Origin: Tepidanaerobacter acetatoxydans Re1
Lineage (GTDB): Bacteria; Bacillota; Thermosediminibacteria; Thermosediminibacterales; Tepidanaerobacteraceae
Assembly: GCF_000328765.2 (NCBI RefSeq)
Contig: NC_019954.2
Location: forward strand, 1,058,501 to 1,122,500
Length of the DNA: 64,000 nt
Direction of reading: 5' to 3'
Below are positions 1-64,000 of this stretch, piece after piece. A program made the translations under genes and the position numbers. Under the pieces are notes generated by a model. That model made no database searches. It saw only the letters and a list, made by a program, of their open reading frames with translations, and was not told where the DNA came from. The first letter of the stretch is position 1, and every line of letters starts with the position of its first letter.

Positions 1-895
1 TCTTTTCTAAAAGCACATCTGTTACATCATGCTTTTCTACCATAGGCACCGGTGTGAGAGGATCCGAATAAAAAGACCTTTCTGAATCAGCGACTATATC
101 ATCGTGCATTTTTAAGCCCAAAGTGGCCAGCAGACTCTTCCAACCATCCAGCGGCACTTTAGGGTCGGTCGGGTCAAAAAAGATTAACATCTTACCGCCA
201 GATTTTATATAATCTTCAAGCAAATCCCTCTCTTTAGATATCAGGTCTTTTTGCGGACCGGCTGCAATAATAAGGTTCGCATCTTCCGGAATTCTGCCTT
301 CTACGGGTAATTCAAGCTGCTTAGAGGTGTATCCCTCGCCTTTCAAAAACAAATTAAACTTGTCCAGATCCGATATAGGACTAGCTTCACCATGACCTGA
401 AAGAAAGTAAATAACGGCATTTGTTTGTTCTTTAAGATTAAGGATGGCTCGAGTTACAGCTTGCTCACCGTTAAAGTCCATTGAATATTGATTTGTACCT
501 GGCGAATAAAGGTTGTATTGACTTATGGTTTGCCTGTGTTTTGCATCTTCAACAACAATAGTGTTGTATTCTTGAACATTATATTTTTTTGCAAGTGCAG
601 GTTCTTTTTGTGGATCAAAAAAACTTACGTCAATTTTTGAAGAAGCAAAATCATATCCTTTTAAAAGATTTTTTATATCACTGCCCGTACTGCTATTTTC
701 GGCGATAAAAGCGGTAATTTTTATCTTTTCATTTAACTGATTTATAACTTCAACAGTTTTTTTGGAAAGCGTAAATCTATGTGATTGTGTTAGATCCCAG
801 CGATAGTGATATTGAGCTGCTGCGATATTGATGCCGACCAATGCAGATATAAGAAAAACTACGACAAATGTATATGAAAGCCCTTTATATTTCAT
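1..895 (-). CDS. GldG-like ABC transporter auxiliary protein (partial)
   Basis: This reading frame starts at ATG 895-893 and runs off the window start, so the C-terminus is missing. The N-terminus has one hydrophobic segment (residues about 5-27). Next comes a stretch of the type seen in GldG/ABC_transp_aux proteins, including SHRFTLSKKT, FLSGHGEAS and GGKMLIFFDPTDPK. In that family the protein is an extracytoplasmic partner of an ABC-2 exporter. It lies 13 bp downstream of the permease gene on the same strand, and the order ATPase-permease-GldG is the usual one. The substrate is unknown. Confidence 0.8.
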   Translation of the reverse strand, partial: MKYKGLSYTFVVVFLISALVGINIAAAQYHYRWDLTQSHRFTLSKKTVEVINQLNEKIKITAFIAENSSTGSDIKNLLKGYDFASSKIDVSFFDPQKEPALAKKYNVQEYNTIVVEDAKHRQTISQYNLYSPGTNQYSMDFNGEQAVTRAILNLKEQTNAVIYFLSGHGEASPISDLDKFNLFLKGEGYTSKQLELPVEGRIPEDANLIIAAGPQKDLISKERDLLEDYIKSGGKMLIFFDPTDPKVPLDGWKSLLATLGLKMHDDIVADSERSFYSDPLTPVPMVEKHDVTDVLLEK

Positions 896-908
896 CTAAT
901 CTTTCCTC

Positions 909-1619
909 CTAGGACCATACTCGCCTTGATACGCTATACATGGATAAAATCAGCGATACCAGTATGATGCTTATAAAATACACGATATGCGTTGTATCAA
1001 TAACACCTCTTAAAAAATCCGTATAGTGTTCAGAAATCGAAAGCGTTTTAAAAAATGAACCCAGCGGTCCAGAAATACTGTCGGAAAGCCAGCTTGATAT
1101 CCATAAAAGCAGTAAAATGCCGAAACCGGATATACTTGCTATTACTTGACTTTTGGCAAAAGAAGAACATAAAATGCCGATTGAAAGGTATGTGGCAATA
1201 AGTAAAAAAAAGCCTAAATAAGTAGCAAGAATAACACCCTTGTCCGGAGCTGAAAGAGCCAGTAAAATCCCAGGATATATAAAAGTCAGTACTGTTATGA
1301 AAAGAAAAAAGCCTAATGCAGCTAAATACTTACCCAGAATTAATTGCGGTACAGTAATAGGTGATGTTAATAAAAACTCCATTGTGCCATCCTGTTCTTC
1401 TTGGGCTAAAAGTTTCATTGTAAGTGCGGGAGCTGCAAATATTAAGATTACTGCAAGATTCATAAATACACCGGAAAGGTCTGCTATTCGAGTCATAAAA
1501 AGCGTCAATGAGAAGAAATAACCACCTAAAGCAAGGATGACAGCACTAATAACATATGCTAGAGGTGAATAAAAAAACCCCTTGATTTCTTTTTTAAAAA
1601 CAGATATTATCGCATTCAT
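909..1619 (-). CDS. ABC-2 type permease, GldF-like
   Basis: The product is a 236-residue membrane protein with six predicted hydrophobic segments. It carries the conserved ABC-2 permease stretch AAPALTMKLLAQEEQDGT before transmembrane segment 3, and the opening MNAIISVFKKEIKGFFYSP is typical of GldF-like subunits. It probably forms the channel of an exporter with the ATPase at 1620-2585 and the GldG-like protein at 1-895. The ATPase stop directly abuts this start, which suggests translational coupling. The substrate cannot be read from sequence. Confidence 0.85.
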   Translation of the reverse strand: MNAIISVFKKEIKGFFYSPLAYVISAVILALGGYFFSLTLFMTRIADLSGVFMNLAVILIFAAPALTMKLLAQEEQDGTMEFLLTSPITVPQLILGKYLAALGFFLFITVLTFIYPGILLALSAPDKGVILATYLGFFLLIATYLSIGILCSSFAKSQVIASISGFGILLLLWISSWLSDSISGPLGSFFKTLSISEHYTDFLRGVIDTTHIVYFISIILVSLILSMYSVSRRVWS

Positions 1620-2585
1620 TTAGTTCGCCTCCCTTTGTGATGCTGCAGTGGGTTCTTCGGTTACAAGTTCTAAGAAGATTTCTTCAAGAGACATAAAAGA
1701 TGATTTCATTTCCAAAATAGGAAAATTATATTCTGCCATCGTATAGAAAAGCGATTCCCTTATATCTTTATCTAATTCAGATTGAACGGTGTATTCGCAT
1801 AAATTTTCCTTTAAAACCTTGCTTACTGTGATGTTTTTAACACCTGAAAGACTCTCTAATGCGGTGCGAATTTTATCTTGAGGGCCTTTTATTTGCACTA
1901 TGATTTCCCGATGCCCCATTAAAGATTTACCTAAATTTTGTGGTGTATTTTCTACTATTAAATTTCCCTTATTGATTATTGCAACTCTGTGACATAAACT
2001 GCTTACTTCCGGCAGTATATGAGAACTTAAAATTACTGTTCGTTTTCCGGAAAGCTCTTTTATAAGCTGCCGTATTTCTGTGATTTGCTGAGGGTCAAGA
2101 CCTACTGTGGGTTCATCCAGTATCAAAACCTGAGGATTGGCTACTAAGGCCTGAGCTAACCCTACACGTTGACGATACCCGCGGGACAGATGACCTATGA
2201 GGCGTTTCTTAACATCGGGAATTCCGACTTCTTCAATGACTCTATTGACGTGATGAGCCTTATCTTTGCCCTTTAAACCTCTTAATTCCGCAGCAAAATT
2301 AATATAATCACAGACCGTCATGTCTTTATAAAGTGGAGGATTTTCAGGTAAATATCCTATATGCCTTTTGGCGGTAACAGGTTCTTTTACTACATCAAAC
2401 CCAGCCACTTTTACAGACCCCGATGTTGGCAGCAGGTATCCGGCAATGATTCTCATGGTTGTAGATTTGCCTGCTCCGTTCGGACCTAGCAGGCCAAGAA
2501 CCTCTCCGCTTCTTACAAATAGGGATATATTATTAATTGCGGTTTTATTGCCGTACTTTTTTGTTATATTAAAAAGTTCAATCAA
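1620..2585 (-). CDS. ABC transporter ATP-binding protein, GldA-like
   Basis: The 321-residue ABC ATPase has Walker A GPNGAGKST, signature LSRGYRQRVGLAQAL, Walker B VLILDEPTVGLDP and the switch histidine in ILSSHILPEV. A C-terminal domain of about 100 residues follows the nucleotide-binding domain, as in GldA/CcmA-type exporters. The start is a TTG with GAGGTG a few bases upstream. It is the first gene of a three-gene leftward operon with the GldF-like and GldG-like genes. Confidence 0.9.
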   Translation of the reverse strand: MIELFNITKKYGNKTAINNISLFVRSGEVLGLLGPNGAGKSTTMRIIAGYLLPTSGSVKVAGFDVVKEPVTAKRHIGYLPENPPLYKDMTVCDYINFAAELRGLKGKDKAHHVNRVIEEVGIPDVKKRLIGHLSRGYRQRVGLAQALVANPQVLILDEPTVGLDPQQITEIRQLIKELSGKRTVILSSHILPEVSSLCHRVAIINKGNLIVENTPQNLGKSLMGHREIIVQIKGPQDKIRTALESLSGVKNITVSKVLKENLCEYTVQSELDKDIRESLFYTMAEYNFPILEMKSSFMSLEEIFLELVTEEPTAASQREAN

Positions 2586-2658
2586 ATCAATGGCACCTCA
2601 CTCTAATGATGTGGAATAATATTTTCCAGCAGGGACAATCTAAAACCGAGGTGAGTTT

Positions 2659-2844
2659 ATGACTAAAAAAAATGAAATTTCCAACCTTACCGAGAAACTT
2701 AAAATAGAAGCAGCTATGGAGTTGGGACTTTTAGAAAAAGCTCAGCTTTTAGGTTGGGACAAACTAACTGCTCAAGAAACCGGTAAAATTGGAGCGTTGG
2801 TCAAAAAAATGCTAAAACATAATCTAAATTATACCACAGAATGA
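2659..2844 (+). CDS. Small acid-soluble spore protein, alpha/beta-like
   Basis: This 61-residue protein matches the layout of minor alpha/beta-type SASPs. It has LKIEAAMELGLLEKAQ, then the helix region WDKLTAQETGKIGALVKKML corresponding to the conserved turn around the GPR protease site. In the family these proteins coat and protect spore DNA. AGGTGAG lies upstream of the ATG. It is divergent from the ABC operon, stands alone, and is followed by a hairpin terminator at 2901-2948. It is shorter and more divergent than the major SASPs. Confidence 0.75.
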   Translation: MTKKNEISNLTEKLKIEAAMELGLLEKAQLLGWDKLTAQETGKIGALVKKMLKHNLNYTTE

Positions 2845-2900
2845 GTCAATTTCCAACCTTGTACATCAAGGTTTAATGCATTATTAAAGCACTTTGATTA

Positions 2901-2948
2901 AAACCACGGAAAAAACTTTAATCACAATTAATTTCGTGGTTTTTATCT
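2901..2948 (+). terminator. Hairpin terminator after the spore protein gene
   Basis: AAAACCACG at 2901-2909 pairs with CGTGGTTTT at 2936-2944, with a 26-nt loop and a T-rich tail. Confidence 0.6.
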
Positions 2949-3060
2949 TTACATAATTCCTTGCGACACTATTACCGTTAAAAGTTAAGCAACAGGGAGT
3001 GATAGTAAGTTATCTTAAGATTATCGTTTGTATGGTATTAATCGAAGGTTATAAAAGATT

Positions 3061-3219
3061 ATGTCAAAAAGCTGCTATGTGATATAATTAATAATTATAA
3101 AATTTAATGCATAATAATTCATCAAAATTGAGCATATTTTATGATGAAGCGCAGAATTACTTAATGCTCGCTGCTGCATAAAAATACATTCTCAAGAATA
3201 CATACTAGGAGTGATAAAT
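3061..3219 (+). promoter_or_regulatory. Promoter and long leader of nhaC
   Basis: TATAAT at 3083-3088 has ATGTCA at 3061-3066 16 bp upstream as a possible -35. The predicted start of transcription leaves a leader of about 120 nt before the TTG start at 3220. The leader holds several short self-complementary stretches, but I do not recognise a known riboswitch class. Apart from this and the terminator at 2901-2948, the gap 2845-3219 shows nothing else. Confidence 0.4.
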
Positions 3220-4599
3220 TTGGCTAAAAGGAAACCTTACTTTTATGAGGCTTTTATTTCTATTGCAGGGTTGATTATTATCATGGGTATATCTTTGGTT
3301 AAATTTAACGCAGATCCGCATATTCCAATGCTGCTGGGTTCAGCCATAGCCGGTGTCGTGGCTGTTAAGGTGGGGTATGATTGGAAGTATATTGAGCAGG
3401 GAATGATTGAAGGTATAACACAAGCACTGCAATCTATCATTATTTTAACCATTATAGGTGTGCTAATAGGTGTATGGATTCAGGCAGGTGTAGTTCCCTC
3501 CATGATTTACTATGGTTTTAATATTTTATCGCCAAAAATATTCCTATTAGGCGCGTTATTGATATGCTCTATTACGTCTTTAGCTACAGGTACTTCATGG
3601 GGAACAGTGGGTACCGTGGGTATAGCCTTGATGGGGATAGGCCAAGGGCTCGGTATCCCTGCTCCCGTAGCTGCAGGTGCTATTATTTCCGGAGCTTATT
3701 TCGGCGATAAGATGTCGCCTCTTTCAGATACTACAAATTTAGCACCGGCGGTGGCAGGTACCGATGTTTTTACACATGTCAGGCATATGTTATATACAAC
3801 TGGCGTAACTTACGTCATCGTTATTATATTATATCTGGTGCTCGGCTTTAAATTTGGAAGCGGTGAAATGACTTTTTCTACCATAAATGAAATCAAAGAA
3901 GGTTTAGAAGCACAGTTTTTTATTAGTCCATTACTTTTAATTCCGCCATTAGTTGTTATAACCTGTGTTGCACTGAAAGCTCCTGCTATTCCAAGCATAA
4001 CCTTTGGTGTGATATTAGGTGCTGTGGAAGCGGCAATATTTCAAAAAGCTGATTTGGGAATGATTATAACTGCCGGTTACTCCGGATATGTAAGCGAAAC
4101 TGGCAGTCAGTTAATTGATGAGCTTTTGACTGCAGGCGGTATGACAGCTATGATGTACTCAGTTTCGTTAACTATTGCTGCTATGATGTTCGGAGGAATT
4201 CTGGAAAAAACCGGGCAAATGGAAGCTCTAATGAAACCTGTACTCAAACGACTGAAAAGTGATGGGAGTTTAATAGCCGCAACCATAGCATCGTGTGTAG
4301 CAACAAACATGATGCTGCCGGAACAGTATATCTCCATAGTAGTTCCGGGCAGAATGTATGCAGATGCCTATAGAGAGCGGGGCTTGCACCCCAAAAACCT
4401 GTCAAGAGCTTTAGAAGATGGAGGAACAATAACGTCGGTATTGGTACCTTGGAATACTTGCGGAGCTTTCATGAAGAGTATCTTGGGAATTTCGGCAGTA
4501 GCCTATGGTCCGTGGGCATTTTTAAATTATATTAATCCCATTGTTTCAATTATTTATGGATTTACCGGATTTACAATAGAAAAAATTGATAAAACATAG
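3220..4599 (+). CDS. nhaC: Na+/H+ antiporter, NhaC family
   Basis: The polytopic membrane protein has about 459 residues and 11-12 hydrophobic segments. The NhaC signature GTSWGTVGTVGIALMGIG is followed by SGAYFGDKMSPLSDTTNLAP, and DGGTITSVLVPWNTCGAF is in the C-terminal half. It exchanges Na+ for H+ (or a related substrate such as malate/lactate in MleN-type members). I place the start at TTG 3220 because AGGAGTG at 3207-3213 is correctly spaced for it but overlaps the upstream GTG at 3211. The gene is monocistronic, with a terminator at 4675-4717. Confidence 0.88.
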   Translation: MAKRKPYFYEAFISIAGLIIIMGISLVKFNADPHIPMLLGSAIAGVVAVKVGYDWKYIEQGMIEGITQALQSIIILTIIGVLIGVWIQAGVVPSMIYYGFNILSPKIFLLGALLICSITSLATGTSWGTVGTVGIALMGIGQGLGIPAPVAAGAIISGAYFGDKMSPLSDTTNLAPAVAGTDVFTHVRHMLYTTGVTYVIVIILYLVLGFKFGSGEMTFSTINEIKEGLEAQFFISPLLLIPPLVVITCVALKAPAIPSITFGVILGAVEAAIFQKADLGMIITAGYSGYVSETGSQLIDELLTAGGMTAMMYSVSLTIAAMMFGGILEKTGQMEALMKPVLKRLKSDGSLIAATIASCVATNMMLPEQYISIVVPGRMYADAYRERGLHPKNLSRALEDGGTITSVLVPWNTCGAFMKSILGISAVAYGPWAFLNYINPIVSIIYGFTGFTIEKIDKT

Positions 4600-4674
4600 T
4601 AAGTCAACAGTATAGCAGGCAAAATACTTAATATTTAGTGTATAAAAAGATATAAAAGTGAATCATAAAGTGAG

Positions 4675-4717
4675 ATAGCAGTCAATAATTGCTAACAACA
4701 TTGACTGCTATTTGTTT
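4675..4717 (+). terminator. Rho-independent terminator of nhaC
   Basis: ATAGCAGTCAAT at 4675-4686 is a perfect 12-bp inverted repeat with ATTGACTGCTAT at 4700-4711, followed by TTGTTTTG. Confidence 0.8.
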
Positions 4718-4758
4718 TGATGAGTAAAATAAAGTATAATTAGGTAGGTGATATACAT

Positions 4759-5373
4759 ATGCACATTTCACAGTATGCAAATCAAATGATATATTCTTAC
4801 GGCTACTTTGGGCTTTTTATTATTCTCTTACTTGAAGGTTTGGGACTTCCTCTGCCTATTCAATTTGCATTTATGGCGACTGCTTACCTAATCCATATCA
4901 ATATCATGTCTGCATTACCGGTAATTGCTACTGCCACCATGGGTAATTTGACTGGTAACATTTTAGCATATTTTTTAGGTCACTATGGTGGAGAACCGAT
5001 TTTTAAAAGCATAAACCGCTTTCTTAGGATAGATGATGAAGATATTAACAAGATTAAAAAGTGGTTTGATAAATATGGGAGCATCACAAATATGGTTAGC
5101 CGATGGATAGGAATCACAAGAACTCCTGCAATATGGGCGGCCGGCCTTTTTAGAATAAATTTTTTTTCATATACTTTATTTTCATTTATTGGCGATTTGC
5201 TGTGGACGATTTTTTGGGTTGTATTATTTGACAAGCTTCAATCAAACTTAAATTGGTTTTTGACTTTGCGGTTAGAATATAAGGTCTTAGGAATATTATT
5301 GATTTTTTCTGCTTTCTATATTTCTTGGTATTGGTTTTTAAGAGTATTTAGGAGTAAAAGAGAAAAAGTATGA
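4759..5373 (+). CDS. DedA family membrane protein
   Basis: The product has 204 residues and four to five hydrophobic segments. Family features are the N-terminal LLEGLGLPLPIQ, the mid-protein GNILAYFLGHYGGEP, and MVSRWIGITRTPAIWAAGLFR. DedA proteins belong to the SNARE-associated/VTT superfamily linked to lipid scrambling, membrane homeostasis and undecaprenyl phosphate recycling. The ATG start is preceded by TAGGTAGGTGAT. The gene appears to stand alone between nhaC and the cobalamin riboswitch. Confidence 0.85.
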   Translation: MHISQYANQMIYSYGYFGLFIILLLEGLGLPLPIQFAFMATAYLIHINIMSALPVIATATMGNLTGNILAYFLGHYGGEPIFKSINRFLRIDDEDINKIKKWFDKYGSITNMVSRWIGITRTPAIWAAGLFRINFFSYTLFSFIGDLLWTIFWVVLFDKLQSNLNWFLTLRLEYKVLGILLIFSAFYISWYWFLRVFRSKREKV

Positions 5374-5550
5374 GTTTCTGAACCCCATCAGTTATAGCTT
5401 TTTATTAACTGTTTACATGAAATATTAAATCCATTGATGCTTAAGGAGCTTGCAAAAAATTGCGGAAGCTCAAGTCCATAATACCTTGTGAAAACAAATT
5501 ATTGAGTATATAATACTAATCAAGGGATAGAAATAAATATATAAATATAT

Positions 5551-5700
5551 GTTTTGACAGGTGCCGCGAGGTTAAAAGGGAATCAGGTGAAAGCCCTGAA
5601 CGGTCCCGCCACTGTAATCGGGGATAAACTGCTATACCACTGAGAAATCGGGAAGGTGCAGGGAATATGATCCGAGAGTCAGGAAACCTGCCTGTTGATG
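5551..5700 (+). promoter_or_regulatory. Cobalamin riboswitch
   Basis: The region has the hallmarks of the AdoCbl-type B12 riboswitch: GACAGGTGCCGCGAGG near the 5' side, GGGAATCAGGTGAAAGCCCTG, the B12-box region CGGTCCCGCCACTGTAATCG, and the 3' part GAGTCAGGAAACCTGCCTG. It lies directly upstream of btuF and of the corrinoid salvage genes. The hairpin at 5751-5785 is placed to act as the expression platform, so cobalamin binding should favour termination. Confidence 0.95.
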
Positions 5701-5750
5701 AAGTACAAGCCTTCGGAAGAAAGGGTGGGTGTACTGCGTGATGAAATAAC

Positions 5751-5785
5751 AGCCCGGTCTTTAAAAAGAAGGTCGGGCTTTTTAA
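5751..5785 (+). terminator. Terminator of the cobalamin riboswitch
   Basis: AGCCCGGTCTTT at 5751-5762 pairs through 12 positions (three G-U) with GAAGGTCGGGCT and is followed by TTTTTAAT. It sits between the aptamer and the btuF start. Confidence 0.85.
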
Positions 5786-5815
5786 TATATTTAAAGAAGG
5801 GAAAGGATAAAAAGG

Positions 5816-6769
5816 ATGAAAAACCATTTTAAAATAATAACAAAAACTCTGATTATTGTAATCATTATCTTATGCATAGTAGGCTGCAAAAATGAATCAA
5901 AAATATCGGAACCTAATCCCCAAAACCATAAAACAAATACGGCATTTCCCATTACTTTGACAGATCAGATGGGAAGAGAGGTAACAATTGAAAAACTGCC
6001 TGAAAGAATAATATCGCTTGCACCAAGCAATACAGAAATATTATTTACTTTGGGCCTTGAAGATAGAATTGTGGGTGTTACTGATTTTTGTGATTATCCG
6101 GAGGCAGCAAAAAGCAAAGAAAAGATTGGCGGTTTTTCAGAGCCTAATATCGAGAAAATAATATCACTGCAACCAGATTTGATACTTGCTACCAGTATGC
6201 ACCAGAAAGCTGTAGAAGAATTGGAGAAATTGAATGTTCCATCGGTAGTTCTTGACCCAAAAGACTTTGAAGATGTATTTACCAGTATAGAAATCATAGG
6301 GAAGGCCACAGGGGTAGATGATAAAGCAGCGGCTGTAGTTGGCGATTTGAAGGCAAGAGTGAAAGATATAGATGATAAGGTTGCAAAACTTACAGCTGAG
6401 AGACCGAAGGTTTATTATGAAATATGGCCGTCACCAATCACTACCGCGGGGCCTGGAACATTTGTCAATGATATAATACAAAGAGCTGGTGGCGAAAATA
6501 TAGCAAAAGATGCAAAAAAAGCTTACCCGCAATACAGCCAGGAGATGATTGTAGCGAAAAATCCTGATATAATCATTTTCTCTCACCACGGTTCCAGTAA
6601 TCAGTCTGCAGAAGATATACTCAATCGCCAAGGCTGGGAAAGCATTGAAGCAATAAAAAATAATAAAGTTTTTTATCTTGAAGAAAATTTAGTTCAAAGA
6701 GCTACTCCAAGGCTTGTAGATGGTTTGGAACAGCTTGCTGAAATGATGCACCCGGAGCTGTTTAAATAA
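5816..6769 (+). CDS. btuF: Corrinoid ABC transporter substrate-binding lipoprotein
   Basis: The 317-residue lipoprotein has a hydrophobic signal and a lipobox IVGC (Cys at about residue 23). A periplasmic-binding fold of the BtuF/FepB/HemT type follows: LPERIISLAPSNTEILFTLG, VVGVTDFCDYP-like VGVTDFCDYP, IEKIISLQPDLILA and PQYSQEMIVAKNPDIII. It captures cobalamin or cobinamide for the permease encoded next. Its position straight after the B12 riboswitch supports a corrinoid substrate rather than iron-siderophore. Confidence 0.92.
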   Translation: MKNHFKIITKTLIIVIIILCIVGCKNESKISEPNPQNHKTNTAFPITLTDQMGREVTIEKLPERIISLAPSNTEILFTLGLEDRIVGVTDFCDYPEAAKSKEKIGGFSEPNIEKIISLQPDLILATSMHQKAVEELEKLNVPSVVLDPKDFEDVFTSIEIIGKATGVDDKAAAVVGDLKARVKDIDDKVAKLTAERPKVYYEIWPSPITTAGPGTFVNDIIQRAGGENIAKDAKKAYPQYSQEMIVAKNPDIIIFSHHGSSNQSAEDILNRQGWESIEAIKNNKVFYLEENLVQRATPRLVDGLEQLAEMMHPELFK

Positions 6770-6851
6770 TGATTAAAACAGCAAACAGCATTTAAGGCTG
6801 TTGACACTATGCAACTTTGCCAGCTCTATTTATTTCAGGGGAGAGAATGTT

Positions 6852-7910
6852 GTGAACAACCACTCTTTAAAAAACACTAAACCCTATACAGTATTTATTT
6901 TTGTAGCAGCAGTAACAGTATTAGGAGCTATCTTTGCTTTGGGGATAGGGACCGTAAACATTCCGCCAAGTAAAGTTTTTAAGATAATTGCTAGTCGATT
7001 GCCATTCTTGGCAGGTAATATATCTAAAAATTGGACTTTTACTGATGAAACAATTATATTGCAACTTCGTCTTCCTAGAATCCTTTTGACTTTTCTGGTA
7101 GGGGCCGAACTTTCTGCGGCTGGTGTAATATATCAAGGTGTTTTCCGAAATCCCATGGCAGATCCTTATATTATAGGTGCTTCATCAGGAGCTTCATTAG
7201 GGGCTTCACTGGGCATATTGTTCTTTTCGGGCATGAAAATCCTTGGGATAGAGTCAATACCATTTTTTGCTTTTGTTGGTGCGGCAGGGACAATATTCTT
7301 AGTTTACAGTCTTGCCAGTGTCGGTGGCCGCACTTATTCTTTTACACTGTTGCTTTCCGGCGTAGCCGTAAGCAGTTTTATTTCTGCTATAGTTTCTTTC
7401 TTTATGTATTTTAGTAATGAAAAACTTCACCAGATATATTTTTGGCTAATGGGAAGCTTTTCTTCCCAAGGATGGAGCGAAGTTTACCTGAATTTCCCCT
7501 ACGGTATTATTGGATTTGCTTTGGCATATTGGAACTTAAGAGAATTAAACATACTGCAGTTAGGTGAAGAAACCGCCTTTTTTACCGGTGTAGATACGGA
7601 AAGGGTCAAAAAAACGGCCTTAGCCTCTGCTTCGCTGCTTACGGCATCAGCAGTGGCCGTTAGTGGTGTAATAGGATTTGTAGGCCTGATTATTCCACAT
7701 ATAACCCGGGTTGTCATTGGACCGGATTATAGGCACTTATTCCCTCTTTCGGCTCTTGTAGGCGGTATGTACTTAATGTTGGCAGATACCTTATCCAGGG
7801 TTATAATAGCACCGACGGAGTTGCCGGTGGGGATATTAACAGCACTTTTTGGCGGACCATTTTTCATTTATTTGCTTTTTCAGAAGAAAAACAAGGATTA
7901 TAGGATTTGA
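6852..7910 (+). CDS. btuC: Corrinoid ABC transporter permease (FecCD family)
   Basis: The BtuC/FecCD permease has about 352 residues and 9-10 hydrophobic segments. Family motifs are LRLPRILLTFLVGAELSAAG, YQGVFRNPMADPYIIG, SGASLGASLG and the GVIGFVGLIIPHITR coupling region. GTG 6852 is the preferred start because GGGGAGAG lies 6 bp upstream; the longer frame from 6801 lacks a ribosome site. It is 80 bp after btuF. The ATPase subunit usually encoded next is absent from this window. Confidence 0.9.
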   Translation: MNNHSLKNTKPYTVFIFVAAVTVLGAIFALGIGTVNIPPSKVFKIIASRLPFLAGNISKNWTFTDETIILQLRLPRILLTFLVGAELSAAGVIYQGVFRNPMADPYIIGASSGASLGASLGILFFSGMKILGIESIPFFAFVGAAGTIFLVYSLASVGGRTYSFTLLLSGVAVSSFISAIVSFFMYFSNEKLHQIYFWLMGSFSSQGWSEVYLNFPYGIIGFALAYWNLRELNILQLGEETAFFTGVDTERVKKTALASASLLTASAVAVSGVIGFVGLIIPHITRVVIGPDYRHLFPLSALVGGMYLMLADTLSRVIIAPTELPVGILTALFGGPFFIYLLFQKKNKDYRI

Positions 7911-7930
7911 AAAAGATAAGGAGAAAAAAG

Positions 7931-8488
7931 ATGAAATCTATTTTTATAACAGGAGGAGCCAGAAGTGGGAAAAGCAGATTTGCTGAAAAAGAGGCTTTAA
8001 AGAGAGGTAATAAAGTTATATATATAGCCACAGCTCAGGCTCTAGACGAAGAAATGGCTCATAGGATAAGTATTCATAAAAAACGAAGACCTGACAACTG
8101 GTTGACGGTTGAGGAACCTCGATACTTGTCCAAGGTGCTTGATGAAATAGGAACTGACGAAAAATATAATGGTTATGATACAATTTTAATCGACTGCATG
8201 GCTCTTTTGGTTTCAAACTGGCTTCCTTTGGAGAGGGTAGAGGATACAAAGTCTTGGGATAGGCTTAGAGCTGACCTTTTAGATGAAATCAAAGCCATGA
8301 TTAAAAATATGAGGGTAATACGGAAAAATATTATTATTGTATCCAACGAAGTCGGTCTTGGTTTGGTGCCTGAATATCCGTTAGGCAGATTATACAGAGA
8401 TTTGCTTGGGGAAGTAAATCAAATAGTGGCGGCTGCAGTAGATGAAGCAGTGTTTATGGTTTCCGGATTACCGATAAAATTGAAATAG
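7931..8488 (+). CDS. cobU: Adenosylcobinamide kinase / guanylyltransferase
   Basis: The product has 185 residues from ATG 7931, which has AAGGAG upstream. It carries the P-loop GGARSGKS at residues 8-15, then YIATAQALDEEMAHRISIHK and RPDNWLTVEEP, and ends with NEVGLGLVPEYPLGRLYRDLLG as CobU/CobP enzymes do. It phosphorylates adenosylcobinamide and transfers GMP to make AdoCbi-GDP, the substrate of CobS encoded at 11885. It overlaps the end region of btuC only if the further-upstream start is used. Confidence 0.93.
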   Translation: MKSIFITGGARSGKSRFAEKEALKRGNKVIYIATAQALDEEMAHRISIHKKRRPDNWLTVEEPRYLSKVLDEIGTDEKYNGYDTILIDCMALLVSNWLPLERVEDTKSWDRLRADLLDEIKAMIKNMRVIRKNIIIVSNEVGLGLVPEYPLGRLYRDLLGEVNQIVAAAVDEAVFMVSGLPIKLK

Positions 8489-8502
8489 GGATTTGTAAAG
8501 GG

Positions 8503-9417
8503 GTGAAACGTTTGTGGGGTAAAGCTATATGCCCTGCCAGCTGTGGGGAAATCGTAGAGGGAACAATAGATGAACGTGATTTTTTAGTAACTTGCCCCAT
8601 AGCGCTTTATACAGAGGTATCGGTTCACTTGGATAGAAATATGATTAAACATATTGATTGCAGCGAGCTTGAACATACTAAAGCAATTCAAGCCGTGGAA
8701 AAAACTCTGACATATTTTGGGATTAAAAAGTTAAAAGCCGAAATATTGATAAATACCGATATACCTTGTGGGGTAGGACTTTCATCAAGCACAGCGGATA
8801 TTACGGCTGCCTGCATTGCAACGGCTCAAGCTTTGGGCAAGAGTATATCCGATGATGTCATAGCCAATATAGCACTTTCTATTGAGCCCAGTGATGGAAT
8901 AATGTACCCGGGTGTAATGATGTTTGACCATATACATGGGACAGTTAGGAAAAGATTGGGTCATATGCCGGAAATGGATGTATATATAATTGATACTGGA
9001 GAACAGGTGGATACCCAGCAATTTAACAATATAAAAGATTTAAAACAAAAAAACAAGCAGAAAGAACCGATGGTCAAGCAGGCTCTGGAACTTACTTTTA
9101 AAGCTTTTGAAGAAGGCAATCTAAAGCTTTTGGGAGAGGCTATGAAAATTAGTGCTTTTGCTCACCAGTCAATACTCTTTAAGCCCCATTTATCTGATAT
9201 TGTTCAGCTTGGAGACAGATATGGTGCAATTGGAGTTAATATAGCACACAGCGGATCTATTGTAGGCATTTTTTTTGAAAAAGGTTATATTATATGCCGA
9301 GATTTTTGGAAAGAAATAGGCGATATAATGCTTAAATATAATCAAACATATCGAATCATACGAACTTGCACGGATAACAATGGACCTAGAATTAGTGAAA
9401 ATTGTTCCAGTGCTTAA
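8503..9417 (+). CDS. pduX: L-threonine kinase, PduX family
   Basis: This is a GHMP-superfamily kinase of about 304 residues. The N-terminal CPASCGEIVEGTIDERDFLVTCP matches PduX, and the GHMP phosphate loop is IPCGVGLSSSTADITA. PduX makes L-threonine phosphate, the precursor used by CobD for the aminopropanol arm of cobalamin. The start may be GTG 8503 or TTG 8512; AGGGGTG at 8499-8505 is better spaced for the TTG. The adjacent cobD gene supports the assignment. Confidence 0.88.
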   Translation: MKRLWGKAICPASCGEIVEGTIDERDFLVTCPIALYTEVSVHLDRNMIKHIDCSELEHTKAIQAVEKTLTYFGIKKLKAEILINTDIPCGVGLSSSTADITAACIATAQALGKSISDDVIANIALSIEPSDGIMYPGVMMFDHIHGTVRKRLGHMPEMDVYIIDTGEQVDTQQFNNIKDLKQKNKQKEPMVKQALELTFKAFEEGNLKLLGEAMKISAFAHQSILFKPHLSDIVQLGDRYGAIGVNIAHSGSIVGIFFEKGYIICRDFWKEIGDIMLKYNQTYRIIRTCTDNNGPRISENCSSA

Positions 9418-9442
9418 CAACTTAGTTTTAGGAGAGAAGAAA

Positions 9443-10528
9443 ATGCAGGGAAAACCGATACACGGAGGAAATGTATATAAGGCAGCGAAGGAACTTAATA
9501 TACCTTATGAGCAGATACTGGACTTTAGCGCCAATATCAACCCGTTGGGGTTTGCACCAATAGTGGAAGAAATTATTATGGAGCATATAAAGGATATCAT
9601 ATATTATCCGGATGTAGAGCAAAATGAATTAAAGGAAGCAGCAGCGAGCTACTATAATACCAGCCCCAAAAATCTGATGCCCGGCAATGGCTCCGTGGAA
9701 CTTATAAATATAATTCTTGAAGCCTTAAGACCATCTAAAACAATAATTCCTTCACCTACCTTTTCAGAATATGCCCTATCGTGTGAAAGCAGAAATATTG
9801 AAACGGTATTTGTAAATATGAGAACAAATGACTTCAGGTTTGACCTAGAATTATTTGATAATATAAAAGGCAAGATAACCCAAAATTCCTTGTTTATTAT
9901 ATGCAATCCTAATAATCCCACAGGCAAACTCGTTCGAAAAGAAGATTTAGCGATAATACTGAGGGAATTACAAAATAAAAAATCTTACCTTATGCTTGAT
10001 GAGGCTTTTATGGATTTTGTCGATAAAGATGAGAGTATGGTAAGTTATATTGAAGAACATGATAACTTAATTATCCTAAAATCTGTCACTAAGTTCTTTG
10101 CATTGGCCGGTCTGCGTTTAGGTTTTGTATTAGCAAATCAAAAACTTATAAAAAGATTTTATGATTTAAAAGATCCATGGAATATTAATACTTTTGCAGG
10201 ATTTGTGGGAAGCAAAGTAATGAGCGATAAACCATACATAGATAGGACCCGCCAATATATTTTGCTAGAAAAAAGAAGGCTTTGGGGAAATTTAAAAGAC
10301 ATACCAGGCCTTGAACCATTATTTCCTGAAGCAAACTTTGTTTTTGTTAAAATAACCAAAGATGAAAAAATATCCACATTAGCTGAAAAACTTAAGAAAA
10401 AAGGGATTTTAATACGTGACTGCTCAAATTACATGTTTCTAGATGACAGTTTTTTCAGGGTGGCGGTAAAAAGCCGAGAAGATAACGATGTTCTTATTTC
10501 AGCATTGAAAGAAATAATGAATCCGTAA
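9443..10528 (+). CDS. cobD: Threonine-phosphate decarboxylase
   Basis: The PLP enzyme has 361 residues in aminotransferase fold type I. It begins with HGGNVYKAAKELNIPYEQ and has LDFSANINPLGF, typical of CobD rather than HisC. CNPNNPTG and the PLP lysine in LKSVTKFFALAGLRLG are present. It converts threonine phosphate to aminopropanol phosphate. ATG 9443 has TAGGAGAG upstream; a longer frame starts inside pduX but has no ribosome site. It sits between pduX and cbiB, which use its substrate and product. Confidence 0.92.
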   Translation: MQGKPIHGGNVYKAAKELNIPYEQILDFSANINPLGFAPIVEEIIMEHIKDIIYYPDVEQNELKEAAASYYNTSPKNLMPGNGSVELINIILEALRPSKTIIPSPTFSEYALSCESRNIETVFVNMRTNDFRFDLELFDNIKGKITQNSLFIICNPNNPTGKLVRKEDLAIILRELQNKKSYLMLDEAFMDFVDKDESMVSYIEEHDNLIILKSVTKFFALAGLRLGFVLANQKLIKRFYDLKDPWNINTFAGFVGSKVMSDKPYIDRTRQYILLEKRRLWGNLKDIPGLEPLFPEANFVFVKITKDEKISTLAEKLKKKGILIRDCSNYMFLDDSFFRVAVKSREDNDVLISALKEIMNP

Positions 10529-10545
10529 ATTAAGAAGGGTAATTC

Positions 10546-11496
10546 ATGAGTATGAGTATAATTATTTTATTAGCATTTTTATTGGATATGATTCTTGGTG
10601 ATCCGGTAAGGCCGACACATCCGGTAGTAATAATAGGAAAACTAATAGATAGTTTTGAAAAAAACCTTAGAAAATTGTTTAAGACTTCAAGAGGTCTGAA
10701 AACTGCAGGAGTAATCCTCTGGTTTGCTACTGTTTTGTTGGTATATATAGCAACTTACTGTATAATTAAAACAACCTACAAATTTAATCCATGGTTTGGG
10801 TATGTGACTAACATATGGCTTATATATACCACTTTATCCGTTCGCAACTTAGCAGACGAGGCTATGGGCATATACCATGAAATAAGGAAAAGCAATATAG
10901 GCAGTGCCCGTAAACGTCTTTCATTCATAGTTGGCAGAGATACAGCCGATATGCCTGTAAATGAAATATGTCGTGCAACCATTGAGACAGTGGCAGAAAA
11001 TACAATAGATGGGATTATATCTCCATTGCTATATGCATTTATTGGAGGAGCACCTTTGGCTATGGCTTATAAAGCTGTAAACACGCTAGATTCCATGGTT
11101 GGATATAAGAATGAAAAATATGAATTCTTAGGATGGTTTTCGGCCCATATGGATGATTTAGCAAACTTTATCCCCGCCAGAATAGGTGGTATTTTAATGC
11201 TGATGGCCGCAACTGTGATAAGGCTCGATATTAAGAGGGGAATAAAAACTGTTCTTGCAGATGCAAAAAAACATAAAAGTCCTAACAGCGGTATTCCTGA
11301 AGCCATAACTGCAGGAGTGCTCGGAATTCGTCTCGGTGGATGGAATTCCTATGGCGGTGAGATGAGTTTTAGGGAATACATGGGTGAAAAACTAAGAGAA
11401 ATTGAGGCTGAAGATATAAAAACCACAGTGAAGTTAAGTTTTATTACGGCAATTATTGCATTGATTATAGGGGAAATAATACTTGATATTATTTAA
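10546..11496 (+). CDS. cbiB: Adenosylcobinamide-phosphate synthase
   Basis: The 316-residue membrane protein has the CbiB/CobD(Pseudomonas) start LDMILGDPVRPTHPVVIIG, plus GRDTADMPVNEICRATIETV, AENTIDGIISPLLYAFIGG and the C-terminal GIRLGGWNSYGG. It joins aminopropanol phosphate to adenosylcobyric acid. It follows cobD by 17 bp. After it comes a 388-bp gap containing a palindromic repeat before cobS. Confidence 0.93.
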   Translation: MSMSIIILLAFLLDMILGDPVRPTHPVVIIGKLIDSFEKNLRKLFKTSRGLKTAGVILWFATVLLVYIATYCIIKTTYKFNPWFGYVTNIWLIYTTLSVRNLADEAMGIYHEIRKSNIGSARKRLSFIVGRDTADMPVNEICRATIETVAENTIDGIISPLLYAFIGGAPLAMAYKAVNTLDSMVGYKNEKYEFLGWFSAHMDDLANFIPARIGGILMLMAATVIRLDIKRGIKTVLADAKKHKSPNSGIPEAITAGVLGIRLGGWNSYGGEMSFREYMGEKLREIEAEDIKTTVKLSFITAIIALIIGEIILDII

Positions 11497-11648
11497 CAGT
11501 TCTGAGATTAATTTATGCATATGCAAGACATTTATTATTCTGTGTGCGAGGCATTTTGACTGCTCCCTACTTACAGGTGCACACTTATGGCAGGGTGTAT
11601 AAAACTGCTACCCACACCACAATAAACGAAAGTATTTTTCGCCATTTC

Positions 11649-11709
11649 GAGGGAGCAAAGCGACAGAAGAATCTTAACAAGATTCTTCAGACAAAGTCCT
11701 CAGGATGAC
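11649..11709. repeat. Palindromic intergenic repeat-like element
   Basis: The 388-bp gap between cbiB and cobS holds no convincing gene. It contains a perfect 10-bp stem, GAAGAATCTT at 11666-11675 and AAGATTCTTC at 11679-11688 with a 3-nt loop, flanked by an outer GAGG/CCTC pairing and purine-rich arms (GAGGGAGCAAAGCGAC, CAGGATGACA). The composition resembles dispersed palindromic repeats common in clostridial genomes. Copy number cannot be judged from one window. Confidence 0.45.
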
Positions 11710-11884
11710 AATAAAACAGAGCTTTCATAAAAATGACAAGAACCCAAAAAAATGCATTTTCACACAGTCTGGCGGATACTCGGCATGGTGCAGAATTATT
11801 CGTAAATACCATATAAATGCTATCTGATATTAGGAATAAAGAGGAAGAAGTCAAATTATTTGAAAGGAGAGCCGTTTTATAATT

Positions 11885-12622
11885 ATGGGATTTTATGTAG
11901 CAATTTTGTTTTTAACACGTATACCCTTTCCGCAGATAGAACTGGATGAAGGCAAGATTGCATCATCCTTACCATTTTTTCCATGTGCAGGTGCGGTTAT
12001 CGGAGGAATTTTAAGTTTGATATACATATTAGGGCAAAAGGTATTACCACATGAAGTTGCAGCAGGGCTTACAGTGATTATAAGTATTATTATAACCGGC
12101 GGTATGCACTTAGACGGATTCGCCGATACGATGGATGCTCTTTTTTGCTATGGTGACCGCGAAAAGAAGCTTGCTGTCATGAAAGATAGTCGTATTGGAG
12201 CTTATGGAGTTATAGGTATTGTTTCGGTAATACTGCTAAAATATGTCCTTGTCGCTTCTTTACCCAAGGTTTATGTGATACAATCGCTAATCGGTTTTCC
12301 AGTTTTAAGCAGATGGATGATGACTTTTTCTATTGTTTTTTATCCCTATATACGTGAAAAAGGTTTGGGAAAAGCATTTACAAGCCAAAAAATTTCGGCA
12401 TTCATAATAGCAAGCATTGCAACAATAATCATTATGTACATAATGCTGGGCTTGAAGAGTCTGATTGTGATTATAGGAGTCTTTATGGCGGGCTTGCTTT
12501 TTATTTTATATCTTACAAGGCATTTTGGAGGTATGACCGGAGATACATATGGTGCGACAAATGAGTTTTGTGAGATAATAGCTTTACTAATGTTTATCAT
12601 ACTATCTTATGGAACTAGGTGA
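11885..12622 (+). CDS. cobS: Adenosylcobinamide-GDP ribazoletransferase (cobalamin synthase)
   Basis: The 245-residue polytopic membrane enzyme has the CobS motifs FLTRIPFP, GGMHLDGFADTMDALFCYGDREKKLAVMKDSRIGAYG (residues about 75-110, including the acidic HLDGFADT metal site) and GGMTGDTYGATNEFCE near the C-terminus. It joins AdoCbi-GDP to alpha-ribazole or its phosphate. GGAGAG lies about 14 bp upstream of ATG 11885, which is rather far. The gene is followed closely by cobC. Confidence 0.93.
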   Translation: MGFYVAILFLTRIPFPQIELDEGKIASSLPFFPCAGAVIGGILSLIYILGQKVLPHEVAAGLTVIISIIITGGMHLDGFADTMDALFCYGDREKKLAVMKDSRIGAYGVIGIVSVILLKYVLVASLPKVYVIQSLIGFPVLSRWMMTFSIVFYPYIREKGLGKAFTSQKISAFIIASIATIIIMYIMLGLKSLIVIIGVFMAGLLFILYLTRHFGGMTGDTYGATNEFCEIIALLMFIILSYGTR

Positions 12623-12626
12623 TATT

Positions 12627-13262
12627 TTGGCGAGATTTTTTCTGGTAAGACATGGTGAAACCATTTGGAATAAGCAGCGCAAATATCAAGGACAATCTGA
12701 TATTCCGCTGACTGATGAAGGTAAGATTCAAGCCGAGTTACTTTCAAAAAGACTTAAGCATGAGAAGTTGGATGTGGCATATGCCAGCGACCTAGGCAGA
12801 ACAATGGAAACCGCTAAAATCATAGCAGAGCAGCACAATATTGAAGTGATACCGACCGAACTGATGCGAGAACTGAGCTTTGGAATTTGGGAAGGTCTCA
12901 CATATGAGGATATATTGCAGAAATGGCCGCATGAATATCGAAGCTGGATTGGTAATCCCTATTATGAGAAACCCCCGGAGGGAGAAACATTATCACAGCT
13001 ATGTGAAAGGGTTTCAAGGTTTCTAATGAAAGCGGCTAATGTGCATCCTGATGGCCGTATACTTGTAGTAAGCCACGCAGGTCCAATCAGAGCAGTACTT
13101 TCAGTTCTATTGAATCTCAAGCAGAGTTTTTTCTGGAAATTTAAAATAAGCAATACCTCGCTTACCGTCATCGAGTATGACGGTCTAAAAGAGCTTTCGG
13201 ACAGCGATGCCTTTATCGTTACTGTAAATGACACATACCACTTGGATAATAAAAGAAATTAA
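12627..13262 (+). CDS. cobC: Alpha-ribazole phosphatase (histidine phosphatase family)
   Basis: The product is a histidine phosphatase of about 211 residues with the catalytic RHGETIWN near the N-terminus, ASDLGRTMETAKI, the acid region ELSFGIWEGLTYEDI and the second histidine in VVSHAGPIRAV. Context at the end of a cobalamin operon points to CobC rather than phosphoglycerate mutase. TTG 12627 is preferred because AGGTGAT precedes it; an in-frame ATG at 12609 overlaps cobS but has no ribosome site. Confidence 0.85.
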   Translation: MARFFLVRHGETIWNKQRKYQGQSDIPLTDEGKIQAELLSKRLKHEKLDVAYASDLGRTMETAKIIAEQHNIEVIPTELMRELSFGIWEGLTYEDILQKWPHEYRSWIGNPYYEKPPEGETLSQLCERVSRFLMKAANVHPDGRILVVSHAGPIRAVLSVLLNLKQSFFWKFKISNTSLTVIEYDGLKELSDSDAFIVTVNDTYHLDNKRN

Positions 13263-13292
13263 GGGGGTTGTCGTAAGACCTATATATAAATA

Positions 13293-13342
13293 AAAGCCAT
13301 GCATATAAGATAGTTTTTCGCTATATTAATTGCATGGCTTTA
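13293..13342. terminator. Bidirectional terminator between cobC and the NfuA-like gene
   Basis: AAAGCCATGCA near 13293-13303 pairs with TGCATGGCTTT near 13331-13341. A-rich and T-rich flanks on both sides fit termination of both convergent genes. Confidence 0.7.
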
Positions 13343-13450
13343 GGTTTTATTCGGGCTTTTATGCATTATGCAATGGCCACTTTAATTTTCCCTGTTTAAT
13401 GCGAGTAAATTGCAAAAGGTTTATCAGCATTGCTAACAAATCAATAAAAC

Positions 13451-13684
13451 TTAAACCTGCTGCACTTCTTTGACTTCCGGTATTTCTTCTTTTAATGCCT
13501 CTTCAATACCGTTTTTCAAGGTCATGGTTGCAAACGGGCATCCGCCGCATGCACCGGTAAGCCTTACTTTAACTATACCGGCAACTTCATCTACATCGAC
13601 CAATTCTACATCTCCGCCATCAGCCTGCAAGGACGGACGAATTTTATTTAAAACAACTTCTACCTTTTCTTTCAAAAGATACAA
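13451..13684 (-). CDS. NifU C-terminal-like Fe-S scaffold protein
   Basis: The 77-residue protein consists of a single NifU C-terminal (Nfu) domain. It starts with [20 protein letters not shown]-like [18 protein letters not shown] and has the cluster-binding [19 protein letters not shown]. Such small Nfu proteins bind a labile Fe-S cluster at a dimer interface and pass it to apoproteins. It is convergent with cobC. No other Fe-S assembly genes are nearby. Confidence 0.9.
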
Positions 13685-13916
13685 CTCCCTTCAACTTCAT
13701 CTTATTTAAAATCATTCCCATTATATCAGATAATATTTTAGTATTCAATGAAAAAATACAACTTCTAATTTGTTTTATCAATATCACATGTTTTTTGTGA
13801 TTGCAGAGAATAAACACAATATATTCCTTTAGCATGATAAAAGGCCTTTTCACTGTGAGTTGATAAATGATATAATTAATTATAAAAGTTTTGGCATATG
13901 TTTATGGAGGATTATC

Positions 13917-14561
13917 ATGAAGGCAGTTATTTTTGGTGGTGGAGATATTGAAAACTATGAAAAAGTCAAGAAATATTTAAGCTGTTGTAGTATAGTTATA
14001 TGTGCCGACAGTGGTGCCCGCCATGCTTTTAACATGGGGGTTGTACCGGATTTATTGGTAGGAGATATGGACTCAATTAGTCCCGCTGATATGGAAAAAG
14101 TGCAAAAATGGGGCGTTAAAAAGCAAAACTTTCCTTCGGAAAAAGACTTTACTGATACAGAATTAGCTGTATGTGAGGCTTTAAAACTTGGCGCCGATGA
14201 AGCTTTACTCTTGGGTGGCCTTGGCAATCGGCCGGATCACAGCCTTGCCAATATATTTTTGATGGTAAGCTTTAAGCAACAGGGGCTTGAGCTGAAACTG
14301 GCAGACGGAAACTGGGAAATGTTTTTAATAGATGAACCTGTTGAAATAGAGGGAAAAGAGGGGGATATCTTATCCCTTGTTCCGATAACTCCTAAAGTAA
14401 CAGGTGTTACGACCGAGGGATTATACTATCCGCTAAAAGGCGAAACACTTCTTATGGGACCGGCACGCGGAATCAGCAATGTATTTTTGACAAGTGCCGC
14501 CAAAGTTGAAATAGAGCAGGGACTGCTGTTGGCAGTGAAGTGTACGGAAGATGAGATTTAG
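13917..14561 (+). CDS. thiN: Thiamine pyrophosphokinase
   Basis: The product has 214 residues from ATG 13917, with TATGGAGG upstream. It has the TPK catalytic region CADSGARHAFNMGVVPDLLVGDMDS, EKDFTDTELAV and GGLGNRPDHSLANI. It makes thiamine diphosphate from thiamine and ATP. It is followed 14 bp later by an acyltransferase gene, possibly in one transcript. Confidence 0.92.
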   Translation: MKAVIFGGGDIENYEKVKKYLSCCSIVICADSGARHAFNMGVVPDLLVGDMDSISPADMEKVQKWGVKKQNFPSEKDFTDTELAVCEALKLGADEALLLGGLGNRPDHSLANIFLMVSFKQQGLELKLADGNWEMFLIDEPVEIEGKEGDILSLVPITPKVTGVTTEGLYYPLKGETLLMGPARGISNVFLTSAAKVEIEQGLLLAVKCTEDEI

Positions 14562-14575
14562 AACGGAGGAGAAAT

Positions 14576-15691
14576 ATGGCTAAGTCTAGGGTAGTTGAAT
14601 TGGACTTTATGCGAGCAGCAGCTATCTTAATGGTATTAGTGCTCCATGTTACGGCGGCTTATGTGGCATACAGTCCGGTAAACAGTAATGCTTTTCATCT
14701 GGGGCTTATATTAAATCAATGGTCGCGAATTTGTCTGCCTTTATTTGTTTTTGTTTCAGGTTTTGGACTTTTCTACGGATACGGTCGGAAGAAACTTGAC
14801 TTGAAGGATTTTTACTTAAGGAGATTTAAAACTGTATTTGTTCCATATCTTGTCTGGAGTTTTGTGTACATGATTTTAAGGGATGTGTTCAATCCATCCT
14901 TTGCTTTTATCGGTTTACCCGCTAAAGAAGCACTTTTATCATATATCAATTGGACATTTAAAGAAAATATACATACACCAATATGGTTTGTATTAATGAT
15001 TGTACAATTATATTTTATATTCCCTGTTCTTTTAAGTCTGATGGCAAGAATAAGGAAGCCCCTGAAATTTATAGTGGTAAATTTTGTCCTATATTTTTCT
15101 ATAATTACATATTGCCGCTTTTTTATGACCATGAGCGGAATACATATAATCGACTGGCTTCAGAAATATTATTCCGTAAATTTTGTAGGGTGGTATTTTT
15201 ATTTTATTCTTGGCGGGGTTGCAGCTCAAAACTGGAGTATTGTAAAAGAAATACATTTGAATAAATTACTCACCGCATTATTATATGTCATAACCACATT
15301 CTTAGTCATAATAGAAGCATACCTTGGATTTATAAAATACGGACAATCACATCTTGAAGCATATACTTCTATGAGGCCCACAGTTTTGATTAATTCAATG
15401 GCAGCGATACCTGCAATATATCTTCTTGCCCAAAAATTAATGAAGCAGGATAAACTTACAACGCTTTTTAACAGCATATCGCGGTATTCATATGGTATTT
15501 TCTTTGTAAATCCGCAAATTTTAACAGTAGTAAAAAAAGTTGTCGGTAAATTTTATGGAACATATACAACACGTGTCTTTCAACTGATTTTAGTATTTGC
15601 TCTTACAACAGTATGTTCATATATCTTCTGCTATATTGTAGATAGGACGCCATTTAGAATGCTTCTATTAGGTTTAAGCAAGAAGAAATAA
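14576..15691 (+). CDS. Acyltransferase 3 family membrane protein
   Basis: The polytopic membrane protein has 371 residues and about ten hydrophobic segments. It begins with VVELDFMRAAAILMVLVLHV, the helix with the catalytic histidine of acyltransferase_3 (OafA/WecH-type), and RICLPLFVFVSGFGLFYGYG follows. These enzymes O-acylate cell-surface glycans or lipids. A clear GGAGG precedes the ATG. The substrate is unknown. Confidence 0.85.
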   Translation: MAKSRVVELDFMRAAAILMVLVLHVTAAYVAYSPVNSNAFHLGLILNQWSRICLPLFVFVSGFGLFYGYGRKKLDLKDFYLRRFKTVFVPYLVWSFVYMILRDVFNPSFAFIGLPAKEALLSYINWTFKENIHTPIWFVLMIVQLYFIFPVLLSLMARIRKPLKFIVVNFVLYFSIITYCRFFMTMSGIHIIDWLQKYYSVNFVGWYFYFILGGVAAQNWSIVKEIHLNKLLTALLYVITTFLVIIEAYLGFIKYGQSHLEAYTSMRPTVLINSMAAIPAIYLLAQKLMKQDKLTTLFNSISRYSYGIFFVNPQILTVVKKVVGKFYGTYTTRVFQLILVFALTTVCSYIFCYIVDRTPFRMLLLGLSKKK

Positions 15692-15693
15692 AT

Positions 15694-16224
15694 TTACCAT
15701 GCTCTATACCGCTTGCCTGCATTGTACGCAAGGCTGCCATTTTTATATACGAGCCAATTACCGGTGGTTAGGAATACACCTGTTTCTCGATTGCCCCAAA
15801 TTTCAGGGTAAGTGCCTCCATCAGCACCTACCACGATACTTCCGGTAACAGAAGAAAGTTTTTGAGAAAAACTTCCTAAATCACATCCAAATAATAAAAC
15901 TTGTGAATCTGGAATAAATCTAATTTCTCCTTTATAGATTCTATCGGCTAAGTCGCTTAAATAAGCGGCTCTTTTTGTATCACTAGGTCCAGGTTCGTCA
16001 TAAAACCCGCTCCAGTTAGACATGATAATACCGCGAGGATAAGAATGGCTGAAGACCTTTAGTAAATATATGGATTTCTGATACTGACATAAATCAGCCA
16101 GCATATTTAGAAACTCGTGCCCCGTACTGGGCTTAATTATTAAATGGCCTGTCATTTCTGCTCGGTAGTCAAAAGCTGCTTCGTTTCCATATCCTTGTGC
16201 CGACACAGATACGGCAATATTCAT
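15694..16224 (-). CDS. Protein of unknown function with possible His/Cys dyad
   Basis: The product has 176 residues from ATG 16224, which has GGGAGGAAC upstream. I do not recognise a named family. No signal peptide or membrane segment is obvious. There is a histidine in VFSHSYPRGIIMSNWSG (about residue 70) and a strand-end cysteine in VLLFGCDLGSFSQKL (about residue 120), followed by a Gly-rich region. That arrangement recalls the His ... Gly-Cys layout of caspase-fold (clan CD) peptidases such as C80/DUF4347, but this is inference only. Confidence 0.5.
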   Translation of the reverse strand: MNIAVSVSAQGYGNEAAFDYRAEMTGHLIIKPSTGHEFLNMLADLCQYQKSIYLLKVFSHSYPRGIIMSNWSGFYDEPGPSDTKRAAYLSDLADRIYKGEIRFIPDSQVLLFGCDLGSFSQKLSSVTGSIVVGADGGTYPEIWGNRETGVFLTTGNWLVYKNGSLAYNAGKRYRAW

Positions 16225-16300
16225 ACTTTTGTTCCTCCCTGAGAAAAACTTTAGATACATTCAGTATATTCGAGTAGGTAATTAAATGGTTCAAGGATGG

Positions 16301-16328
16301 TTAAAACTTTTTACTTGATGTAGCCGTC
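16301..16328 (+). promoter_or_regulatory. ECF-type promoter of the sigma/anti-sigma pair
   Basis: TTAAAACTTTTT begins at 16301 and CGTC is at 16325-16328, with 17 bp between AAAAC and CGTC. This fits the Bacillus ECF consensus (TGAAAC-N16/17-CGTC) recognised by SigV, SigX, SigW and SigM. It is placed 63 bp before the sigma factor start, which suggests autoregulation. Confidence 0.6.
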
Positions 16329-16390
16329 TATATAGTGTAGACCAAAATGAGATACGTATCTTGAAAAAAAGAGAGGAGAAACTCGCGCGA

Positions 16391-16897
16391 ATGAGTAAAA
16401 CCGACTTGGAAGAACAAATTGCAGAACATGTAATTGAATTTAAAGACAGGTATTACAGACTAGCTTATAGTTATGTTAGAAATTCTGATGATGCGTTAGA
16501 TATTATCCAAGAGTCTATATATAAAGCTTTTGCATCGTTAGATTCATTAAAAAACCCAAGTTACATAAAGACTTGGTTTTATAGGATTGTAGTAAACACT
16601 TCGCTGGACTTTTTGCGAAAGAGAAAGAAGGAGATTGTAGTTAGTGAAGTCTTTTTATATGCCAATGATGAAAGCGAATATGACAGTTACGAAGATTTCG
16701 ATTTAAAGGCTGCCTTAGATGATTTACCGCCGAATTACCGCAGTATAATCATTTTGCGATATTTTGAAGACTTAAAGCTTCAAGAGATTGCCAAAATTTT
16801 AAACGAAAATGTAAATACTGTAAAAACCCGCCTTTATACTGGTCTTAAAAAACTGCGCATTAAAATGAATGATGAAAATTGGGAGGTTTCAAAATGA
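16391..16897 (+). CDS. ECF RNA polymerase sigma factor, SigV-like
   Basis: The sigma-70 family protein has about 168 residues. Region 2 holds FKDRYYRLAYSYVRNSDDALDIIQESIYKAF. Region 4 holds LPPNYRSIIILRYFEDLKLQEIAKIL and NVNTVKTRLYTGLKKLRI. The ATG at 16391 has AGGAG upstream at a 12-bp spacing; an in-frame TTG at 16361 is an alternative. The RsiV-like gene overlaps its stop codon, making it a sigma/anti-sigma operon. SigV/RsiV in Bacillus responds to lysozyme. Confidence 0.88.
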   Translation: MSKTDLEEQIAEHVIEFKDRYYRLAYSYVRNSDDALDIIQESIYKAFASLDSLKNPSYIKTWFYRIVVNTSLDFLRKRKKEIVVSEVFLYANDESEYDSYEDFDLKAALDDLPPNYRSIIILRYFEDLKLQEIAKILNENVNTVKTRLYTGLKKLRIKMNDENWEVSK

Positions 16898-17802
16898 AAA
16901 ACAATAGTTTAGAGAAACTAAAAAAAGAATACATGGATATTCCCATTCCACAAGAGCTTGACTTTGTAGTTAAAAAAGCCTTAAAGGAGAGCCGTTCAAA
17001 TAGCACTACTATGGCGTCAAAAGGGAGATTGAGGAAAGCTGCTGTCGTGGCAGCGTCTACAGCAGCTTGTGTAGCTGTGCTTACAATTGGCGTTAATACG
17101 AGTCCTGCTTTTGCCAAAACCCTTTCGAAAATCCCTGTTGTCAGCAGCATTGTGAAGGTGCTTACTTTTAGAGAATATACCGTAGACGAGGATACTTTTA
17201 ATGCAAACATAAAGGTGCCTGAAATCAGTGGTTTAAAAGATGAAAAATTGCAAAGCAGTTTAAACGAGAAGTATCTTAAGGAAAATGAAAAATTATATGA
17301 GCAATTTATAGCTGATATGGAAGATATGAAGCAAAATGGCGGAGGGCATCTGGGTGTAGACAGCGGATATGTTGTAAAAACAGATACTGACAGGATTCTA
17401 TCAATAGGCCGTTATGTCGTAAACACAGTAGGATCATCATCAACAACCTTTAAATACGATACCATAGATAAGAAAAATGAAGTTTTGATAACTCTGCCGA
17501 GTTTATTCAAAGATGATAGCTATGTCGATACTATAAGCGAAAATATCAAGGAGCAAATGAAGATGCGGCATGAGGCTGATGATAATATGATTTACTGGGT
17601 TGAAGGTATTGAAGATGAAGGCCTTGTAGAGCTGTTTGAAAAAATATCAAAGGAACAAAATTTCTATATCAACAGTGATGACAAACTCGTTATTTCCTTT
17701 GACAAATATGATGTAGCCCCAGGATATATGGGAATTCAAGAATTTGTTATACCAACACAGATAATATCAGATATCTTAGTAAGCAATGAGTATATTAAAT
17801 AG
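16894..17802 (+). CDS. RsiV-like anti-sigma factor (DUF3298)
   Basis: The product has 302 residues. A short cytoplasmic N-terminus is followed by a transmembrane segment (about residues 47-67) and an extracytoplasmic region. That region ends in a DUF3298-type domain (GRYVVNTVGSSSTTFKYDTID, LPSLFKDDSYVDTISE, ISFDKYDVAPGYMG) as in RsiV. In Bacillus, RsiV binds lysozyme and is then cleaved to release SigV. The ATG overlaps the sigma factor stop as ATGA, with GGGAGG upstream. Confidence 0.85.
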   Translation: MKNNSLEKLKKEYMDIPIPQELDFVVKKALKESRSNSTTMASKGRLRKAAVVAASTAACVAVLTIGVNTSPAFAKTLSKIPVVSSIVKVLTFREYTVDEDTFNANIKVPEISGLKDEKLQSSLNEKYLKENEKLYEQFIADMEDMKQNGGGHLGVDSGYVVKTDTDRILSIGRYVVNTVGSSSTTFKYDTIDKKNEVLITLPSLFKDDSYVDTISENIKEQMKMRHEADDNMIYWVEGIEDEGLVELFEKISKEQNFYINSDDKLVISFDKYDVAPGYMGIQEFVIPTQIISDILVSNEYIK

Positions 17803-17888
17803 CCGGTATTAAGTAAAAATATAATGCGGTTACAAATAGGTTTAGGACTGTAAAAGCCTAAAATAATTTCGGCTATGCCATTTAAAAA

Positions 17889-17968
17889 AACAAGAGCTTC
17901 TCACCTGTTAAAATATTCTCGGCCAAAGAGCCTATTTTATATATAATTGTGCAAGGCTCTTGTTTTTT
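17889..17968 (+). terminator. Terminator after the RsiV-like gene
   Basis: AACAAGAGC at 17889-17897 pairs with GCTCTTGTT at 17956-17964 and is followed by a T run. The intervening 58 nt contain shorter complementary stretches. The rest of the gap 17803-18109 shows nothing further. Confidence 0.6.
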
Positions 17969-18109
17969 ATTATATTTTTTAAACAAAGAGAGCACTAAAT
18001 TATCTCAAATAAATTGTACACATTCATAATGGTTTATGTATAAGAATGTTTACCTGCTTTTTCTAGTGTGGTATTATTAATGTAATTAAGGCTGACGAGG
18101 AGTGATTTT

Positions 18110-18793
18110 GTGAAATATGAGCTTCGAGGAGATACATTACCTGTGGTGCTTCTTACTTTAGATGAAGGTGAAAGCATCTTTACCGAATCAGGTGGTATGT
18201 CGTGGATGAGTGATGGGTTTGAAATGAAAACAAATATGGAAGGTGGACTTTTTGGAGGAATAGCAAGGAAACTGGCCGGAGAGAGCCTTTTTATGACCAC
18301 ATATACTCTCAATAAAAGTTCAGGAACCATAGCTTTTTCATCGTCCTTTCCCGGAAAAATCGTCCCAATTTATCTTGATACAGGAGAATCCCTGATATGT
18401 CAAAAAACCTCTTTTCTTTGTGCCGAGCGAAGTGTAAAACTGGAAATACATTTAAAGAAGAAATTAGGTGCCGGCATCTTTGGAGGCGAAGGTTTTATAC
18501 TGCAAAGAGTGACAGGGCCGGGATGGGTTTTTCTTGAAATAGACGGCGAAGCGGTGGAATACCAACTAGATCCCGGCGAAAAAATGAAAGTAGATACAGG
18601 GCATGTAGCCATATTTGAACCCAGTGTAAATTTTGACATTGAAACGGTTAAGGGCTTTACAAATGTAGTTTTTGGGGGAGAAGGCCTGTTTCTAACAACT
18701 CTAAAAGGTCCCGGAAAGATATGGCTGCAATCCATGCCCATCGGTAATTTGGCATCAAGGATTATACCTTTTATTCCCAGTTCGGATAAATAA
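18110..18793 (+). CDS. AIM24 / TIGR00266 family protein
   Basis: The 227-residue beta-rich protein has the family motifs ESGGMSWMSDGFEMKTNMEGG, FGGIARKLAGESLFMTTY, FGGEGFILQRVTGPGWVFLE and GGEGLFLTTLKGPGKIWLQS near the C-terminus. The family is widespread, and its bacterial role is not settled. The start is GTG 18110 after GAGGAGTG. The gene appears monocistronic. Confidence 0.9.
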   Translation: MKYELRGDTLPVVLLTLDEGESIFTESGGMSWMSDGFEMKTNMEGGLFGGIARKLAGESLFMTTYTLNKSSGTIAFSSSFPGKIVPIYLDTGESLICQKTSFLCAERSVKLEIHLKKKLGAGIFGGEGFILQRVTGPGWVFLEIDGEAVEYQLDPGEKMKVDTGHVAIFEPSVNFDIETVKGFTNVVFGGEGLFLTTLKGPGKIWLQSMPIGNLASRIIPFIPSSDK

Positions 18794-18932
18794 CCGCAAA
18801 ATTTAACACAGGGAGCAATCTTCAGTAGGTTTTATGCTCAAGATGCTTTTAAGAATAATATCAGTTAAAAAGCTGTCTGGTTATATTGCATTGGCAGCTT
18901 TTATTTTTTATTGACAATATTGGTTTATTGCG

Positions 18933-18968
18933 ATAGACTTAGAGTAAAGGTTTACTATAATAGACTTA
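18933..18968 (+). promoter_or_regulatory. Promoter and probable BlaI-type operator
   Basis: TATAAT at 18956-18961 has ATAGAC at 18933-18938 17 bp upstream. AGTAAA (18943-18948), GG, TTTACT (18951-18956) is an inverted repeat overlapping the -10. ATAGACTTA occurs twice, at 18933 and 18960. Dimeric BlaI/MecI repressors bind short dyads overlapping their own promoters, so this is the likely operator. Confidence 0.5.
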
Positions 18969-18986
18969 ACTGGAGGCGTAGATTTT

Positions 18987-19346
18987 ATGGAAGATTTGAA
19001 GCTTTTTGATGCGGAGTATAAATTCATGGATATTATTTGGGAAATTGAACCTATTAACTCTACGGAACTTACGAAAATTTGCAGGGAAAAATTAGGTTGG
19101 AAAAAGTCTACTACCTATACTATGATAAGAAAGCTATCTGAGCGCGGCATTTTAAAAAATGAAAATGCAACAGTTACTGCTCTGGTAAAACGAGAAGAGG
19201 TTCAGAAGTATGAGAGTGAGTTGCTATTAGAGGATAAGTTCGATGGTTCTTTGCCTGTTTTTTTGGCTACATTTCTACAAGATAAAAAGCTGTCAAAAAA
19301 GGAAGCTGAAGAAATCCAAAAAATGATAGAGGAGGCCACAAAGTGA
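18987..19346 (+). CDS. blaI: BlaI/MecI/CopY family transcriptional repressor
   Basis: The 119-residue winged-helix protein includes FMDIIWEIEPINSTEL, LGWKKSTTYTMIRKLSERGIL (recognition helix region) and a C-terminal dimerisation helix. BlaI-family repressors are inactivated by the protease encoded downstream. TGGAGG lies upstream of the ATG. The stop overlaps the start of the protease gene by 4 bp. Confidence 0.9.
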   Translation: MEDLKLFDAEYKFMDIIWEIEPINSTELTKICREKLGWKKSTTYTMIRKLSERGILKNENATVTALVKREEVQKYESELLLEDKFDGSLPVFLATFLQDKKLSKKEAEEIQKMIEEATK

Positions 19347-21214
19347 GCAGACTATTTATAACCGTACTCAATATGAGCATCACTGCAAGCTATGTAGCTA
19401 TTGCGATTATAATAATACGTTCGTTTTTGATAAAGTTGCCTAAAGTCTTTTCCTATGCATTATGGTTTCCATTACTGATAAGACTTGTTTTTCCTTTTAG
19501 TTTTAACTCTTCGTTCAGCTTTTTGAGTTTTCTTTCACTTAAAACTCAATCAAGCCCGGGTATAGTAGAATATGTGCCCCACAGAATTGGCTTAATGCAA
19601 AAACCTTCGATTGATATCGGAATTAGCAGGATAAATGATGCTATTAACTCATCACTGCCACCAGCTACGTCGATAGCCAGTTCAAATCCCATGCAAATTT
19701 TAATAGGGATTGCCGGTTATATTTGGATTTTTGGGATTGTAGTATTACTTATCTACAGCATTATTTCCTATTTGAAGGTAATAAATAATATTAAAACCGC
19801 AACCCTTGTAAAAGACAATATATTTGAAACTGACAAAATCACTACTCCATTTGTTTGTGGCTTTATCAATCCCAAAATCTATATACCTGCTGGGATAATT
19901 GAGAAGGAATTGAATTTTATTTTAGCACATGAACAAACCCATATAAGAAGGCTGGACTATATTATCAAGCCATTCGCTTTTTTAGTGCTGATTATTCATT
20001 GGTTTAACCCACTCATGTGGCTTTGTTATTTCCTCATGTCTAAAGATATGGAAATGTCATGCGATGAGAGCGTTATTAGGCAGTCAAGTGAGGATATAAG
20101 AGCAAGCTATTCTCATTCTTTACTTTCTCTTTCGGCAAAGCAATCAGGCATTTTAATCCCACTGGCTTTTGGAGAAAGCAATATTAAATCTCGCATCAAA
20201 AATGTGCTAAGCTATAAAAAGCCGGTGCTTTGGGCTGTATGTCCGGCTGCAGTTTTGGTTATAGCAATATCAATAGCACTGATAGCAAATCCTTCAAACA
20301 AAACCGAATATTTAACTTCAGCCGAGAAATTTTTAAAATATAAGACAGATTATGTAGGTGATGCATCAAAGGTCGGCAATATCATACAGTTGTTAGAGTT
20401 CCCAGAGAAGGTAGACTATGATTATTTTGAACTTCACACAGAAAATGTTCCTTATGGTATTACAGTGCATTTGAATACCGATACACAGACAAGAAATAGA
20501 TATACCGGTGCTTTGAATCAAACACCTTTTGAGAAAAATGCCGTTATCATATTTTCGCTCATAGGTAACGTTGATTATATCAACTTTAATTTGACTGACG
20601 GCAAAAATGAATATCTAATTCAATACACAAAGGATCAGGCAGATGCCATGATAGGAAAAGATGTGCGAGAGCTTTCCGCAGATAAAAACACATTTGCACA
20701 GCTTCTAAAAATAGCAGATAAGATAGAAGGAGATTTTATTAAGAAGAATGGAAATAGTTCCATTAGTACAATTGGCGGAGCAGATGGGCCGCTTAAAATG
20801 CACGAAACATATAAAGCCGATGAGTCAGACCCAATTACCGGTTTGGCATGGGAAGTAATAAACAGAGATATTGCATACTATGAAGAAAATCCGGAAGTTA
20901 AAATTATTGACAGCAAAATAACGCGTTTAGAACTTGTGAAAAGCTTTGACGACTTAACAGATGAAACTATTGAGGTATATGCATTGGAATATCGCCTGCT
21001 CCCGGAAGATTTAAGCAAGGTAGTTTTAGCGGGCGGCATGGATGTGGATGAAGACGGATGGCTTAAGGAAACCAGCAGCATGGGCAGTCCTCTGCTTGTA
21101 GTATCTCGAAAGAATGGCAATGTAAAATTAGTAGGTATTCTTATGACGGGAAGCGTAGGCGAAGAAAGCAGATTGGAAACGTCCGTAAAGGCATTATTGG
21201 AGAATAATCAATAA
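19343..21214 (+). CDS. BlaR1-like M56 family membrane metallopeptidase
   Basis: The product has 623 residues. N-terminal transmembrane helices flank an M56 peptidase domain with PFVCGFINPKIYIPAG, the zinc motif HEQTH (in LAHEQTHIRRLDYI) and MSKDMEMSCDESVIR. After a further membrane segment (about residue 300) the extracytoplasmic region is not a penicillin-binding domain. It contains ISTIGGADGPLKM and a beta-rich domain of unknown specificity. It probably senses a non-beta-lactam signal and cleaves the co-encoded BlaI. GTG start after GAGGAGG. Confidence 0.85.
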   Translation: MSRLFITVLNMSITASYVAIAIIIIRSFLIKLPKVFSYALWFPLLIRLVFPFSFNSSFSFLSFLSLKTQSSPGIVEYVPHRIGLMQKPSIDIGISRINDAINSSLPPATSIASSNPMQILIGIAGYIWIFGIVVLLIYSIISYLKVINNIKTATLVKDNIFETDKITTPFVCGFINPKIYIPAGIIEKELNFILAHEQTHIRRLDYIIKPFAFLVLIIHWFNPLMWLCYFLMSKDMEMSCDESVIRQSSEDIRASYSHSLLSLSAKQSGILIPLAFGESNIKSRIKNVLSYKKPVLWAVCPAAVLVIAISIALIANPSNKTEYLTSAEKFLKYKTDYVGDASKVGNIIQLLEFPEKVDYDYFELHTENVPYGITVHLNTDTQTRNRYTGALNQTPFEKNAVIIFSLIGNVDYINFNLTDGKNEYLIQYTKDQADAMIGKDVRELSADKNTFAQLLKIADKIEGDFIKKNGNSSISTIGGADGPLKMHETYKADESDPITGLAWEVINRDIAYYEENPEVKIIDSKITRLELVKSFDDLTDETIEVYALEYRLLPEDLSKVVLAGGMDVDEDGWLKETSSMGSPLLVVSRKNGNVKLVGILMTGSVGEESRLETSVKALLENNQ

Positions 21215-21247
21215 AGATAAAGACTGCATAGTGGGTGTAACAAGTAG

Positions 21248-21276
21248 GGGCGGCCATTGGCCGCCCGCTTTTTTTA
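21248..21276 (+). terminator. Terminator of the BlaI/M56 operon
   Basis: GGGCGGCC, ATT, GGCCGCCC forms a perfect 8-bp GC stem at 21248-21266 and is followed by GCTTTTTTT. Confidence 0.85.
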
Positions 21277-21393
21277 TGACAAAACATTATATAGATACTT
21301 TTATGGCAAAACTGACTTTCTACAGTGAAATCAAATATAACTTATTCTAAAAAAACAAAGCAAAAATCAATTTCCTTAAAATAAATGTAAAAT

Positions 21394-22659
21394 TTAACCC
21401 CTTAAATCAGCCGCCAGTTTGTGAGCGTAGAGTCCTTCGAGCTCGGCAAGTTTTAATGCTACCGGTGCCAGTTCTTGGGCTCCTTCCTTCGTGATTTTCT
21501 GGTAGCTTACTACCTTTAAGAAGGTGCCCACCCATACACCGCCGGTATACCTGGCTGCTCTCATAGTAGGAAGAATATGATTAGTTCCTGAAACATAATC
21601 TCCAAAGACTTCTGCAGCCCAATTACCGATGAATAAAGACCCGTAATTGCTAAGTTGTGGAATTATGGTATCGGGATTCGACATATGTAATTCCAGATGT
21701 TCCGGCGCTATTTTGTTGGATAAATGAGCAGCTTCCTCAAAACAATCCACAAGGAAAATTTCTCCATTATCTTCCCAAGCCTTGCGGGCTACTGAGGCAG
21801 TAGGAAGTTGTCCTAAAAAACCTTCTAAGTATTTTAAAACACTTTGAATAAGCTTTTCATCAGTGGATACCAGGATACCTCTGGCTTGCGGATCATGTTC
21901 TGACTGTGCCAAGAGGTCAGTCGCTATGAATTCGGGATTTGCCGCATCATCTGCTATTATCAGTACTTCACTGGGCCCTGCGATGAAATCTATCCCGACA
22001 TTGCCGCTGACCTGGCGTTTTGCTTCGGTTACCCATTGATTTCCGGGGCCTACGATAATATCGGCAGGAGCAACGCTTTCCGTACCAAATGCCAATGCTC
22101 CGATGGCATGGGCACCACCCATGCAGTATATCTCACAAGCTCCGGCTATATCCATGGCTACTAGTGTAGCAGGGTGAATAGTGCCACTGGAACGATCAGG
22201 CGGCGAGCAAGCTACAATCCTTTTTACTCCGGCTACACGGGCAGGTATAATCGACATCAATGCCGAAGATGGAAGAGGGTATCTTCCGCCGGGCACATAA
22301 GAGGCTGATGAAGAAATAGGAAGAATATGATGACCGAGAGTGACACCCGGAGATAGTTCGACTTCGCGAGGTAATATTGACTCCTTTTGAAACTGAGCGA
22401 ATTGTTCAATCCGTTCTGCAGCTTTTTTCATAGCTTGAATGTCTTCAGAGTCGAGATTTTTATAGGCGGATTGAATCTGTTCGGATGATATTTTAAGATT
22501 GCCGCCTTCAAATCCGTCAAATTTTTGACAGAAGTTAAATAAGGCTATATCACCTTTTTTTCGTATTTCAGAAAGGATGTTTGATACCTTTTCCCTAACT
22601 TGCAGATTATCTTCAAAATCAGTTTGAGAATTTGACTGTTTTATCGGTTTTATGCTCAT
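21394..22659 (-). CDS. HisD-family dehydrogenase (probably not histidine biosynthesis)
   Basis: The product has 421 residues from ATG 22659, with AGGAGG upstream. HisD motifs are present: GGAHAIGALAFGTESV, IVGPGNQWVTEAKRQV, AGPSEVLIIADD, LLAQSEHDPQA and APEHLELHM. The C-terminal RAARYTGGVWVGTFLKVVSY looks more like HpsN-type sulfopropanediol dehydrogenases and related paralogues than true HisD, which usually has a different pattern there. No other histidine genes lie in the window. The substrate is unknown; the NAD-dependent oxidation of an alcohol to an acid is inferred from the family. Confidence 0.8.
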   Translation of the reverse strand: MSIKPIKQSNSQTDFEDNLQVREKVSNILSEIRKKGDIALFNFCQKFDGFEGGNLKISSEQIQSAYKNLDSEDIQAMKKAAERIEQFAQFQKESILPREVELSPGVTLGHHILPISSSASYVPGGRYPLPSSALMSIIPARVAGVKRIVACSPPDRSSGTIHPATLVAMDIAGACEIYCMGGAHAIGALAFGTESVAPADIIVGPGNQWVTEAKRQVSGNVGIDFIAGPSEVLIIADDAANPEFIATDLLAQSEHDPQARGILVSTDEKLIQSVLKYLEGFLGQLPTASVARKAWEDNGEIFLVDCFEEAAHLSNKIAPEHLELHMSNPDTIIPQLSNYGSLFIGNWAAEVFGDYVSGTNHILPTMRAARYTGGVWVGTFLKVVSYQKITKEGAQELAPVALKLAELEGLYAHKLAADLRG

Positions 22660-22788
22660 TTGCTTTCCTCCTAAAAACTTCTTATACATAGAATCCCTGC
22701 CGCAAACTTGGCTTAGTTGGTATTACAGCATTATATATCTAAGCTCATTTATTTTATATGAAAAGAATATCATGTGTGCATAATATTT

Positions 22789-23502
22789 TCAATTATATTT
22801 AGGAGTTTGTGTAGGAGAATCACCTGCAAAATATCGATTAATGCCGTTTTCAATACATTGTGCAATCTTTTCCTGATATGTAGAATCTTGTAATCTTTCA
22901 CGGTCTTGAGGGTTTGATAAAAAACCGACTTCAACTAAAACAGCAGGCATGGGGCTTTCTCTTAGTATAAATAAATCTTTAGGAAGGGCTTCTCTTATAT
23001 TTTCCGAATCTAATTTTTTTAACTCTTCCTGGATGAGCAAAGCAAGTAACTTGCTTTCAGGTTTTCGGGGATTGTAAAAACACTGGGCACCAAAATATTG
23101 AGGTTCGGGAAATTTGTTTACATGGATGCTAACCAAAATATCAGCATTGGCTTTTACAGCAAGGTCTATCCGACGCTGAAGGTCTTTGCCATTAGTCTGG
23201 TTCTCCATAGTTTCTTTGTCACGAGTTAAAACCACATTAAAATTTTGTTTTTTCAAGAGTTCTTTAAGCTGCAGAGCAATTGCCAGATTTATGGGGCTTT
23301 CAGTAACTCCGGTTTCCTCATGGACCGCACCTTTATCTATGGTGCCATGTCCCGGGTCAATGGCTACAGTCTGACCTGCAATGAACAATTTAAATGCAGG
23401 CAATGATCGTGTTATAAAAATATTGTAACTAAGCCCCATGATAATAATGACAAAAATAAGTGTTGCGACACGAAACTTTTGGTTTGCAAACAAGTGATTC
23501 AC
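22789..23502 (-). CDS. cwlD: N-acetylmuramoyl-L-alanine amidase, CwlD-like
   Basis: The product has 237 residues, an N-terminal membrane anchor or signal (residues about 12-33) and an Amidase_3 domain. Zinc and catalytic positions are visible in VAIDPGHGTIDKGA, TGVTESPINLAI, VSIHVNKFPEP and VLVEVGFLSNPQDRERLQ. CwlD makes muramic lactam in spore cortex with PdaA, which suits a spore former. It is downstream of rnr's divergent promoter and upstream of the HisD-family gene. Confidence 0.85.
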   Translation of the reverse strand: MNHLFANQKFRVATLIFVIIIMGLSYNIFITRSLPAFKLFIAGQTVAIDPGHGTIDKGAVHEETGVTESPINLAIALQLKELLKKQNFNVVLTRDKETMENQTNGKDLQRRIDLAVKANADILVSIHVNKFPEPQYFGAQCFYNPRKPESKLLALLIQEELKKLDSENIREALPKDLFILRESPMPAVLVEVGFLSNPQDRERLQDSTYQEKIAQCIENGINRYFAGDSPTQTPKYN

Positions 23503-23811
23503 CCACCTTTATTTCTTTGTTATCTATTTTTTGAAAAAACTGTTGGGCTTATCCTCGATTATACTATAACATCCTACCGTTAAATTTTTATTCAAATATT
23601 ATAATTTTAGAAGTATTGAACAGCTGCTGAAAGAAATATTTAAAATAATAGTAAAACTGATTTAAAATACATATAAATTGCGGCTAAATATTATGAAAAT
23701 TTGGATGTGCATTAAAATAGTAAAATGAGATGTTGTTATATTTGCCAATAATGGGTAAAATATAGACAAACCTGTTCAATAGAATTTCAAAATAGAATAG
23801 GGGAGATGTAT
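23503..23811. other. Divergent intergenic region between cwlD and rnr
   Basis: The 309-bp AT-rich region separates two divergent genes and must hold both promoters. Several TATAAT-like stretches are present, but I cannot single out one pair. No small gene or clear hairpin is seen. Confidence 0.4.
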
Positions 23812-25926
23812 GTGCCTTTAAATGAGCAATTGTTGGACTTTATGAAGGAAAAAGCGTATAAACCTATGACCGAAGGGGAACTTATTTCAGCATTGAATAT
23901 TGATAAAAGTGAAATAGATCTCCTTATAAAAACCCTTGATTATATGGAAAAAACCGGAATGGTGGTAAAAAACCGCAGGGGAAGATATGGTGTTCCGGAA
24001 AAAATGAATTTGATAGCGGGTCAATTGGAATGCCATCCGGGAGGATTTGCTTTTTTAGTGCCTAATAACACAGAACAGGAAGATATTTATATCAGTCGTG
24101 AAGATATGAATGGTGCAATGCACGGCGATTTGGTCTTAGTTCGACCTAAAATACCGGCAGACAGGACTTTGAAAACTCAGGGCGAGGTAATTCGCATCTT
24201 AAAACGAGCTAATAAAAAAATTGTTGGGACTGTAGAAAGAGGTAAGCAATTTTCTTTTGTAATACCAGATGATAAGAGATTATTCTATGATGTATTTATT
24301 CCAAAAGAAAAAGCAAAAGGTGCAAAAACAGGGCATAAGGTTGTCGCACAGATTACGGAGTGGCCTGGTAAGTATAGAAATCCAGCAGGAGAGATAGTAG
24401 AAATATTAGGTCATCAAGACGAACCCGGTATTGATGTTTTATCTATAATAAAGAAGTACGACCTTCCTCTAGAATTTCCGCCAAAGGTTATGAAACAGTT
24501 AGAACAAATTCCTGATGAAGTAAGAGAGCAAGATTTAAGAGGCAGAAAGGATTTTAGAAACTTAAAAACGGTGACCATTGATGGTGAAGATGCTAAAGAT
24601 TTGGATGATGCGGTTTCTATTGAAAAAACTAATGATGGTTATAGACTGGGAGTTCACATTGCTGATGTGAGTTATTACGTAAAGGAAAAAAGCCCTTTGG
24701 ATGCAGAGGCTTTAAAAAGAGGTTGTAGCGTTTACTTGGTGGATAGAGTAATTCCAATGCTGCCGCCAAAACTTTCCAATGGTATATGTAGTCTTAATCC
24801 TCAAGTAGACCGACTTACTATGAGTGTAATAATTGATTTTGACGAAAATGCCGATGTTAAGAGTTACAAAATAACGCCCGGAGTTATCAAAACCTGTGAA
24901 AGAATGACATATACTCAAGTAAATAAAATTTTGGAAGAAAAAGATCCGGAAGTTATGAAACGTTTTGATTACTTGATAGATGATTTAATTTTAATGAAAC
25001 AGTTAGCAGAAAAACTGACACAGAAACGATTTGCAAGAGGCAGTCTGGATTTTGATTTAGATGAAACTAAGGTTATTCTCGATGATCAAGGACGGCCAAT
25101 CGATGTAGTAAAAGAAGAGAGACGAATATCAAATCGCATTATAGAAGAATTTATGATTGCGGCTAATGAGATAGTGGCAGAGCATATGTTCTGGCTGAAA
25201 GCACCTTTTATTTACAGAGTTCATGAAGTGCCGGATGACGAAAAAATTATTACTCTGCGAGAATTCCTCTACAATCTAGGCTACACCATAAAAGGAACAA
25301 ATAACATAAAACCCAAATCTCTGCAGCAAATCTTGGAAAAGGCAAAAGGTAAGCCTGAACAGCGTTTGATAAACACAATGCTGCTGAGATCTTTAAAACG
25401 AGCCCAATATAGTGAGATGAATTTAGGCCATTTTGGCCTTGCGTCACTTTATTATACTCATTTTACAGCTCCCATACGGCGCTATCCGGATCTTGCAATA
25501 CACAGGATTTTACGGGAACAACAAGAAAATAAACTGGATTTAAAGCGTCAGAAAAAGCTAGGTAAACTTGTAGAAAAAATAGCTAAAATATCTTCTGAGC
25601 GTGAGCGTATCGCCGAAGAAGCAGAAAGAGAATCCGTTGATTTGAAAATTGCTGAATATATGTCTACAAAAATTGGACAGGTGTATGATGATGCTATTAT
25701 TTCCGGAGTTACACCTTTTGGCATTTTTGTTGAACTGGACAACACCATAGAAGGGCTTGTGCATGTAAGCAATATTGAAGATGATTACTATCACTTTAAT
25801 GAAAAAACCATGATATTATACGGTGAACGGACAGGAAGGACTTTTCGAATAGGTGATATTGTGAAAGTCAAGGTGTACAAAGTAAATGTCGCTGAAAGGC
25901 AAATAGATTTTGTGTTGGCAGACTGA
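23812..25926 (+). CDS. rnr: Ribonuclease R
   Basis: The RNB-family 3'-5' exoribonuclease has about 704 residues. An N-terminal winged-helix region is followed by cold-shock domains, the RNB catalytic core with TIDGEDAKDLDDAVSIE (metal-binding aspartates) and HFTAPIRRYPDLAIHR, and a C-terminal S1 domain (GVTPFGIFVELDNTIEGLVHV). RNase R degrades structured RNA and works with tmRNA/SmpB. GTG 23812 is preferred over ATG 23806 because ATAGGGGAG is correctly spaced for it. smpB now lies 27 kb away across the prophage. Confidence 0.93.
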   Translation: MPLNEQLLDFMKEKAYKPMTEGELISALNIDKSEIDLLIKTLDYMEKTGMVVKNRRGRYGVPEKMNLIAGQLECHPGGFAFLVPNNTEQEDIYISREDMNGAMHGDLVLVRPKIPADRTLKTQGEVIRILKRANKKIVGTVERGKQFSFVIPDDKRLFYDVFIPKEKAKGAKTGHKVVAQITEWPGKYRNPAGEIVEILGHQDEPGIDVLSIIKKYDLPLEFPPKVMKQLEQIPDEVREQDLRGRKDFRNLKTVTIDGEDAKDLDDAVSIEKTNDGYRLGVHIADVSYYVKEKSPLDAEALKRGCSVYLVDRVIPMLPPKLSNGICSLNPQVDRLTMSVIIDFDENADVKSYKITPGVIKTCERMTYTQVNKILEEKDPEVMKRFDYLIDDLILMKQLAEKLTQKRFARGSLDFDLDETKVILDDQGRPIDVVKEERRISNRIIEEFMIAANEIVAEHMFWLKAPFIYRVHEVPDDEKIITLREFLYNLGYTIKGTNNIKPKSLQQILEKAKGKPEQRLINTMLLRSLKRAQYSEMNLGHFGLASLYYTHFTAPIRRYPDLAIHRILREQQENKLDLKRQKKLGKLVEKIAKISSERERIAEEAERESVDLKIAEYMSTKIGQVYDDAIISGVTPFGIFVELDNTIEGLVHVSNIEDDYYHFNEKTMILYGERTGRTFRIGDIVKVKVYKVNVAERQIDFVLAD

Positions 25927-25936
25927 TAACAGAAAA

Positions 25937-25980
25937 GGGAACATCGCAAAACTATTTTAAAATAGCTTTATGATGTTCCC
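25937..25980. terminator. Hairpin after rnr
   Basis: GGGAACATC at 25937-25945 pairs with GATGTTCCC at 25972-25980, and an inner ACTATTTT/AAAATAG stem adds stability. There is no long T run, so it may be an RNA-stabilising hairpin or a weak terminator. Confidence 0.5.
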
Positions 25981-26042
25981 CATAGTAGTCTAACAGCCTA
26001 TAAATTAATTGCATTTGTGCAACGACTTCTTTAAATATATGC

Positions 26043-26129
26043 TTTGGTAGCCATAGGGGGATTCGAACCCCCGTTACCGCCGTGAGAGGGCGGCGTCCTG
26101 AACCCCTAGACGATATGGCCGTGGCTGCG
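26043..26129. repeat. Left attachment site repeat
   Basis: The 87-bp sequence is identical to 52824-52910. It spans the whole tRNA-Glu and 8 bases from the 3' end of tRNA-Gln. Bases just outside differ (CT versus AT on the left, C versus G on the right), which fixes the limits of the duplication. Confidence 0.93.
26045..26120 (-). tRNA. tRNA-Glu (CTC), left copy
   Basis: The 76-nt cloverleaf reads GGCCATA ... TATGGCT-A-CCA. The anticodon stem CCGCC/GGCGG encloses loop CTCTCAC (anticodon CTC), and the T-arm is GGGGG-TTCGAAT-CCCCC. CCA is encoded. This copy was separated from tRNA-Gln by the prophage, so its transcription now depends on read-through from the element (immA side) or on its own promoter. 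Confidence 0.95.
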
Positions 26130-26194
26130 CATTCCATGCGGGTTACAGCCGAAAATAGGGCGGCGACGTTGGCGATGGGGCGGCATCCTTCCTT

Positions 26195-26593
26195 CTATAA
26201 AATTTTGCATAAATTTTCGATTTTTCCCGATGCAATTTCTCTCACGTAGTCATATCTTGCCACCTCCTCACCATAGCATAAACCTATTGCAAACATATTG
26301 GCCTGATACTCAAACTTGCTGTAAAACATGGTTTCATTCAATATAAAGAAAAAGTTTCCTTCCGGGTGCAATACAAAATGACCTAATTCATGGGCTATGA
26401 CTAATCTTTGTATAGGCTCATCAAGGCCGGAATTCACGCCAATAAGCCTGTATTTTCCCAAAGAGCATGCCATGCCATACAATTCATCAAAAGGCAAATA
26501 AACAACGCTTATATCCATGTTTTTGGCGATTTCAACAGGGTTTCTGGTATTGTATTTATTGGCAATTTTTTCAGCCTCTCTTATGTAAGTCAT
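26195..26593 (-). CDS. immA: ImmA/IrrE family metallopeptidase
   Basis: The 132-residue protein has the zinc motif HELGH (residues 68-72) in LVIAHELGHFVLHP and a downstream FEYQANMFA glutamate region. In phages and ICEs such proteins cleave the CI-like repressor to derepress the element. AGGAGG precedes the ATG. The predicted repressor partner is at 27942-28337, but the DUF3644 gene lies between them, which differs from the usual adjacent pair. Confidence 0.9.
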   Translation of the reverse strand: MTYIREAEKIANKYNTRNPVEIAKNMDISVVYLPFDELYGMACSLGKYRLIGVNSGLDEPIQRLVIAHELGHFVLHPEGNFFFILNETMFYSKFEYQANMFAIGLCYGEEVARYDYVREIASGKIENLCKIL

Positions 26594-26650
26594 TGAATCC
26601 TCCTTGAATGTCTATGGTAGAAGGACAGTGCAAAACCTGTAATATTATTA

Positions 26651-26752
26651 AATGTCCGTCATGGGTGGACGAAAATAAAAACAAAAATTATTTATAAAAC
26701 ATTTAAATAAAAATCTATATATCCACAAGTTATTCACAGCATTACGGACATT
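26651..26752. repeat. Inverted repeat flanking two DnaA-box-like sites
   Basis: AATGTCCGT (26651-26659) and ACGGACATT (26744-26752) form a perfect 9-bp inverted repeat 84 bp apart. Between them are an AT-rich tract and two tandem DnaA-box-like 9-mers, ATATCCACA (26719-26727) and TTATTCACA (26730-26738), each one mismatch from TTATCCACA. The region is upstream of immA. It could be an origin-like or regulatory site. It accounts for most of the gap 26594-26909. Confidence 0.4.
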
Positions 26753-26828
26753 ATTGCATCTTGAGGCTAAATATGGCCTCCTAGCCTGATGTATTTTTCT
26801 ATAAAAATAGTATATACTATGATTAAAT

Positions 26829-26917
26829 AAAGTTAACTCGTGAAGGATAAGGCTGGGTTCCCAAATGGGAGTAGGGTTATTTAACCTTAGAATTCCTTTG
26901 CCCCTGGGGTTAACTTT
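26829..26917 (-). ncRNA. Structured RNA or terminator at the end of the DUF3644 gene
   Basis: AAAGTTAAC (26829-26837) and GTTAACTTT (26909-26917) close a 71-nt interior containing further complementary stretches (CCC/GGG pairs and a GGTTA/TAACC-like hairpin). The right arm includes the stop codon of the DUF3644 gene. Read leftwards, the stem is followed by TTTATTT. It may be an elaborate terminator; a separate RNA is possible but unproven. Confidence 0.35.
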
Positions 26918-27911
26918 TATTTATTTTATCTTTGAGATGCTGAATTATATTTTCAGGGTCTTTTTTTATTTCGGAATAAATTAAATTTATAGTGGCCTGA
27001 CTATATGTAAAAGTTGGTTGGCTATGTAGGTTAAATTCATAACAATACTTAATATCACTTTTCAAATTATAAAAATCTGTGAACAATCTAAAGTGATAAG
27101 CATTAAAAGTATTGTCTTTGCCTTTTGCTGGGCTTAAACTTTGAAATGCTAACCCGTCTCTTTCTATCCACTTATTTAAAATATCTACACATTTACCGGT
27201 AGTATATTTATGAGTTTCTTTTGGATCTCGGATATCTTTTATTATAAAAGCCGCATCCTCAGCACTTTCACTAAGTCTAAACTCTGCTGAAGCATGTTTT
27301 TTATTTTTAGTTAAATGTAAGTCATGAGTGATAGAAATTGAAAATCTCGGCCCATGTTCGGATGATAGCCGGTTAATTTCTTTAGTTGCTTTTAATATTT
27401 TATCTGCGATTTGTCTGGGGTATTTTGCCTTTATAGTAGTTTCAGTTATTTCGTCGATGTTAATAGATAATGTTAAAAAGTTCTGTGGAATATGAGTCGA
27501 AATATCTATATTAAAAAAATCAGCTAATTTATTAGAATAGTTAAGAACACAGGACTGGAATAATGGTATATAAATTTGCTCATATTCTTCGGTTATAAAA
27601 TGAGTGCTTATATTTCTTAAATCAATTATTGTCTCTAAGTTTATTCTCAATGGGTCTTTATCATTGGTGAATACATCTTTTATACATCTATTCAATGATA
27701 AAGTGCGATCAGGGTTATCTGAATAGTATATTGAATCGTCGCCTTTACATTTGACCAAATATGCCTTTAATAGTAATTCCCAAGCGTTACATATAAAAAA
27801 ACTAAATCCCTCTACACGATATTTTATAGTGGGTTTATTATAAATTTCTATACCTAAAATAAAGGCTTCAATACTTTTATTAACAAGTCTGTTCTCTAAA
27901 CGTTCCGGCAT
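26910..27911 (-). CDS. DUF3644 protein with HEPN-type motif
   Basis: The 333-residue protein has the DUF3644 opening SIEAFILGIEIYNKPTIKYRVE and SFFICNAWELLLKAYLV. The helical N-terminal half contains R99-N-I-S-T-H104 in IDLRNISTHF, which matches the RxxxxH signature of HEPN RNases. The C-terminal half is of unknown fold. HEPN proteins are common in toxin and anti-phage systems. The gene sits in the lysogeny cluster between repressor and immA, a usual place for superinfection-exclusion or defence cargo. Function is inferred, not shown. Confidence 0.7.
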   Translation of the reverse strand: MPERLENRLVNKSIEAFILGIEIYNKPTIKYRVEGFSFFICNAWELLLKAYLVKCKGDDSIYYSDNPDRTLSLNRCIKDVFTNDKDPLRINLETIIDLRNISTHFITEEYEQIYIPLFQSCVLNYSNKLADFFNIDISTHIPQNFLTLSINIDEITETTIKAKYPRQIADKILKATKEINRLSSEHGPRFSISITHDLHLTKNKKHASAEFRLSESAEDAAFIIKDIRDPKETHKYTTGKCVDILNKWIERDGLAFQSLSPAKGKDNTFNAYHFRLFTDFYNLKSDIKYCYEFNLHSQPTFTYSQATINLIYSEIKKDPENIIQHLKDKINKS

Positions 27912-27941
27912 AATAATTCCTCTCCCAAGTGAATTATTTAT

Positions 27942-28337
27942 CTATTCCTTCCCAACCTCTTCCTCGGCCTTTCTCTTTTCCTTTATCATCTGGTGTGCCG
28001 CACGTAGAAACATAAGCACATCATCTTTGGCTTTTTCATCAAGCGGATCTCCCATGAGTTTAATATTGGAATTATTTTTTATAAATTCCTCTAATTCTAT
28101 ATCAGTAGGCTCTTCATCTTTTTCCCACCATGGTTTTGGTTCATCCGAAACGCCCATCACATATTCGACTGGCACATTGAAGAAGTCGGCAAGCCTCTGA
28201 AACATAGCTATATCTGGTTCTCTTTTCCCCAATTCATACATTGCTATAGTGCTTGGGGATATTTTGAGCATTTTGGCTAATTCCCGTTGGCTTAAGCCCT
28301 TGTCATTTCGTAGCTTTCTTATCCTATCGTTAAACAT
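27942..28337 (-). CDS. CI-like phage repressor (HTH XRE)
   Basis: The product has 131 residues from ATG 28337, with GGGAGGG upstream. The N-terminal helix-turn-helix is LRNDKGLSQRELAKMLKISPSTIAMYELGKREPDI, and the acidic C-terminal part has no peptidase domain, so inactivation would need a partner such as ImmA. It is divergent from the Cro-like gene. The recognition helix SPSTIAMYE is identical to that of the Cro-like protein, so both should read the same operators. Confidence 0.9.
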   Translation of the reverse strand: MFNDRIRKLRNDKGLSQRELAKMLKISPSTIAMYELGKREPDIAMFQRLADFFNVPVEYVMGVSDEPKPWWEKDEEPTDIELEEFIKNNSNIKLMGDPLDEKAKDDVLMFLRAAHQMIKEKRKAEEEVGKE

Positions 28338-28418
28338 TGTAATTCCCTCCCTTCTACTATCATTCCGTGAGTAATGTACAAATATACTATCACAATAAGT
28401 GAGCCGCAGCAATAGTGC

Positions 28419-28507
28419 TGACGAAATGTAAAAAAAGATTGTTTTTACCCTTGACATGCTTACGAATCGTGGTATAATAGTATATGAAAGACGCTGACGA
28501 AACGTGA
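28419..28507. promoter_or_regulatory. Lysis-lysogeny control region with three operators
   Basis: TTGACA (28451-28456) and TATAAT (28473-28478), 16 bp apart, form the rightward early promoter. Three related short dyads are present: TGACGAAATGTA (28419-28430), TTACGAATCGTGG (28460-28472, inside the promoter spacer) and TGACGAAACGTGA (28495-28507). Their shared core is ACGAAWYGT, and centres are about 41 and 36 bp apart. They are the likely targets of both repressors. A leftward promoter is probably TTGCTG-N17-TAGTAT near 28390-28415. Confidence 0.7.
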
Positions 28508-28521
28508 AAGGAGGCAGAAAC

Positions 28522-28779
28522 ATGGGTAAAAGAAGGAATAGACTGGCAATGCTAAGAAACAGTAAAGGGCTGACACAGAGAGACCTAGCAAATGAACTTG
28601 GTGTCAGCCCTAGCACTATAGCCATGTATGAGATTGGGGAAAGGACACCTGGCCTTAAAATGGCAAAAATAATCGCCGATTTCTTTGGTGTCGGCATAGA
28701 ATATATTTTTTTTACCGCTGGTGCTTACGAAAAAGAAGCAAAAATACGAGATTCACAGCATGATGCTAATATCGCATGA
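28522..28779 (+). CDS. Cro-like HTH regulator
   Basis: The product has 85 residues from ATG 28522, with AAGGAGG upstream. The helix-turn-helix LRNSKGLTQRDLANELGVSPSTIAMYEIGERTP covers the N-terminal half. It is first in the rightward early operon and divergent from the CI-like gene. It probably represses the lysogeny promoter. Confidence 0.85.
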   Translation: MGKRRNRLAMLRNSKGLTQRDLANELGVSPSTIAMYEIGERTPGLKMAKIIADFFGVGIEYIFFTAGAYEKEAKIRDSQHDANIA

Positions 28780-28794
28780 CGCTCGCCTCTCGTT

Positions 28795-28871
28795 TTTTTA
28801 TACATGAAAGGAGGACAAACCATGCAGTGGATTACACAGAAAGTTTTCCGATTTTTATACATGAAAGGAGG
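28795..28871 (+). repeat. Duplicated ribosome-binding leader
   Basis: The 20-bp sequence TTTTTATACATGAAAGGAGG occurs at 28795-28814 and 28852-28871, exactly 57 bp apart. Each copy supplies the ribosome site for the next small gene (28822 and 28880). Confidence 0.8.
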
Positions 28872-28929
28872 GAGAAGAAGTGGAAGAGTTAAAAATGATT
28901 TCAACAGAAGAATTGGTGAAGGAACTTAA
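28822..28929 (+). CDS. Small phage protein (35 residues)
   Basis: ATG 28822 follows GAAAGGAGG at a good spacing and opens a 35-residue basic peptide beginning MQWITQKVFRFLYMKGG. It overlaps the next gene out of frame. It may be a real small early protein or an accident of the duplicated leader; no family is recognised. Confidence 0.35.
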   Translation: MQWITQKVFRFLYMKGGRRSGRVKNDFNRRIGEGT

Positions 28930-29086
28930 AAACAGAGGTAAAGAACTAAGTGTAGAAAAAATTTTATATGACCAGTTAGTTCAATTAAGAGAGTTAAGCA
29001 AGTCGGAATTAGTAAAAAATGAGCCTGAACTAGTTGTAAAAATATCATTAGCTATGGGTGAGATAGCTAAAGGATACTTACTTTAA
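28880..29086 (+). CDS. Small phage protein, unknown
   Basis: The 68-residue helical, charged protein starts at GTG 28880 after AAAGGAGGGAG. It has a repeated Glu/Leu pattern (STEELVKELKNRGKELSVEK) and no recognised domain. It converges with and slightly overlaps the leftward gene at 29078. Confidence 0.55.
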   Translation: MEELKMISTEELVKELKNRGKELSVEKILYDQLVQLRELSKSELVKNEPELVVKISLAMGEIAKGYLL

Positions 29087-29251
29087 GATTTTTATATTGT
29101 CGTCAGACTTTAATGTTTTATTGGCATTTTGAAGACTTGCGTAAATGTCTAAGTAGAATTTTAATATTTCTTCTTCACTGGAATTCTTTAGATCACATTT
29201 AGATTTTAGAATTTCAAGGGACAAAGCTCTTAAAGTCTCATTGTTAAACAA
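29078..29251 (-). CDS. Small leftward phage protein, unknown
   Basis: The 57-residue frame reads leftwards from TTG 29251, preceded at 8 bp by AAAGGAGGTGAT, a near-perfect anti-16S match that argues for a real gene. It is helical and acidic. It is the only leftward gene in this part of the early region and overlaps the end of its convergent neighbour by 9 bp. Confidence 0.5.
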   Translation of the reverse strand: MFNNETLRALSLEILKSKCDLKNSSEEEILKFYLDIYASLQNANKTLKSDDNIKILK

Positions 29252-29350
29252 GGATATCACCTCCTTTTACGGGAGGTAAGTTCAGGCTCATGTAAATTTT
29301 ACCACATACAAGAGGATAAGACCATGAATCAGCATGAAAGGAGGAAAGCC

Positions 29351-29584
29351 ATGCTAGACGGCATCAAAAAAATCACATTCAAAGACTTACAAAGCGCAGT
29401 TAAATTCGCAAAATCCCAAGGCGGCTACGGCTGGATATTCAAGCCCAACGAAGGCGAGGAAGTAGTCTGGTATAACCCACAATACTGGACGCCAACACCT
29501 ATACTTATGGATGCTCCGGGGAGCGGGCGACTAGAAGGCTACAGCTACTATGCAGAGATTTTAGGAGGTGTAAACAATGTATAA
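29351..29584 (+). CDS. Small phage protein, unknown
   Basis: The product has 77 residues from ATG 29351 (AAAGGAGGAAA upstream; an in-frame ATG at 29324 lacks a site). It is aromatic-rich (GGYGWIFKPNEGEEVVWYNPQYW). No family is recognised. Its last codons overlap the next start. Confidence 0.6.
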   Translation: MLDGIKKITFKDLQSAVKFAKSQGGYGWIFKPNEGEEVVWYNPQYWTPTPILMDAPGSGRLEGYSYYAEILGGVNNV

Positions 29585-29732
29585 CTACAACGAATTGGAA
29601 GAAATCAGACACGAACAAGCAGCGATGGATGAAGCTATACCGCCGTGGGAATGGAATGAAAAGTATGATGAAGTTTGTTCAAAACTTGCAAGAAGAAAAC
29701 TTGAAATTTTGTTTGGAGGTGAGGAAGATTAA
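29577..29732 (+). CDS. Small phage protein (51 residues), unknown
   Basis: ATG 29577 overlaps the preceding stop and has TTAGGAGGTG 6 bp upstream. The 51-residue acidic product begins MYNYNELEEIRHEQAAMDEA and ends in GGEED. The tight coupling and strong site support it as a real gene. Confidence 0.6.
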   Translation: MYNYNELEEIRHEQAAMDEAIPPWEWNEKYDEVCSKLARRKLEILFGGEED

Positions 29733-29797
29733 AAAACTAGTTTACTTATACGTCGGTAAAGCTGGTGAGATGGCAGCAAAGTTAAGGAGGGTTACAA

Positions 29798-30454
29798 GTG
29801 CAAAAAAGTGAGAGTATCAAAAACATTGCAAAGGCATTGGCGGCATTTCAGGCAGAGGTGAAAAACCCTGCAAATACAGAAGAAAATCCCTTTTTCAACA
29901 GCAAATATGCACCTTTAAATGACATTTTAAATACCGTAAGACCTATTCTATCTAAACATGGATTAAGTGTCCTTCAAAGCCCTTCTGGGGATGGGCAGAA
30001 TGTCACAGTTACTACCTTGATTACGCACGAATCGGGAGAATGGATAGAAAGTGATCCGCTTACTTTAAAAGCCGATAAAGCCACAGCACAAGGGGCAGGA
30101 AGTGCAATCACATATGCAAGGAGATATGCACTTTCAGCAATGCTAGGAATTTCATCAGAAGATGACGACGACGGGAATTTTGCAAGTGGAAATAATGGCA
30201 ATGCAAATCCGGTGAAGGCATACAAAAAGTCACCTGCCACAAAAACCGACGAAAACAAAACTCAAAAACCCGACAAAGCCACAGCAGCTCAATTGAAAAA
30301 ATTGTATGCCATGGCTAATGAAAAAGGTATCCCAGGGGAAGAAATGAAGGGGTTAATTAAATTACATTATAGTAAAGACAGTAGTAAAGATTTAACCAAG
30401 CAAGAGGCAAGCGACTTAATAGAGAAAATAAATGACCTTTTACCTGAACAATAA
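29798..30454 (+). CDS. ERF family single-strand annealing protein
   Basis: The 218-residue protein has the ERF domain in its N-terminal two thirds: AAFQAEVKNPANTEENPFF, YAPLNDILNTVRPILSKHGL and AQGAGSAITYARRYALSAML. ERF proteins anneal single strands during phage recombination. The C-terminal third has a linker and a small helical region. GTG start after AAGGAGGG. It belongs to the early replication operon. Confidence 0.92.
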   Translation: MQKSESIKNIAKALAAFQAEVKNPANTEENPFFNSKYAPLNDILNTVRPILSKHGLSVLQSPSGDGQNVTVTTLITHESGEWIESDPLTLKADKATAQGAGSAITYARRYALSAMLGISSEDDDDGNFASGNNGNANPVKAYKKSPATKTDENKTQKPDKATAAQLKKLYAMANEKGIPGEEMKGLIKLHYSKDSSKDLTKQEASDLIEKINDLLPEQ

Positions 30455-30530
30455 AAACAGGGCCTTTCTAGGCCCTCCAATACCATCTCTAGTATATCAA
30501 TATTGCTAGAAAAAAACAAGGAGGATAAAC

Positions 30531-30890
30531 ATGGAAGTTAAAGACGTTTTGTTGAGTATACATGAGGAAATAAAGGAGTGCAGAAGACAAATTTTATATA
30601 AGAAAAACAAGCTCGATGAATTGCAGGAATATATGAAGGTTTGGGAATGTGAGCAAATTGCTAGAATAGCAGATGAAGTGAACGAAGCAGGCAAGCCAGT
30701 TTATTCAAATGAGACAAAAAGGCAAGCAGAGCTTGAAAGAAGGAAGAAGGAAAATGCAGGCTACCAAAAATGGCTTGCAGAATACAAATCTCTAAAGCTT
30801 GAGTACGATATGTCTGTAATTATTCTTCAGAGCATGTTAGACAAGCAGGAGAATATGAGAGCCTTAACTAGAATTATGGGGGTGCAATAA
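30531..30890 (+). CDS. Coiled-coil phage protein, unknown
   Basis: The 119-residue, highly charged, largely helical protein has heptad-like stretches (IHEEIKECRRQILYKKNKLD and the C-terminal LEYDMSVIILQSMLDKQ). It follows the ERF gene, where accessory recombination proteins are common. AAGGAGG upstream of the ATG. The family is not recognised. Confidence 0.6.
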   Translation: MEVKDVLLSIHEEIKECRRQILYKKNKLDELQEYMKVWECEQIARIADEVNEAGKPVYSNETKRQAELERRKKENAGYQKWLAEYKSLKLEYDMSVIILQSMLDKQENMRALTRIMGVQ

Positions 30891-31268
30891 ATGAGAAAAG
30901 AGCGAGCATTTCAAATTAAAACACCTAGTGGCTGGAAGGTGGCCGGAAAGGTACTCAATATTAAAGGCGACTGGTGCTTCTATCGTGAGATATATAGTGC
31001 AAAACATGCCTTTCACACCTTCGAGGCATGGAGCTTACAATCAATTCTCGTGCCGGTATTGCAGGCAGACAACGTCAAGTATATCTACCAATACGACAGA
31101 GAATCGCAGAAGATGTATAGGATTTTGTTTGAAGAATTCGTGGACAAGAGCGTCGAGCGGGACTTTGGTGAAGGTAAACAGCTTTATTGCAGCACAAAAT
31201 ATTTTTCTGAAGTCAAAGGGATGAAGAGGATTAAGAAGTGGATAAATAGCGTAGAGCTTGTTGCATAA
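30891..31268 (+). CDS. Phage protein, unknown
   Basis: The 125-residue protein starts at the ATG directly after the preceding stop. It is rich in aromatic and basic residues (GKVLNIKGDWCFYREIYSAKHAFH; YCSTKYFSEVKGMKRIKKW). No domain is recognised. It is placed between recombination and replication genes. Confidence 0.55.
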   Translation: MRKERAFQIKTPSGWKVAGKVLNIKGDWCFYREIYSAKHAFHTFEAWSLQSILVPVLQADNVKYIYQYDRESQKMYRILFEEFVDKSVERDFGEGKQLYCSTKYFSEVKGMKRIKKWINSVELVA

Positions 31269-31367
31269 ACAGGTCTAAATCGTTTTCGGTAAGTGGGCAT
31301 TAAGTTAGCTTTATTGAGGCGGGTTATAACCCCCTACCCGCCTTCTTTTTCCTCAAGGAGGGAGCGT

Positions 31368-32168
31368 ATGGGAGAGGTAAAGTGGATAAAAATAACAACA
31401 AATATGTTTGAGGATGAGAAAATTGACTTTATTGAGAGCCTTCCCGAGGCCGATGCCATATTGGTTATATGGGTGAAATTACTTACTTTAGCGGGCAAGT
31501 GTAATGCAAACGGCTTTATATTCCTCACAGAAAATATACCATACACAGACGAAATGTTATCCCATAAATTCCGAAGGCCTTTAAACACTGTCAAGTTAGC
31601 ATTACAAACCCTTAAGCGGCTAAAAATGATTGAGTTTAACAATGAAGGATATTTAAAGATTACTAACTGGGAAAAGCATCAAAACATAGAGGGGCTTGAG
31701 CGTATAAGGGAGCAGACACGTAAACGAGTGGCTAAACACAGGGCTAAAAAAATGCTAGAAGAAGGCAAAAAAGATGAATGTAACGTTACTGTAACGTTAC
31801 GTAACGCAACAGAAGAAGAAGGAGATATAGATATAGATAAAGATAAAGATAAAGAAGTAGTTAATAACCCTTTTTTGCGAGAACTTCTTAACCAACTTAA
31901 AAACATCGACAATTATCCTTTCGATACCGAAAAAGATACAGACTTCATAAATTCACTTTTAATAGATTTTCCTTCTTTAGATATAAAGGAAGAACTAAAA
32001 AAATGGAGCGTGTATAAGCTCGATAAGCCACTCGCTAAAAATTCTAATGCCCGGTCGCAATTCCGCAATTGGTGTAAAAAGTCGGCAGAATGGAAGACAG
32101 AAAAAGAGCCGCAAATCAATGCCTTTCAACAAGAATCACATCGGCCACTAAAGGAGGTGGGATGGTGA
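31368..32168 (+). CDS. Phage replisome organizer (DnaD-like) protein
   Basis: The product has 266 residues from ATG 31368, with AAGGAGGGAG upstream. The N-terminal domain, VKWIKITTNMFEDEKIDFIESLPEADAILVIW, is the phage replisome organizer type, a winged-helix that binds the phage origin. A basic linker and a DnaD-like C-terminal region follow. It would recruit the helicase encoded next, whose start overlaps this stop. Confidence 0.88.
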   Translation: MGEVKWIKITTNMFEDEKIDFIESLPEADAILVIWVKLLTLAGKCNANGFIFLTENIPYTDEMLSHKFRRPLNTVKLALQTLKRLKMIEFNNEGYLKITNWEKHQNIEGLERIREQTRKRVAKHRAKKMLEEGKKDECNVTVTLRNATEEEGDIDIDKDKDKEVVNNPFLRELLNQLKNIDNYPFDTEKDTDFINSLLIDFPSLDIKEELKKWSVYKLDKPLAKNSNARSQFRNWCKKSAEWKTEKEPQINAFQQESHRPLKEVGW

Positions 32169-33463
32169 ACGAACTAGAAACAGCCCTACTTGCCGCAATC
32201 ATACAGCGAGGCGGGGATGATACATTAGTAAAACTCAACGAAGATGATTTTACCAACATCAACAATAAAAAAGTATTTGAAGTTGTAAAACACCTTTGGC
32301 TAACAGGCGAAACAATATCACTAGCAAGCGTCAAAGCGGCCGAGCCAAGCATTGTCATAGCTGACATAATCAAAATGGACAGCATGATTGCGGCGACAAA
32401 AGATGAAGTTGACAAAATGGCCGCTCAAGTCAAAAACATATCAGCCATACGAAAAATAAACAAACTTACATCGGCCATAAAAAGCGATATTAAGGCCGGC
32501 GAAGATGCAAAGGCCATAAAGACAAAGATATATGAGGCCCTTGACAATATTGAATCAGACATACAAAACACGAAGATAAAAAGCCTCAAGACAGTGCTTT
32601 TTGAAACTACGGAATGGATTGAAAGCCAGTTTATCAAAGCCGAGAAAAACGACTTATTACTCACAGGAATACCTGACCTTGACTACTACACGGGTGGCCT
32701 GTTTGACGGAGAAATGACCGTTATAGCCGCAAGGCCATCAGTGGGCAAGACAGCTTTAGGACTTTATATAGCCACGAAACTAGCAAAAGAAGGCCGAAAA
32801 GTGCATTTTGTCAGCCGTGAAATGTCAGGGAATGCAATTGGTATGAGGATTCTTTCCATGGCAAGTGGAATCGATACAGGCCGAATTAAGGCAGGGAAAA
32901 TAAACGATACACAATGGGAGAGGCTGGGGAAAGCTATGGGTAAATATAGCACATCGGATTTAATCATAGATACAGAATCGAAAACACCAAGCGACATCAA
33001 GGCTGTTACAAAGGAGATTCAAGCCAAATACGGCCTAGACCTCATCGTCGTAGACTATCTCCAAATACTCACACCAGACGGCAAAAATAAAACAAGGGAG
33101 CAAGAAGTTGCAAGCATATCCAGAAACCTCAAAAACCTATCACTTGACATCAACAAACCGGTCATAGTCTTAGCACAACTCAACAGAAACGCAGAAAACA
33201 AACGACCAGTATTATCAGACCTTCGGGAATCCGGTGCAATCGAAGCAGACGCCGACAATATCTGGTTTTTGCATTATCCAACAGAAAACCAACTTAGTAA
33301 CAGCCAAAAAGACAAATTCATAACCTGCAAACAGAACAACTGCCGGTATATGGAAATCCACATCGGCAAGCACAGAAACGGCCCTGTCGGCATGATAGAT
33401 GTTTTATTCGACCCCGGCAAGATGAAATTCATCGGCTTTGCAAAGGACGAGAAAACGGCATAA
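32162..33463 (+). CDS. dnaB: DnaB-like replicative helicase
   Basis: The product has about 433 residues. A small N-terminal DnaB domain (ETALLAAIIQRGGDDTLV) precedes a RecA-type domain with Walker A AARPSVGKTALGL, REMSGNAIGMRIL, Walker B LDLIVVDYLQIL and the DnaB motif LRESGAIEADADNIWFL. It unwinds phage DNA at the fork. AAGGAGGTG is close to ATG 32162 and better spaced for GTG 32165. Confidence 0.92.
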   Translation: MVNELETALLAAIIQRGGDDTLVKLNEDDFTNINNKKVFEVVKHLWLTGETISLASVKAAEPSIVIADIIKMDSMIAATKDEVDKMAAQVKNISAIRKINKLTSAIKSDIKAGEDAKAIKTKIYEALDNIESDIQNTKIKSLKTVLFETTEWIESQFIKAEKNDLLLTGIPDLDYYTGGLFDGEMTVIAARPSVGKTALGLYIATKLAKEGRKVHFVSREMSGNAIGMRILSMASGIDTGRIKAGKINDTQWERLGKAMGKYSTSDLIIDTESKTPSDIKAVTKEIQAKYGLDLIVVDYLQILTPDGKNKTREQEVASISRNLKNLSLDINKPVIVLAQLNRNAENKRPVLSDLRESGAIEADADNIWFLHYPTENQLSNSQKDKFITCKQNNCRYMEIHIGKHRNGPVGMIDVLFDPGKMKFIGFAKDEKTA

Positions 33464-33507
33464 AGAGTAGTATGCAATTTATGTGTAACAACGAAGGGAG
33501 AATGAGT

Positions 33508-33732
33508 ATGAAAATATTGGGCGAATTTGCAACAGACGAGGAAATAAAAGACTTCTTACTTTACCATATGGGTGATGCAGATAATAGGAAGTCAAAAATA
33601 AATCCAATACTAACCAGACAGCAGGTATGGGATATAAATATGGGGGCAGTAATGCAAGGAGACATTACAAGAGTTAGGTCTTTAATAACTAAAAATATCA
33701 CTAAGGAATTTGGAAAACATTACGAAGTTTAA
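33508..33732 (+). CDS. Small phage protein, unknown
   Basis: The product has 75 residues from ATG 33508 (AAGGGAG upstream; ATG 33502 also possible). It is soluble, helical and without a recognised domain. It is in the early operon after the helicase. Confidence 0.6.
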   Translation: MKILGEFATDEEIKDFLLYHMGDADNRKSKINPILTRQQVWDINMGAVMQGDITRVRSLITKNITKEFGKHYEV

Positions 33733-33769
33733 TTGAACATTCCATAGAAACCATGAAGGAGGAATCCTT

Positions 33770-33955
33770 ATGAACTGGATAACCGAAAACCGAAACCGAA
33801 ACAAAATAGCGGCAATAAACTTCATAGTCAGGAAAATTGTGAAAACCACGAATTACAGCGACAAAACAGAGGTGAGCTGCAATTCCAAGAGAGTTAGAAA
33901 CCTTTTTAGGCAGAGAGAAAAACTTTATCGGGAGGGAAGCAGATGCAAAGACTGA
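33770..33955 (+). CDS. Small basic phage protein, unknown
   Basis: The 61-residue basic protein (MNWITENRNRNKIAAINFIV; many Arg/Lys) has GAAGGAGG upstream. Charge suggests nucleic-acid binding, but no motif is recognised. Confidence 0.55.
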   Translation: MNWITENRNRNKIAAINFIVRKIVKTTNYSDKTEVSCNSKRVRNLFRQREKLYREGSRCKD

Positions 33956-33984
33956 CTGAATACTACGAAGGCGGGGTATAAATA

Positions 33985-34158
33985 GTGGCTAAAGTCAAAT
34001 TTAAAATCGGCGGCGACAAGCGCAAAACCCACGAATACATTAAAGGCCGCATCATCAAAGAATATAAACACTTTTACCTCATTGAAACCACGGCAGGTTA
34101 CAAAGAATGTATCAGCAAAAACCTTCTAAAATGCGGCGACATAGAAAGGGTGATGTGA
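33985..34158 (+). CDS. Conserved small phage protein (57 residues)
   Basis: The frame runs from GTG 33985 and reads KVKFKIGGDKRKTHEYIKGRI-type beta strands followed by FYLIETTAGYKECISKNLL. This resembles small phage proteins often found in early operons of clostridial phages. It ends with TGATG overlapping the RemA-like start. Confidence 0.6.
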   Translation: MAKVKFKIGGDKRKTHEYIKGRIIKEYKHFYLIETTAGYKECISKNLLKCGDIERVM

Positions 34159-34403
34159 TGTTCAACGGAGGTTTCAAACACTTCATCAATCATGACAAAG
34201 TATTAGCAGCGGTAGACTTTTCAGCAAAGTCACAGCCTATTATAAGGGCGATAAATAATGCAAAAGATATGGGGATGCTGATAGACATCACGATGGGCAG
34301 AAAAACAAACACAGTAATATTTACGGAAACAGGGCACGTGATTCTATCACATTCAATCAGTGAAACTATAGCAAAAAGAATCAAGGAGGCTAAAAATGCT
34401 TAA
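34158..34403 (+). CDS. RemA-like (DUF370) regulator
   Basis: The 81-residue protein aligns by eye with Bacillus Rem[21 protein letters not shown] corresponds to APIKRMIQDARDRGMLID, then [20 protein letters not shown] corresponds to [20 protein letters not shown], and SETIAKRI corresponds to PETVAQRL. RemA is a DNA-binding, ring-forming activator of matrix genes in Bacillus. Here it is phage-borne, translationally coupled to its neighbour and upstream of ssb, so a role in phage DNA organisation or gene control is inferred. Confidence 0.75.
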
Positions 34404-34785
34404 CAGAATTATCCTTATTGGGCGTCTCACAAGAGATGTAGAACTTCGGTATACACAAGAAGGCAAGGCAGTTGCCAATTTCACCCTAGCGGTAGACAGG
34501 CCTTTCAAAAACCAACAGGGCGAAAAAGAGGCAGACTTCATACGTATAGCCACGTGGGGCAAGTTGGCGGAGAATTGTGCAAACCACATCGGAAAAGGGC
34601 GGTTAGTGGCGGTTGATGGAAGACTACAGATACGCTCATATGACGGCAACGACGGGCAACGCAAATATATAACTGAAGTTGTGGCCGATGAAGTGAAGTT
34701 TTTAGATTGGCCTAAAGACGACAATTACCCGGTATTTGAGTTTGATGGCAGTGATTGTGAGAGCATGGAAGGGGATCCGTTTTGA
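34396..34785 (+). CDS. ssb: Single-stranded DNA-binding protein
   Basis: The 129-residue protein has the OB fold start [19 protein letters not shown], then [30 protein letters not shown] and [15 protein letters not shown]. It ends in an acidic tail with the terminal DPF used to recruit partner proteins. It overlaps the RemA-like gene by 8 bp, with AAGGAGG upstream. Confidence 0.95.
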
Positions 34786-34786
34786 A

Positions 34787-34936
34787 TTGGATAAATACGA
34801 GGCACGCAGGATAGCCACAATGAAACAATATATCAGGAGAGACATAGATAGAGTTACATTTGACGCAAAAATAGCAATTATAAACGAAGAAGAACAAAAA
34901 GAAATGGAAGAGGGAGGCGGTAAAAATCGAATGTGA
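34787..34936 (+). CDS. Small phage protein, unknown
   Basis: The 49-residue frame begins at TTG 34787, just after ssb, with GGAAGGGG upstream. It is helical and charged (DKYEARRIATMKQYIRRDID; EEEQKEMEEGGG). The start is uncertain; an internal ATG could also serve. Confidence 0.45.
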   Translation: MDKYEARRIATMKQYIRRDIDRVTFDAKIAIINEEEQKEMEEGGGKNRM

Positions 34937-35063
34937 AGTAAGAGAAAACTGCCACAGCTACCTACGGGACGGGTGCTGGCATTGCGTAGACTACGGCCTA
35001 TACTGGCCCGAAGATAAAAGTATACTTTGTAAGCGACAAGTCAGGGAGAGAAAGGAGAGAAAA

Positions 35064-35420
35064 TTGGCTAAGAAAAAGAAGAAACAATCGAAAGCAAGCA
35101 AACTGGGGAAACGTAGCAAAAAGAAAGGCTACGACGGCGAAAAGGAAGTTGCTGACCTTCTCCAAAAATACGGGATACAAGCAGAACGGGTGCCCTTGAG
35201 CGGGGCCCTCAAAAGCAAAAAATACAGTTGTGATGTGTATATACCGGAAATAGACAAACGTGTCGAAGTCAAGCGGAGAAAATCCGGCTTGAAAACAATT
35301 CAAAAGTGGCTAGAAGAAGACGAGAATAGCAACTATGTCTTTTTCAGAGAAGATTATGGAGAGTGGGTTGTTATTATGCCGGCAGTAGAATTTGTGGAAC
35401 TTGTAAGGCCGGAAGGTTAA
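35064..35420 (+). CDS. Holliday junction resolvase-like nuclease
   Basis: The product has 118 residues from TTG 35064, with AAAGGAGAG upstream. A lysine-rich N-terminus is followed by a PD-(D/E)XK-like core: KGYDGEKEVADLLQKYG, SCDVYIPEIDKRVEVKRR (Asp and Glu-x-Lys). This resembles Hjc-type resolvases. The same frame stays open back to about 34926 and encodes a cysteine-rich stretch (ENCHSYLRDGCWHCVDYG) with no standard start codon. Confidence 0.75.
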   Translation: MAKKKKKQSKASKLGKRSKKKGYDGEKEVADLLQKYGIQAERVPLSGALKSKKYSCDVYIPEIDKRVEVKRRKSGLKTIQKWLEEDENSNYVFFREDYGEWVVIMPAVEFVELVRPEG

Positions 35421-35526
35421 CAAAGGATGTAAAAAATGAGAAACAATCATCTATAACCGGGGTAGGAACATGTATCGGCTTCGTATCCAACAGGAATCTA
35501 AGAAATATAAAGGAGGAACAATAAGG

Positions 35527-35715
35527 ATGAGCAAAGGTAATCCAGACAAAGTTTCTCCTTCACTTGCAAGAAGAGCACTTGAACTTGCAGGAGGAGATAG
35601 AAAGAAAGCATATTCAGAATGCGTTAAACTTTCTTTCCAAATAACAGGCAGAATAGCACCGGGGTTTGATAATAGAGACTTACAAGCATTCTATGAGGAG
35701 GTATTTGATAGATGA
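35527..35715 (+). CDS. Small phage protein, unknown
   Basis: The product has 62 residues from ATG 35527, with AAAGGAGGA upstream. It is helical (VSPSLARRALELAGGDRKKA). No domain is recognised. The stop overlaps the next start as ATGA. Confidence 0.55.
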   Translation: MSKGNPDKVSPSLARRALELAGGDRKKAYSECVKLSFQITGRIAPGFDNRDLQAFYEEVFDR

Positions 35716-35891
35716 ATAAATTTTCATTTGTAGCAAGCCTACCGCCAATCCAATCCGCAATCAGTGTTAGCGGTCAAGGTGACGGAGCAAGAATAAAGCT
35801 CGACATACCACAGTCGGAAATGCCAGCGGTAATAAACCTACAGCTGCTATCTGGGAAAGTTTTCAAGGTGACCATAGAGCCGGAGGAATGA
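35712..35891 (+). CDS. Small phage protein (59 residues), unknown
   Basis: ATG 35712 overlaps the preceding stop, with GAGGAGG upstream. The beta-rich 59-residue product starts MNKFSFVASLPPIQSAISVS and has GDGARIKLDIPQSEMPAVI. The coupling and coding-like composition support a real gene. No family is recognised. Confidence 0.6.
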   Translation: MNKFSFVASLPPIQSAISVSGQGDGARIKLDIPQSEMPAVINLQLLSGKVFKVTIEPEE

Positions 35892-35923
35892 CCGTTACAA
35901 AAAAGCAGAACTGGAGGATGGCA

Positions 35924-36001
35924 ATGAGGGTTAATATACCGGTATTCAAAAAAGTTGTTTGCAAAAAATGCAAAAGATGTACGGGAGACAAACCGAAATA
36001 G
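35924..36001 (+). CDS. Tiny cysteine-rich peptide
   Basis: The 25-residue frame starts at ATG 35924 with CTGGAGGATGG upstream. It contains VVCKKCKRCTGDK, a CxxCxxC cluster that could bind zinc. It is very short and could be fortuitous. Confidence 0.35.
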   Translation: MRVNIPVFKKVVCKKCKRCTGDKPK

Positions 36002-36083
36002 ACAGACATTACCGGAGCATCATGCAAGAGAGGCCTAAGGGAGGTAAGGGAGGGCTGCTGCAAGGGGAAAAGGAGGAGGAACT

Positions 36084-36496
36084 ATGGACAAAGAACAACT
36101 GTCTCAAATCAGGTATTTAAAAAGCGAGATAGAGATATTAAAAAAACAAATAGCTGATGTGGATTATAAAATTGCAACAGATAGCGTAAAGGGTTCTGAC
36201 CCATATTTCCCTTATAATGAAAGGTCATTTACAATTACAGGTATAAATTTCAAAGATTATAATCGCAGAGTAAGAAGATTACAAAGAAAGCTAAACAGAA
36301 GAATAGAGGAACTAATGGACTTGGTGGAAGAAACCAATGAGTTTATTGAAAGTATAGATGATAGCCTAATACGGCAAATAATAGCACTTCGATATATAAA
36401 CGCCTTTCTTGGGGACAAGTGGCGGCAAGTATAGGGGGAGGGAATACAGCAGACAGTGTGAGAAAAGTGGCTGAAAGGTTTTTAATGAAAAATTGA
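36084..36496 (+). pseudogene. Frameshifted late-regulator-like gene (DUF1492/ArpU type)
   Basis: The first frame (116 codons, AAGGAGGAGG upstream) encodes a coiled-coil N-terminus and IRQIIALRYINAF, the start of a sigma-region-4-like helix-turn-helix, and then stops at 36434. The +1-base frame continues WGQVAASIGGGNTADSVRKV and ends in ERFLMKN at 36496, exactly the missing helix-turn-helix. One base appears lost near the T-rich site at 36401-36410. Related proteins control late phage genes before terminase. Confidence 0.7.
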
Positions 36497-36553
36497 AGTT
36501 GTCCGTTATGTCCGCTTTAAGTATGTTAATATGATATTAAGTCGAAGTGTAAC

Positions 36554-36578
36554 AAGGCATCGGGAAACCGGTGCTTTT
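36554..36578 (+). terminator. Terminator after the frameshifted regulator
   Basis: AAGGCATCGG, GAAA, CCGGTGCTTT forms a 10-bp stem with a GNRA-type tetraloop, followed by TTG. Confidence 0.7.
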
Positions 36579-36601
36579 GTAATACAAAAACAGGCCTTCA
36601 A

Positions 36602-37006
36602 TTATGGCCTGTCATGGATACCGAGTTTTTCTTTTAAAGCAGTTTGAAGCACCTGGGAAAAGTTAATACCAACCTTTTCAGCTCTAGTATTTAACCAGTT
36701 GGGTATAGTTAATGTTTTTTTAATGGCCCGACTATCGTTTAAATTACGATATTCTGTAGTATCAACAGAAATAAGATTTACAAATTCTTCTTTATCGCAG
36801 GATAAACTAAATATATCAGATGCCGGAGGAATGGGTTCGTTATTATCTTCAGCATCACAGAGCCATATAGATATAGCATCTTGTGCCATATCTAAAGCGT
36901 CAGGAAGATTTTTACCTTCAGTTATACAGCCGGGTAAATCTGGCACTTTGATAAAGTATTCTCCGCTTTCAAGAAGTTTAAATATAGCCGGATATACATA
37001 CTTCAT
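36602..37006 (-). CDS. hicB: HicB antitoxin
   Basis: The 134-residue protein has a HicB fold (YPAIFKLLESGEYFIKVPDLPGCITEGKNL, ALDMAQDAISIWLCDAEDN) and a C-terminal ribbon-helix-helix-like region (TLTIPNWLNTRAEKVGINFSQVL). It neutralises HicA and probably binds the operator upstream of hicA. It follows hicA by 36 bp on the same strand. Confidence 0.9.
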   Translation of the reverse strand: MKYVYPAIFKLLESGEYFIKVPDLPGCITEGKNLPDALDMAQDAISIWLCDAEDNNEPIPPASDIFSLSCDKEEFVNLISVDTTEYRNLNDSRAIKKTLTIPNWLNTRAEKVGINFSQVLQTALKEKLGIHDRP

Positions 37007-37042
37007 AAAAAAACTCCTTTCGTAATTGTTTTAAGAGGGGCC

Positions 37043-37222
37043 TTATTCCAGCCCCGCTTCTTTGAGGATTTGGTTTGCGGTGTATTCGTTAATTTCAGTA
37101 TGTCTCGGGATTGGGATTTTAAAACCTGGTTTGCTTGGGTGTTTTGCCATGTCGTGTTTTGAACCACTTGATATTTCCCATCCCGCTTTTTTAAGTTTAT
37201 GTATCAAGTTTTTACGTTTCAC
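37043..37222 (-). CDS. hicA: HicA mRNA interferase toxin
   Basis: The dsRBD-like protein has about 59 residues and the HicA pattern LIHKLKKAGWEISSGSKHDMAKHP (catalytic His region), followed by KIPIPRHTEINEYTANQILKEAGL. It cleaves mRNA when unneutralised. GTG 37222 is preferred, with GAGGTGA upstream; GTG 37231 and TTG 37225 are also possible. The pair lies leftward between early and late phage genes and is independently transcribed cargo. Confidence 0.9.
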   Translation of the reverse strand: MKRKNLIHKLKKAGWEISSGSKHDMAKHPSKPGFKIPIPRHTEINEYTANQILKEAGLE

Positions 37223-37240
37223 CAACCTCACCTCTTAGTT

Positions 37241-37268
37241 ATATTATACACGTATATTATACGTATGT
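37241..37268 (-). promoter_or_regulatory. hicAB promoter and operator
   Basis: ATATTATAC occurs twice, separated by ACGT, forming overlapping dyads (TATACACGTATA) that include leftward TATAAT boxes just upstream of hicA. This is a probable HicB binding site. Confidence 0.5.
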
Positions 37269-37410
37269 CAAGTGTTTATTTGAGATGTTTTGAACTATTG
37301 AAGTTTGAGCTGGTGCTTTTATAATTTTTCGACAATGGCAGGACTCTCCTTTCTCGTGTCGAAGTAAAAAGGGAAGGAGGTCATATAAAAAGAATAGGAG
37401 GTAGCTAAGG

Positions 37411-37740
37411 TTGGAATTATTCAATGATTTATATAATTTTTTGTTCCTACTACAACAATTAATTGATAGAAGCGAAACTGCCGATATTGATAGTATAGTG
37501 CAGGCCTGTAAGGCGGGTTACATAATAGGCCACATTAAGCGGAATTATGATACACAAAGTTTAACTTTACTTCCTTTAAACAGACCTGATTTAATAAATA
37601 AGTTATATTCTGAATCCTGTTCCACTGAGGACGTTATTTCAAAGAATTATAAGTTAGGTAATAACGGCTTAGTTTATTTAGTTTCATTAGGCTTTGAGAA
37701 AATGTATAATGAAATTAAAAAACAAAGGAAAGCAATTTAA
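37411..37740 (+). CDS. Phage-region protein, unknown
   Basis: The 109-residue helical protein starts at TTG 37411; AGGAGG lies about 10 bp upstream. It contains [19 protein letters not shown] and a central cysteine. It is directly followed by a terminator and precedes the terminase genes. No family is recognised. Confidence 0.5.
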
Positions 37741-37762
37741 GAGCCTATCAAGGCTCTTTTTT
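37741..37762 (+). terminator. Terminator before the packaging genes
   Basis: GAGCC, TATCAA, GGCTC, TTTTTT immediately follows the stop at 37740. Confidence 0.8.
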
Positions 37763-37814
37763 CATGCCCAAAACCCATATATACAAAACAACTCAAAATA
37801 AGCAGGTGGTGATA

Positions 37815-38537
37815 TTGGATGTAATCAGAGAAAAAGCAAAAAAGGATTATATGAGCGGTTTAAAATATAAAGATATCTGCGAAAAATATAACCTCAGCAT
37901 GAACACATTAAAATCTTGGGTGAAGAGACACAACTGGGCTGACGAGAGAAAAAACAAAGGCAAAAAGGGTGCACACAAAAACAAAAGGGGTGCACCCAAA
38001 GGTAATAAGAATGCTGTAGGTAATGACGGAGGGGCACCACCTAAAAACAAGAACGCCGAAACCCACGGATTCTTTTCTAAATATCTCCCGGAAGAGACAT
38101 TACACATAATGCAGGAGATAACCGAGAAGGATCCGCTTGATATTTTATGGGAGAATATCACCATCCAATATGCAGCTATTGTTAGGGCTCAAAGGATTAT
38201 GTATGTGACTGAAAAAGAAGAAATGATTAAGGAGCTCAAGAAGGAGAAGGAATTCACTACCCAATACGGCGGCGGCTCCGAAACAGAATGGGAATTTCAG
38301 TTTGCTTGGGATAGGCAGGCCACATTCTTGAAGGCTCAATCAAGGGCCATGGCTGAACTTCGCAATATGATTGCAAAGTATGATGAGTTGATGAAGTCTA
38401 GCCTTGCAACAGAAGAGCAACAGATGAGGATTGAGAAGTTGAAGGCTGAAGTAGACAAAATCAAGGAAGGCAAAGGAGATACAAATATTAGAGTTACCAT
38501 TGTAGACGACATAGAAGGTGATGCGAATGAGGGTTAA
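37815..38537 (+). CDS. Terminase small subunit
   Basis: The product has about 240 residues. The N-terminal helix-turn-helix is [24 protein letters not shown], then a basic Gly/Asn-rich linker ([30 protein letters not shown]) typical of PBSX-type TerS, then a helical oligomerisation region. It recognises the packaging site. TTG 37815 has GGTGGTGAT upstream; the longer frame from 37764 overlaps the terminator. It overlaps terL. Confidence 0.88.
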
Positions 38538-39780
38538 TCTTTCAGAAGTGATTGCGCCTTCTTTTTACGATTTACATGTAGATATAAAAAAGAATAAACA
38601 CACTGAATACATGCTTAAAGGTGGCAGGGGATCTACTAAATCATCCTTTGCAAGCCTAGAAATAATACTTGGCATGATGAGAGATGCAGAGCAAAGGGAA
38701 TTTACTAATGCAGTAGCATTAAGAAAAGTAAAAGATACCCTGAAAGACAGCGTATTTGAGCAATTAGCCTGGGCCATAGAAATACTCGGTGTTGGCCATC
38801 TATGGCATATACCTCAGTCAAAGCTTGAGATAACATATATTCCTACAGGTCAAAAGATCTTGTTCCGAGGTGCCGATAAGCCTAAGAAGATTAAATCAAC
38901 CAAGGTTAAAAAGGGCTATATAAAATATATTTGGTTTGAAGAATTAGACGAGTTTTACGGCCCTGAAGAATTGAGGATCATAAACCAATCACTAATGAGG
39001 GGCGGGGAGATATTTGTAGTTTTTTATACTTATAATCCGCCTAAAAGCTCTAGGTCATGGGTAAACCAAGAGGCTAAAACACCTAAGCCAGGTAGAAAAG
39101 TTCATCATTCAGATTATAGGAGCGTGCCTGAACACTGGCTGGGAAATGTATTTATTGCCGATGCAGAGCATCTAAAGAAGACCAATGAAATAGCTTACAG
39201 GCATGAGTATATGGGCGAAGAAGTCGGGACAGGGCTTGAAGTATTCACCAACGTAACACTAAGAGAAATCACAGATGAAGAGATTAAGACATTTGACAGG
39301 ATTAAGCAAGGGCTTGACTTTGGTTATGCTGTAGATCCGGTGGCATTTGAAAAAATGCACTATGATAAAACAAGAAGAAGGCTATATTTGTTTTATGAAT
39401 TCAGCGGAATACAAGTGTCTAACAGAAAGTTATACAACAGTATAAAACCTCACACTCAAAAAATGACAATAGCGGATAGCGCAGAGCCTAAATCTATTGC
39501 AGAGTTAAAAGGTTATGGCGTGAAAATAAAGGGAGCTAAGAAGGGGCCGGACTCAGTGGACTACGGCATTAAATTTTTATCTGAAGAGATTGAAGAAATA
39601 ATAATAGATCCGGCAAGATGCCCAAGGGCAGCCAAAGAGTTTATTAACTATGCCCTTGAGACAGACAAAAACGGGGAAGTTAAGAGTGAATACCCGGACA
39701 AGGATAATCACACCATAGATGCCACTAGGTATGCGTTAGAAGATGAAATGCGAGGCAGGGGACTATCAATACTCAAGTAA
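38527..39780 (+). CDS. Terminase large subunit
   Basis: The 417-residue Terminase_3 family protein has ATPase Walker [13 protein letters not shown], Walker B-like [12 protein letters not shown], coupling [13 protein letters not shown], and a C-terminal RNase H-like nuclease with [24 protein letters not shown] and [11 protein letters not shown]. It pumps and cuts DNA into the prohead. ATG 38527 (or 38521) follows AAGGTGATG and overlaps terS. Confidence 0.95.
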
Positions 39781-39793
39781 AGAAGGTGATAAC

Positions 39794-41236
39794 TTGTTTA
39801 ATTTTAAGAGTTTGTTCAGAAACAATATAAATATAATGACCACAGAAGAAATTTTATATAACGAAATCCAAGAGTTTAACTCTAGTGATAAAAGGGCCTG
39901 GATGGTTGAAGGCGATAAATACTACCGTGTCGAAAACGATATCTACAACAGAAGGATTACAAGGCAGACTGAAAGCGGGGAAGTTACCGATAGATCTAAG
40001 GCCAACAATAAGCTAGCCCATGGGTTTATAAAGAACCTAGTAGATGAGAAAATAGGATATCTCTTAACAAAGGATTATGCGTTGAAATGTGATAATGAGG
40101 AATATATTAAGAAGGTTAAAGATGCTCTAGGCAAATACTTTCAATACACTCTTACTAGGCTGGGCTATGAGGCGTCTAACAAAGGTATTGCATGGTTACA
40201 GGTATATATTGACGAACAGGGCAACTTTGGAACTATGCTGATACCATCGGAACAGTGTGTGCCTTTGTGGAAGGATAACACCCACACTGAACTAGATGGA
40301 ATGATTAGGTTTTACGTGCAAACGGTGTATGAGGGCAAGGAGAAGAAGAGAATTACTAGAGTAGAATATTATACAGAAAATGAAGTTTATTTCTATGTGA
40401 TGGATGGAGAGCATCTAATCCCTGATATCGAACAACATGAAGGAGGGCCTATATTACACTATAGAAAAGGTGAAGAAGGCAGAGGATGGGGGAAGGTACC
40501 TTTCATAGGCTTTAAAAATAATGCAATAGAATATCCAGATGTACGATTCATAAAGTCATTAATAGATAGCTATGATAAGTCCAGGAGTGATATAGATAAT
40601 TTTATTGAAGAAACCAAGAACCTTATCTATGTATTAAAAGGTTATGGTGGCCAGGATTTAGGAGAATTTATGAGGGATTTAAACTATTATCGTGCTATAA
40701 AAATTGATGACGTTAAAGATGGTGGAGTAGACACGCTAACTCCAAAGATAGACATTCAAGCGGCAAAAGAGCATTTTGAACAGCTTAAAAGAGACATAAA
40801 CGAATTTGGGCAGGGAGTACCGAAGGATTTAGATAAGTTTGGGAATTCACCTAGTGGCATATCACTTAAATTCTTATATGCAGGGTTGGATTTAAAATGT
40901 AATCACCTAGAAGTGGAATTCAAGAGAGCGTTTGAGCAGTTGCTTTACTTTGTGAATGTTTACTTAGCCGAAGATGGTCAGGGCGCTTACGATGAGGATG
41001 TAGAGCTTATATTTAATAGAGATATACAAATCAATGAAACCGAGGCTATCAGCAATTGTGTAGCTTCAGAAGATGTAATAAGTCAAGAAACCATTATAGC
41101 CAATCATCCATGGGTTAGCGATGTGGAAGGTGAATTAGAGAAATTAAAGAAACAAAAAGAAGAAAAAGCCAAAGTAGCAGCAAAGGCCTTTGGCACCGAT
41201 AAATTTAGCAAAGTAGATGGTGAAGATGAGGAGTGA
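39794..41236 (+). CDS. Portal protein (SPP1 gp6-like)
   Basis: The 480-residue protein starts at TTG 39794 after GAAGGTGAT. It is of the Phage_prot_Gp6 type: NNKLAHGFIKNLVDEKIGYLL, GIAWLQVYIDEQGNFG, LIDSYDKSRSDIDNFIEETK and the C-terminal GNSPSGISLKFLYAGLDLK. It forms the dodecameric DNA channel. It follows terL and overlaps the minor head gene. Confidence 0.93.
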   Translation: MFNFKSLFRNNINIMTTEEILYNEIQEFNSSDKRAWMVEGDKYYRVENDIYNRRITRQTESGEVTDRSKANNKLAHGFIKNLVDEKIGYLLTKDYALKCDNEEYIKKVKDALGKYFQYTLTRLGYEASNKGIAWLQVYIDEQGNFGTMLIPSEQCVPLWKDNTHTELDGMIRFYVQTVYEGKEKKRITRVEYYTENEVYFYVMDGEHLIPDIEQHEGGPILHYRKGEEGRGWGKVPFIGFKNNAIEYPDVRFIKSLIDSYDKSRSDIDNFIEETKNLIYVLKGYGGQDLGEFMRDLNYYRAIKIDDVKDGGVDTLTPKIDIQAAKEHFEQLKRDINEFGQGVPKDLDKFGNSPSGISLKFLYAGLDLKCNHLEVEFKRAFEQLLYFVNVYLAEDGQGAYDEDVELIFNRDIQINETEAISNCVASEDVISQETIIANHPWVSDVEGELEKLKKQKEEKAKVAAKAFGTDKFSKVDGEDEE

Positions 41237-42809
41237 TAAGTATTGGGCTAATAGAGCAAAGGAGAGAATGAATTATTATCACAGGAATAGCGATAAGACC
41301 ATTCAAACTATAACTAAAGCCTATGATAAAGCTATAAGAGATATTGAGGAAGATATAAAAAATATATTTGATAAATATGCGTCAGATAGTAATTTATCTT
41401 ATCAAGAGGCAAGAAGGTATCTAAATCAAAGGATACCTAATTTTATTTTAAACCTTATGAGACAATATTATCCTAATATAAAAAACGAGACTATAAAAAG
41501 ATGGATGTTAGCAAAAGTCAATGCACCGGCATATAAGGCTAGAATAACAAGATTAGAAGCTTTAAAAGAAACTGTATATTTTAGGTGTAAGCAGATAGCA
41601 GATGTGGAGATAACTCTTAGCGAAAGGCAGTATATTGATACAATTAACCAAGCTTACTACAGGAACATACATGACATTCATAAAGGCTTGGGAACTGGAT
41701 TCGATTTTGCTGCACTGCCGACTAAAACCATAGAACAGATACTCAAAAATCCTTGGAGCGGTAAGCATTTTTCCGAAAGAATATGGGGCAACACTGATGT
41801 ATTAGCTGAAAAACTAACTGAGACAATTACTGCAGGTTTTATGAGTGGCAAAAGCTATTACAAGATGGCTAAAGAGCTTGAGGAATATACTGAATATGGC
41901 AAGTATGCAGCAATGAGACTAGTGAGAACAGAGTCTACTTATATGGCTAATATGGCAGAGATAGAAAGTTACAAAGAATGTGGAATAGAGAAATATATCT
42001 ATATATCTACTTTGGATAATAGGACAAGCGAGATATGTCAGAAGTTAGACAGAAAGGTATTTAAGGTAAGTGAAGCAGAACCAGGGAAGAATCTTCCTCC
42101 CATGCATCCAAATTGCAGGAGCACAACAGGGGCTTACCTTGGCCCGGATACATTAAAGGACACCCAAAGAAGAGCTAGAGACCCAGTGACAGGTAGGACT
42201 TATCTAATTCCGGCTGATATGGATTATAAAGAGTGGTATCAAAAATATGTAGTAGATAAATACGGGCAAGACCAAGCTGAGGTAATGAAAAAGAAGATAT
42301 TAAACAAAGTTAGTGATAAGAAACAGTATGAAAAGTATAAAGAGGTTTTGGGAAAGGATATGCCTAATTCCTTTGATAAATTTCAAGATTTGAAGTATAA
42401 TGATATTAAGAAGTGGGAGCAAACTAAGTCGTTTTACAAGCAGAAAATTGATGGCTGGATACCGGATAACATGACTATAAAAATATGGAGCAATAACAAG
42501 AATGCCATTGATTGGCAGGCTATAGACTTTGCTCCTAAAAAGTTTAAAGATCACTACCAAAGACATAGTTCTGATTTTGGGAATATAACTGAAAAAGAAT
42601 ATAGTGTAATGGCCAAGGATTTACTAAATAGTAAAATTACTGGAGACATTGATGGATTTACCACAAAGCAAGGTTATATTTTTAGATATGACAAAAGCAA
42701 TAATAGTTTTGCAGTTGCTAGACCCGATGGGGTAATAGCAACATTCTTTAAGCCTGATAAAGGATTGGAATATTGGGAAGGGGAGAAAAAGAAATATGAA
42801 CCCAAATAA
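41226..42809 (+). CDS. Minor head protein with C-terminal toxin-like nuclease domain
   Basis: The protein has about 527 residues. The N-terminal 340 residues are SPP1 gp7/Mu F-like: GYMSGKSYYKMAKELEE-type GFMSGKSYYKMAKELEE, RLVRTESTYMANMAEI, STLDNRTSEICQKLD and LPPMHPNCRST. The last 110 residues are unrelated to head morphogenesis. They include KFKDHYQRHSSDFGNITEKE, GYIFRYDKSNNSFAVARPDG and VIATFFKPDKGLEYWE, a layout seen in barnase/EndoU/colicin-like (BECR) toxin domains of polymorphic toxins. A CPCC-family gene overlaps the 3' end and may be the immunity partner. Confidence 0.85.
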   Translation: MRSDKYWANRAKERMNYYHRNSDKTIQTITKAYDKAIRDIEEDIKNIFDKYASDSNLSYQEARRYLNQRIPNFILNLMRQYYPNIKNETIKRWMLAKVNAPAYKARITRLEALKETVYFRCKQIADVEITLSERQYIDTINQAYYRNIHDIHKGLGTGFDFAALPTKTIEQILKNPWSGKHFSERIWGNTDVLAEKLTETITAGFMSGKSYYKMAKELEEYTEYGKYAAMRLVRTESTYMANMAEIESYKECGIEKYIYISTLDNRTSEICQKLDRKVFKVSEAEPGKNLPPMHPNCRSTTGAYLGPDTLKDTQRRARDPVTGRTYLIPADMDYKEWYQKYVVDKYGQDQAEVMKKKILNKVSDKKQYEKYKEVLGKDMPNSFDKFQDLKYNDIKKWEQTKSFYKQKIDGWIPDNMTIKIWSNNKNAIDWQAIDFAPKKFKDHYQRHSSDFGNITEKEYSVMAKDLLNSKITGDIDGFTTKQGYIFRYDKSNNSFAVARPDGVIATFFKPDKGLEYWEGEKKKYEPK

Positions 42810-43008
42810 ACAATGTTCATGTTGCGGCCAATATACTTTAGAAAAAGATTCCATCTTCGAAATTTGTAAGGTTTGTGGCTGGCAGGATGATGGTTTGCAA
42901 AATGATAATCCTGACTACAAAGGTGGGGCTAATAAAATGAGCCTAAATGAAGCAAAAGAAGCCTACAAAAGAAGGAAAAGCAATATAGATAAGCACCTTA
43001 CTGGATAA
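42796..43008 (+). CDS. CPCC-family cysteine-rich protein, putative immunity factor
   Basis: The 70-residue protein has a Cys_rich_CPCC domain: CSCCGQYTLEKDSIFEICKV, then CGWQDDGLQNDNPD and NKMSLNEAKEAYKR. The two Cys pairs should hold zinc. It overlaps the minor head gene by 14 bp and is followed by its own terminator. CPCC proteins recur beside secreted toxins, so protection of the lysogen from the toxin-like domain is inferred. Confidence 0.7.
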   Translation: MNPNKQCSCCGQYTLEKDSIFEICKVCGWQDDGLQNDNPDYKGGANKMSLNEAKEAYKRRKSNIDKHLTG

Positions 43009-43027
43009 AACGGTAGGTGCTTTTATT
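42991..43027 (+). terminator. Terminator after the CPCC gene
   Basis: AAGCACCT at 42991-42998 pairs with AGGTGCTT and is followed by TTATT. The stem overlaps the last codons of the CPCC gene. Confidence 0.75.
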
Positions 43028-43071
43028 ATGCTATAATAGACCCAGATAAAAGCTATGCAGGGGGGTTAATT

Positions 43072-43806
43072 ATGGATTTAAGAAGGAAAGTAGAGGACAT
43101 ATTCGATATTGCTGCCCAGCCGACCGTTGATATTGTGTCTAGTATGTTTTTAGAGGGGGTAGCGGGTTCAGTGGTGCAGGGGGTGACGAGTGCAATGTTA
43201 GCATATAAGCAAAAGCGTTCCGAGCGAATGATTGAAGAGTTTATGATTGAAACTAGGAAAAGGCAACAAGAGTTAGAGGAAAAGTTGATTGAATTAGATG
43301 AGGAAAGGTTTATCGAGATCAAGGGCAAATATTTTGGTTTAGTCTTAGATTATGTTATGGAGACCAAACAGGAAGAGAAGATAAAATATATTACCAATGG
43401 TTTTATAAACCTCACTTCTATGGAAAAACTACAAGAAGATGTCATATTAATATATTATGATATTTTGGACGAGCTGAACATACTGGATATAAGGGTTTTA
43501 AAGCTTTACGATTACTTTAGTAGATCTGAAAGCTATGTGGACATCTTAAAAGACGCCAATATAAGCTACGATCAATATGCTCTGATCCAAAACAAACTTG
43601 AAAGGTTAGGTCTCATAGAAAGTAAAGCCCAATCCAAATATGACGAACTATTTGATAATGTAAAAAACATGGGAGATTACCTGGTGAAGCTTAGCAACGG
43701 GAAAAAAGCAACACTTAAATTCAAAAAATCAAGCTCCGGCAGTATGAATTCTTTTGTTTTAACAAAACTGGGGAGACAGTTTCTTGATTTTTTTACAGGT
43801 GATTAG
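43072..43806 (+). CDS. Autonomous (moron-like) protein of unknown function
   Basis: The 244-residue protein starts after GGGGGG-type site GCAGGGGGG and has TATAAT at 43032-43037 upstream. The N-terminal part has a hydrophobic, Gly-containing stretch (SSMFLEGVAGSVVQGVTSAM), then a long charged helix, and a C-terminal winged-helix-like region (YVDILKDANISYDQYALIQN, FVLTKLGRQFLDFF). It is flanked by terminators at 42991-43027 and 43805-43829 in the middle of the head module, which marks it as inserted cargo expressed in the lysogen. Confidence 0.6.
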   Translation: MDLRRKVEDIFDIAAQPTVDIVSSMFLEGVAGSVVQGVTSAMLAYKQKRSERMIEEFMIETRKRQQELEEKLIELDEERFIEIKGKYFGLVLDYVMETKQEEKIKYITNGFINLTSMEKLQEDVILIYYDILDELNILDIRVLKLYDYFSRSESYVDILKDANISYDQYALIQNKLERLGLIESKAQSKYDELFDNVKNMGDYLVKLSNGKKATLKFKKSSSGSMNSFVLTKLGRQFLDFFTGD

Positions 43807-43829
43807 CATCCTTTTAGAGGGTGCTTTTA
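43805..43829 (+). terminator. Terminator after the moron-like gene
   Basis: AGCATCC at 43805-43811 pairs with GGGTGCT at 43819-43825, followed by TTTAT. Confidence 0.75.
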
Positions 43830-43852
43830 TTATTCCCTAAAGCGAGGTGAAG

Positions 43853-43933
43853 GTGTTGGCAACAAGTGTGCAGATAACAGCAATTATATGTGCGACTTTG
43901 ATAATATTAGTATGGATGGGAAGGGGTGAGTAA
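43853..43933 (+). CDS. Small single-pass membrane peptide (26 residues)
   Basis: GTG 43853 (or TTG 43856) follows AGCGAGGTGAAGG and encodes a peptide that is mostly one hydrophobic helix (VQITAIICATLIILVWM). It ends directly against the ATG of the next gene. Function is unknown. Confidence 0.5.
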   Translation: MLATSVQITAIICATLIILVWMGRGE

Positions 43934-44221
43934 ATGGCAAGGTACAGGAAGAAACCAGTTATAATCGAGGCTGAGAAATTCAAAAGTGGATTAGAGGATG
44001 GATTCGATATTGTAGATATTATAAAACTCGAAGGGCAAAACCTTAACTTAGATGAACTAGAATATTTTGATACCGACTATGGAAAGAAATATCCATACAT
44101 TAGGACATTGGAAGGCAAGCACTATGTTCATAAAGGAAGTTATATTATTACAGGAGTGAAAGGTGAAAGATACCCTTGTAAGGCAGACATATTCGAAATA
44201 ACATACGAAAAAGTAGATTAA
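43934..44221 (+). CDS. PGDYG-type conserved phage protein
   Basis: The 95-residue protein begins MARYRKKPVIIEAEKF and ends in KGSYIITGVKGERYPCKADI followed by FEITYE, the pattern of a common small phage protein family (PGDYG). The role is unknown. It has GGGGTGAG upstream and is followed by a terminator. Confidence 0.8.
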   Translation: MARYRKKPVIIEAEKFKSGLEDGFDIVDIIKLEGQNLNLDELEYFDTDYGKKYPYIRTLEGKHYVHKGSYIITGVKGERYPCKADIFEITYEKVD

Positions 44222-44243
44222 GACCAAATAAGGTCTTTTTTTA
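44220..44243 (+). terminator. Terminator before the scaffold gene
   Basis: AAGACC, AAATAA, GGTCTT, TTTTT. Confidence 0.8.
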
Positions 44244-44332
44244 TTGCTCTTTTTAAAAGTTTGTAGAGCATAAAGAACAAAGTAACTCCCAAGTCGGAGA
44301 GCGACTATAAAAATCTATGGAGGTATGAAAGA

Positions 44333-44899
44333 ATGGATTGGTTAAAAGAATTGCTTAAGAAAGCAGGAATTGAAGAGGCCAAGGTTGATGAAATAGTAGG
44401 AAATATAAACAAAGAGCTGCCGAAATACTTTATACCTAAGGATAAATATAACGAGGTTAATGAGGCTAAGAAACAGCTTGAATCTGATATCAAAGAGAGA
44501 GATAAACAGCTCAAAGACCTTGGGGATAAAGTAAAAGGTAACGAGGAACTAGAAAAGCAAGTAAAAGAGCTACAAGAGACCAATAAAAGGGCCGCTGTAG
44601 ATTATGAAGCCAAAATCAAAAATATTACTCTAGACAATGCTATCAGATTGGCCCTGAAAGACAACAAAGCTAAATATGACGACTTATTGATGAGTAAGTT
44701 TGACAGAGAAAAATTAAGAATCAAAGATGATGGCAGTATTGAAGGCCTAGACGAGCAGATTAAGTTTTTAAAGGAAGGCTATAAAGACTTATTCGAGCAG
44801 CCATTAGGCGGACAAACTCCCAACAATACTGGGGATAATCCTGATGGTGGCGAGTTAAAGCAAGTAGCCGATACTATAAGGCAAAATTTAGGATTTTAG
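44333..44899 (+). CDS. Capsid scaffolding protein (GP20-like)
   Basis: The 188-residue protein has a long coiled coil (NEAKKQLESDIKERDKQLKD, EELEKQVKELQETNKRAA), then DNAIRLALKDNKAKYDDLLM and an acidic tail. It matches phage minor structural/scaffold GP20 proteins and lies directly before the capsid gene. It should guide prohead assembly. Confidence 0.88.
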   Translation: MDWLKELLKKAGIEEAKVDEIVGNINKELPKYFIPKDKYNEVNEAKKQLESDIKERDKQLKDLGDKVKGNEELEKQVKELQETNKRAAVDYEAKIKNITLDNAIRLALKDNKAKYDDLLMSKFDREKLRIKDDGSIEGLDEQIKFLKEGYKDLFEQPLGGQTPNNTGDNPDGGELKQVADTIRQNLGF

Positions 44900-44918
44900 A
44901 AAGGGAGAGTGTTAAGTA

Positions 44919-45863
44919 ATGAATCTTCAACTGTTTGCTATTCCTAATGTTTTAGAATATGCAAAGTTATTTATGCAGCAGCTTGATAAGCAGGTTGTTG
45001 CACAGGCGACATCCGGATGGATGGAAGCTAACGCAGGATTAGTAAAGTATAACGGTGGTAATGAGTGTAAAATCCCTATGATTGACATGGATGCATTGGG
45101 GGATTATGACAGAACTAATGGTTTTGTGGATGGAGCGGTAACACTAGAATACCAGACCAAAACACTTACACAGGATAGAGGCAGGACATTCCAATTAGAT
45201 AGAATGGATGTAGATGAGACTAATTTTGTGGCAACTGCTGCTAATGTAATGGGTGAGTTTCAAAGAACTCATGTAATACCCGAGATTGACGCATACAGGT
45301 ATTCTTCTATTGCAACACAGGCCATAGCAAAAAGCGCAGCAGTAGGAGGATACACTCCAGCTGACGCTACTATATTGGCAAAGCTTAAAGAGGATATTTA
45401 TGCTATATACGATGTGGCGGGGGAGATACCTCTAGTTATTACTATGAATATGCAGGTAGCTGCAATATTAGAGAACTCAACGGAATTGGCTAAACATTTA
45501 TCAGTAATAGACTTCACGCAGGGAGATATTAAAACTACTGTAAGAGGAATAGATAATAACCCTATTATTAAAGTTCCTTCTTTAAGGATGAAAACCAAAT
45601 ACCAGTTTCTAGATGGCAAAACGTCCGGCCAAGAAGCTGGAGGATTTACACCTGATACTACAGCTAAAAATATCAATTGGATTATAACTCCTAGAACTGC
45701 TCCAATTGCAGTGAGCAAAACAGATGTAATTAGAATATTTGAGCCAAAAGTGAATCAAAAAGCAGATGCTTGGAAGATTGATTATAGAAAGTATCATGAC
45801 CTATGGATTAAAGACAATCAATTTAAGGCTATTCGAGTAAATATTAAAGAAGCATTGGCGTAG
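44919..45863 (+). CDS. Major capsid protein
   Basis: The 314-residue protein begins MNLQLFAIPNVLEYAKLF. HK97-fold-like features include GGNECKIPMIDMDALGDYDR, TKTLTQDRGRTFQLDRMDVD and IIKVPSLRMKTKY. Its position between scaffold and connector genes supports the call. AAGGGAGAG lies upstream. Confidence 0.9.
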   Translation: MNLQLFAIPNVLEYAKLFMQQLDKQVVAQATSGWMEANAGLVKYNGGNECKIPMIDMDALGDYDRTNGFVDGAVTLEYQTKTLTQDRGRTFQLDRMDVDETNFVATAANVMGEFQRTHVIPEIDAYRYSSIATQAIAKSAAVGGYTPADATILAKLKEDIYAIYDVAGEIPLVITMNMQVAAILENSTELAKHLSVIDFTQGDIKTTVRGIDNNPIIKVPSLRMKTKYQFLDGKTSGQEAGGFTPDTTAKNINWIITPRTAPIAVSKTDVIRIFEPKVNQKADAWKIDYRKYHDLWIKDNQFKAIRVNIKEALA

Positions 45864-45876
45864 GTGGTGATGATTG

Positions 45877-46008
45877 GTGTTTAAGCTAGAAAGGTTAAAT
45901 GTAGTCAAGATTGCTGAGGCAGAGCATGAAAGAGATAAACTTATTAGTAAAGGGTTTAAAGAAGTGAAAGAGGAAAAGAAAGACACCAATAAGAAGGCTG
46001 CTAAATAG
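45877..46008 (+). CDS. Small capsid-adjacent protein (43 residues)
   Basis: GTG 45877 (or TTG 45874) follows TAGGTGGTGATGA and encodes a basic, helical product (VFKLERLNVVKIAEAEHERD ... KKAAK). Similar short genes often follow the major capsid gene. Its end forms part of a terminator hairpin. Confidence 0.55.
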   Translation: MFKLERLNVVKIAEAEHERDKLISKGFKEVKEEKKDTNKKAAK

Positions 46009-46020
46009 TGGCCTTCTTTT
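45992..46020 (+). terminator. Hairpin after the capsid gene pair
   Basis: AGAAGGC at 45992-45998 pairs with GCCTTCT at 46011-46017, followed by TTT. Confidence 0.6.
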
Positions 46021-46037
46021 CTTAAGTAGGTGATTTC

Positions 46038-46340
46038 ATGGAGCAATTGGATAAACTTAAAATTAAATTAGGCATACCATTAGAAGATACATCGCAAGAT
46101 GAGTTATTAAATCTTTATTTAGAAGATGCTAAGGATACCATTTTGGAATTAACACATTTATCAGAAGTGCCAGTAAACCTTCTAAGGGCACAAGTAGAGT
46201 TGGCTATTATTTACTATAATAAGCAAGGTATTGAGTGCCAAACAGGCCATAGTGAAGGTGGAATAAACAGAAACTTTGAAGAAGGCATTCCTGAAAGCAT
46301 AATGAAGAAGATTAGAAGCGTAAGAAGATTGCCGAGGTGA
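46038..46340 (+). CDS. Head-tail connector protein (gp6/gp15-like)
   Basis: The 100-residue protein has the phage connector pattern LKIKLGIPLEDTSQDELLNL, LEDAKDTILELTH and IPESIMKKIRSVRRLPR. It would dock under the portal as an adaptor ring. TAGGTGAT upstream of the ATG. It is the first of four consecutive connector and tail-completion genes. Confidence 0.85.
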   Translation: MEQLDKLKIKLGIPLEDTSQDELLNLYLEDAKDTILELTHLSEVPVNLLRAQVELAIIYYNKQGIECQTGHSEGGINRNFEEGIPESIMKKIRSVRRLPR

Positions 46341-46344
46341 TTAT

Positions 46345-46677
46345 ATGAGACTTAGGCAAAGGGATTTAAAACCTTATACAGTAAAAAAACACGGTACCTT
46401 CAAGGATGCTGATGGAACAAAATATACAGGCTATGAAAAGGAAGGCAGGGCTATAAAAGCCAATATCCAACCAGCAGGCGGGAAAATGCTGTCAGAAATT
46501 TATGGCCTGAGACTTGCCTATATGCTTACTATGTATTGTCAAAAAGGAACGGAATTAAGCGAGAATGACGGAGTTTGTGTATGTGTTGACGAAAGCCAAG
46601 ACCCTGATTATAAAATAGTTGCTATAAGACCTTGGAATACCCATATAGTAGCTGACTTAGAGAAGGTGAAACAATGA
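46345..46677 (+). CDS. Head closure / head-tail joining protein
   Basis: The 110-residue protein includes YTVKKHGTFKDADGTKYTGY, MLSEIYGLRLAYMLTMYC and IVAIRPWNTHIVADLE. It fits small head closure proteins by size and place. It overlaps the next gene by 4 bp. Confidence 0.7.
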   Translation: MRLRQRDLKPYTVKKHGTFKDADGTKYTGYEKEGRAIKANIQPAGGKMLSEIYGLRLAYMLTMYCQKGTELSENDGVCVCVDESQDPDYKIVAIRPWNTHIVADLEKVKQ

Positions 46678-47201
46678 GTAGTGTGCAAGGCATTGACAGA
46701 TTACTAAAGAAACTGAATAGCTTGGGTGGGGATGTTAATAAAGCAGTTAAGAGAGGTGTTACTGAAGCCACAAGAAAGATCCAGAGAGATGCAAAAGATT
46801 TCGCTCCATTTAATTATGGGCAGTTAAAAGATGGCATAGTAACCGAAATAATAGAGGAAGAAGATAAAATAGTAGGAATAGTAAAAAGCACAGCTGGTCA
46901 TAATCAGTATGTTGAATTTGGCACGGGGCCAGTTGGTAGAGCATCACCTAAAGACCTACCACCGGGAATAAACCCCAAATACGTTGAAGGCATGTGGTGG
47001 ATACATGAAAGCCAAATAGACCCAGATGTAGCTGAAAAATATGGATTTATCAAGATAGAAACAGAGCAAGGGGTTTTTTATGGAACATATGGACAAAGAC
47101 CACATCCATATATGTATCCAGCTATGAAACAAAATGAGAAATATGTTAAAGAAACCATAAAGGGTGAGGTAAGGATGGAAATAAAGAAGGTGGGTAAGTA
47201 A
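46674..47201 (+). CDS. HK97 gp10-like tail completion protein
   Basis: The 175-residue protein has GIDRLLKKLNSLGGDVNKAV, APFNYGQLKDGIV, AGHNQYVEFGTGPVG and RPHPYMYPAMKQNEKYV. The YVEFGT and RPHPY motifs are characteristic of the HK97 gp10 family. It completes the tail end that joins the head. Confidence 0.92.
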   Translation: MSSVQGIDRLLKKLNSLGGDVNKAVKRGVTEATRKIQRDAKDFAPFNYGQLKDGIVTEIIEEEDKIVGIVKSTAGHNQYVEFGTGPVGRASPKDLPPGINPKYVEGMWWIHESQIDPDVAEKYGFIKIETEQGVFYGTYGQRPHPYMYPAMKQNEKYVKETIKGEVRMEIKKVGK

Positions 47202-47554
47202 TGTATGATGTCAAGCCGGTCATAAATAAACTAATGGAAGAGATTGTAGGAGAAGATAAAGTATCGGATGCTTACCCTGAAGATTTTACCAATCCTCCCT
47301 ATATATCATTTTATGAGCAATTCAACAAAGACTATATTAAAAAAGGCCCTGAATATTTGACTGAAATAGTAATTCAAATAGATATATGGCATAACAGAAG
47401 CACAGGTGCATTAGCCCAGCAGGTGAATGAGAAAATGAACTCTATAGGCTTTAGAAGGGAATTTGCAAGGGACATACCCGACCCTAACATAAAACATAAG
47501 ACTATGAGGTTTAGGGGTATTGTAGACAAGAGAAATCTATTAGTATATCAATAA
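47201..47554 (+). CDS. Tail terminator-like protein
   Basis: The 117-residue protein includes AYPEDFTNPPYISFYEQFNK, VIQIDIWHNRSTGALAQQVN and FARDIPDPNIKHKTMRFRG, the pattern of phage tail terminator (gp17/DUF3168-like) proteins. It follows the gp10-like gene with a one-base overlap. Confidence 0.8.
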   Translation: MYDVKPVINKLMEEIVGEDKVSDAYPEDFTNPPYISFYEQFNKDYIKKGPEYLTEIVIQIDIWHNRSTGALAQQVNEKMNSIGFRREFARDIPDPNIKHKTMRFRGIVDKRNLLVYQ

Positions 47555-47571
47555 AAAAGGAGTGAAGTATA

Positions 47572-47997
47572 ATGGCAGGAATAAGTTATAATGAAACTAA
47601 AATTTCATATAAAGAAGGCAGTATGACTGACTTTGAAGAAATCGATTTGTTAATGGAAGTACCTGAAATAGGTGGAGACCCTGAGAAGATTGATGTTACT
47701 ACTCTATCGGATAAACATAAGAAATACATCCCTGGCATATCTGATTTAGGGGATTTAGATTTTGTGTTTCTGTTTGATAATAGCACATCTACATCAAATT
47801 ATAGGATATTGAAGGGATTGCAAGACAATGATGAACTTGCAACGTTTAAAGTGGAGTATCCTGACGGAACAGGTCATCAGTTCGATGCGTATGTAACGGT
47901 TAAGCTTGCGGGCGGTGGTGTAAATACTCCGGCAACATTTACGGCTAGTATGTTTTTGCAATCTGATATAACTACAACTAATCCGACTGAAACGTAA
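47572..47997 (+). CDS. Major tail tube protein
   Basis: The 141-residue protein has EIDLLMEVPEIGGDPEKIDV, TTLSDKHKKYIPGISDLGDL and FDAYVTVKLAGGGVNTPATF, as in siphovirus tail tube proteins. It is the last intact structural gene: no assembly chaperones, tape measure or tail tip follow. Confidence 0.88.
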   Translation: MAGISYNETKISYKEGSMTDFEEIDLLMEVPEIGGDPEKIDVTTLSDKHKKYIPGISDLGDLDFVFLFDNSTSTSNYRILKGLQDNDELATFKVEYPDGTGHQFDAYVTVKLAGGGVNTPATFTASMFLQSDITTTNPTET

Positions 47998-48018
47998 TAG
48001 ATTCAATAGAGCTTTTTA

Positions 48019-48047
48019 TAGACTTTTCTCAAAACTGATGTTATTAT
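48019..48047 (+). promoter_or_regulatory. Promoter of the type I toxin mRNA
   Basis: TAGACT at 48019-48024 and TATTAT at 48042-48047, 17 bp apart, predict an mRNA starting near 48054, at the left arm of the long inverted repeat. Confidence 0.5.
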
Positions 48048-48110
48048 AAGGACAAGGTAATCGGCAGGCAGGTGTGGTTGCCACTTTCCCTCGTAAGGGA
48101 GGTGGTGCTT

Positions 48111-48194
48111 ATGACTACATATGAAGCATTGTCTTTGATGATAATGTTTGCAATGTTCGTCATAGCCGTTCTGAAATTCGGGACTAAAAGATAA
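48111..48194 (+). CDS. Holin-like type I toxin (TxpA/BsrG-like, 27 residues)
   Basis: ATG 48111 encodes MTTYEALSLMIMFAMFVIAV plus a short basic tail ending KFGTKR, the pattern of putative holin-like toxins. Membrane insertion and depolarisation are the known activity of this class. The ribosome site AAGGGAGGTGG is paired with CCACTTTCCCT just upstream, as expected for a translation-silenced toxin mRNA. The antisense partner lies at 48188-48276. Confidence 0.8.
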   Translation: MTTYEALSLMIMFAMFVIAVLKFGTKR

Positions 48195-48276
48195 CCACCC
48201 TGCTTACCCCAGGGTGGTTATGGCTTAAACCGTAACTATTTTGGGCAACCGCACCTTGCGGTGCTGATTACCTTTA
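48188..48276 (-). ncRNA. Antisense antitoxin RNA
   Basis: On the minus strand, TTTACT (complement of 48304-48309) and TATAAT (complement of 48282-48287), 16 bp apart, predict an RNA starting near 48276. It would end after the perfect stem AACCACCCTG/CAGGGTGGTT (48193-48219), which is followed on that strand by ATCTTTT. The RNA is complementary to the 3' end of the toxin mRNA, the geometry of RatA and SR4. Confidence 0.7.
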
Positions 48277-48416
48277 CATATATTATAACACGAAAGATAG
48301 AAAAGTAAACATTCTACATAAGTATTCTTAGAGTTATATTGTAAAAAGCTGAATAATGTTGAAATTCTTTCCTGCATATGTATGCTAAAGTTAGCATACA
48401 TATGGGAGGGGTATCG

Positions 48417-48905
48417 ATGAAAAAAATACTAATAATATGTTTTATAGTCCTATTAGTTTTGACTGGATGCAGTGCCACTAAAGATGAATCAGACAACAAT
48501 CAGAATGCAATAGCAGATAAAGTTGGAGAGGAAAATATAGAAAAAAAGAAAGATGAACAGGCAGAAGTCAAGGAAAGTGAAATAGGAAAGCTTACAATTT
48601 TTAAGAAAAACGAGGAAGTTGAAGCAGCCCAAGAAATAGGGCCATTTATTGTGAAGATTAATAAAATGCAAGTTGCAAAATTGGAAACCAGTGAAGACTA
48701 TAAAAGTATGTTCGATGATAAAGATGCAGTCACTATTTTAGCATTAGAGGTAGAGGTTGAGAACAAGAGCACTGAAACTAATTCAATTTATCCAGACCAG
48801 GGGACAATTGTTACAAATACAAAAGAACAAAATGATGCACATATATTCCTATCAGATGATGTGGGAGGGGAATTTATAGGCGAATGGTACTATGTCAATA
48901 AATAG
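48417..48905 (+). pseudogene. Lipoprotein gene truncated by the IS element
   Basis: The product has 162 residues from ATG 48417 (GGGAGGGG upstream). The signal ends in a lipobox LTGC. A low-complexity Lys/Glu linker and the start of a DUF4352/DUF5067-like beta domain follow (EIGPFIVKINKMQVAKLE, TILALEVEVENKS). The frame ends at TAG 48903-48905, inside the IS terminal repeat, after GGEFIGEW, where this domain normally continues. The C-terminal strands are lost. Confidence 0.65.
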
Positions 48906-48932
48906 TACAACCCAAACGGGTACAATTCCTCA

Positions 48933-49769
48933 TTATCCAACTTTCGCTAAAAACTTTCTTAACTGAGCATAATAATAATCTTCATACTCCTTTGGCGATA
49001 AATATCCACAGTGACTATGGCTTCTAACAGTATTATAAAAGGTCTCAATATATTCAAAAACAAGTTTATAAGCATGGCTGAAGTTCTTGATTTTAAAGCA
49101 ATATAACCACTCTCTCTTGATTAAGGCGTGAAAGGATTCGATACAAGCATTTTGCCATGGACTAGCTTTTTGAGAATAGCTAGGCATAATTGTATTTAAA
49201 GCTTCAAGGTAGTTTCCACAGACATACTGAGATCCTCGATCAGAGTGAAGAACCAAGGGCTGTGTAGTACGTCTGAGTTTCTTGGCCTCAAGAACACACT
49301 CGACTACCCATTTTGCTTCAAGCGTTTTCGACAGTCGCCAAGCGATAATTTTTCGTGAGAATAAGTCCATAATGCTAGTCAAATAAGCAAATCCCTCTTT
49401 GGTGTAAATATAGGTGATATCTGAACACCAAATTGCGTTAGGTTTTTCGGGGTTGAATTGTTCTTTGAGAAGATTTTTAAGGTTGCTATCAAAGTTAGGG
49501 TCTATTGTAGTTTTAGTAAAAGGCTTGATATAACGGGCTTTAATTTTCATTTCCCTCATGTAGTGGAGGGCGGTCTTTTCTGCGATTGTGATGCCCATTT
49601 TTTCAAGCTCCTTCGTGATTTTTGGAACGCCTATATTTGCTTTGATTGTAAGTAAATGTCGAGGATTAATCTTTATCTTCTGTTTACGTGTTGGCTTATT
49701 ATCTTTACTGGATTCCCTTTCCTTGAAGCTGTTGTAGCCGCTTCGAGATACGCCTAGAATCCGCAGCAC
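48933..49769 (-). CDS. IS3-family transposase OrfB (rve integrase domain)
   Basis: The 278-residue DDE transposase has the first Asp in IWCSDITYIYTKEGFAYL, the second Asp in LVLHSDRGSQYVCGNY, and the Glu in NACIESFHALIKREWL. An HTH_21-like region (NIGVPKITKELEKMGI) precedes the core. The frame is -1 relative to OrfA and open further upstream, so the active product is probably an OrfAB fusion made by frameshifting at seven consecutive A residues (complement of 49874-49880). Confidence 0.93.
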   Translation of the reverse strand: MLRILGVSRSGYNSFKERESSKDNKPTRKQKIKINPRHLLTIKANIGVPKITKELEKMGITIAEKTALHYMREMKIKARYIKPFTKTTIDPNFDSNLKNLLKEQFNPEKPNAIWCSDITYIYTKEGFAYLTSIMDLFSRKIIAWRLSKTLEAKWVVECVLEAKKLRRTTQPLVLHSDRGSQYVCGNYLEALNTIMPSYSQKASPWQNACIESFHALIKREWLYCFKIKNFSHAYKLVFEYIETFYNTVRSHSHCGYLSPKEYEDYYYAQLRKFLAKVG

Positions 49770-49849
49770 CCCGCTGACATTAAGGCGGCGTAGGCCTTCT
49801 CGCTTTAATTCTTCTTCAAGCTTTGATGTTTGCGAGAAGATCTCCTTGG

Positions 49850-50134
49850 TCAGTCGCCCAGGATGCTGATGGCTTTTTTTAAGATTTCAAGAGCATCTTT
49901 TGTATCCTGCAATTCCCTTCTGAGGCGAGCATTCTCTTTGGTTTCATCGGATGCATAGTTTCCGGAACCTCGATGAACCTCTCCTGTCTCTTTGGCTTTT
50001 TTTATCCAACCATGGAGCGTGCTCAAGCTGATGCCTAGATTGCACGCACAAGCATTAACACTTAGATCAGAGTGATCATGGACATAGGCTAAAGCATCTT
50101 CCTTAAACTGCTTGGTAAATTGTCTTCTTACCAT
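49850..50134 (-). CDS. IS3-family transposase OrfA
   Basis: The product has 94 residues. The HTH is FKEDALAYVHDHSDLSVNAC and ACNLGISLSTLHGWIKKAKE, followed by a leucine-zipper-like C-terminus (ENARLRRELQDTKDALEILK). ATG 50134 has AGGAGG at a good spacing. It binds the IS ends and supplies the N-terminus of the fusion transposase. Confidence 0.92.
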   Translation of the reverse strand: MVRRQFTKQFKEDALAYVHDHSDLSVNACACNLGISLSTLHGWIKKAKETGEVHRGSGNYASDETKENARLRRELQDTKDALEILKKAISILGD

Positions 50135-50212
50135 TTTTCTCATCCTCCTGAATATAGTTTATGGTTTCCTGGAGAAATTGTCCATGTTTAACTTGTACTA
50201 TTATTATACTAG

Positions 50213-50401
50213 CACGGGACTGCTTTTATATCGAATCCGGAGGAAGAGAAACTCCTATCCGATGCTGAGTTTCAGGAGCACGTATCCACAGCGATAGCAA
50301 AAGGTGTGTGTAAGTATGCCGGAATTGAATACAAAGAGGTATCAAAGGTGCCAGAAACACAAAGCGACTATGCTGAAAATACTGAGGCAAACATAGTTTG
50401 A
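50213..50401 (+). pseudogene. 3' remnant of an endolysin (Amidase_3)
   Basis: Directly right of the IS, an open frame without a start encodes AFISNPEEEKLLSDAEFQEH then VSTAIAKGVCKYAGIEYKEV and ends at TGA 50399-50401. FISNPEEEKLL ... A.A.G..KY is the C-terminal end of N-acetylmuramoyl-L-alanine amidases of the Amidase_3 family used as phage endolysins. The N-terminal catalytic part, including zinc ligands, is gone. Confidence 0.8.
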
Positions 50402-50432
50402 TAAATTTGTATTTTAGATGGGGGGGTGAATA

Positions 50433-51326
50433 ATGTTTGCTTTTTTAAAAGAACTTGTTTTTCCTATTGCGGTATCATTTCTGAAAGATATTGTTTCAAA
50501 GATATTTTCTCCTTTTAATGATAAGAAAATAATAAAGATTAGGATGGAAAAGTTAATTGATGTAGTTAGTCCATTAGATTTGGAACTAGTAGAATATTAT
50601 ATTGGGGAACTAAGGCAATACGAAAAAGAGATATCTCTCGCAGAATATAAATCTATGACAGTTGAAGATATTAATAGAGCAATTGATAAAGAAACAAAAT
50701 TATACCAAGACTATATATTAAACAATGTGTCTTTTAAGAATAGAGATGCAGAAGCTCTATTTTATTGTCTTATACATGAGGATTTAACTAGTAGGAATAT
50801 TATAAGCTATGGATTAATTTCTATTTATTTTTCCATAATAATGATATTACTTATCAGTATATTATACAAATTATTAATCCATTTACTTTGCTCTGGATTT
50901 CATGTTTTACGGACTTGGGTTGCGTTATTCATAAAGAAGAACAATTTTGTTTCGAATAAAATTAGTGAATTATGTGTCTCGTTTAGGCATTTTATTGATA
51001 GTCAGGCAACAGAAGGTGTTAAATTAATGGAAGTTGAGAACGATGTTGGCACTGATATTATAAAAGGCTTATCATATTTTATTGGAATTTTTATTGTAAT
51101 ACCAGTTGTCCTTTATTTTATTGCTGACATAATATATAACATTATTAGGCTTGATATTGTGTTAGGGTTAGTGCTTATTCTAATATTTTTTGGGCCTTTA
51201 ATACAAAGCAATAAAAGAGTTTATAACATTAATAAGGATATGAGGAAAAAGGAATTTATAAATGCGCAACAATCTTTATTGACTAAAGAGCACTTTCTCA
51301 AGAACAGTAATAATAAATTGGATTAA
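50433..51326 (+). CDS. Membrane protein of unknown function (cargo)
   Basis: The 297-residue protein starts at ATG 50433 after GGGGGGGTGA. A cytoplasmic helical region (residues about 1-120, with ELRQYEKEISLAEYKSMTVE) is followed by a membrane helix near 130-150, a second near 210-230, a third near 245-265 and a charged C-terminus. No family is recognised. It lies between the lysis remnant and integrase, a common site for lysogenic conversion genes. Confidence 0.6.
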   Translation: MFAFLKELVFPIAVSFLKDIVSKIFSPFNDKKIIKIRMEKLIDVVSPLDLELVEYYIGELRQYEKEISLAEYKSMTVEDINRAIDKETKLYQDYILNNVSFKNRDAEALFYCLIHEDLTSRNIISYGLISIYFSIIMILLISILYKLLIHLLCSGFHVLRTWVALFIKKNNFVSNKISELCVSFRHFIDSQATEGVKLMEVENDVGTDIIKGLSYFIGIFIVIPVVLYFIADIIYNIIRLDIVLGLVLILIFFGPLIQSNKRVYNINKDMRKKEFINAQQSLLTKEHFLKNSNNKLD

Positions 51327-51497
51327 AACTAATCGAGCAGCAGTGCATAAACCTACTCAGAGAGGGATCTAGAGAGCCGATCCACTGCCCTCAAACAGGG
51401 GATTTTTTGTTTTGTAAGCAGGATAAATCCTGTTTATGTCTAAATAAGATATTACAGGTTCTGCTTTTTTAACAACGAAGAGAAAGGAGGAAGAGAG

Positions 51498-51679
51498 TTG
51501 CCTAACAGAGCAGAGCTTTTGCCAAAGGGGATACATTAGAAGTTGAGATTGAAACGACACAAATAGCAACATCTGAAGCTATTAAAAATGAACATAAAGT
51601 TCTTAAAGTGATTAATCATATATCGAAACCACAGCAAATATCACTATATTTTGACGATGAAAATTCAAAGTCCGAATAG
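51498..51679 (+). pseudogene. Frameshifted small gene, unknown
   Basis: AAAGGAGGAAGAGAG precedes TTG 51498, but that frame stops after 13 codons. The neighbouring frame, open from 51506, continues RAFAKGDTLEVEIETTQIAT and ends in YFDDENSKSE at 51679 with coding-like composition. A single-base change near 51507-51520 would join them into a gene of about 58 codons. The family is unknown. The rest of the gap 51327-51839 holds only hairpins. Confidence 0.45.
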
Positions 51680-51698
51680 TTTTTTCTTTTTCCCTCAA

Positions 51699-51733
51699 CC
51701 CGCTCCCACATTTCAGCTGTAAGCGGGATTTTT
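51699..51733 (+). terminator. Terminator after the small pseudogene
   Basis: CCCGCT at 51699-51704 pairs with AGCGGG at 51722-51727 and is followed by ATTTTT. Confidence 0.6.
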
Positions 51734-51795
51734 AAGATAGTATGATGTATAAACACAGAACCCCTTCATAATCGGCATATGAGCGTATAAAGAGA

Positions 51796-51821
51796 AACCC
51801 GGCAAAAACCGGGTTATTTTC
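51796..51821. terminator. Terminator downstream of the integrase
   Basis: AACCCGG, a 6-nt loop, CCGGGTT and ATTTT. It lies just past the leftward integrase stop and can serve both strands. Confidence 0.75.
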
Positions 51822-51839
51822 ATTCCTTTTTGATATTCC

Positions 51840-52733
51840 TTACTCTTTTTTCATCGGCATCAATTTATTTAGAGGACTTGCCGTATAATGCACTTCATCC
51901 ACATCACTTTTGCTCAAATACACATACTTCTCCGTCATTTCCATTGTGGTATGGCCTAACATCTGTTGAAGATGGAAAGCACTTCCTTTGTTTCGCAAAA
52001 ATAGCAGGGCAAAAGAATGCCGGAGTTGATAGGGTGTGACCTTTTTGCCTATCTTCTCACCATATTCTATCATCCTTCTACCCCACTGATTCTTTCCCAA
52101 CTTTCCACCATTCTCTGTGCAAAACACCGGAACAGTGTCAGGCCAGTATTTATGCCGGGATTGTATCAATTCAGCAATGGCAAGAACAGTTTGAGGGAGG
52201 ATAGGCAGGATTCGTCTTGTCCTTGTTTTTGCCACTTCTGCCGGAATTTCTATCTGCCCTGTCTCAAGGTCAAAATCCTTTTTCAGCAATCCAAAAGCCT
52301 CACCGGGCCGGATACCGGTATCAAGTGTAAGCACAATAAGAGCATAATCCCGAAGGCCGGCAAAGGTTGTTATGTCGGGAGCCTTGAGGAGTTTTGCCAG
52401 AGTTTCTTCGTCGGATGCCCGTGGCAGTTTTTCTTCTTTTCGCCGCTTGATATGACATATAGGATTCTGTTCAATGATACCCTTTTCATCTTTCAGCCAC
52501 AAAAAGAACGTATTCAGGTTTTTCCGGCGGCTATTGAACGTTGCCGGCGCAAGATGACCGATGCTTGAAAAGTATTCTAAAACAGCCATTTCTAGCCTTT
52601 CATCGTCTTTTAAAGCATTTGGATACGCTTTGAAGAATAAACCAATATTGTATTCGTAATCTTGCAATGTTCTTTCTGCTAAACCCTGAGCCTTTTTATA
52701 TAGTAAAAACATCTTCAAGTGCTTTTTCCACAT
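51840..52733 (-). CDS. int: Tyrosine recombinase integrase
   Basis: The product has 297 residues from ATG 52733, with AGGAGG upstream. A SAM-like N-terminal domain (LLYKKAQGLAERTLQDYEYN) precedes the catalytic domain with LDTGIRPGEAFGLL (Arg), TPYQLRHSFALLFLRN (Arg; Tyr in place of the usual first His), QQMLGHTTMEMTEKYVYL (His, nucleophile Tyr). It integrates the element at tRNA-Glu, whose repeat begins 90 bp upstream of its start. Confidence 0.95.
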   Translation of the reverse strand: MWKKHLKMFLLYKKAQGLAERTLQDYEYNIGLFFKAYPNALKDDERLEMAVLEYFSSIGHLAPATFNSRRKNLNTFFLWLKDEKGIIEQNPICHIKRRKEEKLPRASDEETLAKLLKAPDITTFAGLRDYALIVLTLDTGIRPGEAFGLLKKDFDLETGQIEIPAEVAKTRTRRILPILPQTVLAIAELIQSRHKYWPDTVPVFCTENGGKLGKNQWGRRMIEYGEKIGKKVTPYQLRHSFALLFLRNKGSAFHLQQMLGHTTMEMTEKYVYLSKSDVDEVHYTASPLNKLMPMKKE

Positions 52734-52823
52734 AATAAAAAATCCTCCTAATTTGAAGGAGGGCGGCACCCTTGAAACTATTTTAATTTATCGTCAACTT
52801 CTGTAACCTGCGCCTATACTGTA

Positions 52824-52910
52824 TTTGGTAGCCATAGGGGGATTCGAACCCCCGTTACCGCCGTGAGAGGGCGGCGTCCTGAACCCCTAGACGATATGGC
52901 CGTGGCTGCG
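52824..52910. repeat. Right attachment site repeat
   Basis: The 87-bp sequence is identical to 26043-26129. It contains all of tRNA-Glu and the last 8 bases of tRNA-Gln, which continues intact to the right, so this end keeps the original tRNA-Gln/tRNA-Glu order. Confidence 0.93.
52826..52901 (-). tRNA. tRNA-Glu (CTC), right copy
   Basis: The sequence is identical over 76 nt to the copy at 26045-26120, with anticodon CTC and encoded CCA. It lies 1 bp downstream of tRNA-Gln on the same strand and should be co-transcribed with it. Confidence 0.95.
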
Positions 52911-52976
52911 GGACCAGGATTCGAACCTGGACAACATGATCCAGAGTCATGGGTGCTACCGTTACACAATCCCGCA
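52903..52976 (-). tRNA. tRNA-Gln (CTG)
   Basis: The 74-nt cloverleaf begins TGCGGGA and ends TCCCGCA-G-CCA. The anticodon stem CATGA/TCATG encloses loop CTCTGGA (anticodon CTG), and the T-arm is CCAGG-TTCGAAT-CCTGG. Confidence 0.95.
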
Positions 52977-53159
52977 TCATTGCTAAGCCCAGATTAGCTT
53001 ATTATATTTTTGCCAAGTGATTAAAACCACTTGTTTTCTGTATTCATCGGCTTCGCAATTATAGATTATAAAGGATTAGTCATTATATGTCAAGTGCGAG
53101 AAATGCATGAGTTTAAAATACTTTATCATGTGTTAAGTCATTAAATTGCTGCATCAAAA

Positions 53160-53375
53160 TCAATGCCCACATGTGCTGCAATTGCCTCCGCTGCAAGAAC
53201 TGCAGGATGTGCCTGTGCTGCTCGCATTACTTTTCCTCGTAAAAAGGAAACCGGTGAAAAGCTGCTTTACCTCACCATTACATTCTGGACAGCGAACATT
53301 ATCCTTATCTTTAATGCTGACAAATTCACTAAAACGATTACCACATTTTCTGCATTCAAAATCAAATGTTGGCAT
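53160..53375 (-). CDS. FmdB-like zinc ribbon protein
   Basis: The product has 71 residues from ATG 53375 (AAGGGAAG upstream). It begins MPTFDFECRKCGNRFSEFVS and has VRCPECNGEVKQLF, the zinc ribbon of FmdB/CxxC_CxxC_SSSS regulatory-type proteins, then a Ser/Cys-rich tail ending SCSGGNCSTCGH. The function of the family is unclear. Confidence 0.88.
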   Translation of the reverse strand: MPTFDFECRKCGNRFSEFVSIKDKDNVRCPECNGEVKQLFTGFLFTRKSNASSTGTSCSSCSGGNCSTCGH

Positions 53376-53482
53376 TTTTCTTCCCTTCCTCAAACATGTT
53401 ATCATTAAAAAATAGTAGCATTATAACTATGATTTACTGCAAATTTAAGGAAAGCACATCTCTCCTGCAGCTAAATCATAGT

Positions 53483-53950
53483 TTATGCTTTATTAAACTC
53501 TTTGAAGGCCTTTTCTATTTCTCTTGCAGCATCTCTATGCTTTGCATCTTCACGTTTATCATATAGAGCCTTACCTTTAGCCAAGGCTAATTCAACCTTA
53601 ACAAGTCCCCGCTCGTTTAAGTATAATCTAAGTGGGATGAGAGTCAGGCCTTTTTCTTTAACCTGCCCAAAAAGTCGGTTAATTTGTTTTTTATGCATTA
53701 ACAGCTTTCGTGTTCTTAAAGGGTCTTTGTTAAAAATATTACCCTTTTCATATGGGCTTATATGCATATTATATAGATATATTTCGCCATTTTCAATTCT
53801 TGCAAAACTATCTTTGAGATTGCATTTTCCCTCACGCACAGATTTTACTTCGGTACCTGTAAGAGCAATGCCTGCTTCAAAAGTTTCTAATATATGATAG
53901 TCATGCCTTGCTTTTCGATTCACGACAAGGTCTCGAGATTTTTTTTCCAA
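53483..53950 (-). CDS. smpB: SsrA-binding protein
   Basis: The 155-residue protein has the SmpB pattern [60 protein letters not shown] and the C-terminal [20 protein letters not shown] tail. It delivers tmRNA to stalled ribosomes. The start is TTG 53950. It is normally close to rnr in these bacteria. tmRNA itself is not seen in this window. Confidence 0.95.
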
Positions 53951-54045
53951 TATCCAAACCCCCGTTTGTTGGAAATTCTAAACTCTAAAGTTATACTATA
54001 CTAATTATATCATATATCATTAAAAGCTCATATACTCGATATTTC

Positions 54046-55170
54046 CTAAAATCGAGGGCCAAAGTATTGATAATAATAACACTTTATCATGCCATTATAT
54101 AATTTTCGGTTTTTATCTGCGATTTTTCCGAAGTGGTTTTGGAAGTCTTCATGTGGTGTGAGTATATATTGTGACCATGTATCAAATTGTTTGAAGGCTT
54201 TTTCCATTTGTTTGTAGATTTGCTCTACTTCATGTTTTTCACCCATACGCTCACCATACGGTGGATTGCATATAATACAACCATAGTCTCCAAAGGGCTT
54301 GATGTCCTTTACAGCCACATTTTCAAAAGTAATATATTCATCAACATTTGCCTTGTAGGCATTTTCCTTAGAAAGTTTTACTGATTCTTTATCAATATCC
54401 GAACCCCTAATTTCCAGCTTTTCTTTCTTTATCAGTGAATGAGCCTCATTTCTTGCATCCCACCATATTTTCTTAGGTATTTGTGGCCAACTCTGTGATA
54501 CAAATTCACGATCCAAACCCGGTGCGATATTTGCTCCAATAAGTGCGGCTTCAATGGGGATTGTTCCCGAACCGCAAAACGGGTCAAGCAGCGGCCTGTC
54601 AGTTTTCCATCTGCTTAGCAGTATCATTGCAGCTGCCAGAGTTTCACGAAGTGGTGCTATGTTGGCCTTTTCCCTATAGCCTCTTTTATGCAGCCCCGGA
54701 CCGCTAGTATCTATCATGAGCGTGACTTTGTCTTTCATTAGAGAAAATTGTATCTGATAAAGAGGTCCGGTTTCATCAAACCAACTTTTCTTATATTTAT
54801 TTTTTAATTTTTCTACAACAGCTTTCTTTATTATTGACTGGCAGTCAGGAACGCTGTAAAGTTTTGATTTTAAGGAGTAGCCCTTTACGGGGAAAGCTCC
54901 ATCTTCCGGTATCCACTCATCCCATGGAAGAGATTTTGTATTCTCAAAGAGTTCGTCATAAGTTGTGGCAGAAAACTCGCCTATCTTTACTAAAATTCTT
55001 TCGGCAGAGCGTATCCAAAGGTTTGAACGGCAAATCGCCTGCTTGTCACCTATAAAGGTAACCCTGCCGTCTTCCACTGTTACATTACTATATCCCAATC
55101 TCCTTAATTCATTTGCAGTGACTGATTCTATACCGAAGAGGGTAGGAGCTATAAGTTTAATCGGTGTCAT
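54046..55170 (-). CDS. THUMP-domain RNA methyltransferase (RlmL/YpsC-like)
   Basis: The 374-residue protein begins LIAPTLFGIESVTANELRRL (THUMP region up to about residue 160). The methyltransferase has LLDPFCGSGTIPIEAALIG (SAM binding), GSDIDKESVKLSKENA and IICNPPYGERMGE (catalytic NPPY). It probably makes m2G in 23S rRNA as RlmL does; YpsC is the Bacillus counterpart. Confidence 0.88.
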   Translation of the reverse strand: MTPIKLIAPTLFGIESVTANELRRLGYSNVTVEDGRVTFIGDKQAICRSNLWIRSAERILVKIGEFSATTYDELFENTKSLPWDEWIPEDGAFPVKGYSLKSKLYSVPDCQSIIKKAVVEKLKNKYKKSWFDETGPLYQIQFSLMKDKVTLMIDTSGPGLHKRGYREKANIAPLRETLAAAMILLSRWKTDRPLLDPFCGSGTIPIEAALIGANIAPGLDREFVSQSWPQIPKKIWWDARNEAHSLIKKEKLEIRGSDIDKESVKLSKENAYKANVDEYITFENVAVKDIKPFGDYGCIICNPPYGERMGEKHEVEQIYKQMEKAFKQFDTWSQYILTPHEDFQNHFGKIADKNRKLYNGMIKCYYYQYFGPRF

Positions 55171-55366
55171 TTTAAACCTCCGTCTATTACTTAAATTATA
55201 ATGTATGATAAACTTATTATACCAAATTAAAGACTTTAAGCTACATATTGCTGTTCAATTCGATATATAATACTGAAAAATCAAACCTCTTCTGATATAA
55301 TAGTTCTGTTAAAGAATAAAAAACAACAGATTAATTATAAATACTAATAAAATTGGAGGTAAAAAC

Positions 55367-57025
55367 TTGAAGTTAATATTTTGTGGTGGAGCACAAGAAG
55401 TAGGAGCTTCCTGCTATCTTGTGACAATAGACGGAAAAAATATTTTATTGGACTGCGGTATACGGCTTACTTCATCAAAAGATACCCTTCCGGATTTTAG
55501 GCTAATTCAAGAAAACGGTGGTATTGATGCTATTATAATAAGCCATGCCCATACAGATCATACAGGTGCTCTCCCGGCCATAAGCCGTCAATTTCCTAAC
55601 GCACTTATATACATGACTCATATGTCTAAAGACCTTACAAGAGTTCTTTTATATGACAGTCTAAAAATAATGGAAAGAGAACCAGAAATTCCCATATATG
55701 CAGAAAATCATGTACAGGAAATGCTGGGTAGAACCGTTTGTTTTTCACCAAATTTTAGTTTTAAATTGTTTAGTGACAGTAATATTACTGCTACCTTTTA
55801 CAGTGCAGGCCATATAGCAGGTGCGGCGTCTATTTATATGGTTGGTTCTGAAGGCAGTTTGTTTTACTCGGGAGATATTTCTGGATTTAGGCAAAATACA
55901 ATAGAAGGGGCTACCGTTCCTAAACTTAGGCCTGATGTGGCTATTTTTGAATCTACATACGGAGACAAGCTTCACGCTAACCGCCAAGTAGAAGAACAAA
56001 GACTTATTGAATCTATAAATGAAGTGATAATCAACGGAGGGAAGGTTTTAGTTCCTGCCTTTGCATTGGGAAGGGCGCAGGAAGTAATTCTGATATTAAA
56101 AAAAGCTATGAACAGAGGGCAGCTGCTTTCGTGTCCAATTTACGTCGATGGTATGGTGAAGGATATTTGTCGGATTTATAAGCTTAACCCAAATTATTTA
56201 AGATCAAATTTGGCAAAAAAAGTATTTAGAGGAGTGGATATCTTTTATGATGACAATGTATCCCCTGTGGCCAACCCTGAATTTCGTAAAGAAATCTTAG
56301 AATCAAAAAATCCATGTGTTATTATTGCCAGTTCAGGTATGTTAACCGGCGGACCTAGTCAAATGTATGCCCAAAGTTTAGCAACTAATGAAAACAATTT
56401 AATTGCCGTAACCGGGTATCAGGATGAAGAATCACCAGGAAAAGATTTGTTAAAAATCATTGAAACAGATGATGATGCTGATAAAAAACAGGACAGAACT
56501 ATTAAATTAGGAGAGCGAGAGATTAGTGTAAAATGCCGTGTAGGCAAGTTTGGTCTTTCAGCTCATGCCGATAAGATGGAAATATTAAATATTGCTAATA
56601 ACTTATACCCGCGGAGGATATTTTTAGTCCACGGTAATCCTGAAGCTATAAACAGTCTTGGCAAGGAAATACAAAAGGATATTAATGGATTTATATATGC
56701 GCCCCGGAATGGAGAACAATATGAAATAAATATAAAAAAACCTCGAAAACAAAGAGGTATATCGAAATACCCTAACATGAAACGTAATGAACCTCTAACT
56801 CAGGAAAGTATAAAAGAATTATGGGAATTTGTAAAAGACAATTTAGGCACAGAAACTGCTCTTTCCGCAGAAGAACTTATGGAAATTTGGGGGTATGAGC
56901 AGGACACATTAGAAGTAAAGGAAATACTAAACAACTCTCCGTACTTTGAACCGAACCCACGTCGTATGTTTCTATATCATGCTGTAAAGGAAAGCGAAAT
57001 AGAGAAGCTGAGCGAGCTAAAGTGA
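55367..57025 (+). CDS. Beta-CASP family metallo-beta-lactamase ribonuclease
   Basis: The 552-residue protein has a metallo-beta-lactamase core with HAHTDHTG (residues 60-67), SAGHIAGAAS and FYSGDISGF. A beta-CASP domain follows (FESTYGDKLH, VPAFALGRAQEVIL, IIASSGMLTGGPSQ, FGLSAHADK, LVHGNPEA). About 90 C-terminal residues (KRNEPLTQESIKELWEFVKD onward) are an extra helical module. It is probably an RNA endonuclease or exonuclease. TTG start after GGAGGT. The next gene overlaps its stop. Confidence 0.88.
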   Translation: MKLIFCGGAQEVGASCYLVTIDGKNILLDCGIRLTSSKDTLPDFRLIQENGGIDAIIISHAHTDHTGALPAISRQFPNALIYMTHMSKDLTRVLLYDSLKIMEREPEIPIYAENHVQEMLGRTVCFSPNFSFKLFSDSNITATFYSAGHIAGAASIYMVGSEGSLFYSGDISGFRQNTIEGATVPKLRPDVAIFESTYGDKLHANRQVEEQRLIESINEVIINGGKVLVPAFALGRAQEVILILKKAMNRGQLLSCPIYVDGMVKDICRIYKLNPNYLRSNLAKKVFRGVDIFYDDNVSPVANPEFRKEILESKNPCVIIASSGMLTGGPSQMYAQSLATNENNLIAVTGYQDEESPGKDLLKIIETDDDADKKQDRTIKLGEREISVKCRVGKFGLSAHADKMEILNIANNLYPRRIFLVHGNPEAINSLGKEIQKDINGFIYAPRNGEQYEINIKKPRKQRGISKYPNMKRNEPLTQESIKELWEFVKDNLGTETALSAEELMEIWGYEQDTLEVKEILNNSPYFEPNPRRMFLYHAVKESEIEKLSELK

Positions 57026-57861
57026 TGGAAGTCAATGAAATGCTGCAATTGGCAGATGAGTTTTTCGGCTACGAATCAGGTCTGTATAAAAAAGGTGCAA
57101 GATTTGATGATAAAATCGCATTACTATATTTTAACTTTCCGGATATTGCCAAGACAAAGTATTATAGTAAGATTAAAGAATTTGAGGTGCATACGGGCTG
57201 GCGTGTTGAAATAAATGAAAATGTAAACAAATCTGCCATTGATGAGATTGTTTATAATTTATTTCCTGCAGATGTGACAATAAATAAAATATCGTATATG
57301 CCTTACTCCGGTAAAGTTAAAGTTCTTGCAGAAGGCGAATTGCCTGATGGCAAAATGCTGTCTGATAAATTTAAAGAAATAACAGGCTTATCCTTAGCAG
57401 TAAATGAGGAAAATGAAACCAATCCTAATATACTTGCTGACACAAATATAAACCAAATGGAGCAAAATGAGGCTCTAAGGCATATAGATGAAAAATTTTA
57501 TGCGCAACCACACAGACCTTATAAAAAAAGCATAAAAGTAACAAGCAATGGTGTGAAATACATCGAACTTTCATTTATATCAAAACCCATTGGTGAAAAA
57601 TATAGTAATGTAATTAAAGAGTTGGAAAGAGAAACCGGCTATTCAATAACCGTAAGCGACTCCTGCAACCAAATAGAAATAATCAATATTACAAAACGAC
57701 TCATAAATGAAAAAGGTATTAAAGCAAAGAGAAATCCGAGTGTATTTCTCGATAAAATGTCTGTACAATTGGTAGTAGATCAAGATATAGATGACTTAAT
57801 AAAAAAAGAGATTGAAAAACAGTTTTTAGATATGACAGGATTAATTCTAGAAATTAAATAA
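57025..57861 (+). CDS. Protein of unknown function with internal duplication
   Basis: The 278-residue protein is translationally coupled (TGATG) to the beta-CASP nuclease. It has two similar halves. Each has strands, a lysine-rich helix pair (YYSKIKEFEVHTGWRVEINE; YSNVIKELERETGYSITVSD), a second helix region and an ending F.E.TGL.L.V/I (FKEITGLSLAV; FLDMTGLILEI). The GY/GW-x-I/V-x-I spacing recalls KH-like RNA-binding folds. I infer an RNA-binding partner of the nuclease. Confidence 0.6.
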   Translation: MEVNEMLQLADEFFGYESGLYKKGARFDDKIALLYFNFPDIAKTKYYSKIKEFEVHTGWRVEINENVNKSAIDEIVYNLFPADVTINKISYMPYSGKVKVLAEGELPDGKMLSDKFKEITGLSLAVNEENETNPNILADTNINQMEQNEALRHIDEKFYAQPHRPYKKSIKVTSNGVKYIELSFISKPIGEKYSNVIKELERETGYSITVSDSCNQIEIINITKRLINEKGIKAKRNPSVFLDKMSVQLVVDQDIDDLIKKEIEKQFLDMTGLILEIK

Positions 57862-57867
57862 AAGTAA

Positions 57868-57942
57868 GATGAAGCCTTAAAAAATATTAAGGAAGTAATA
57901 GAACTGTGTATTGATGATGAGGAAAATCTGGTTGGCGTATAA
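57868..57942 (+). pseudogene. Remnant of a HicB-like antitoxin gene
   Basis: A 24-codon open stretch without a start reads DEALKNIKEVIELCIDDEEN then LVGV and a stop. This matches the helix after the HicB strand core (EA..NI.EAIE......E). No toxin or N-terminal part is present, so it is a decayed fragment. Confidence 0.45.
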
Positions 57943-57980
57943 TTATATAAATTTTCCAAGGTTAAAGCTAATAAACTCTT

Positions 57981-58010
57981 AAATGATGGTACAAACCGTC
58001 ATTTTTTTTT
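57981..58010 (+). terminator. Terminator before the sspI-like gene
   Basis: AATGATGG pairs with CCGTCATT across ACAAA (one G-T pair) and is followed by a run of T residues. Confidence 0.8.
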
Positions 58011-58064
58011 ATAAATTTGGGAACTAATATACTTAGAATTAAAATGAAAGGAAGGTAGATTGTA

Positions 58065-58289
58065 GTGGGACCAGCTTTGGATATCAGAAATCTTGTAATT
58101 CACAATCTTTCAGGAAGTAGTCGGGAGGAGATTGAAGGCTATATCCAAGAAACTATTGATACAAGAGAGGAAGAGGCACTGCCTGGGATGGGAATTCTTT
58201 TTGAGCTTGTATGGGACAAATCCAATGCAACTGAGAAAAACACCATGATGGATAAAATAATGCAAGGTATACAAACTGCTGAGATGTAG
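58065..58289 (+). CDS. sspI: Small acid-soluble spore protein, SspI family
   Basis: The 74-residue protein begins at GTG 58065 after AAAGGAAGG. DIRNLVIHNLSGSSREEIEG, YIQETIDTREEEALPGMGIL and FELVWDKSNATEKNTMMDKI follow the SspI pattern (LR..V..N....S..EL...I..AI..GEE..LPGLGVLFE..W). SspI is a minor forespore-expressed spore protein. It is monocistronic between two strong terminators. Confidence 0.88.
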   Translation: MGPALDIRNLVIHNLSGSSREEIEGYIQETIDTREEEALPGMGILFELVWDKSNATEKNTMMDKIMQGIQTAEM

Positions 58290-58290
58290 T

Positions 58291-58328
58291 AAACTGAAAA
58301 ATCGGGGAAAGCCCGATTTTTCAGTTTA
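58291..58328. terminator. Strong terminator after sspI
   Basis: AACTGAAAAATCGGG, GAAAG, CCCGATTTTTCAGTT forms a perfect 15-bp stem. Its A/T halves let it work in both directions. Confidence 0.88.
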
Positions 58329-58477
58329 CTAAGCTTGAAAACTAACCTTTAATAAGATAAGCTATTGGTAGATATTATCAGAATTAGAAAGTTGGAGACT
58401 GAAGCTGAAAAAAGAACTAAAAGAAGTTTCGAAAATGAGAGCCTATTAAACGAACTTTTTTATTATTTAGACGGTTC

Positions 58478-59323
58478 TTAAAGGCCAAGTCGGTAAAAGA
58501 AAATAGGTGCTCCAAATGTTAACCATAATCCAATGCTGAAATATCTTAGCATACGACAAAAATTATAAGGCGGCAAAATCAACTTCAAACCCTCATATAT
58601 CAATAAAAAACCAATAATACCTATCAGATATTTTATCAATGTTTTAATCATGGTTTTACATTTTGGCTCAAAATCTATAAAGTAATTTTCCCAAACATAT
58701 CCTAACCAGCTACCCGATAGCATTCCTGTGTAAATAAAATTATCTTCATGAGGGAATAAACAAATTAGTATAATTGGCACAATAATGGAGAGCACTGTAT
58801 TATAAATCAGCGGTATGGGCTTACATATTCTTGATATCCACACGAAAACGGAAGATATGGATAAGCCCAAAATTATGCCTATTAAAACATCTAAAGGCCA
58901 GTGAACACCAAGATACAGCCTCGAAAAGCTGACCAGAAAAATAACCGCAGTTCCAAGTATATAGATCCATTGGTGGCGGTACCATTTCATAATAACTCCC
59001 CAAAACGTAGATGTTCCTTGAGCGTGTCCGCTGGGGAAAGAAAAGCCTCCGGCAGAGATTACGAATAAACTCCTTATACCCGGGTATCCTATTGGCCTTA
59101 CAAGAGTGACAACTTCTTTTAATGATACATTAATGTACATCGAAAATAGCAGCGATGTAATTAAGGTTATACCGATTTTTTTATTAATATTCCAGTAAAA
59201 TATAGGAATCATAAGATAATAGAATAGACTGCTTCCCAGATTCGTGACTGCAATAAAAAAGGCATCAAGCATTGGATTGCTAAAGGACTGAATAATTTTA
59301 ATAATTTCGGCTTGCAGTTCCAT
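58478..59323 (-). CDS. PAP2 family membrane phosphatase
   Basis: The 281-residue polytopic protein has a PAP2 catalytic signature: KEVVTLVRP (motif 1), FSFPSGHAQGTSTFWG (motif 2) and FSRLYLGVHWPLDVLIGIIL (motif 3). About six to seven membrane helices are seen. It probably dephosphorylates an undecaprenyl or phosphatidyl lipid. GGAGGT lies upstream of the ATG. It appears monocistronic. Confidence 0.9.
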   Translation of the reverse strand: MELQAEIIKIIQSFSNPMLDAFFIAVTNLGSSLFYYLMIPIFYWNINKKIGITLITSLLFSMYINVSLKEVVTLVRPIGYPGIRSLFVISAGGFSFPSGHAQGTSTFWGVIMKWYRHQWIYILGTAVIFLVSFSRLYLGVHWPLDVLIGIILGLSISSVFVWISRICKPIPLIYNTVLSIIVPIILICLFPHEDNFIYTGMLSGSWLGYVWENYFIDFEPKCKTMIKTLIKYLIGIIGFLLIYEGLKLILPPYNFCRMLRYFSIGLWLTFGAPIFFYRLGL

Positions 59324-59469
59324 GACTTACCTCCGGCTTTTGTTATTTCTTATAACTTCTCTTTTTTATCAAGAGTTCCTTCTTTACGATAATATAATAT
59401 CTTGCCGAAGAAATCATTTGAAGATATAATCATAATTAAAAAATCAATTAATTTAAGGGAGGAGATTTT

Positions 59470-60633
59470 TTGGATTATCAGAAATACGTAACACAGCGGG
59501 CAAAAGATATTGAAATTTCAACAATACGTTATTTTTTTAATATGGTAAACGAGGTTGAAGGGGCAGTTTCTCTATGTATTGGTGAACCTGATTTTACAAC
59601 ACCGGCTCATATAAATCAAGCTGCTGTCGAGGCTCTTAAACAGGGTCATACCTTCTATACCCCTAATGCAGGTTTGTTTGAACTCAGACAAGAAATATCA
59701 AAGTACTTAGAAGAACGATATAAAATAAGCTATAAACCCGAAACGGAAATTATTGTTACCATAGGAGCAAGTCAAGCCATCGATGTTGTTATAAGAACAT
59801 TGGTAGAATCCGGTGATGAAGTATTAATCCCCCAACCTTCTTTTGTGGCTTATAAGCCTTGTACTATTTTAGCCGGAGGTAAACCGGTTTATGTGCCTAC
59901 ATATCAAGAAGATGATTTTGCGCTAAGAGCCGATATACTGGAAAGGTATATTACCGACAGAACAAAATTGTTAATTCTGCCATATCCGAACAATCCTACC
60001 GGAGCAGTAATGACTAAAGAAGCATTGGAAGAGTTAGCTCCGATTATAAAGAAATATGATTTAATTGTGGCTGCGGATGAAATTTATTCAGAACTTACTT
60101 ATGGTGTGGATCATACGGCTTTTGCTGGGATTCCCGATATGTGGGAGAGGACGGTTACTATAAACGGATTTTCTAAATCCTATGCTATGACGGGATGGAG
60201 GTTGGGATATATTGCAGCACCGGAGGGTCTGACTAAGGAAATGCTGAAGGTTCATCAGTACAATGTAACCTGCGCGGCAACCATGGGCCAGTATGCTGCA
60301 ATAGAGGCCTTGAGAAATGGTGATGCAGATATTGTGAATATGCGAATGGAATATGATAAAAGAAGAAAATTTTTATATGAAAGCCTAAGCAGTATGGGGC
60401 TTGATTGTTTTGAACCCAAAGGAGCATTTTATGTGTTCCCCTCAATTAAAAAAACCGGTCTTTCTTCAGAGGAATTTGCCCAAAAACTTTTATGGGAAGG
60501 CAAAGTTGCAGTTATTCCCGGCGGTTCATTTGGCGAAAACGGTCAAGGTTTTGTGAGGATGGCTTATGCTACTTCGATGGAAAACCTGGAAGAAGCAGTA
60601 AAAAGGATAAGAATTTTTTTAAATAAACTCTAA
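59470..60633 (+). CDS. Class I/II aminotransferase (PatA-like)
   Basis: The 387-residue fold type I PLP enzyme has AVSLCIGEPDFTTPAHINQA, YPNNPTGAVMTKEALEEL, IVAADEIYSELTYG and the PLP lysine in TINGFSKSYAMTGWRLGYIA. The C-terminal arginine region is FVRMAYATSMENLEEAV. It is closest to the PatA/AspC-like aminotransferases of Bacillota; the amino donor is not certain. TTG start after GGGAGGAGA. Confidence 0.88.
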   Translation: MDYQKYVTQRAKDIEISTIRYFFNMVNEVEGAVSLCIGEPDFTTPAHINQAAVEALKQGHTFYTPNAGLFELRQEISKYLEERYKISYKPETEIIVTIGASQAIDVVIRTLVESGDEVLIPQPSFVAYKPCTILAGGKPVYVPTYQEDDFALRADILERYITDRTKLLILPYPNNPTGAVMTKEALEELAPIIKKYDLIVAADEIYSELTYGVDHTAFAGIPDMWERTVTINGFSKSYAMTGWRLGYIAAPEGLTKEMLKVHQYNVTCAATMGQYAAIEALRNGDADIVNMRMEYDKRRKFLYESLSSMGLDCFEPKGAFYVFPSIKKTGLSSEEFAQKLLWEGKVAVIPGGSFGENGQGFVRMAYATSMENLEEAVKRIRIFLNKL

Positions 60634-60693
60634 TATTCCGGGGGACTGCCCAATCTAATCCGACCTAAAACCGCACGATATCATAAATATTTA

Positions 60694-60709
60694 TAAAAAT
60701 GTTCGTAAA
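60694..60709. promoter_or_regulatory. Possible PurR box upstream of purS
   Basis: Read on the minus strand the sequence is TTTACGAACATTTTT. It resembles the Bacillus PurBox (AWWWCCGAACWWT) around CGAAC. A second, opposite box at the usual 16-17 bp spacing is not clear. Otherwise the 232-bp gap before purS shows no gene. Confidence 0.35.
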
Positions 60710-60865
60710 AAGTATTGCTAAATAAAGTGGCCTATGTTAATATGTAATTATCAAAATTCAATGATACTGCAAAGTTTTACAATGCTGTAACAGAGAACAC
60801 CGAAAAAACCAATGGTATTGTCTGTTGCAAAATACAAATAAAATGATAAAAGGAGAGTTAAGCGT

Positions 60866-61114
60866 ATGTTTTTGGCAAGAGTATTTACTTTTCCTAGGAC
60901 TGGAGTGCTGGATCCGCAAGGCAGCGCAATAAAAGCAACTGTTTCAAATATTGGATTTAAGGATATTCAAGATATACAAACGGGCAAGTATTATGAGGTA
61001 AGAATTAATGCTTGTGATGTAGCTAAAGCAAAGGAAATAATGAAGGAATTATGTGAAAAAGTTTTAGTAAATCCTGTAGTTGAAGATTACAAATTTGAAA
61101 TAATGGAGGTTTGA
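60866..61114 (+). CDS. purS: Phosphoribosylformylglycinamidine synthase subunit PurS
   Basis: The 82-residue protein has the PurS pattern PRTGVLDPQGSAIKATVSNI, GFKDIQDIQTGKYYEVRINA and KELCEKVLVNPVVEDYKFEI. It bridges PurL and PurQ in the three-part FGAM synthase. AAAGGAGAG lies upstream of the ATG. It is followed at once by purQ. Confidence 0.95.
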   Translation: MFLARVFTFPRTGVLDPQGSAIKATVSNIGFKDIQDIQTGKYYEVRINACDVAKAKEIMKELCEKVLVNPVVEDYKFEIMEV

Positions 61115-61116
61115 AC

Positions 61117-61842
61117 ATGAATTGTGCGGTGATACAGTTTGCCGGAAGTGGTGGCGATGGTGATTGTTATCATGTTTGTAAAAATATTTTAGGCCAACCT
61201 GTGGAATACATTTTTCACAAAGAAACTTTTGCCGCTCAAGACTTTGATCTCATCATTCTTCCAGGCGGAGCATCTCATGGCGATTATCTGCGCCCGGGAG
61301 CACTGGCAGCTCGTTCAAAAGTCATTAAATCCGTAATAGATGCTGCCAATGCCGGAAAGTACATATTGGGTATAGGCAATGGATTTCAAATATTATTAGA
61401 AGCTGGCCTTTTGCCCGGAACAATGCTGATAAATAAAGACCTGAAATTCTATTCTGATGATGTTTTTGTTCGGGTTGAAAATAATGCTACTCCTTTTACT
61501 AATCTTTACAAAAATGGCGAAGTAATTCGCTTGACTGTTGCATGCAAATATGGCAACTATTATGCTGATAAAAAGACAATGGAACAACTAAAGACACAAA
61601 ATAAAATAGTTTTGACGTACTGTGATATAAACGGAAACGCAGCGGAGGCGTCGAATCCTTTGGGTTCAATGGAAAACATAGCAGCTATAGCAAACCAAGA
61701 AGGTAATATATTGGGTCTGATGCCTCATTCGGAAAGATGTGCCGAAGAAATTCTCGGTAACACCGATGGAATAAGAATGTTTCAGTCTATTCTGCAGTAT
61801 GTAGAAGGAGGTAAAATCCATGACTGCTCGAGAAGAAGCTAA
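61117..61842 (+). CDS. purQ: PurQ-like glutaminase subunit lacking the catalytic cysteine
   Basis: The 241-residue class I amidotransferase-like protein is in the purSQL operon. The overall PurQ framework is present: [60 protein letters not shown] and GLMPHSER (His and Glu of the triad). The nucleophile elbow, GICNGFQ in active enzymes, is GIGNGFQ here. The N-terminal FPGSNCD motif is FAGSGGD, LRCGAIA is LRPGALA, and the HGEGNYY-type region is CKYGNYY. Glutamine hydrolysis should be lost. TGGAGG upstream of ATG 61117. Confidence 0.88.
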
Positions 61843-64000
61843 GAAGTTAGGCTTGACTGATTTAGAATTTGACGAAATATTAAAAATTCTGGGCAGGGAA
61901 CCTAATTATTTGGAACTGAGTCTTTACAGTGTTATGTGGTCAGAACACTGCAGTTATAAGAATTCAAAGCCTGTATTGAAGCGGTTTCCGACTCAAGGTC
62001 CACAGGTACTGCAAGGTCCTGGTGAAAACGCTGGAATAGTTGACATTGGAGATAATTTAGCAGTTGCTATGAAGGTTGAAAGCCACAATCATCCTTCAGC
62101 GGTTGACCCTTATCAGGGAGCAGCTACAGGTGCAGGAGGTATGATTCGGGATATTTTTACTATGGGTGCAAGACCGATTGCTCTCTTAAATTCTCTTCGC
62201 TTTGGATGTCTTTGTGATGATCGGACACAGTATTTATTTGAAGAAGCAGTTGCTGGAATTGGCGATTACGGAAATGCTATGGGTATTCCAACGGTCGGCG
62301 GTGAGGTCTACTTTGACGATTCATATAAAGAGAATCCCTTGGTTAATGCCATGTGTGTTGGAATAATTAAACATGACAAGATTGTTCGTGGAAAAGCAGC
62401 AGGAGTAGGCAATTCTGTAATGGTGGTTGGTGCTGCTACAGGACGTGATGGCATGCACGGAGCAAGTTTTGCCTCAGGGGAGCTCTCGGATGACAATCCG
62501 GATCAGGGTTCTCCGATGCAAGTTGGTGACCCGTTTAAGGAAAAACAACTGATGGAAGCCTGTCTTGAACTGCTACAAAATGATTGGGTAGTCGGCGTTC
62601 AGGATATGGGAGCCGCAGGAGTAGTTTCATCTACATGCGAAACTGCTGCCCGAGCCGGAAGCGGAATAGAACTTGATGTTGCTTTGGTCACTCAAAGAGA
62701 TAAGGACATGAAACCCCATGAAATTATGATATCTGAATCTCAGGAACGAATGTTGGTAATTGTGGAGAAAGGCCATGAGGATGATGTAAAGAAAATCTTT
62801 AAAAAATGGGATTTAGATGCTGTAAAATTTGGAACGGTTACCGATGATGGAATGCTGAGAATATTAGAAAACGGGAAGGTTGTAGGTGAAGTCCCGGCCG
62901 CATCACTGGCTGAAGGTGTACCTATTGTCAAACGAGAAAGTAAAAGACCGATATATATGGATAAACTTCAAATTGATTTTTTGAAAATCCCGGTAACTGA
63001 TGATTTAAATGAAGTATTGTTTAAACTGCTTGATTCACCTAATATTGCCAGTAAAGCTATAGTATACCGCCAATTTGACCAGACTATAGGTACAAATACC
63101 GTAGTTGCACCAGGGTCAGATGCTGCAGTTATTAGAATAAAAGGGACAAAAAAGGGAATCGCAGTTTCTGTTGACGGTAACGGTTATTATTGCTACCTTG
63201 ACCCATATGAGGGAGGTAAACAGATAGTAGCAGAAGCTGCCAGAAATCTGGTGGCAAGTGGCGCAAAACCTTTAGCACTTACTGATGGTCTCAACTTTGG
63301 CAATCCTGAAAAACCAGAGGTTTATTACCAATTTGAAAAATGTGTCGATGGCATATCAGAAGTTTCCAAGAAGTTGAATATTCCAGTTATAAGCGGTAAT
63401 GTCAGCTTTTATAATGAAGGAAAGTTCAGTGCCGTATATCCCACACCAATAGTAGGAATGGTTGGAGTTTTAGATGATGTAAATAAACATTGCACGATGA
63501 ATTTTAAGAAACAGGGTGATTTGGTAGTCCTTCTTGGTGAGAATACTGATGAATTAGGAGGATCTACTTATTTGCAGGAAGTATTAAACATTACTGCAGG
63601 TCCTGCACCCAGGCTTGATATTGAATTAGAAAAGAAAGTGCAAACCTGTTGTTTAAAAGCCATTGAATTAGGGCTTGTCAATTCTGCCCATGATGTTGTT
63701 CAAGGCGGTTTGGCTGTTGCATTGGCCGAATGCTGCATAGCAGGGAATCTCGGCTTTTCCGGAGAGATTGAAACCGATTTAAGACCGGATACGCTGCTTT
63801 TTGGAGAAGGCCAATCTAGAATAATATTAAGTTTACCAGAAGAAAATCTTTCTGTCTTAAATAAGCTTGCTAAAGAAATCGGTGTCAAAACAAGTGTGCT
63901 GGGATTTGTAAAATCCGGTGGTTTAAACATACAAGTGAAACAAAAAGAGCAAGTTGTTGGCAAAATAGAAGTATCAACAGAGAGAATAGCTGAAATATGG
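61820..64000 (+). CDS. purL: Phosphoribosylformylglycinamidine synthase subunit PurL (partial)
   Basis: The frame begins at ATG 61820 (AGGAGGT upstream, overlapping purQ by 23 bp) and runs off the window end after 727 codons, close to full length. PurL motifs are [75 protein letters not shown] and [20 protein letters not shown]. It uses ATP and ammonia to convert FGAR to FGAM. It appears intact, unlike its PurQ partner. Confidence 0.95.

Follow-up and report, generated by a model that had tools for sequence, protein, structure and literature searches.

The window, that is the whole stretch of 64,000 nucleotides that was analysed, corresponds to positions 1058501-1122500 of a single-contig genome of 2.76 Mb. 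It contains a prophage at 26043-52910 (26.8 kb, or about 25 kb without the IS element it carries) that is bordered by a direct repeat with a tRNA-Glu gene in each copy, the integrase gene lying directly inside the right repeat:

26043-26129, no strand: left attachment repeat, 87-nucleotide perfect direct repeat with 52824-52910; holds a tRNA-Glu (CTC) gene at 26045-26120, minus strand
51840-52769, minus strand: tyrosine integrase, intact ORF (PF00589, phrog_1)
52824-52910, no strand: right attachment repeat; holds a tRNA-Glu (CTC) gene at 52826-52901, minus strand

A near relative from the same genus (G011) has flanks that are 94.5-98.5% identical, a single tRNA-Glu gene and, at this site, neither the prophage nor the integrase; about 3.2 kb of other sequence are found there. 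This different sequence (L219, G011:C89:29817-33041) is located between rnr and tRNA-Glu, includes 79 bp with 84% identity to window positions 36557-36633 and is perhaps the remnant of another element at the same tRNA-Glu site.

The prophage has the hallmarks of a temperate phage (integrase, attachment repeats, repressor, terminase, portal and capsid), and the following genes are still present outside the region around the IS element:

26195-36434, no strand: regulation and replication region with an ImmA-like peptidase, the defence candidate PDC-S19, repressors, ERF, DnaB and SSB (ORFs, Pfam, PADLOC)
37764-47554, plus strand: genes for packaging, head and head-tail connection, all with open reading frames (Pfam, PHROGs; synteny with the related phages L009 and IPP31)
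47572-47997, plus strand: tail tube protein, with which the structural genes end (PF08813, phrog_158; 74% identical to L009)
48111-48194, plus strand: Hol_Tox peptide of 27 amino acids, occupying the cargo slot behind the tail tube (PF16935, E=1.7e-11)
50433-51326, plus strand: membrane protein of 297 amino acids, between the amidase remnant and the integrase (no Pfam, PHROG or PADLOC match)

The order of the structural genes is putative small terminase, large terminase (PF04466), SPP1-type portal (PF05133), MuF-like protein, scaffold, major capsid protein (phrog_422), connectors, tail terminator and tail tube. At 42252-43008 (plus strand), the MuF-like protein carries at its C-terminus about 185 amino acids that the L009 homologue (348 amino acids) lacks, and a small Cys_rich_CPCC protein (PF14206, E=1e-20) follows; the arrangement is reminiscent of a toxin domain and a matching immunity protein. 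Beside the repressor, a protein with DUF3644 and an EC042_2821-like endonuclease (26910-27911, minus strand) was identified by PADLOC as the candidate defence family PDC-S19 (E=1e-139). The region of the Hol_Tox peptide (48038-48317, plus strand) matches sequence that is repeated across many genomes from this family, pointing to a widespread type I toxin-antitoxin-like element.

Downstream of the tail tube, the Hol_Tox peptide is followed by a lipoprotein gene, the IS element and the remnant of an amidase gene:

48378-48884, plus strand: phage lipoprotein gene, 3' end cut by the IS (phrog_3727; homologue in phage CBP1)
48885-50217, transposase on the minus strand: complete IS3-family element of 1333 bp (ends from comparison with the copies L188-L195, L158 and L160-L162)
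48933-49769, minus strand: OrfB of the IS, rve transposase with visible DDE residues (PF00665; also HTH_21)
49850-50143, minus strand: OrfA of the IS, HTH_Tnp_1 (PF01527)
50218-50401, plus strand: remnant of an Amidase_3 endolysin gene, the 3'-terminal 60 codons (50219-50401; PF01520 profile positions 143-173 of 174)

The IS looks complete by its coding layout: orfB is read in the -1 frame, and there is an A7G slip site at IS position 338, inside the overlap between the orfB frame (open from 332) and the end of orfA (368). The ends of the element were set with divergent copies at unrelated sites, two of which (L189 and L190) are complete and flanked by 4-bp target duplications (CAAC and CTCC). 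All compared copies read ...GACATAG(T/G)ACC(C/A) at the orfB side, and the closest copies have (G/C)CGTG(T/C)TAG... at the orfA side. Terminal inverted repeats with 31-nucleotide arms, 77% complementary, are found near both IS ends; these arms, which point to 48901, were dropped as the ends themselves, as other copies share bases further out. A sequence-only reading of this DNA had correctly recognised the IS3 element and placed it at 48901-50401; its real extent is 48885-50217 and everything beyond 50217 is phage DNA. The same reading had seen no target-site duplication, and this holds with the corrected ends: the flanks are CGAA on the left and GACT on the right, and a shift of the outer base by one on either side still yields no duplication. 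Taken alone, the missing duplication is weak evidence, because another full copy elsewhere (L188) appears without one too. Its coding and end features are the basis for placing the element in the IS3 family, since duplications are expected to be lost at deletion junctions.

Each end of the IS interrupts an ORF, and the two ORFs come from different parts of a phage genome; the two broken genes, which the sequence-only reading had named correctly, can still be read. On the left side, the lipoprotein has 169 native residues, followed by six codons (WYYVNK) that come from the IS and a stop codon at 48903-48905. No relative of this lipoprotein was found in a scan of viral contigs; tblastn then identified one in Caldibacillus phage CBP1, which has 209 amino acids and aligns up to residue 163, indicating that about 46 residues are lost in the window gene. 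On the right side, the phage sequence resumes after the IS at TAFISNP, within what reads ...VETAFISNP in the amidase of G311. Four full Amidase_3 genes, with which the remnant was compared, are present elsewhere in the genome, one of them inside a second prophage.

What has been lost between the two broken genes can be deduced by comparison with related phages. A megablast search with the head region returned no match among phage records, and more sensitive searches were required. The nearest relative, L009 (capsid 87% and tail tube 74% identical), continues after the tail tube with a cargo gene, a pair of genes at the place of the chaperones (one of them phrog_183), a tape measure gene (phrog_1535, E=4e-115) and tail proteins. 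Streptococcus phage IPP31, which, like similar Terminase_3 / SPP1-type-portal siphoviruses, has the terminase-to-tail-tube order in common with the window prophage, differs in that it goes on from the tail tube (about 43% identical) to a chaperone, tape measure, Dit-like protein, PblB, holin and amidase. A DUF6096 tail chaperone is found at most about 0.75 kb from the tail tube in all tail-tube relatives that are readable downstream. Where a gap exists between tube and chaperone, it holds unrelated cargo genes: a secreted protein of about 200 amino acids in L045, a Pmp3-like protein in L063 with similar ones in L048, L054 and L069, and a membrane-flanked-domain protein in L009. The window lipoprotein gene therefore occupies a slot where cargo is normally found, and the left end of the deletion falls within this gene.

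The distance between tail tube and amidase start is 12.5 kb in IPP31, and 10.1 kb separate the tail tube from the matching amidase position in L186 (on the same contig as L017). We thus estimate from these gene maps that about 10-13 kb were lost: the sequence-only reading, with about 15 kb, had been right about a large loss and somewhat high in its figure. It had also seen that the structural genes end at the tail tube, which agrees with the run of genes from terminase to tail tube in the prophage. The IS thus marks a junction between sequences that are not adjacent in relatives, and has no target duplication, which is how an IS-associated deletion is recognised; the IS-linked deletion that had been proposed is supported by the gene order of the relatives and by the broken genes at both IS ends, and the comparison with related phages recommended along with it gave the predicted outcome.

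Among 47 relatives with at least 7.5 kb of sequence downstream of the capsid gene there was no tailless one: all 47 have tail-type genes, and 39 have an ORF of the size of a tape measure. The other eight (L046, L053, L058, L059, L073, L075, L081 and L086) are viral contigs of the same capsid family with no ORF of at least 500 amino acids at the tape-measure position; their ORFs of about 430-440, 155, 220, 330 and 360 amino acids have the order expected for a contractile tail, a reading by ORF size and order and not by family search. Neither an undeleted prophage nor an earlier IS insertion was found among 13 genomes of the family, with G011 lacking the prophage, and as no undeleted sister strain was found, the ancestral state is deduced from phages that are 43-74% identical in the tail tube.

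A second IS copy or the missing module elsewhere in the genome, which the sequence-only reading had suggested to look for, was not found: apart from the window IS, the genome has no full copy, family and protein searches identified no homologous tail module, the L009 tape measure had no match and the tail tube matched only itself. A relic of about 66 bp, 91% identical to the orfB end of the IS, is found about 37 kb left of the window (L002, G000:C1:1021583-1021648). The second prophage, at about 2504217-2541780, has its own terminase, portal, tail and amidase; it is similar to the window prophage in its tail terminator (32% identical), weakly in its integrase and weakly in one small protein, and is otherwise unrelated. 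Its tape-measure gene (L202, G000:C1:2510852-2515432) is split by about 1.2 kb with an ORF of 319 amino acids that is homing-endonuclease-like by eye; there is a weak match to a group I intron (22 bits, with a family cut-off of 50).

We consider it very probable that the locus is the result of an IS-associated deletion in a siphovirus prophage integrated at a tRNA-Glu gene: an IS3-family insertion, followed by the loss of the sequence from the lipoprotein to the amidase gene. The prophage, a siphovirus of the Terminase_3 / SPP1-type-portal type, would have integrated at the tRNA-Glu gene, with the lipoprotein gene as cargo in the usual slot that separates the tail tube from the tail chaperone. 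Into this prophage an IS3-family element would then have inserted, and an IS-associated deletion would have removed the 3' part of the lipoprotein gene, the tail chaperones, the tape measure, the tail tip and fibre genes, the holin and most of the endolysin (amidase) gene, with one IS left exactly at the junction. Directly visible are the junction, the absence of the genes, the IS in its intact form and the attachment sites; from these we infer in which order, and by which molecular route, the events took place. Candidate routes are an adjacent deletion from one IS by replicative transposition, homologous recombination between two directly oriented IS copies, and an IS insertion that was coupled to a rearrangement. 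The end product alone cannot discriminate between them, and we would favour the adjacent deletion because of the precedent of IS150, a member of the IS3 family: in the long-term experiment with E. coli, target duplications were present at none of 14 IS150-associated deletions and at all 69 simple insertions, and the deletions were explained as adjacent deletions beside an existing IS (PMC11708052). These deletions in E. coli B resemble the window locus in that an IS3-family element marks the junction where a large segment was lost and the target duplication is missing, and the size of the window deletion falls into the reported range of 14 bp to 48.9 kb (PMC11708052); different are the host and the IS subgroup, and the window deletion is known from a single genome, in its final state.

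The tail and lysis genes could also have been lost earlier by ordinary illegitimate recombination, with the IS inserting later at the scar. Prophage decay without the help of an IS does occur and there is a single IS copy, but a later insertion would have needed to strike the scar exactly and should have left the same 3-4 bp on both sides of the element, while the flanks are CGAA and GACT. Mainly because this target duplication is missing, we regard insertion into an old scar as improbable.

Even less credible is that the element is a satellite similar to the capsid-forming PICIs, making its own heads and obtaining tails and lysis from a helper, perhaps the second prophage (2504217-2541780). 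Head and packaging genes, integrase and attachment sites are indeed intact while tail and lysis genes are absent, and a prophage with a tail module is present in the same genome. However, PICIs of this type have no tail structural genes of their own, while the window element has kept its tail tube and tail terminator, which would be superfluous if tails were stolen; the truncation of the lipoprotein and amidase genes points to accidental loss; all 47 relatives mentioned above have tail-type genes; the proposed helper resembles the element in little more than a tail terminator; and about 25 kb without the IS is above the average of 14 kb for capsid-forming PICIs (PMC10803314). Going by what is said of Alqurainy et al. 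2023 in PMC10803314, these PICIs share with the window element the head genes without tail or lysis genes, and the window element differs by its own tail tube and terminator, the broken genes at the IS junction, its larger size and the lack of conserved tailless relatives among those found. That the IS deletion created a proto-satellite, which still excises, replicates and packs heads of its own and from time to time borrows tails and lysis from the second prophage, would be a snapshot of capsid-forming satellites arising from phages, and is just as hard to believe.

As the product of an IS-associated deletion, the prophage is filed as defective, because the complete tail and lysis modules of an intact tailed temperate phage are absent. 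The deletion had been said to have frozen the prophage, which is too strong, as the integrase gene and both 87-bp attachment repeats are intact. Judged by the genes that are left, the element is perhaps still able to excise and replicate and might be able to make heads, while tailed virion assembly and self-driven cell lysis should be lost. Defective prophages, described as grounded or cryptic (PMC6379469), have likewise lost lytic functions and kept regulatory and cargo genes; grounding is defined there by the loss of excision, whereas the window prophage keeps integrase and attachment sites and has lost tail and lysis. The defence candidate PDC-S19 and the CPCC-type small protein beside the extended MuF-like protein could favour retention of the remnant.

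Inactivation of a prophage by an IS3-family deletion is an ordinary and already documented route, and the locus is a clean, textbook-type case of it, with both broken genes still readable. The deletion explains why the prophage stops at the tail tube, and it is a warning against calling such a prophage a new tailless element.
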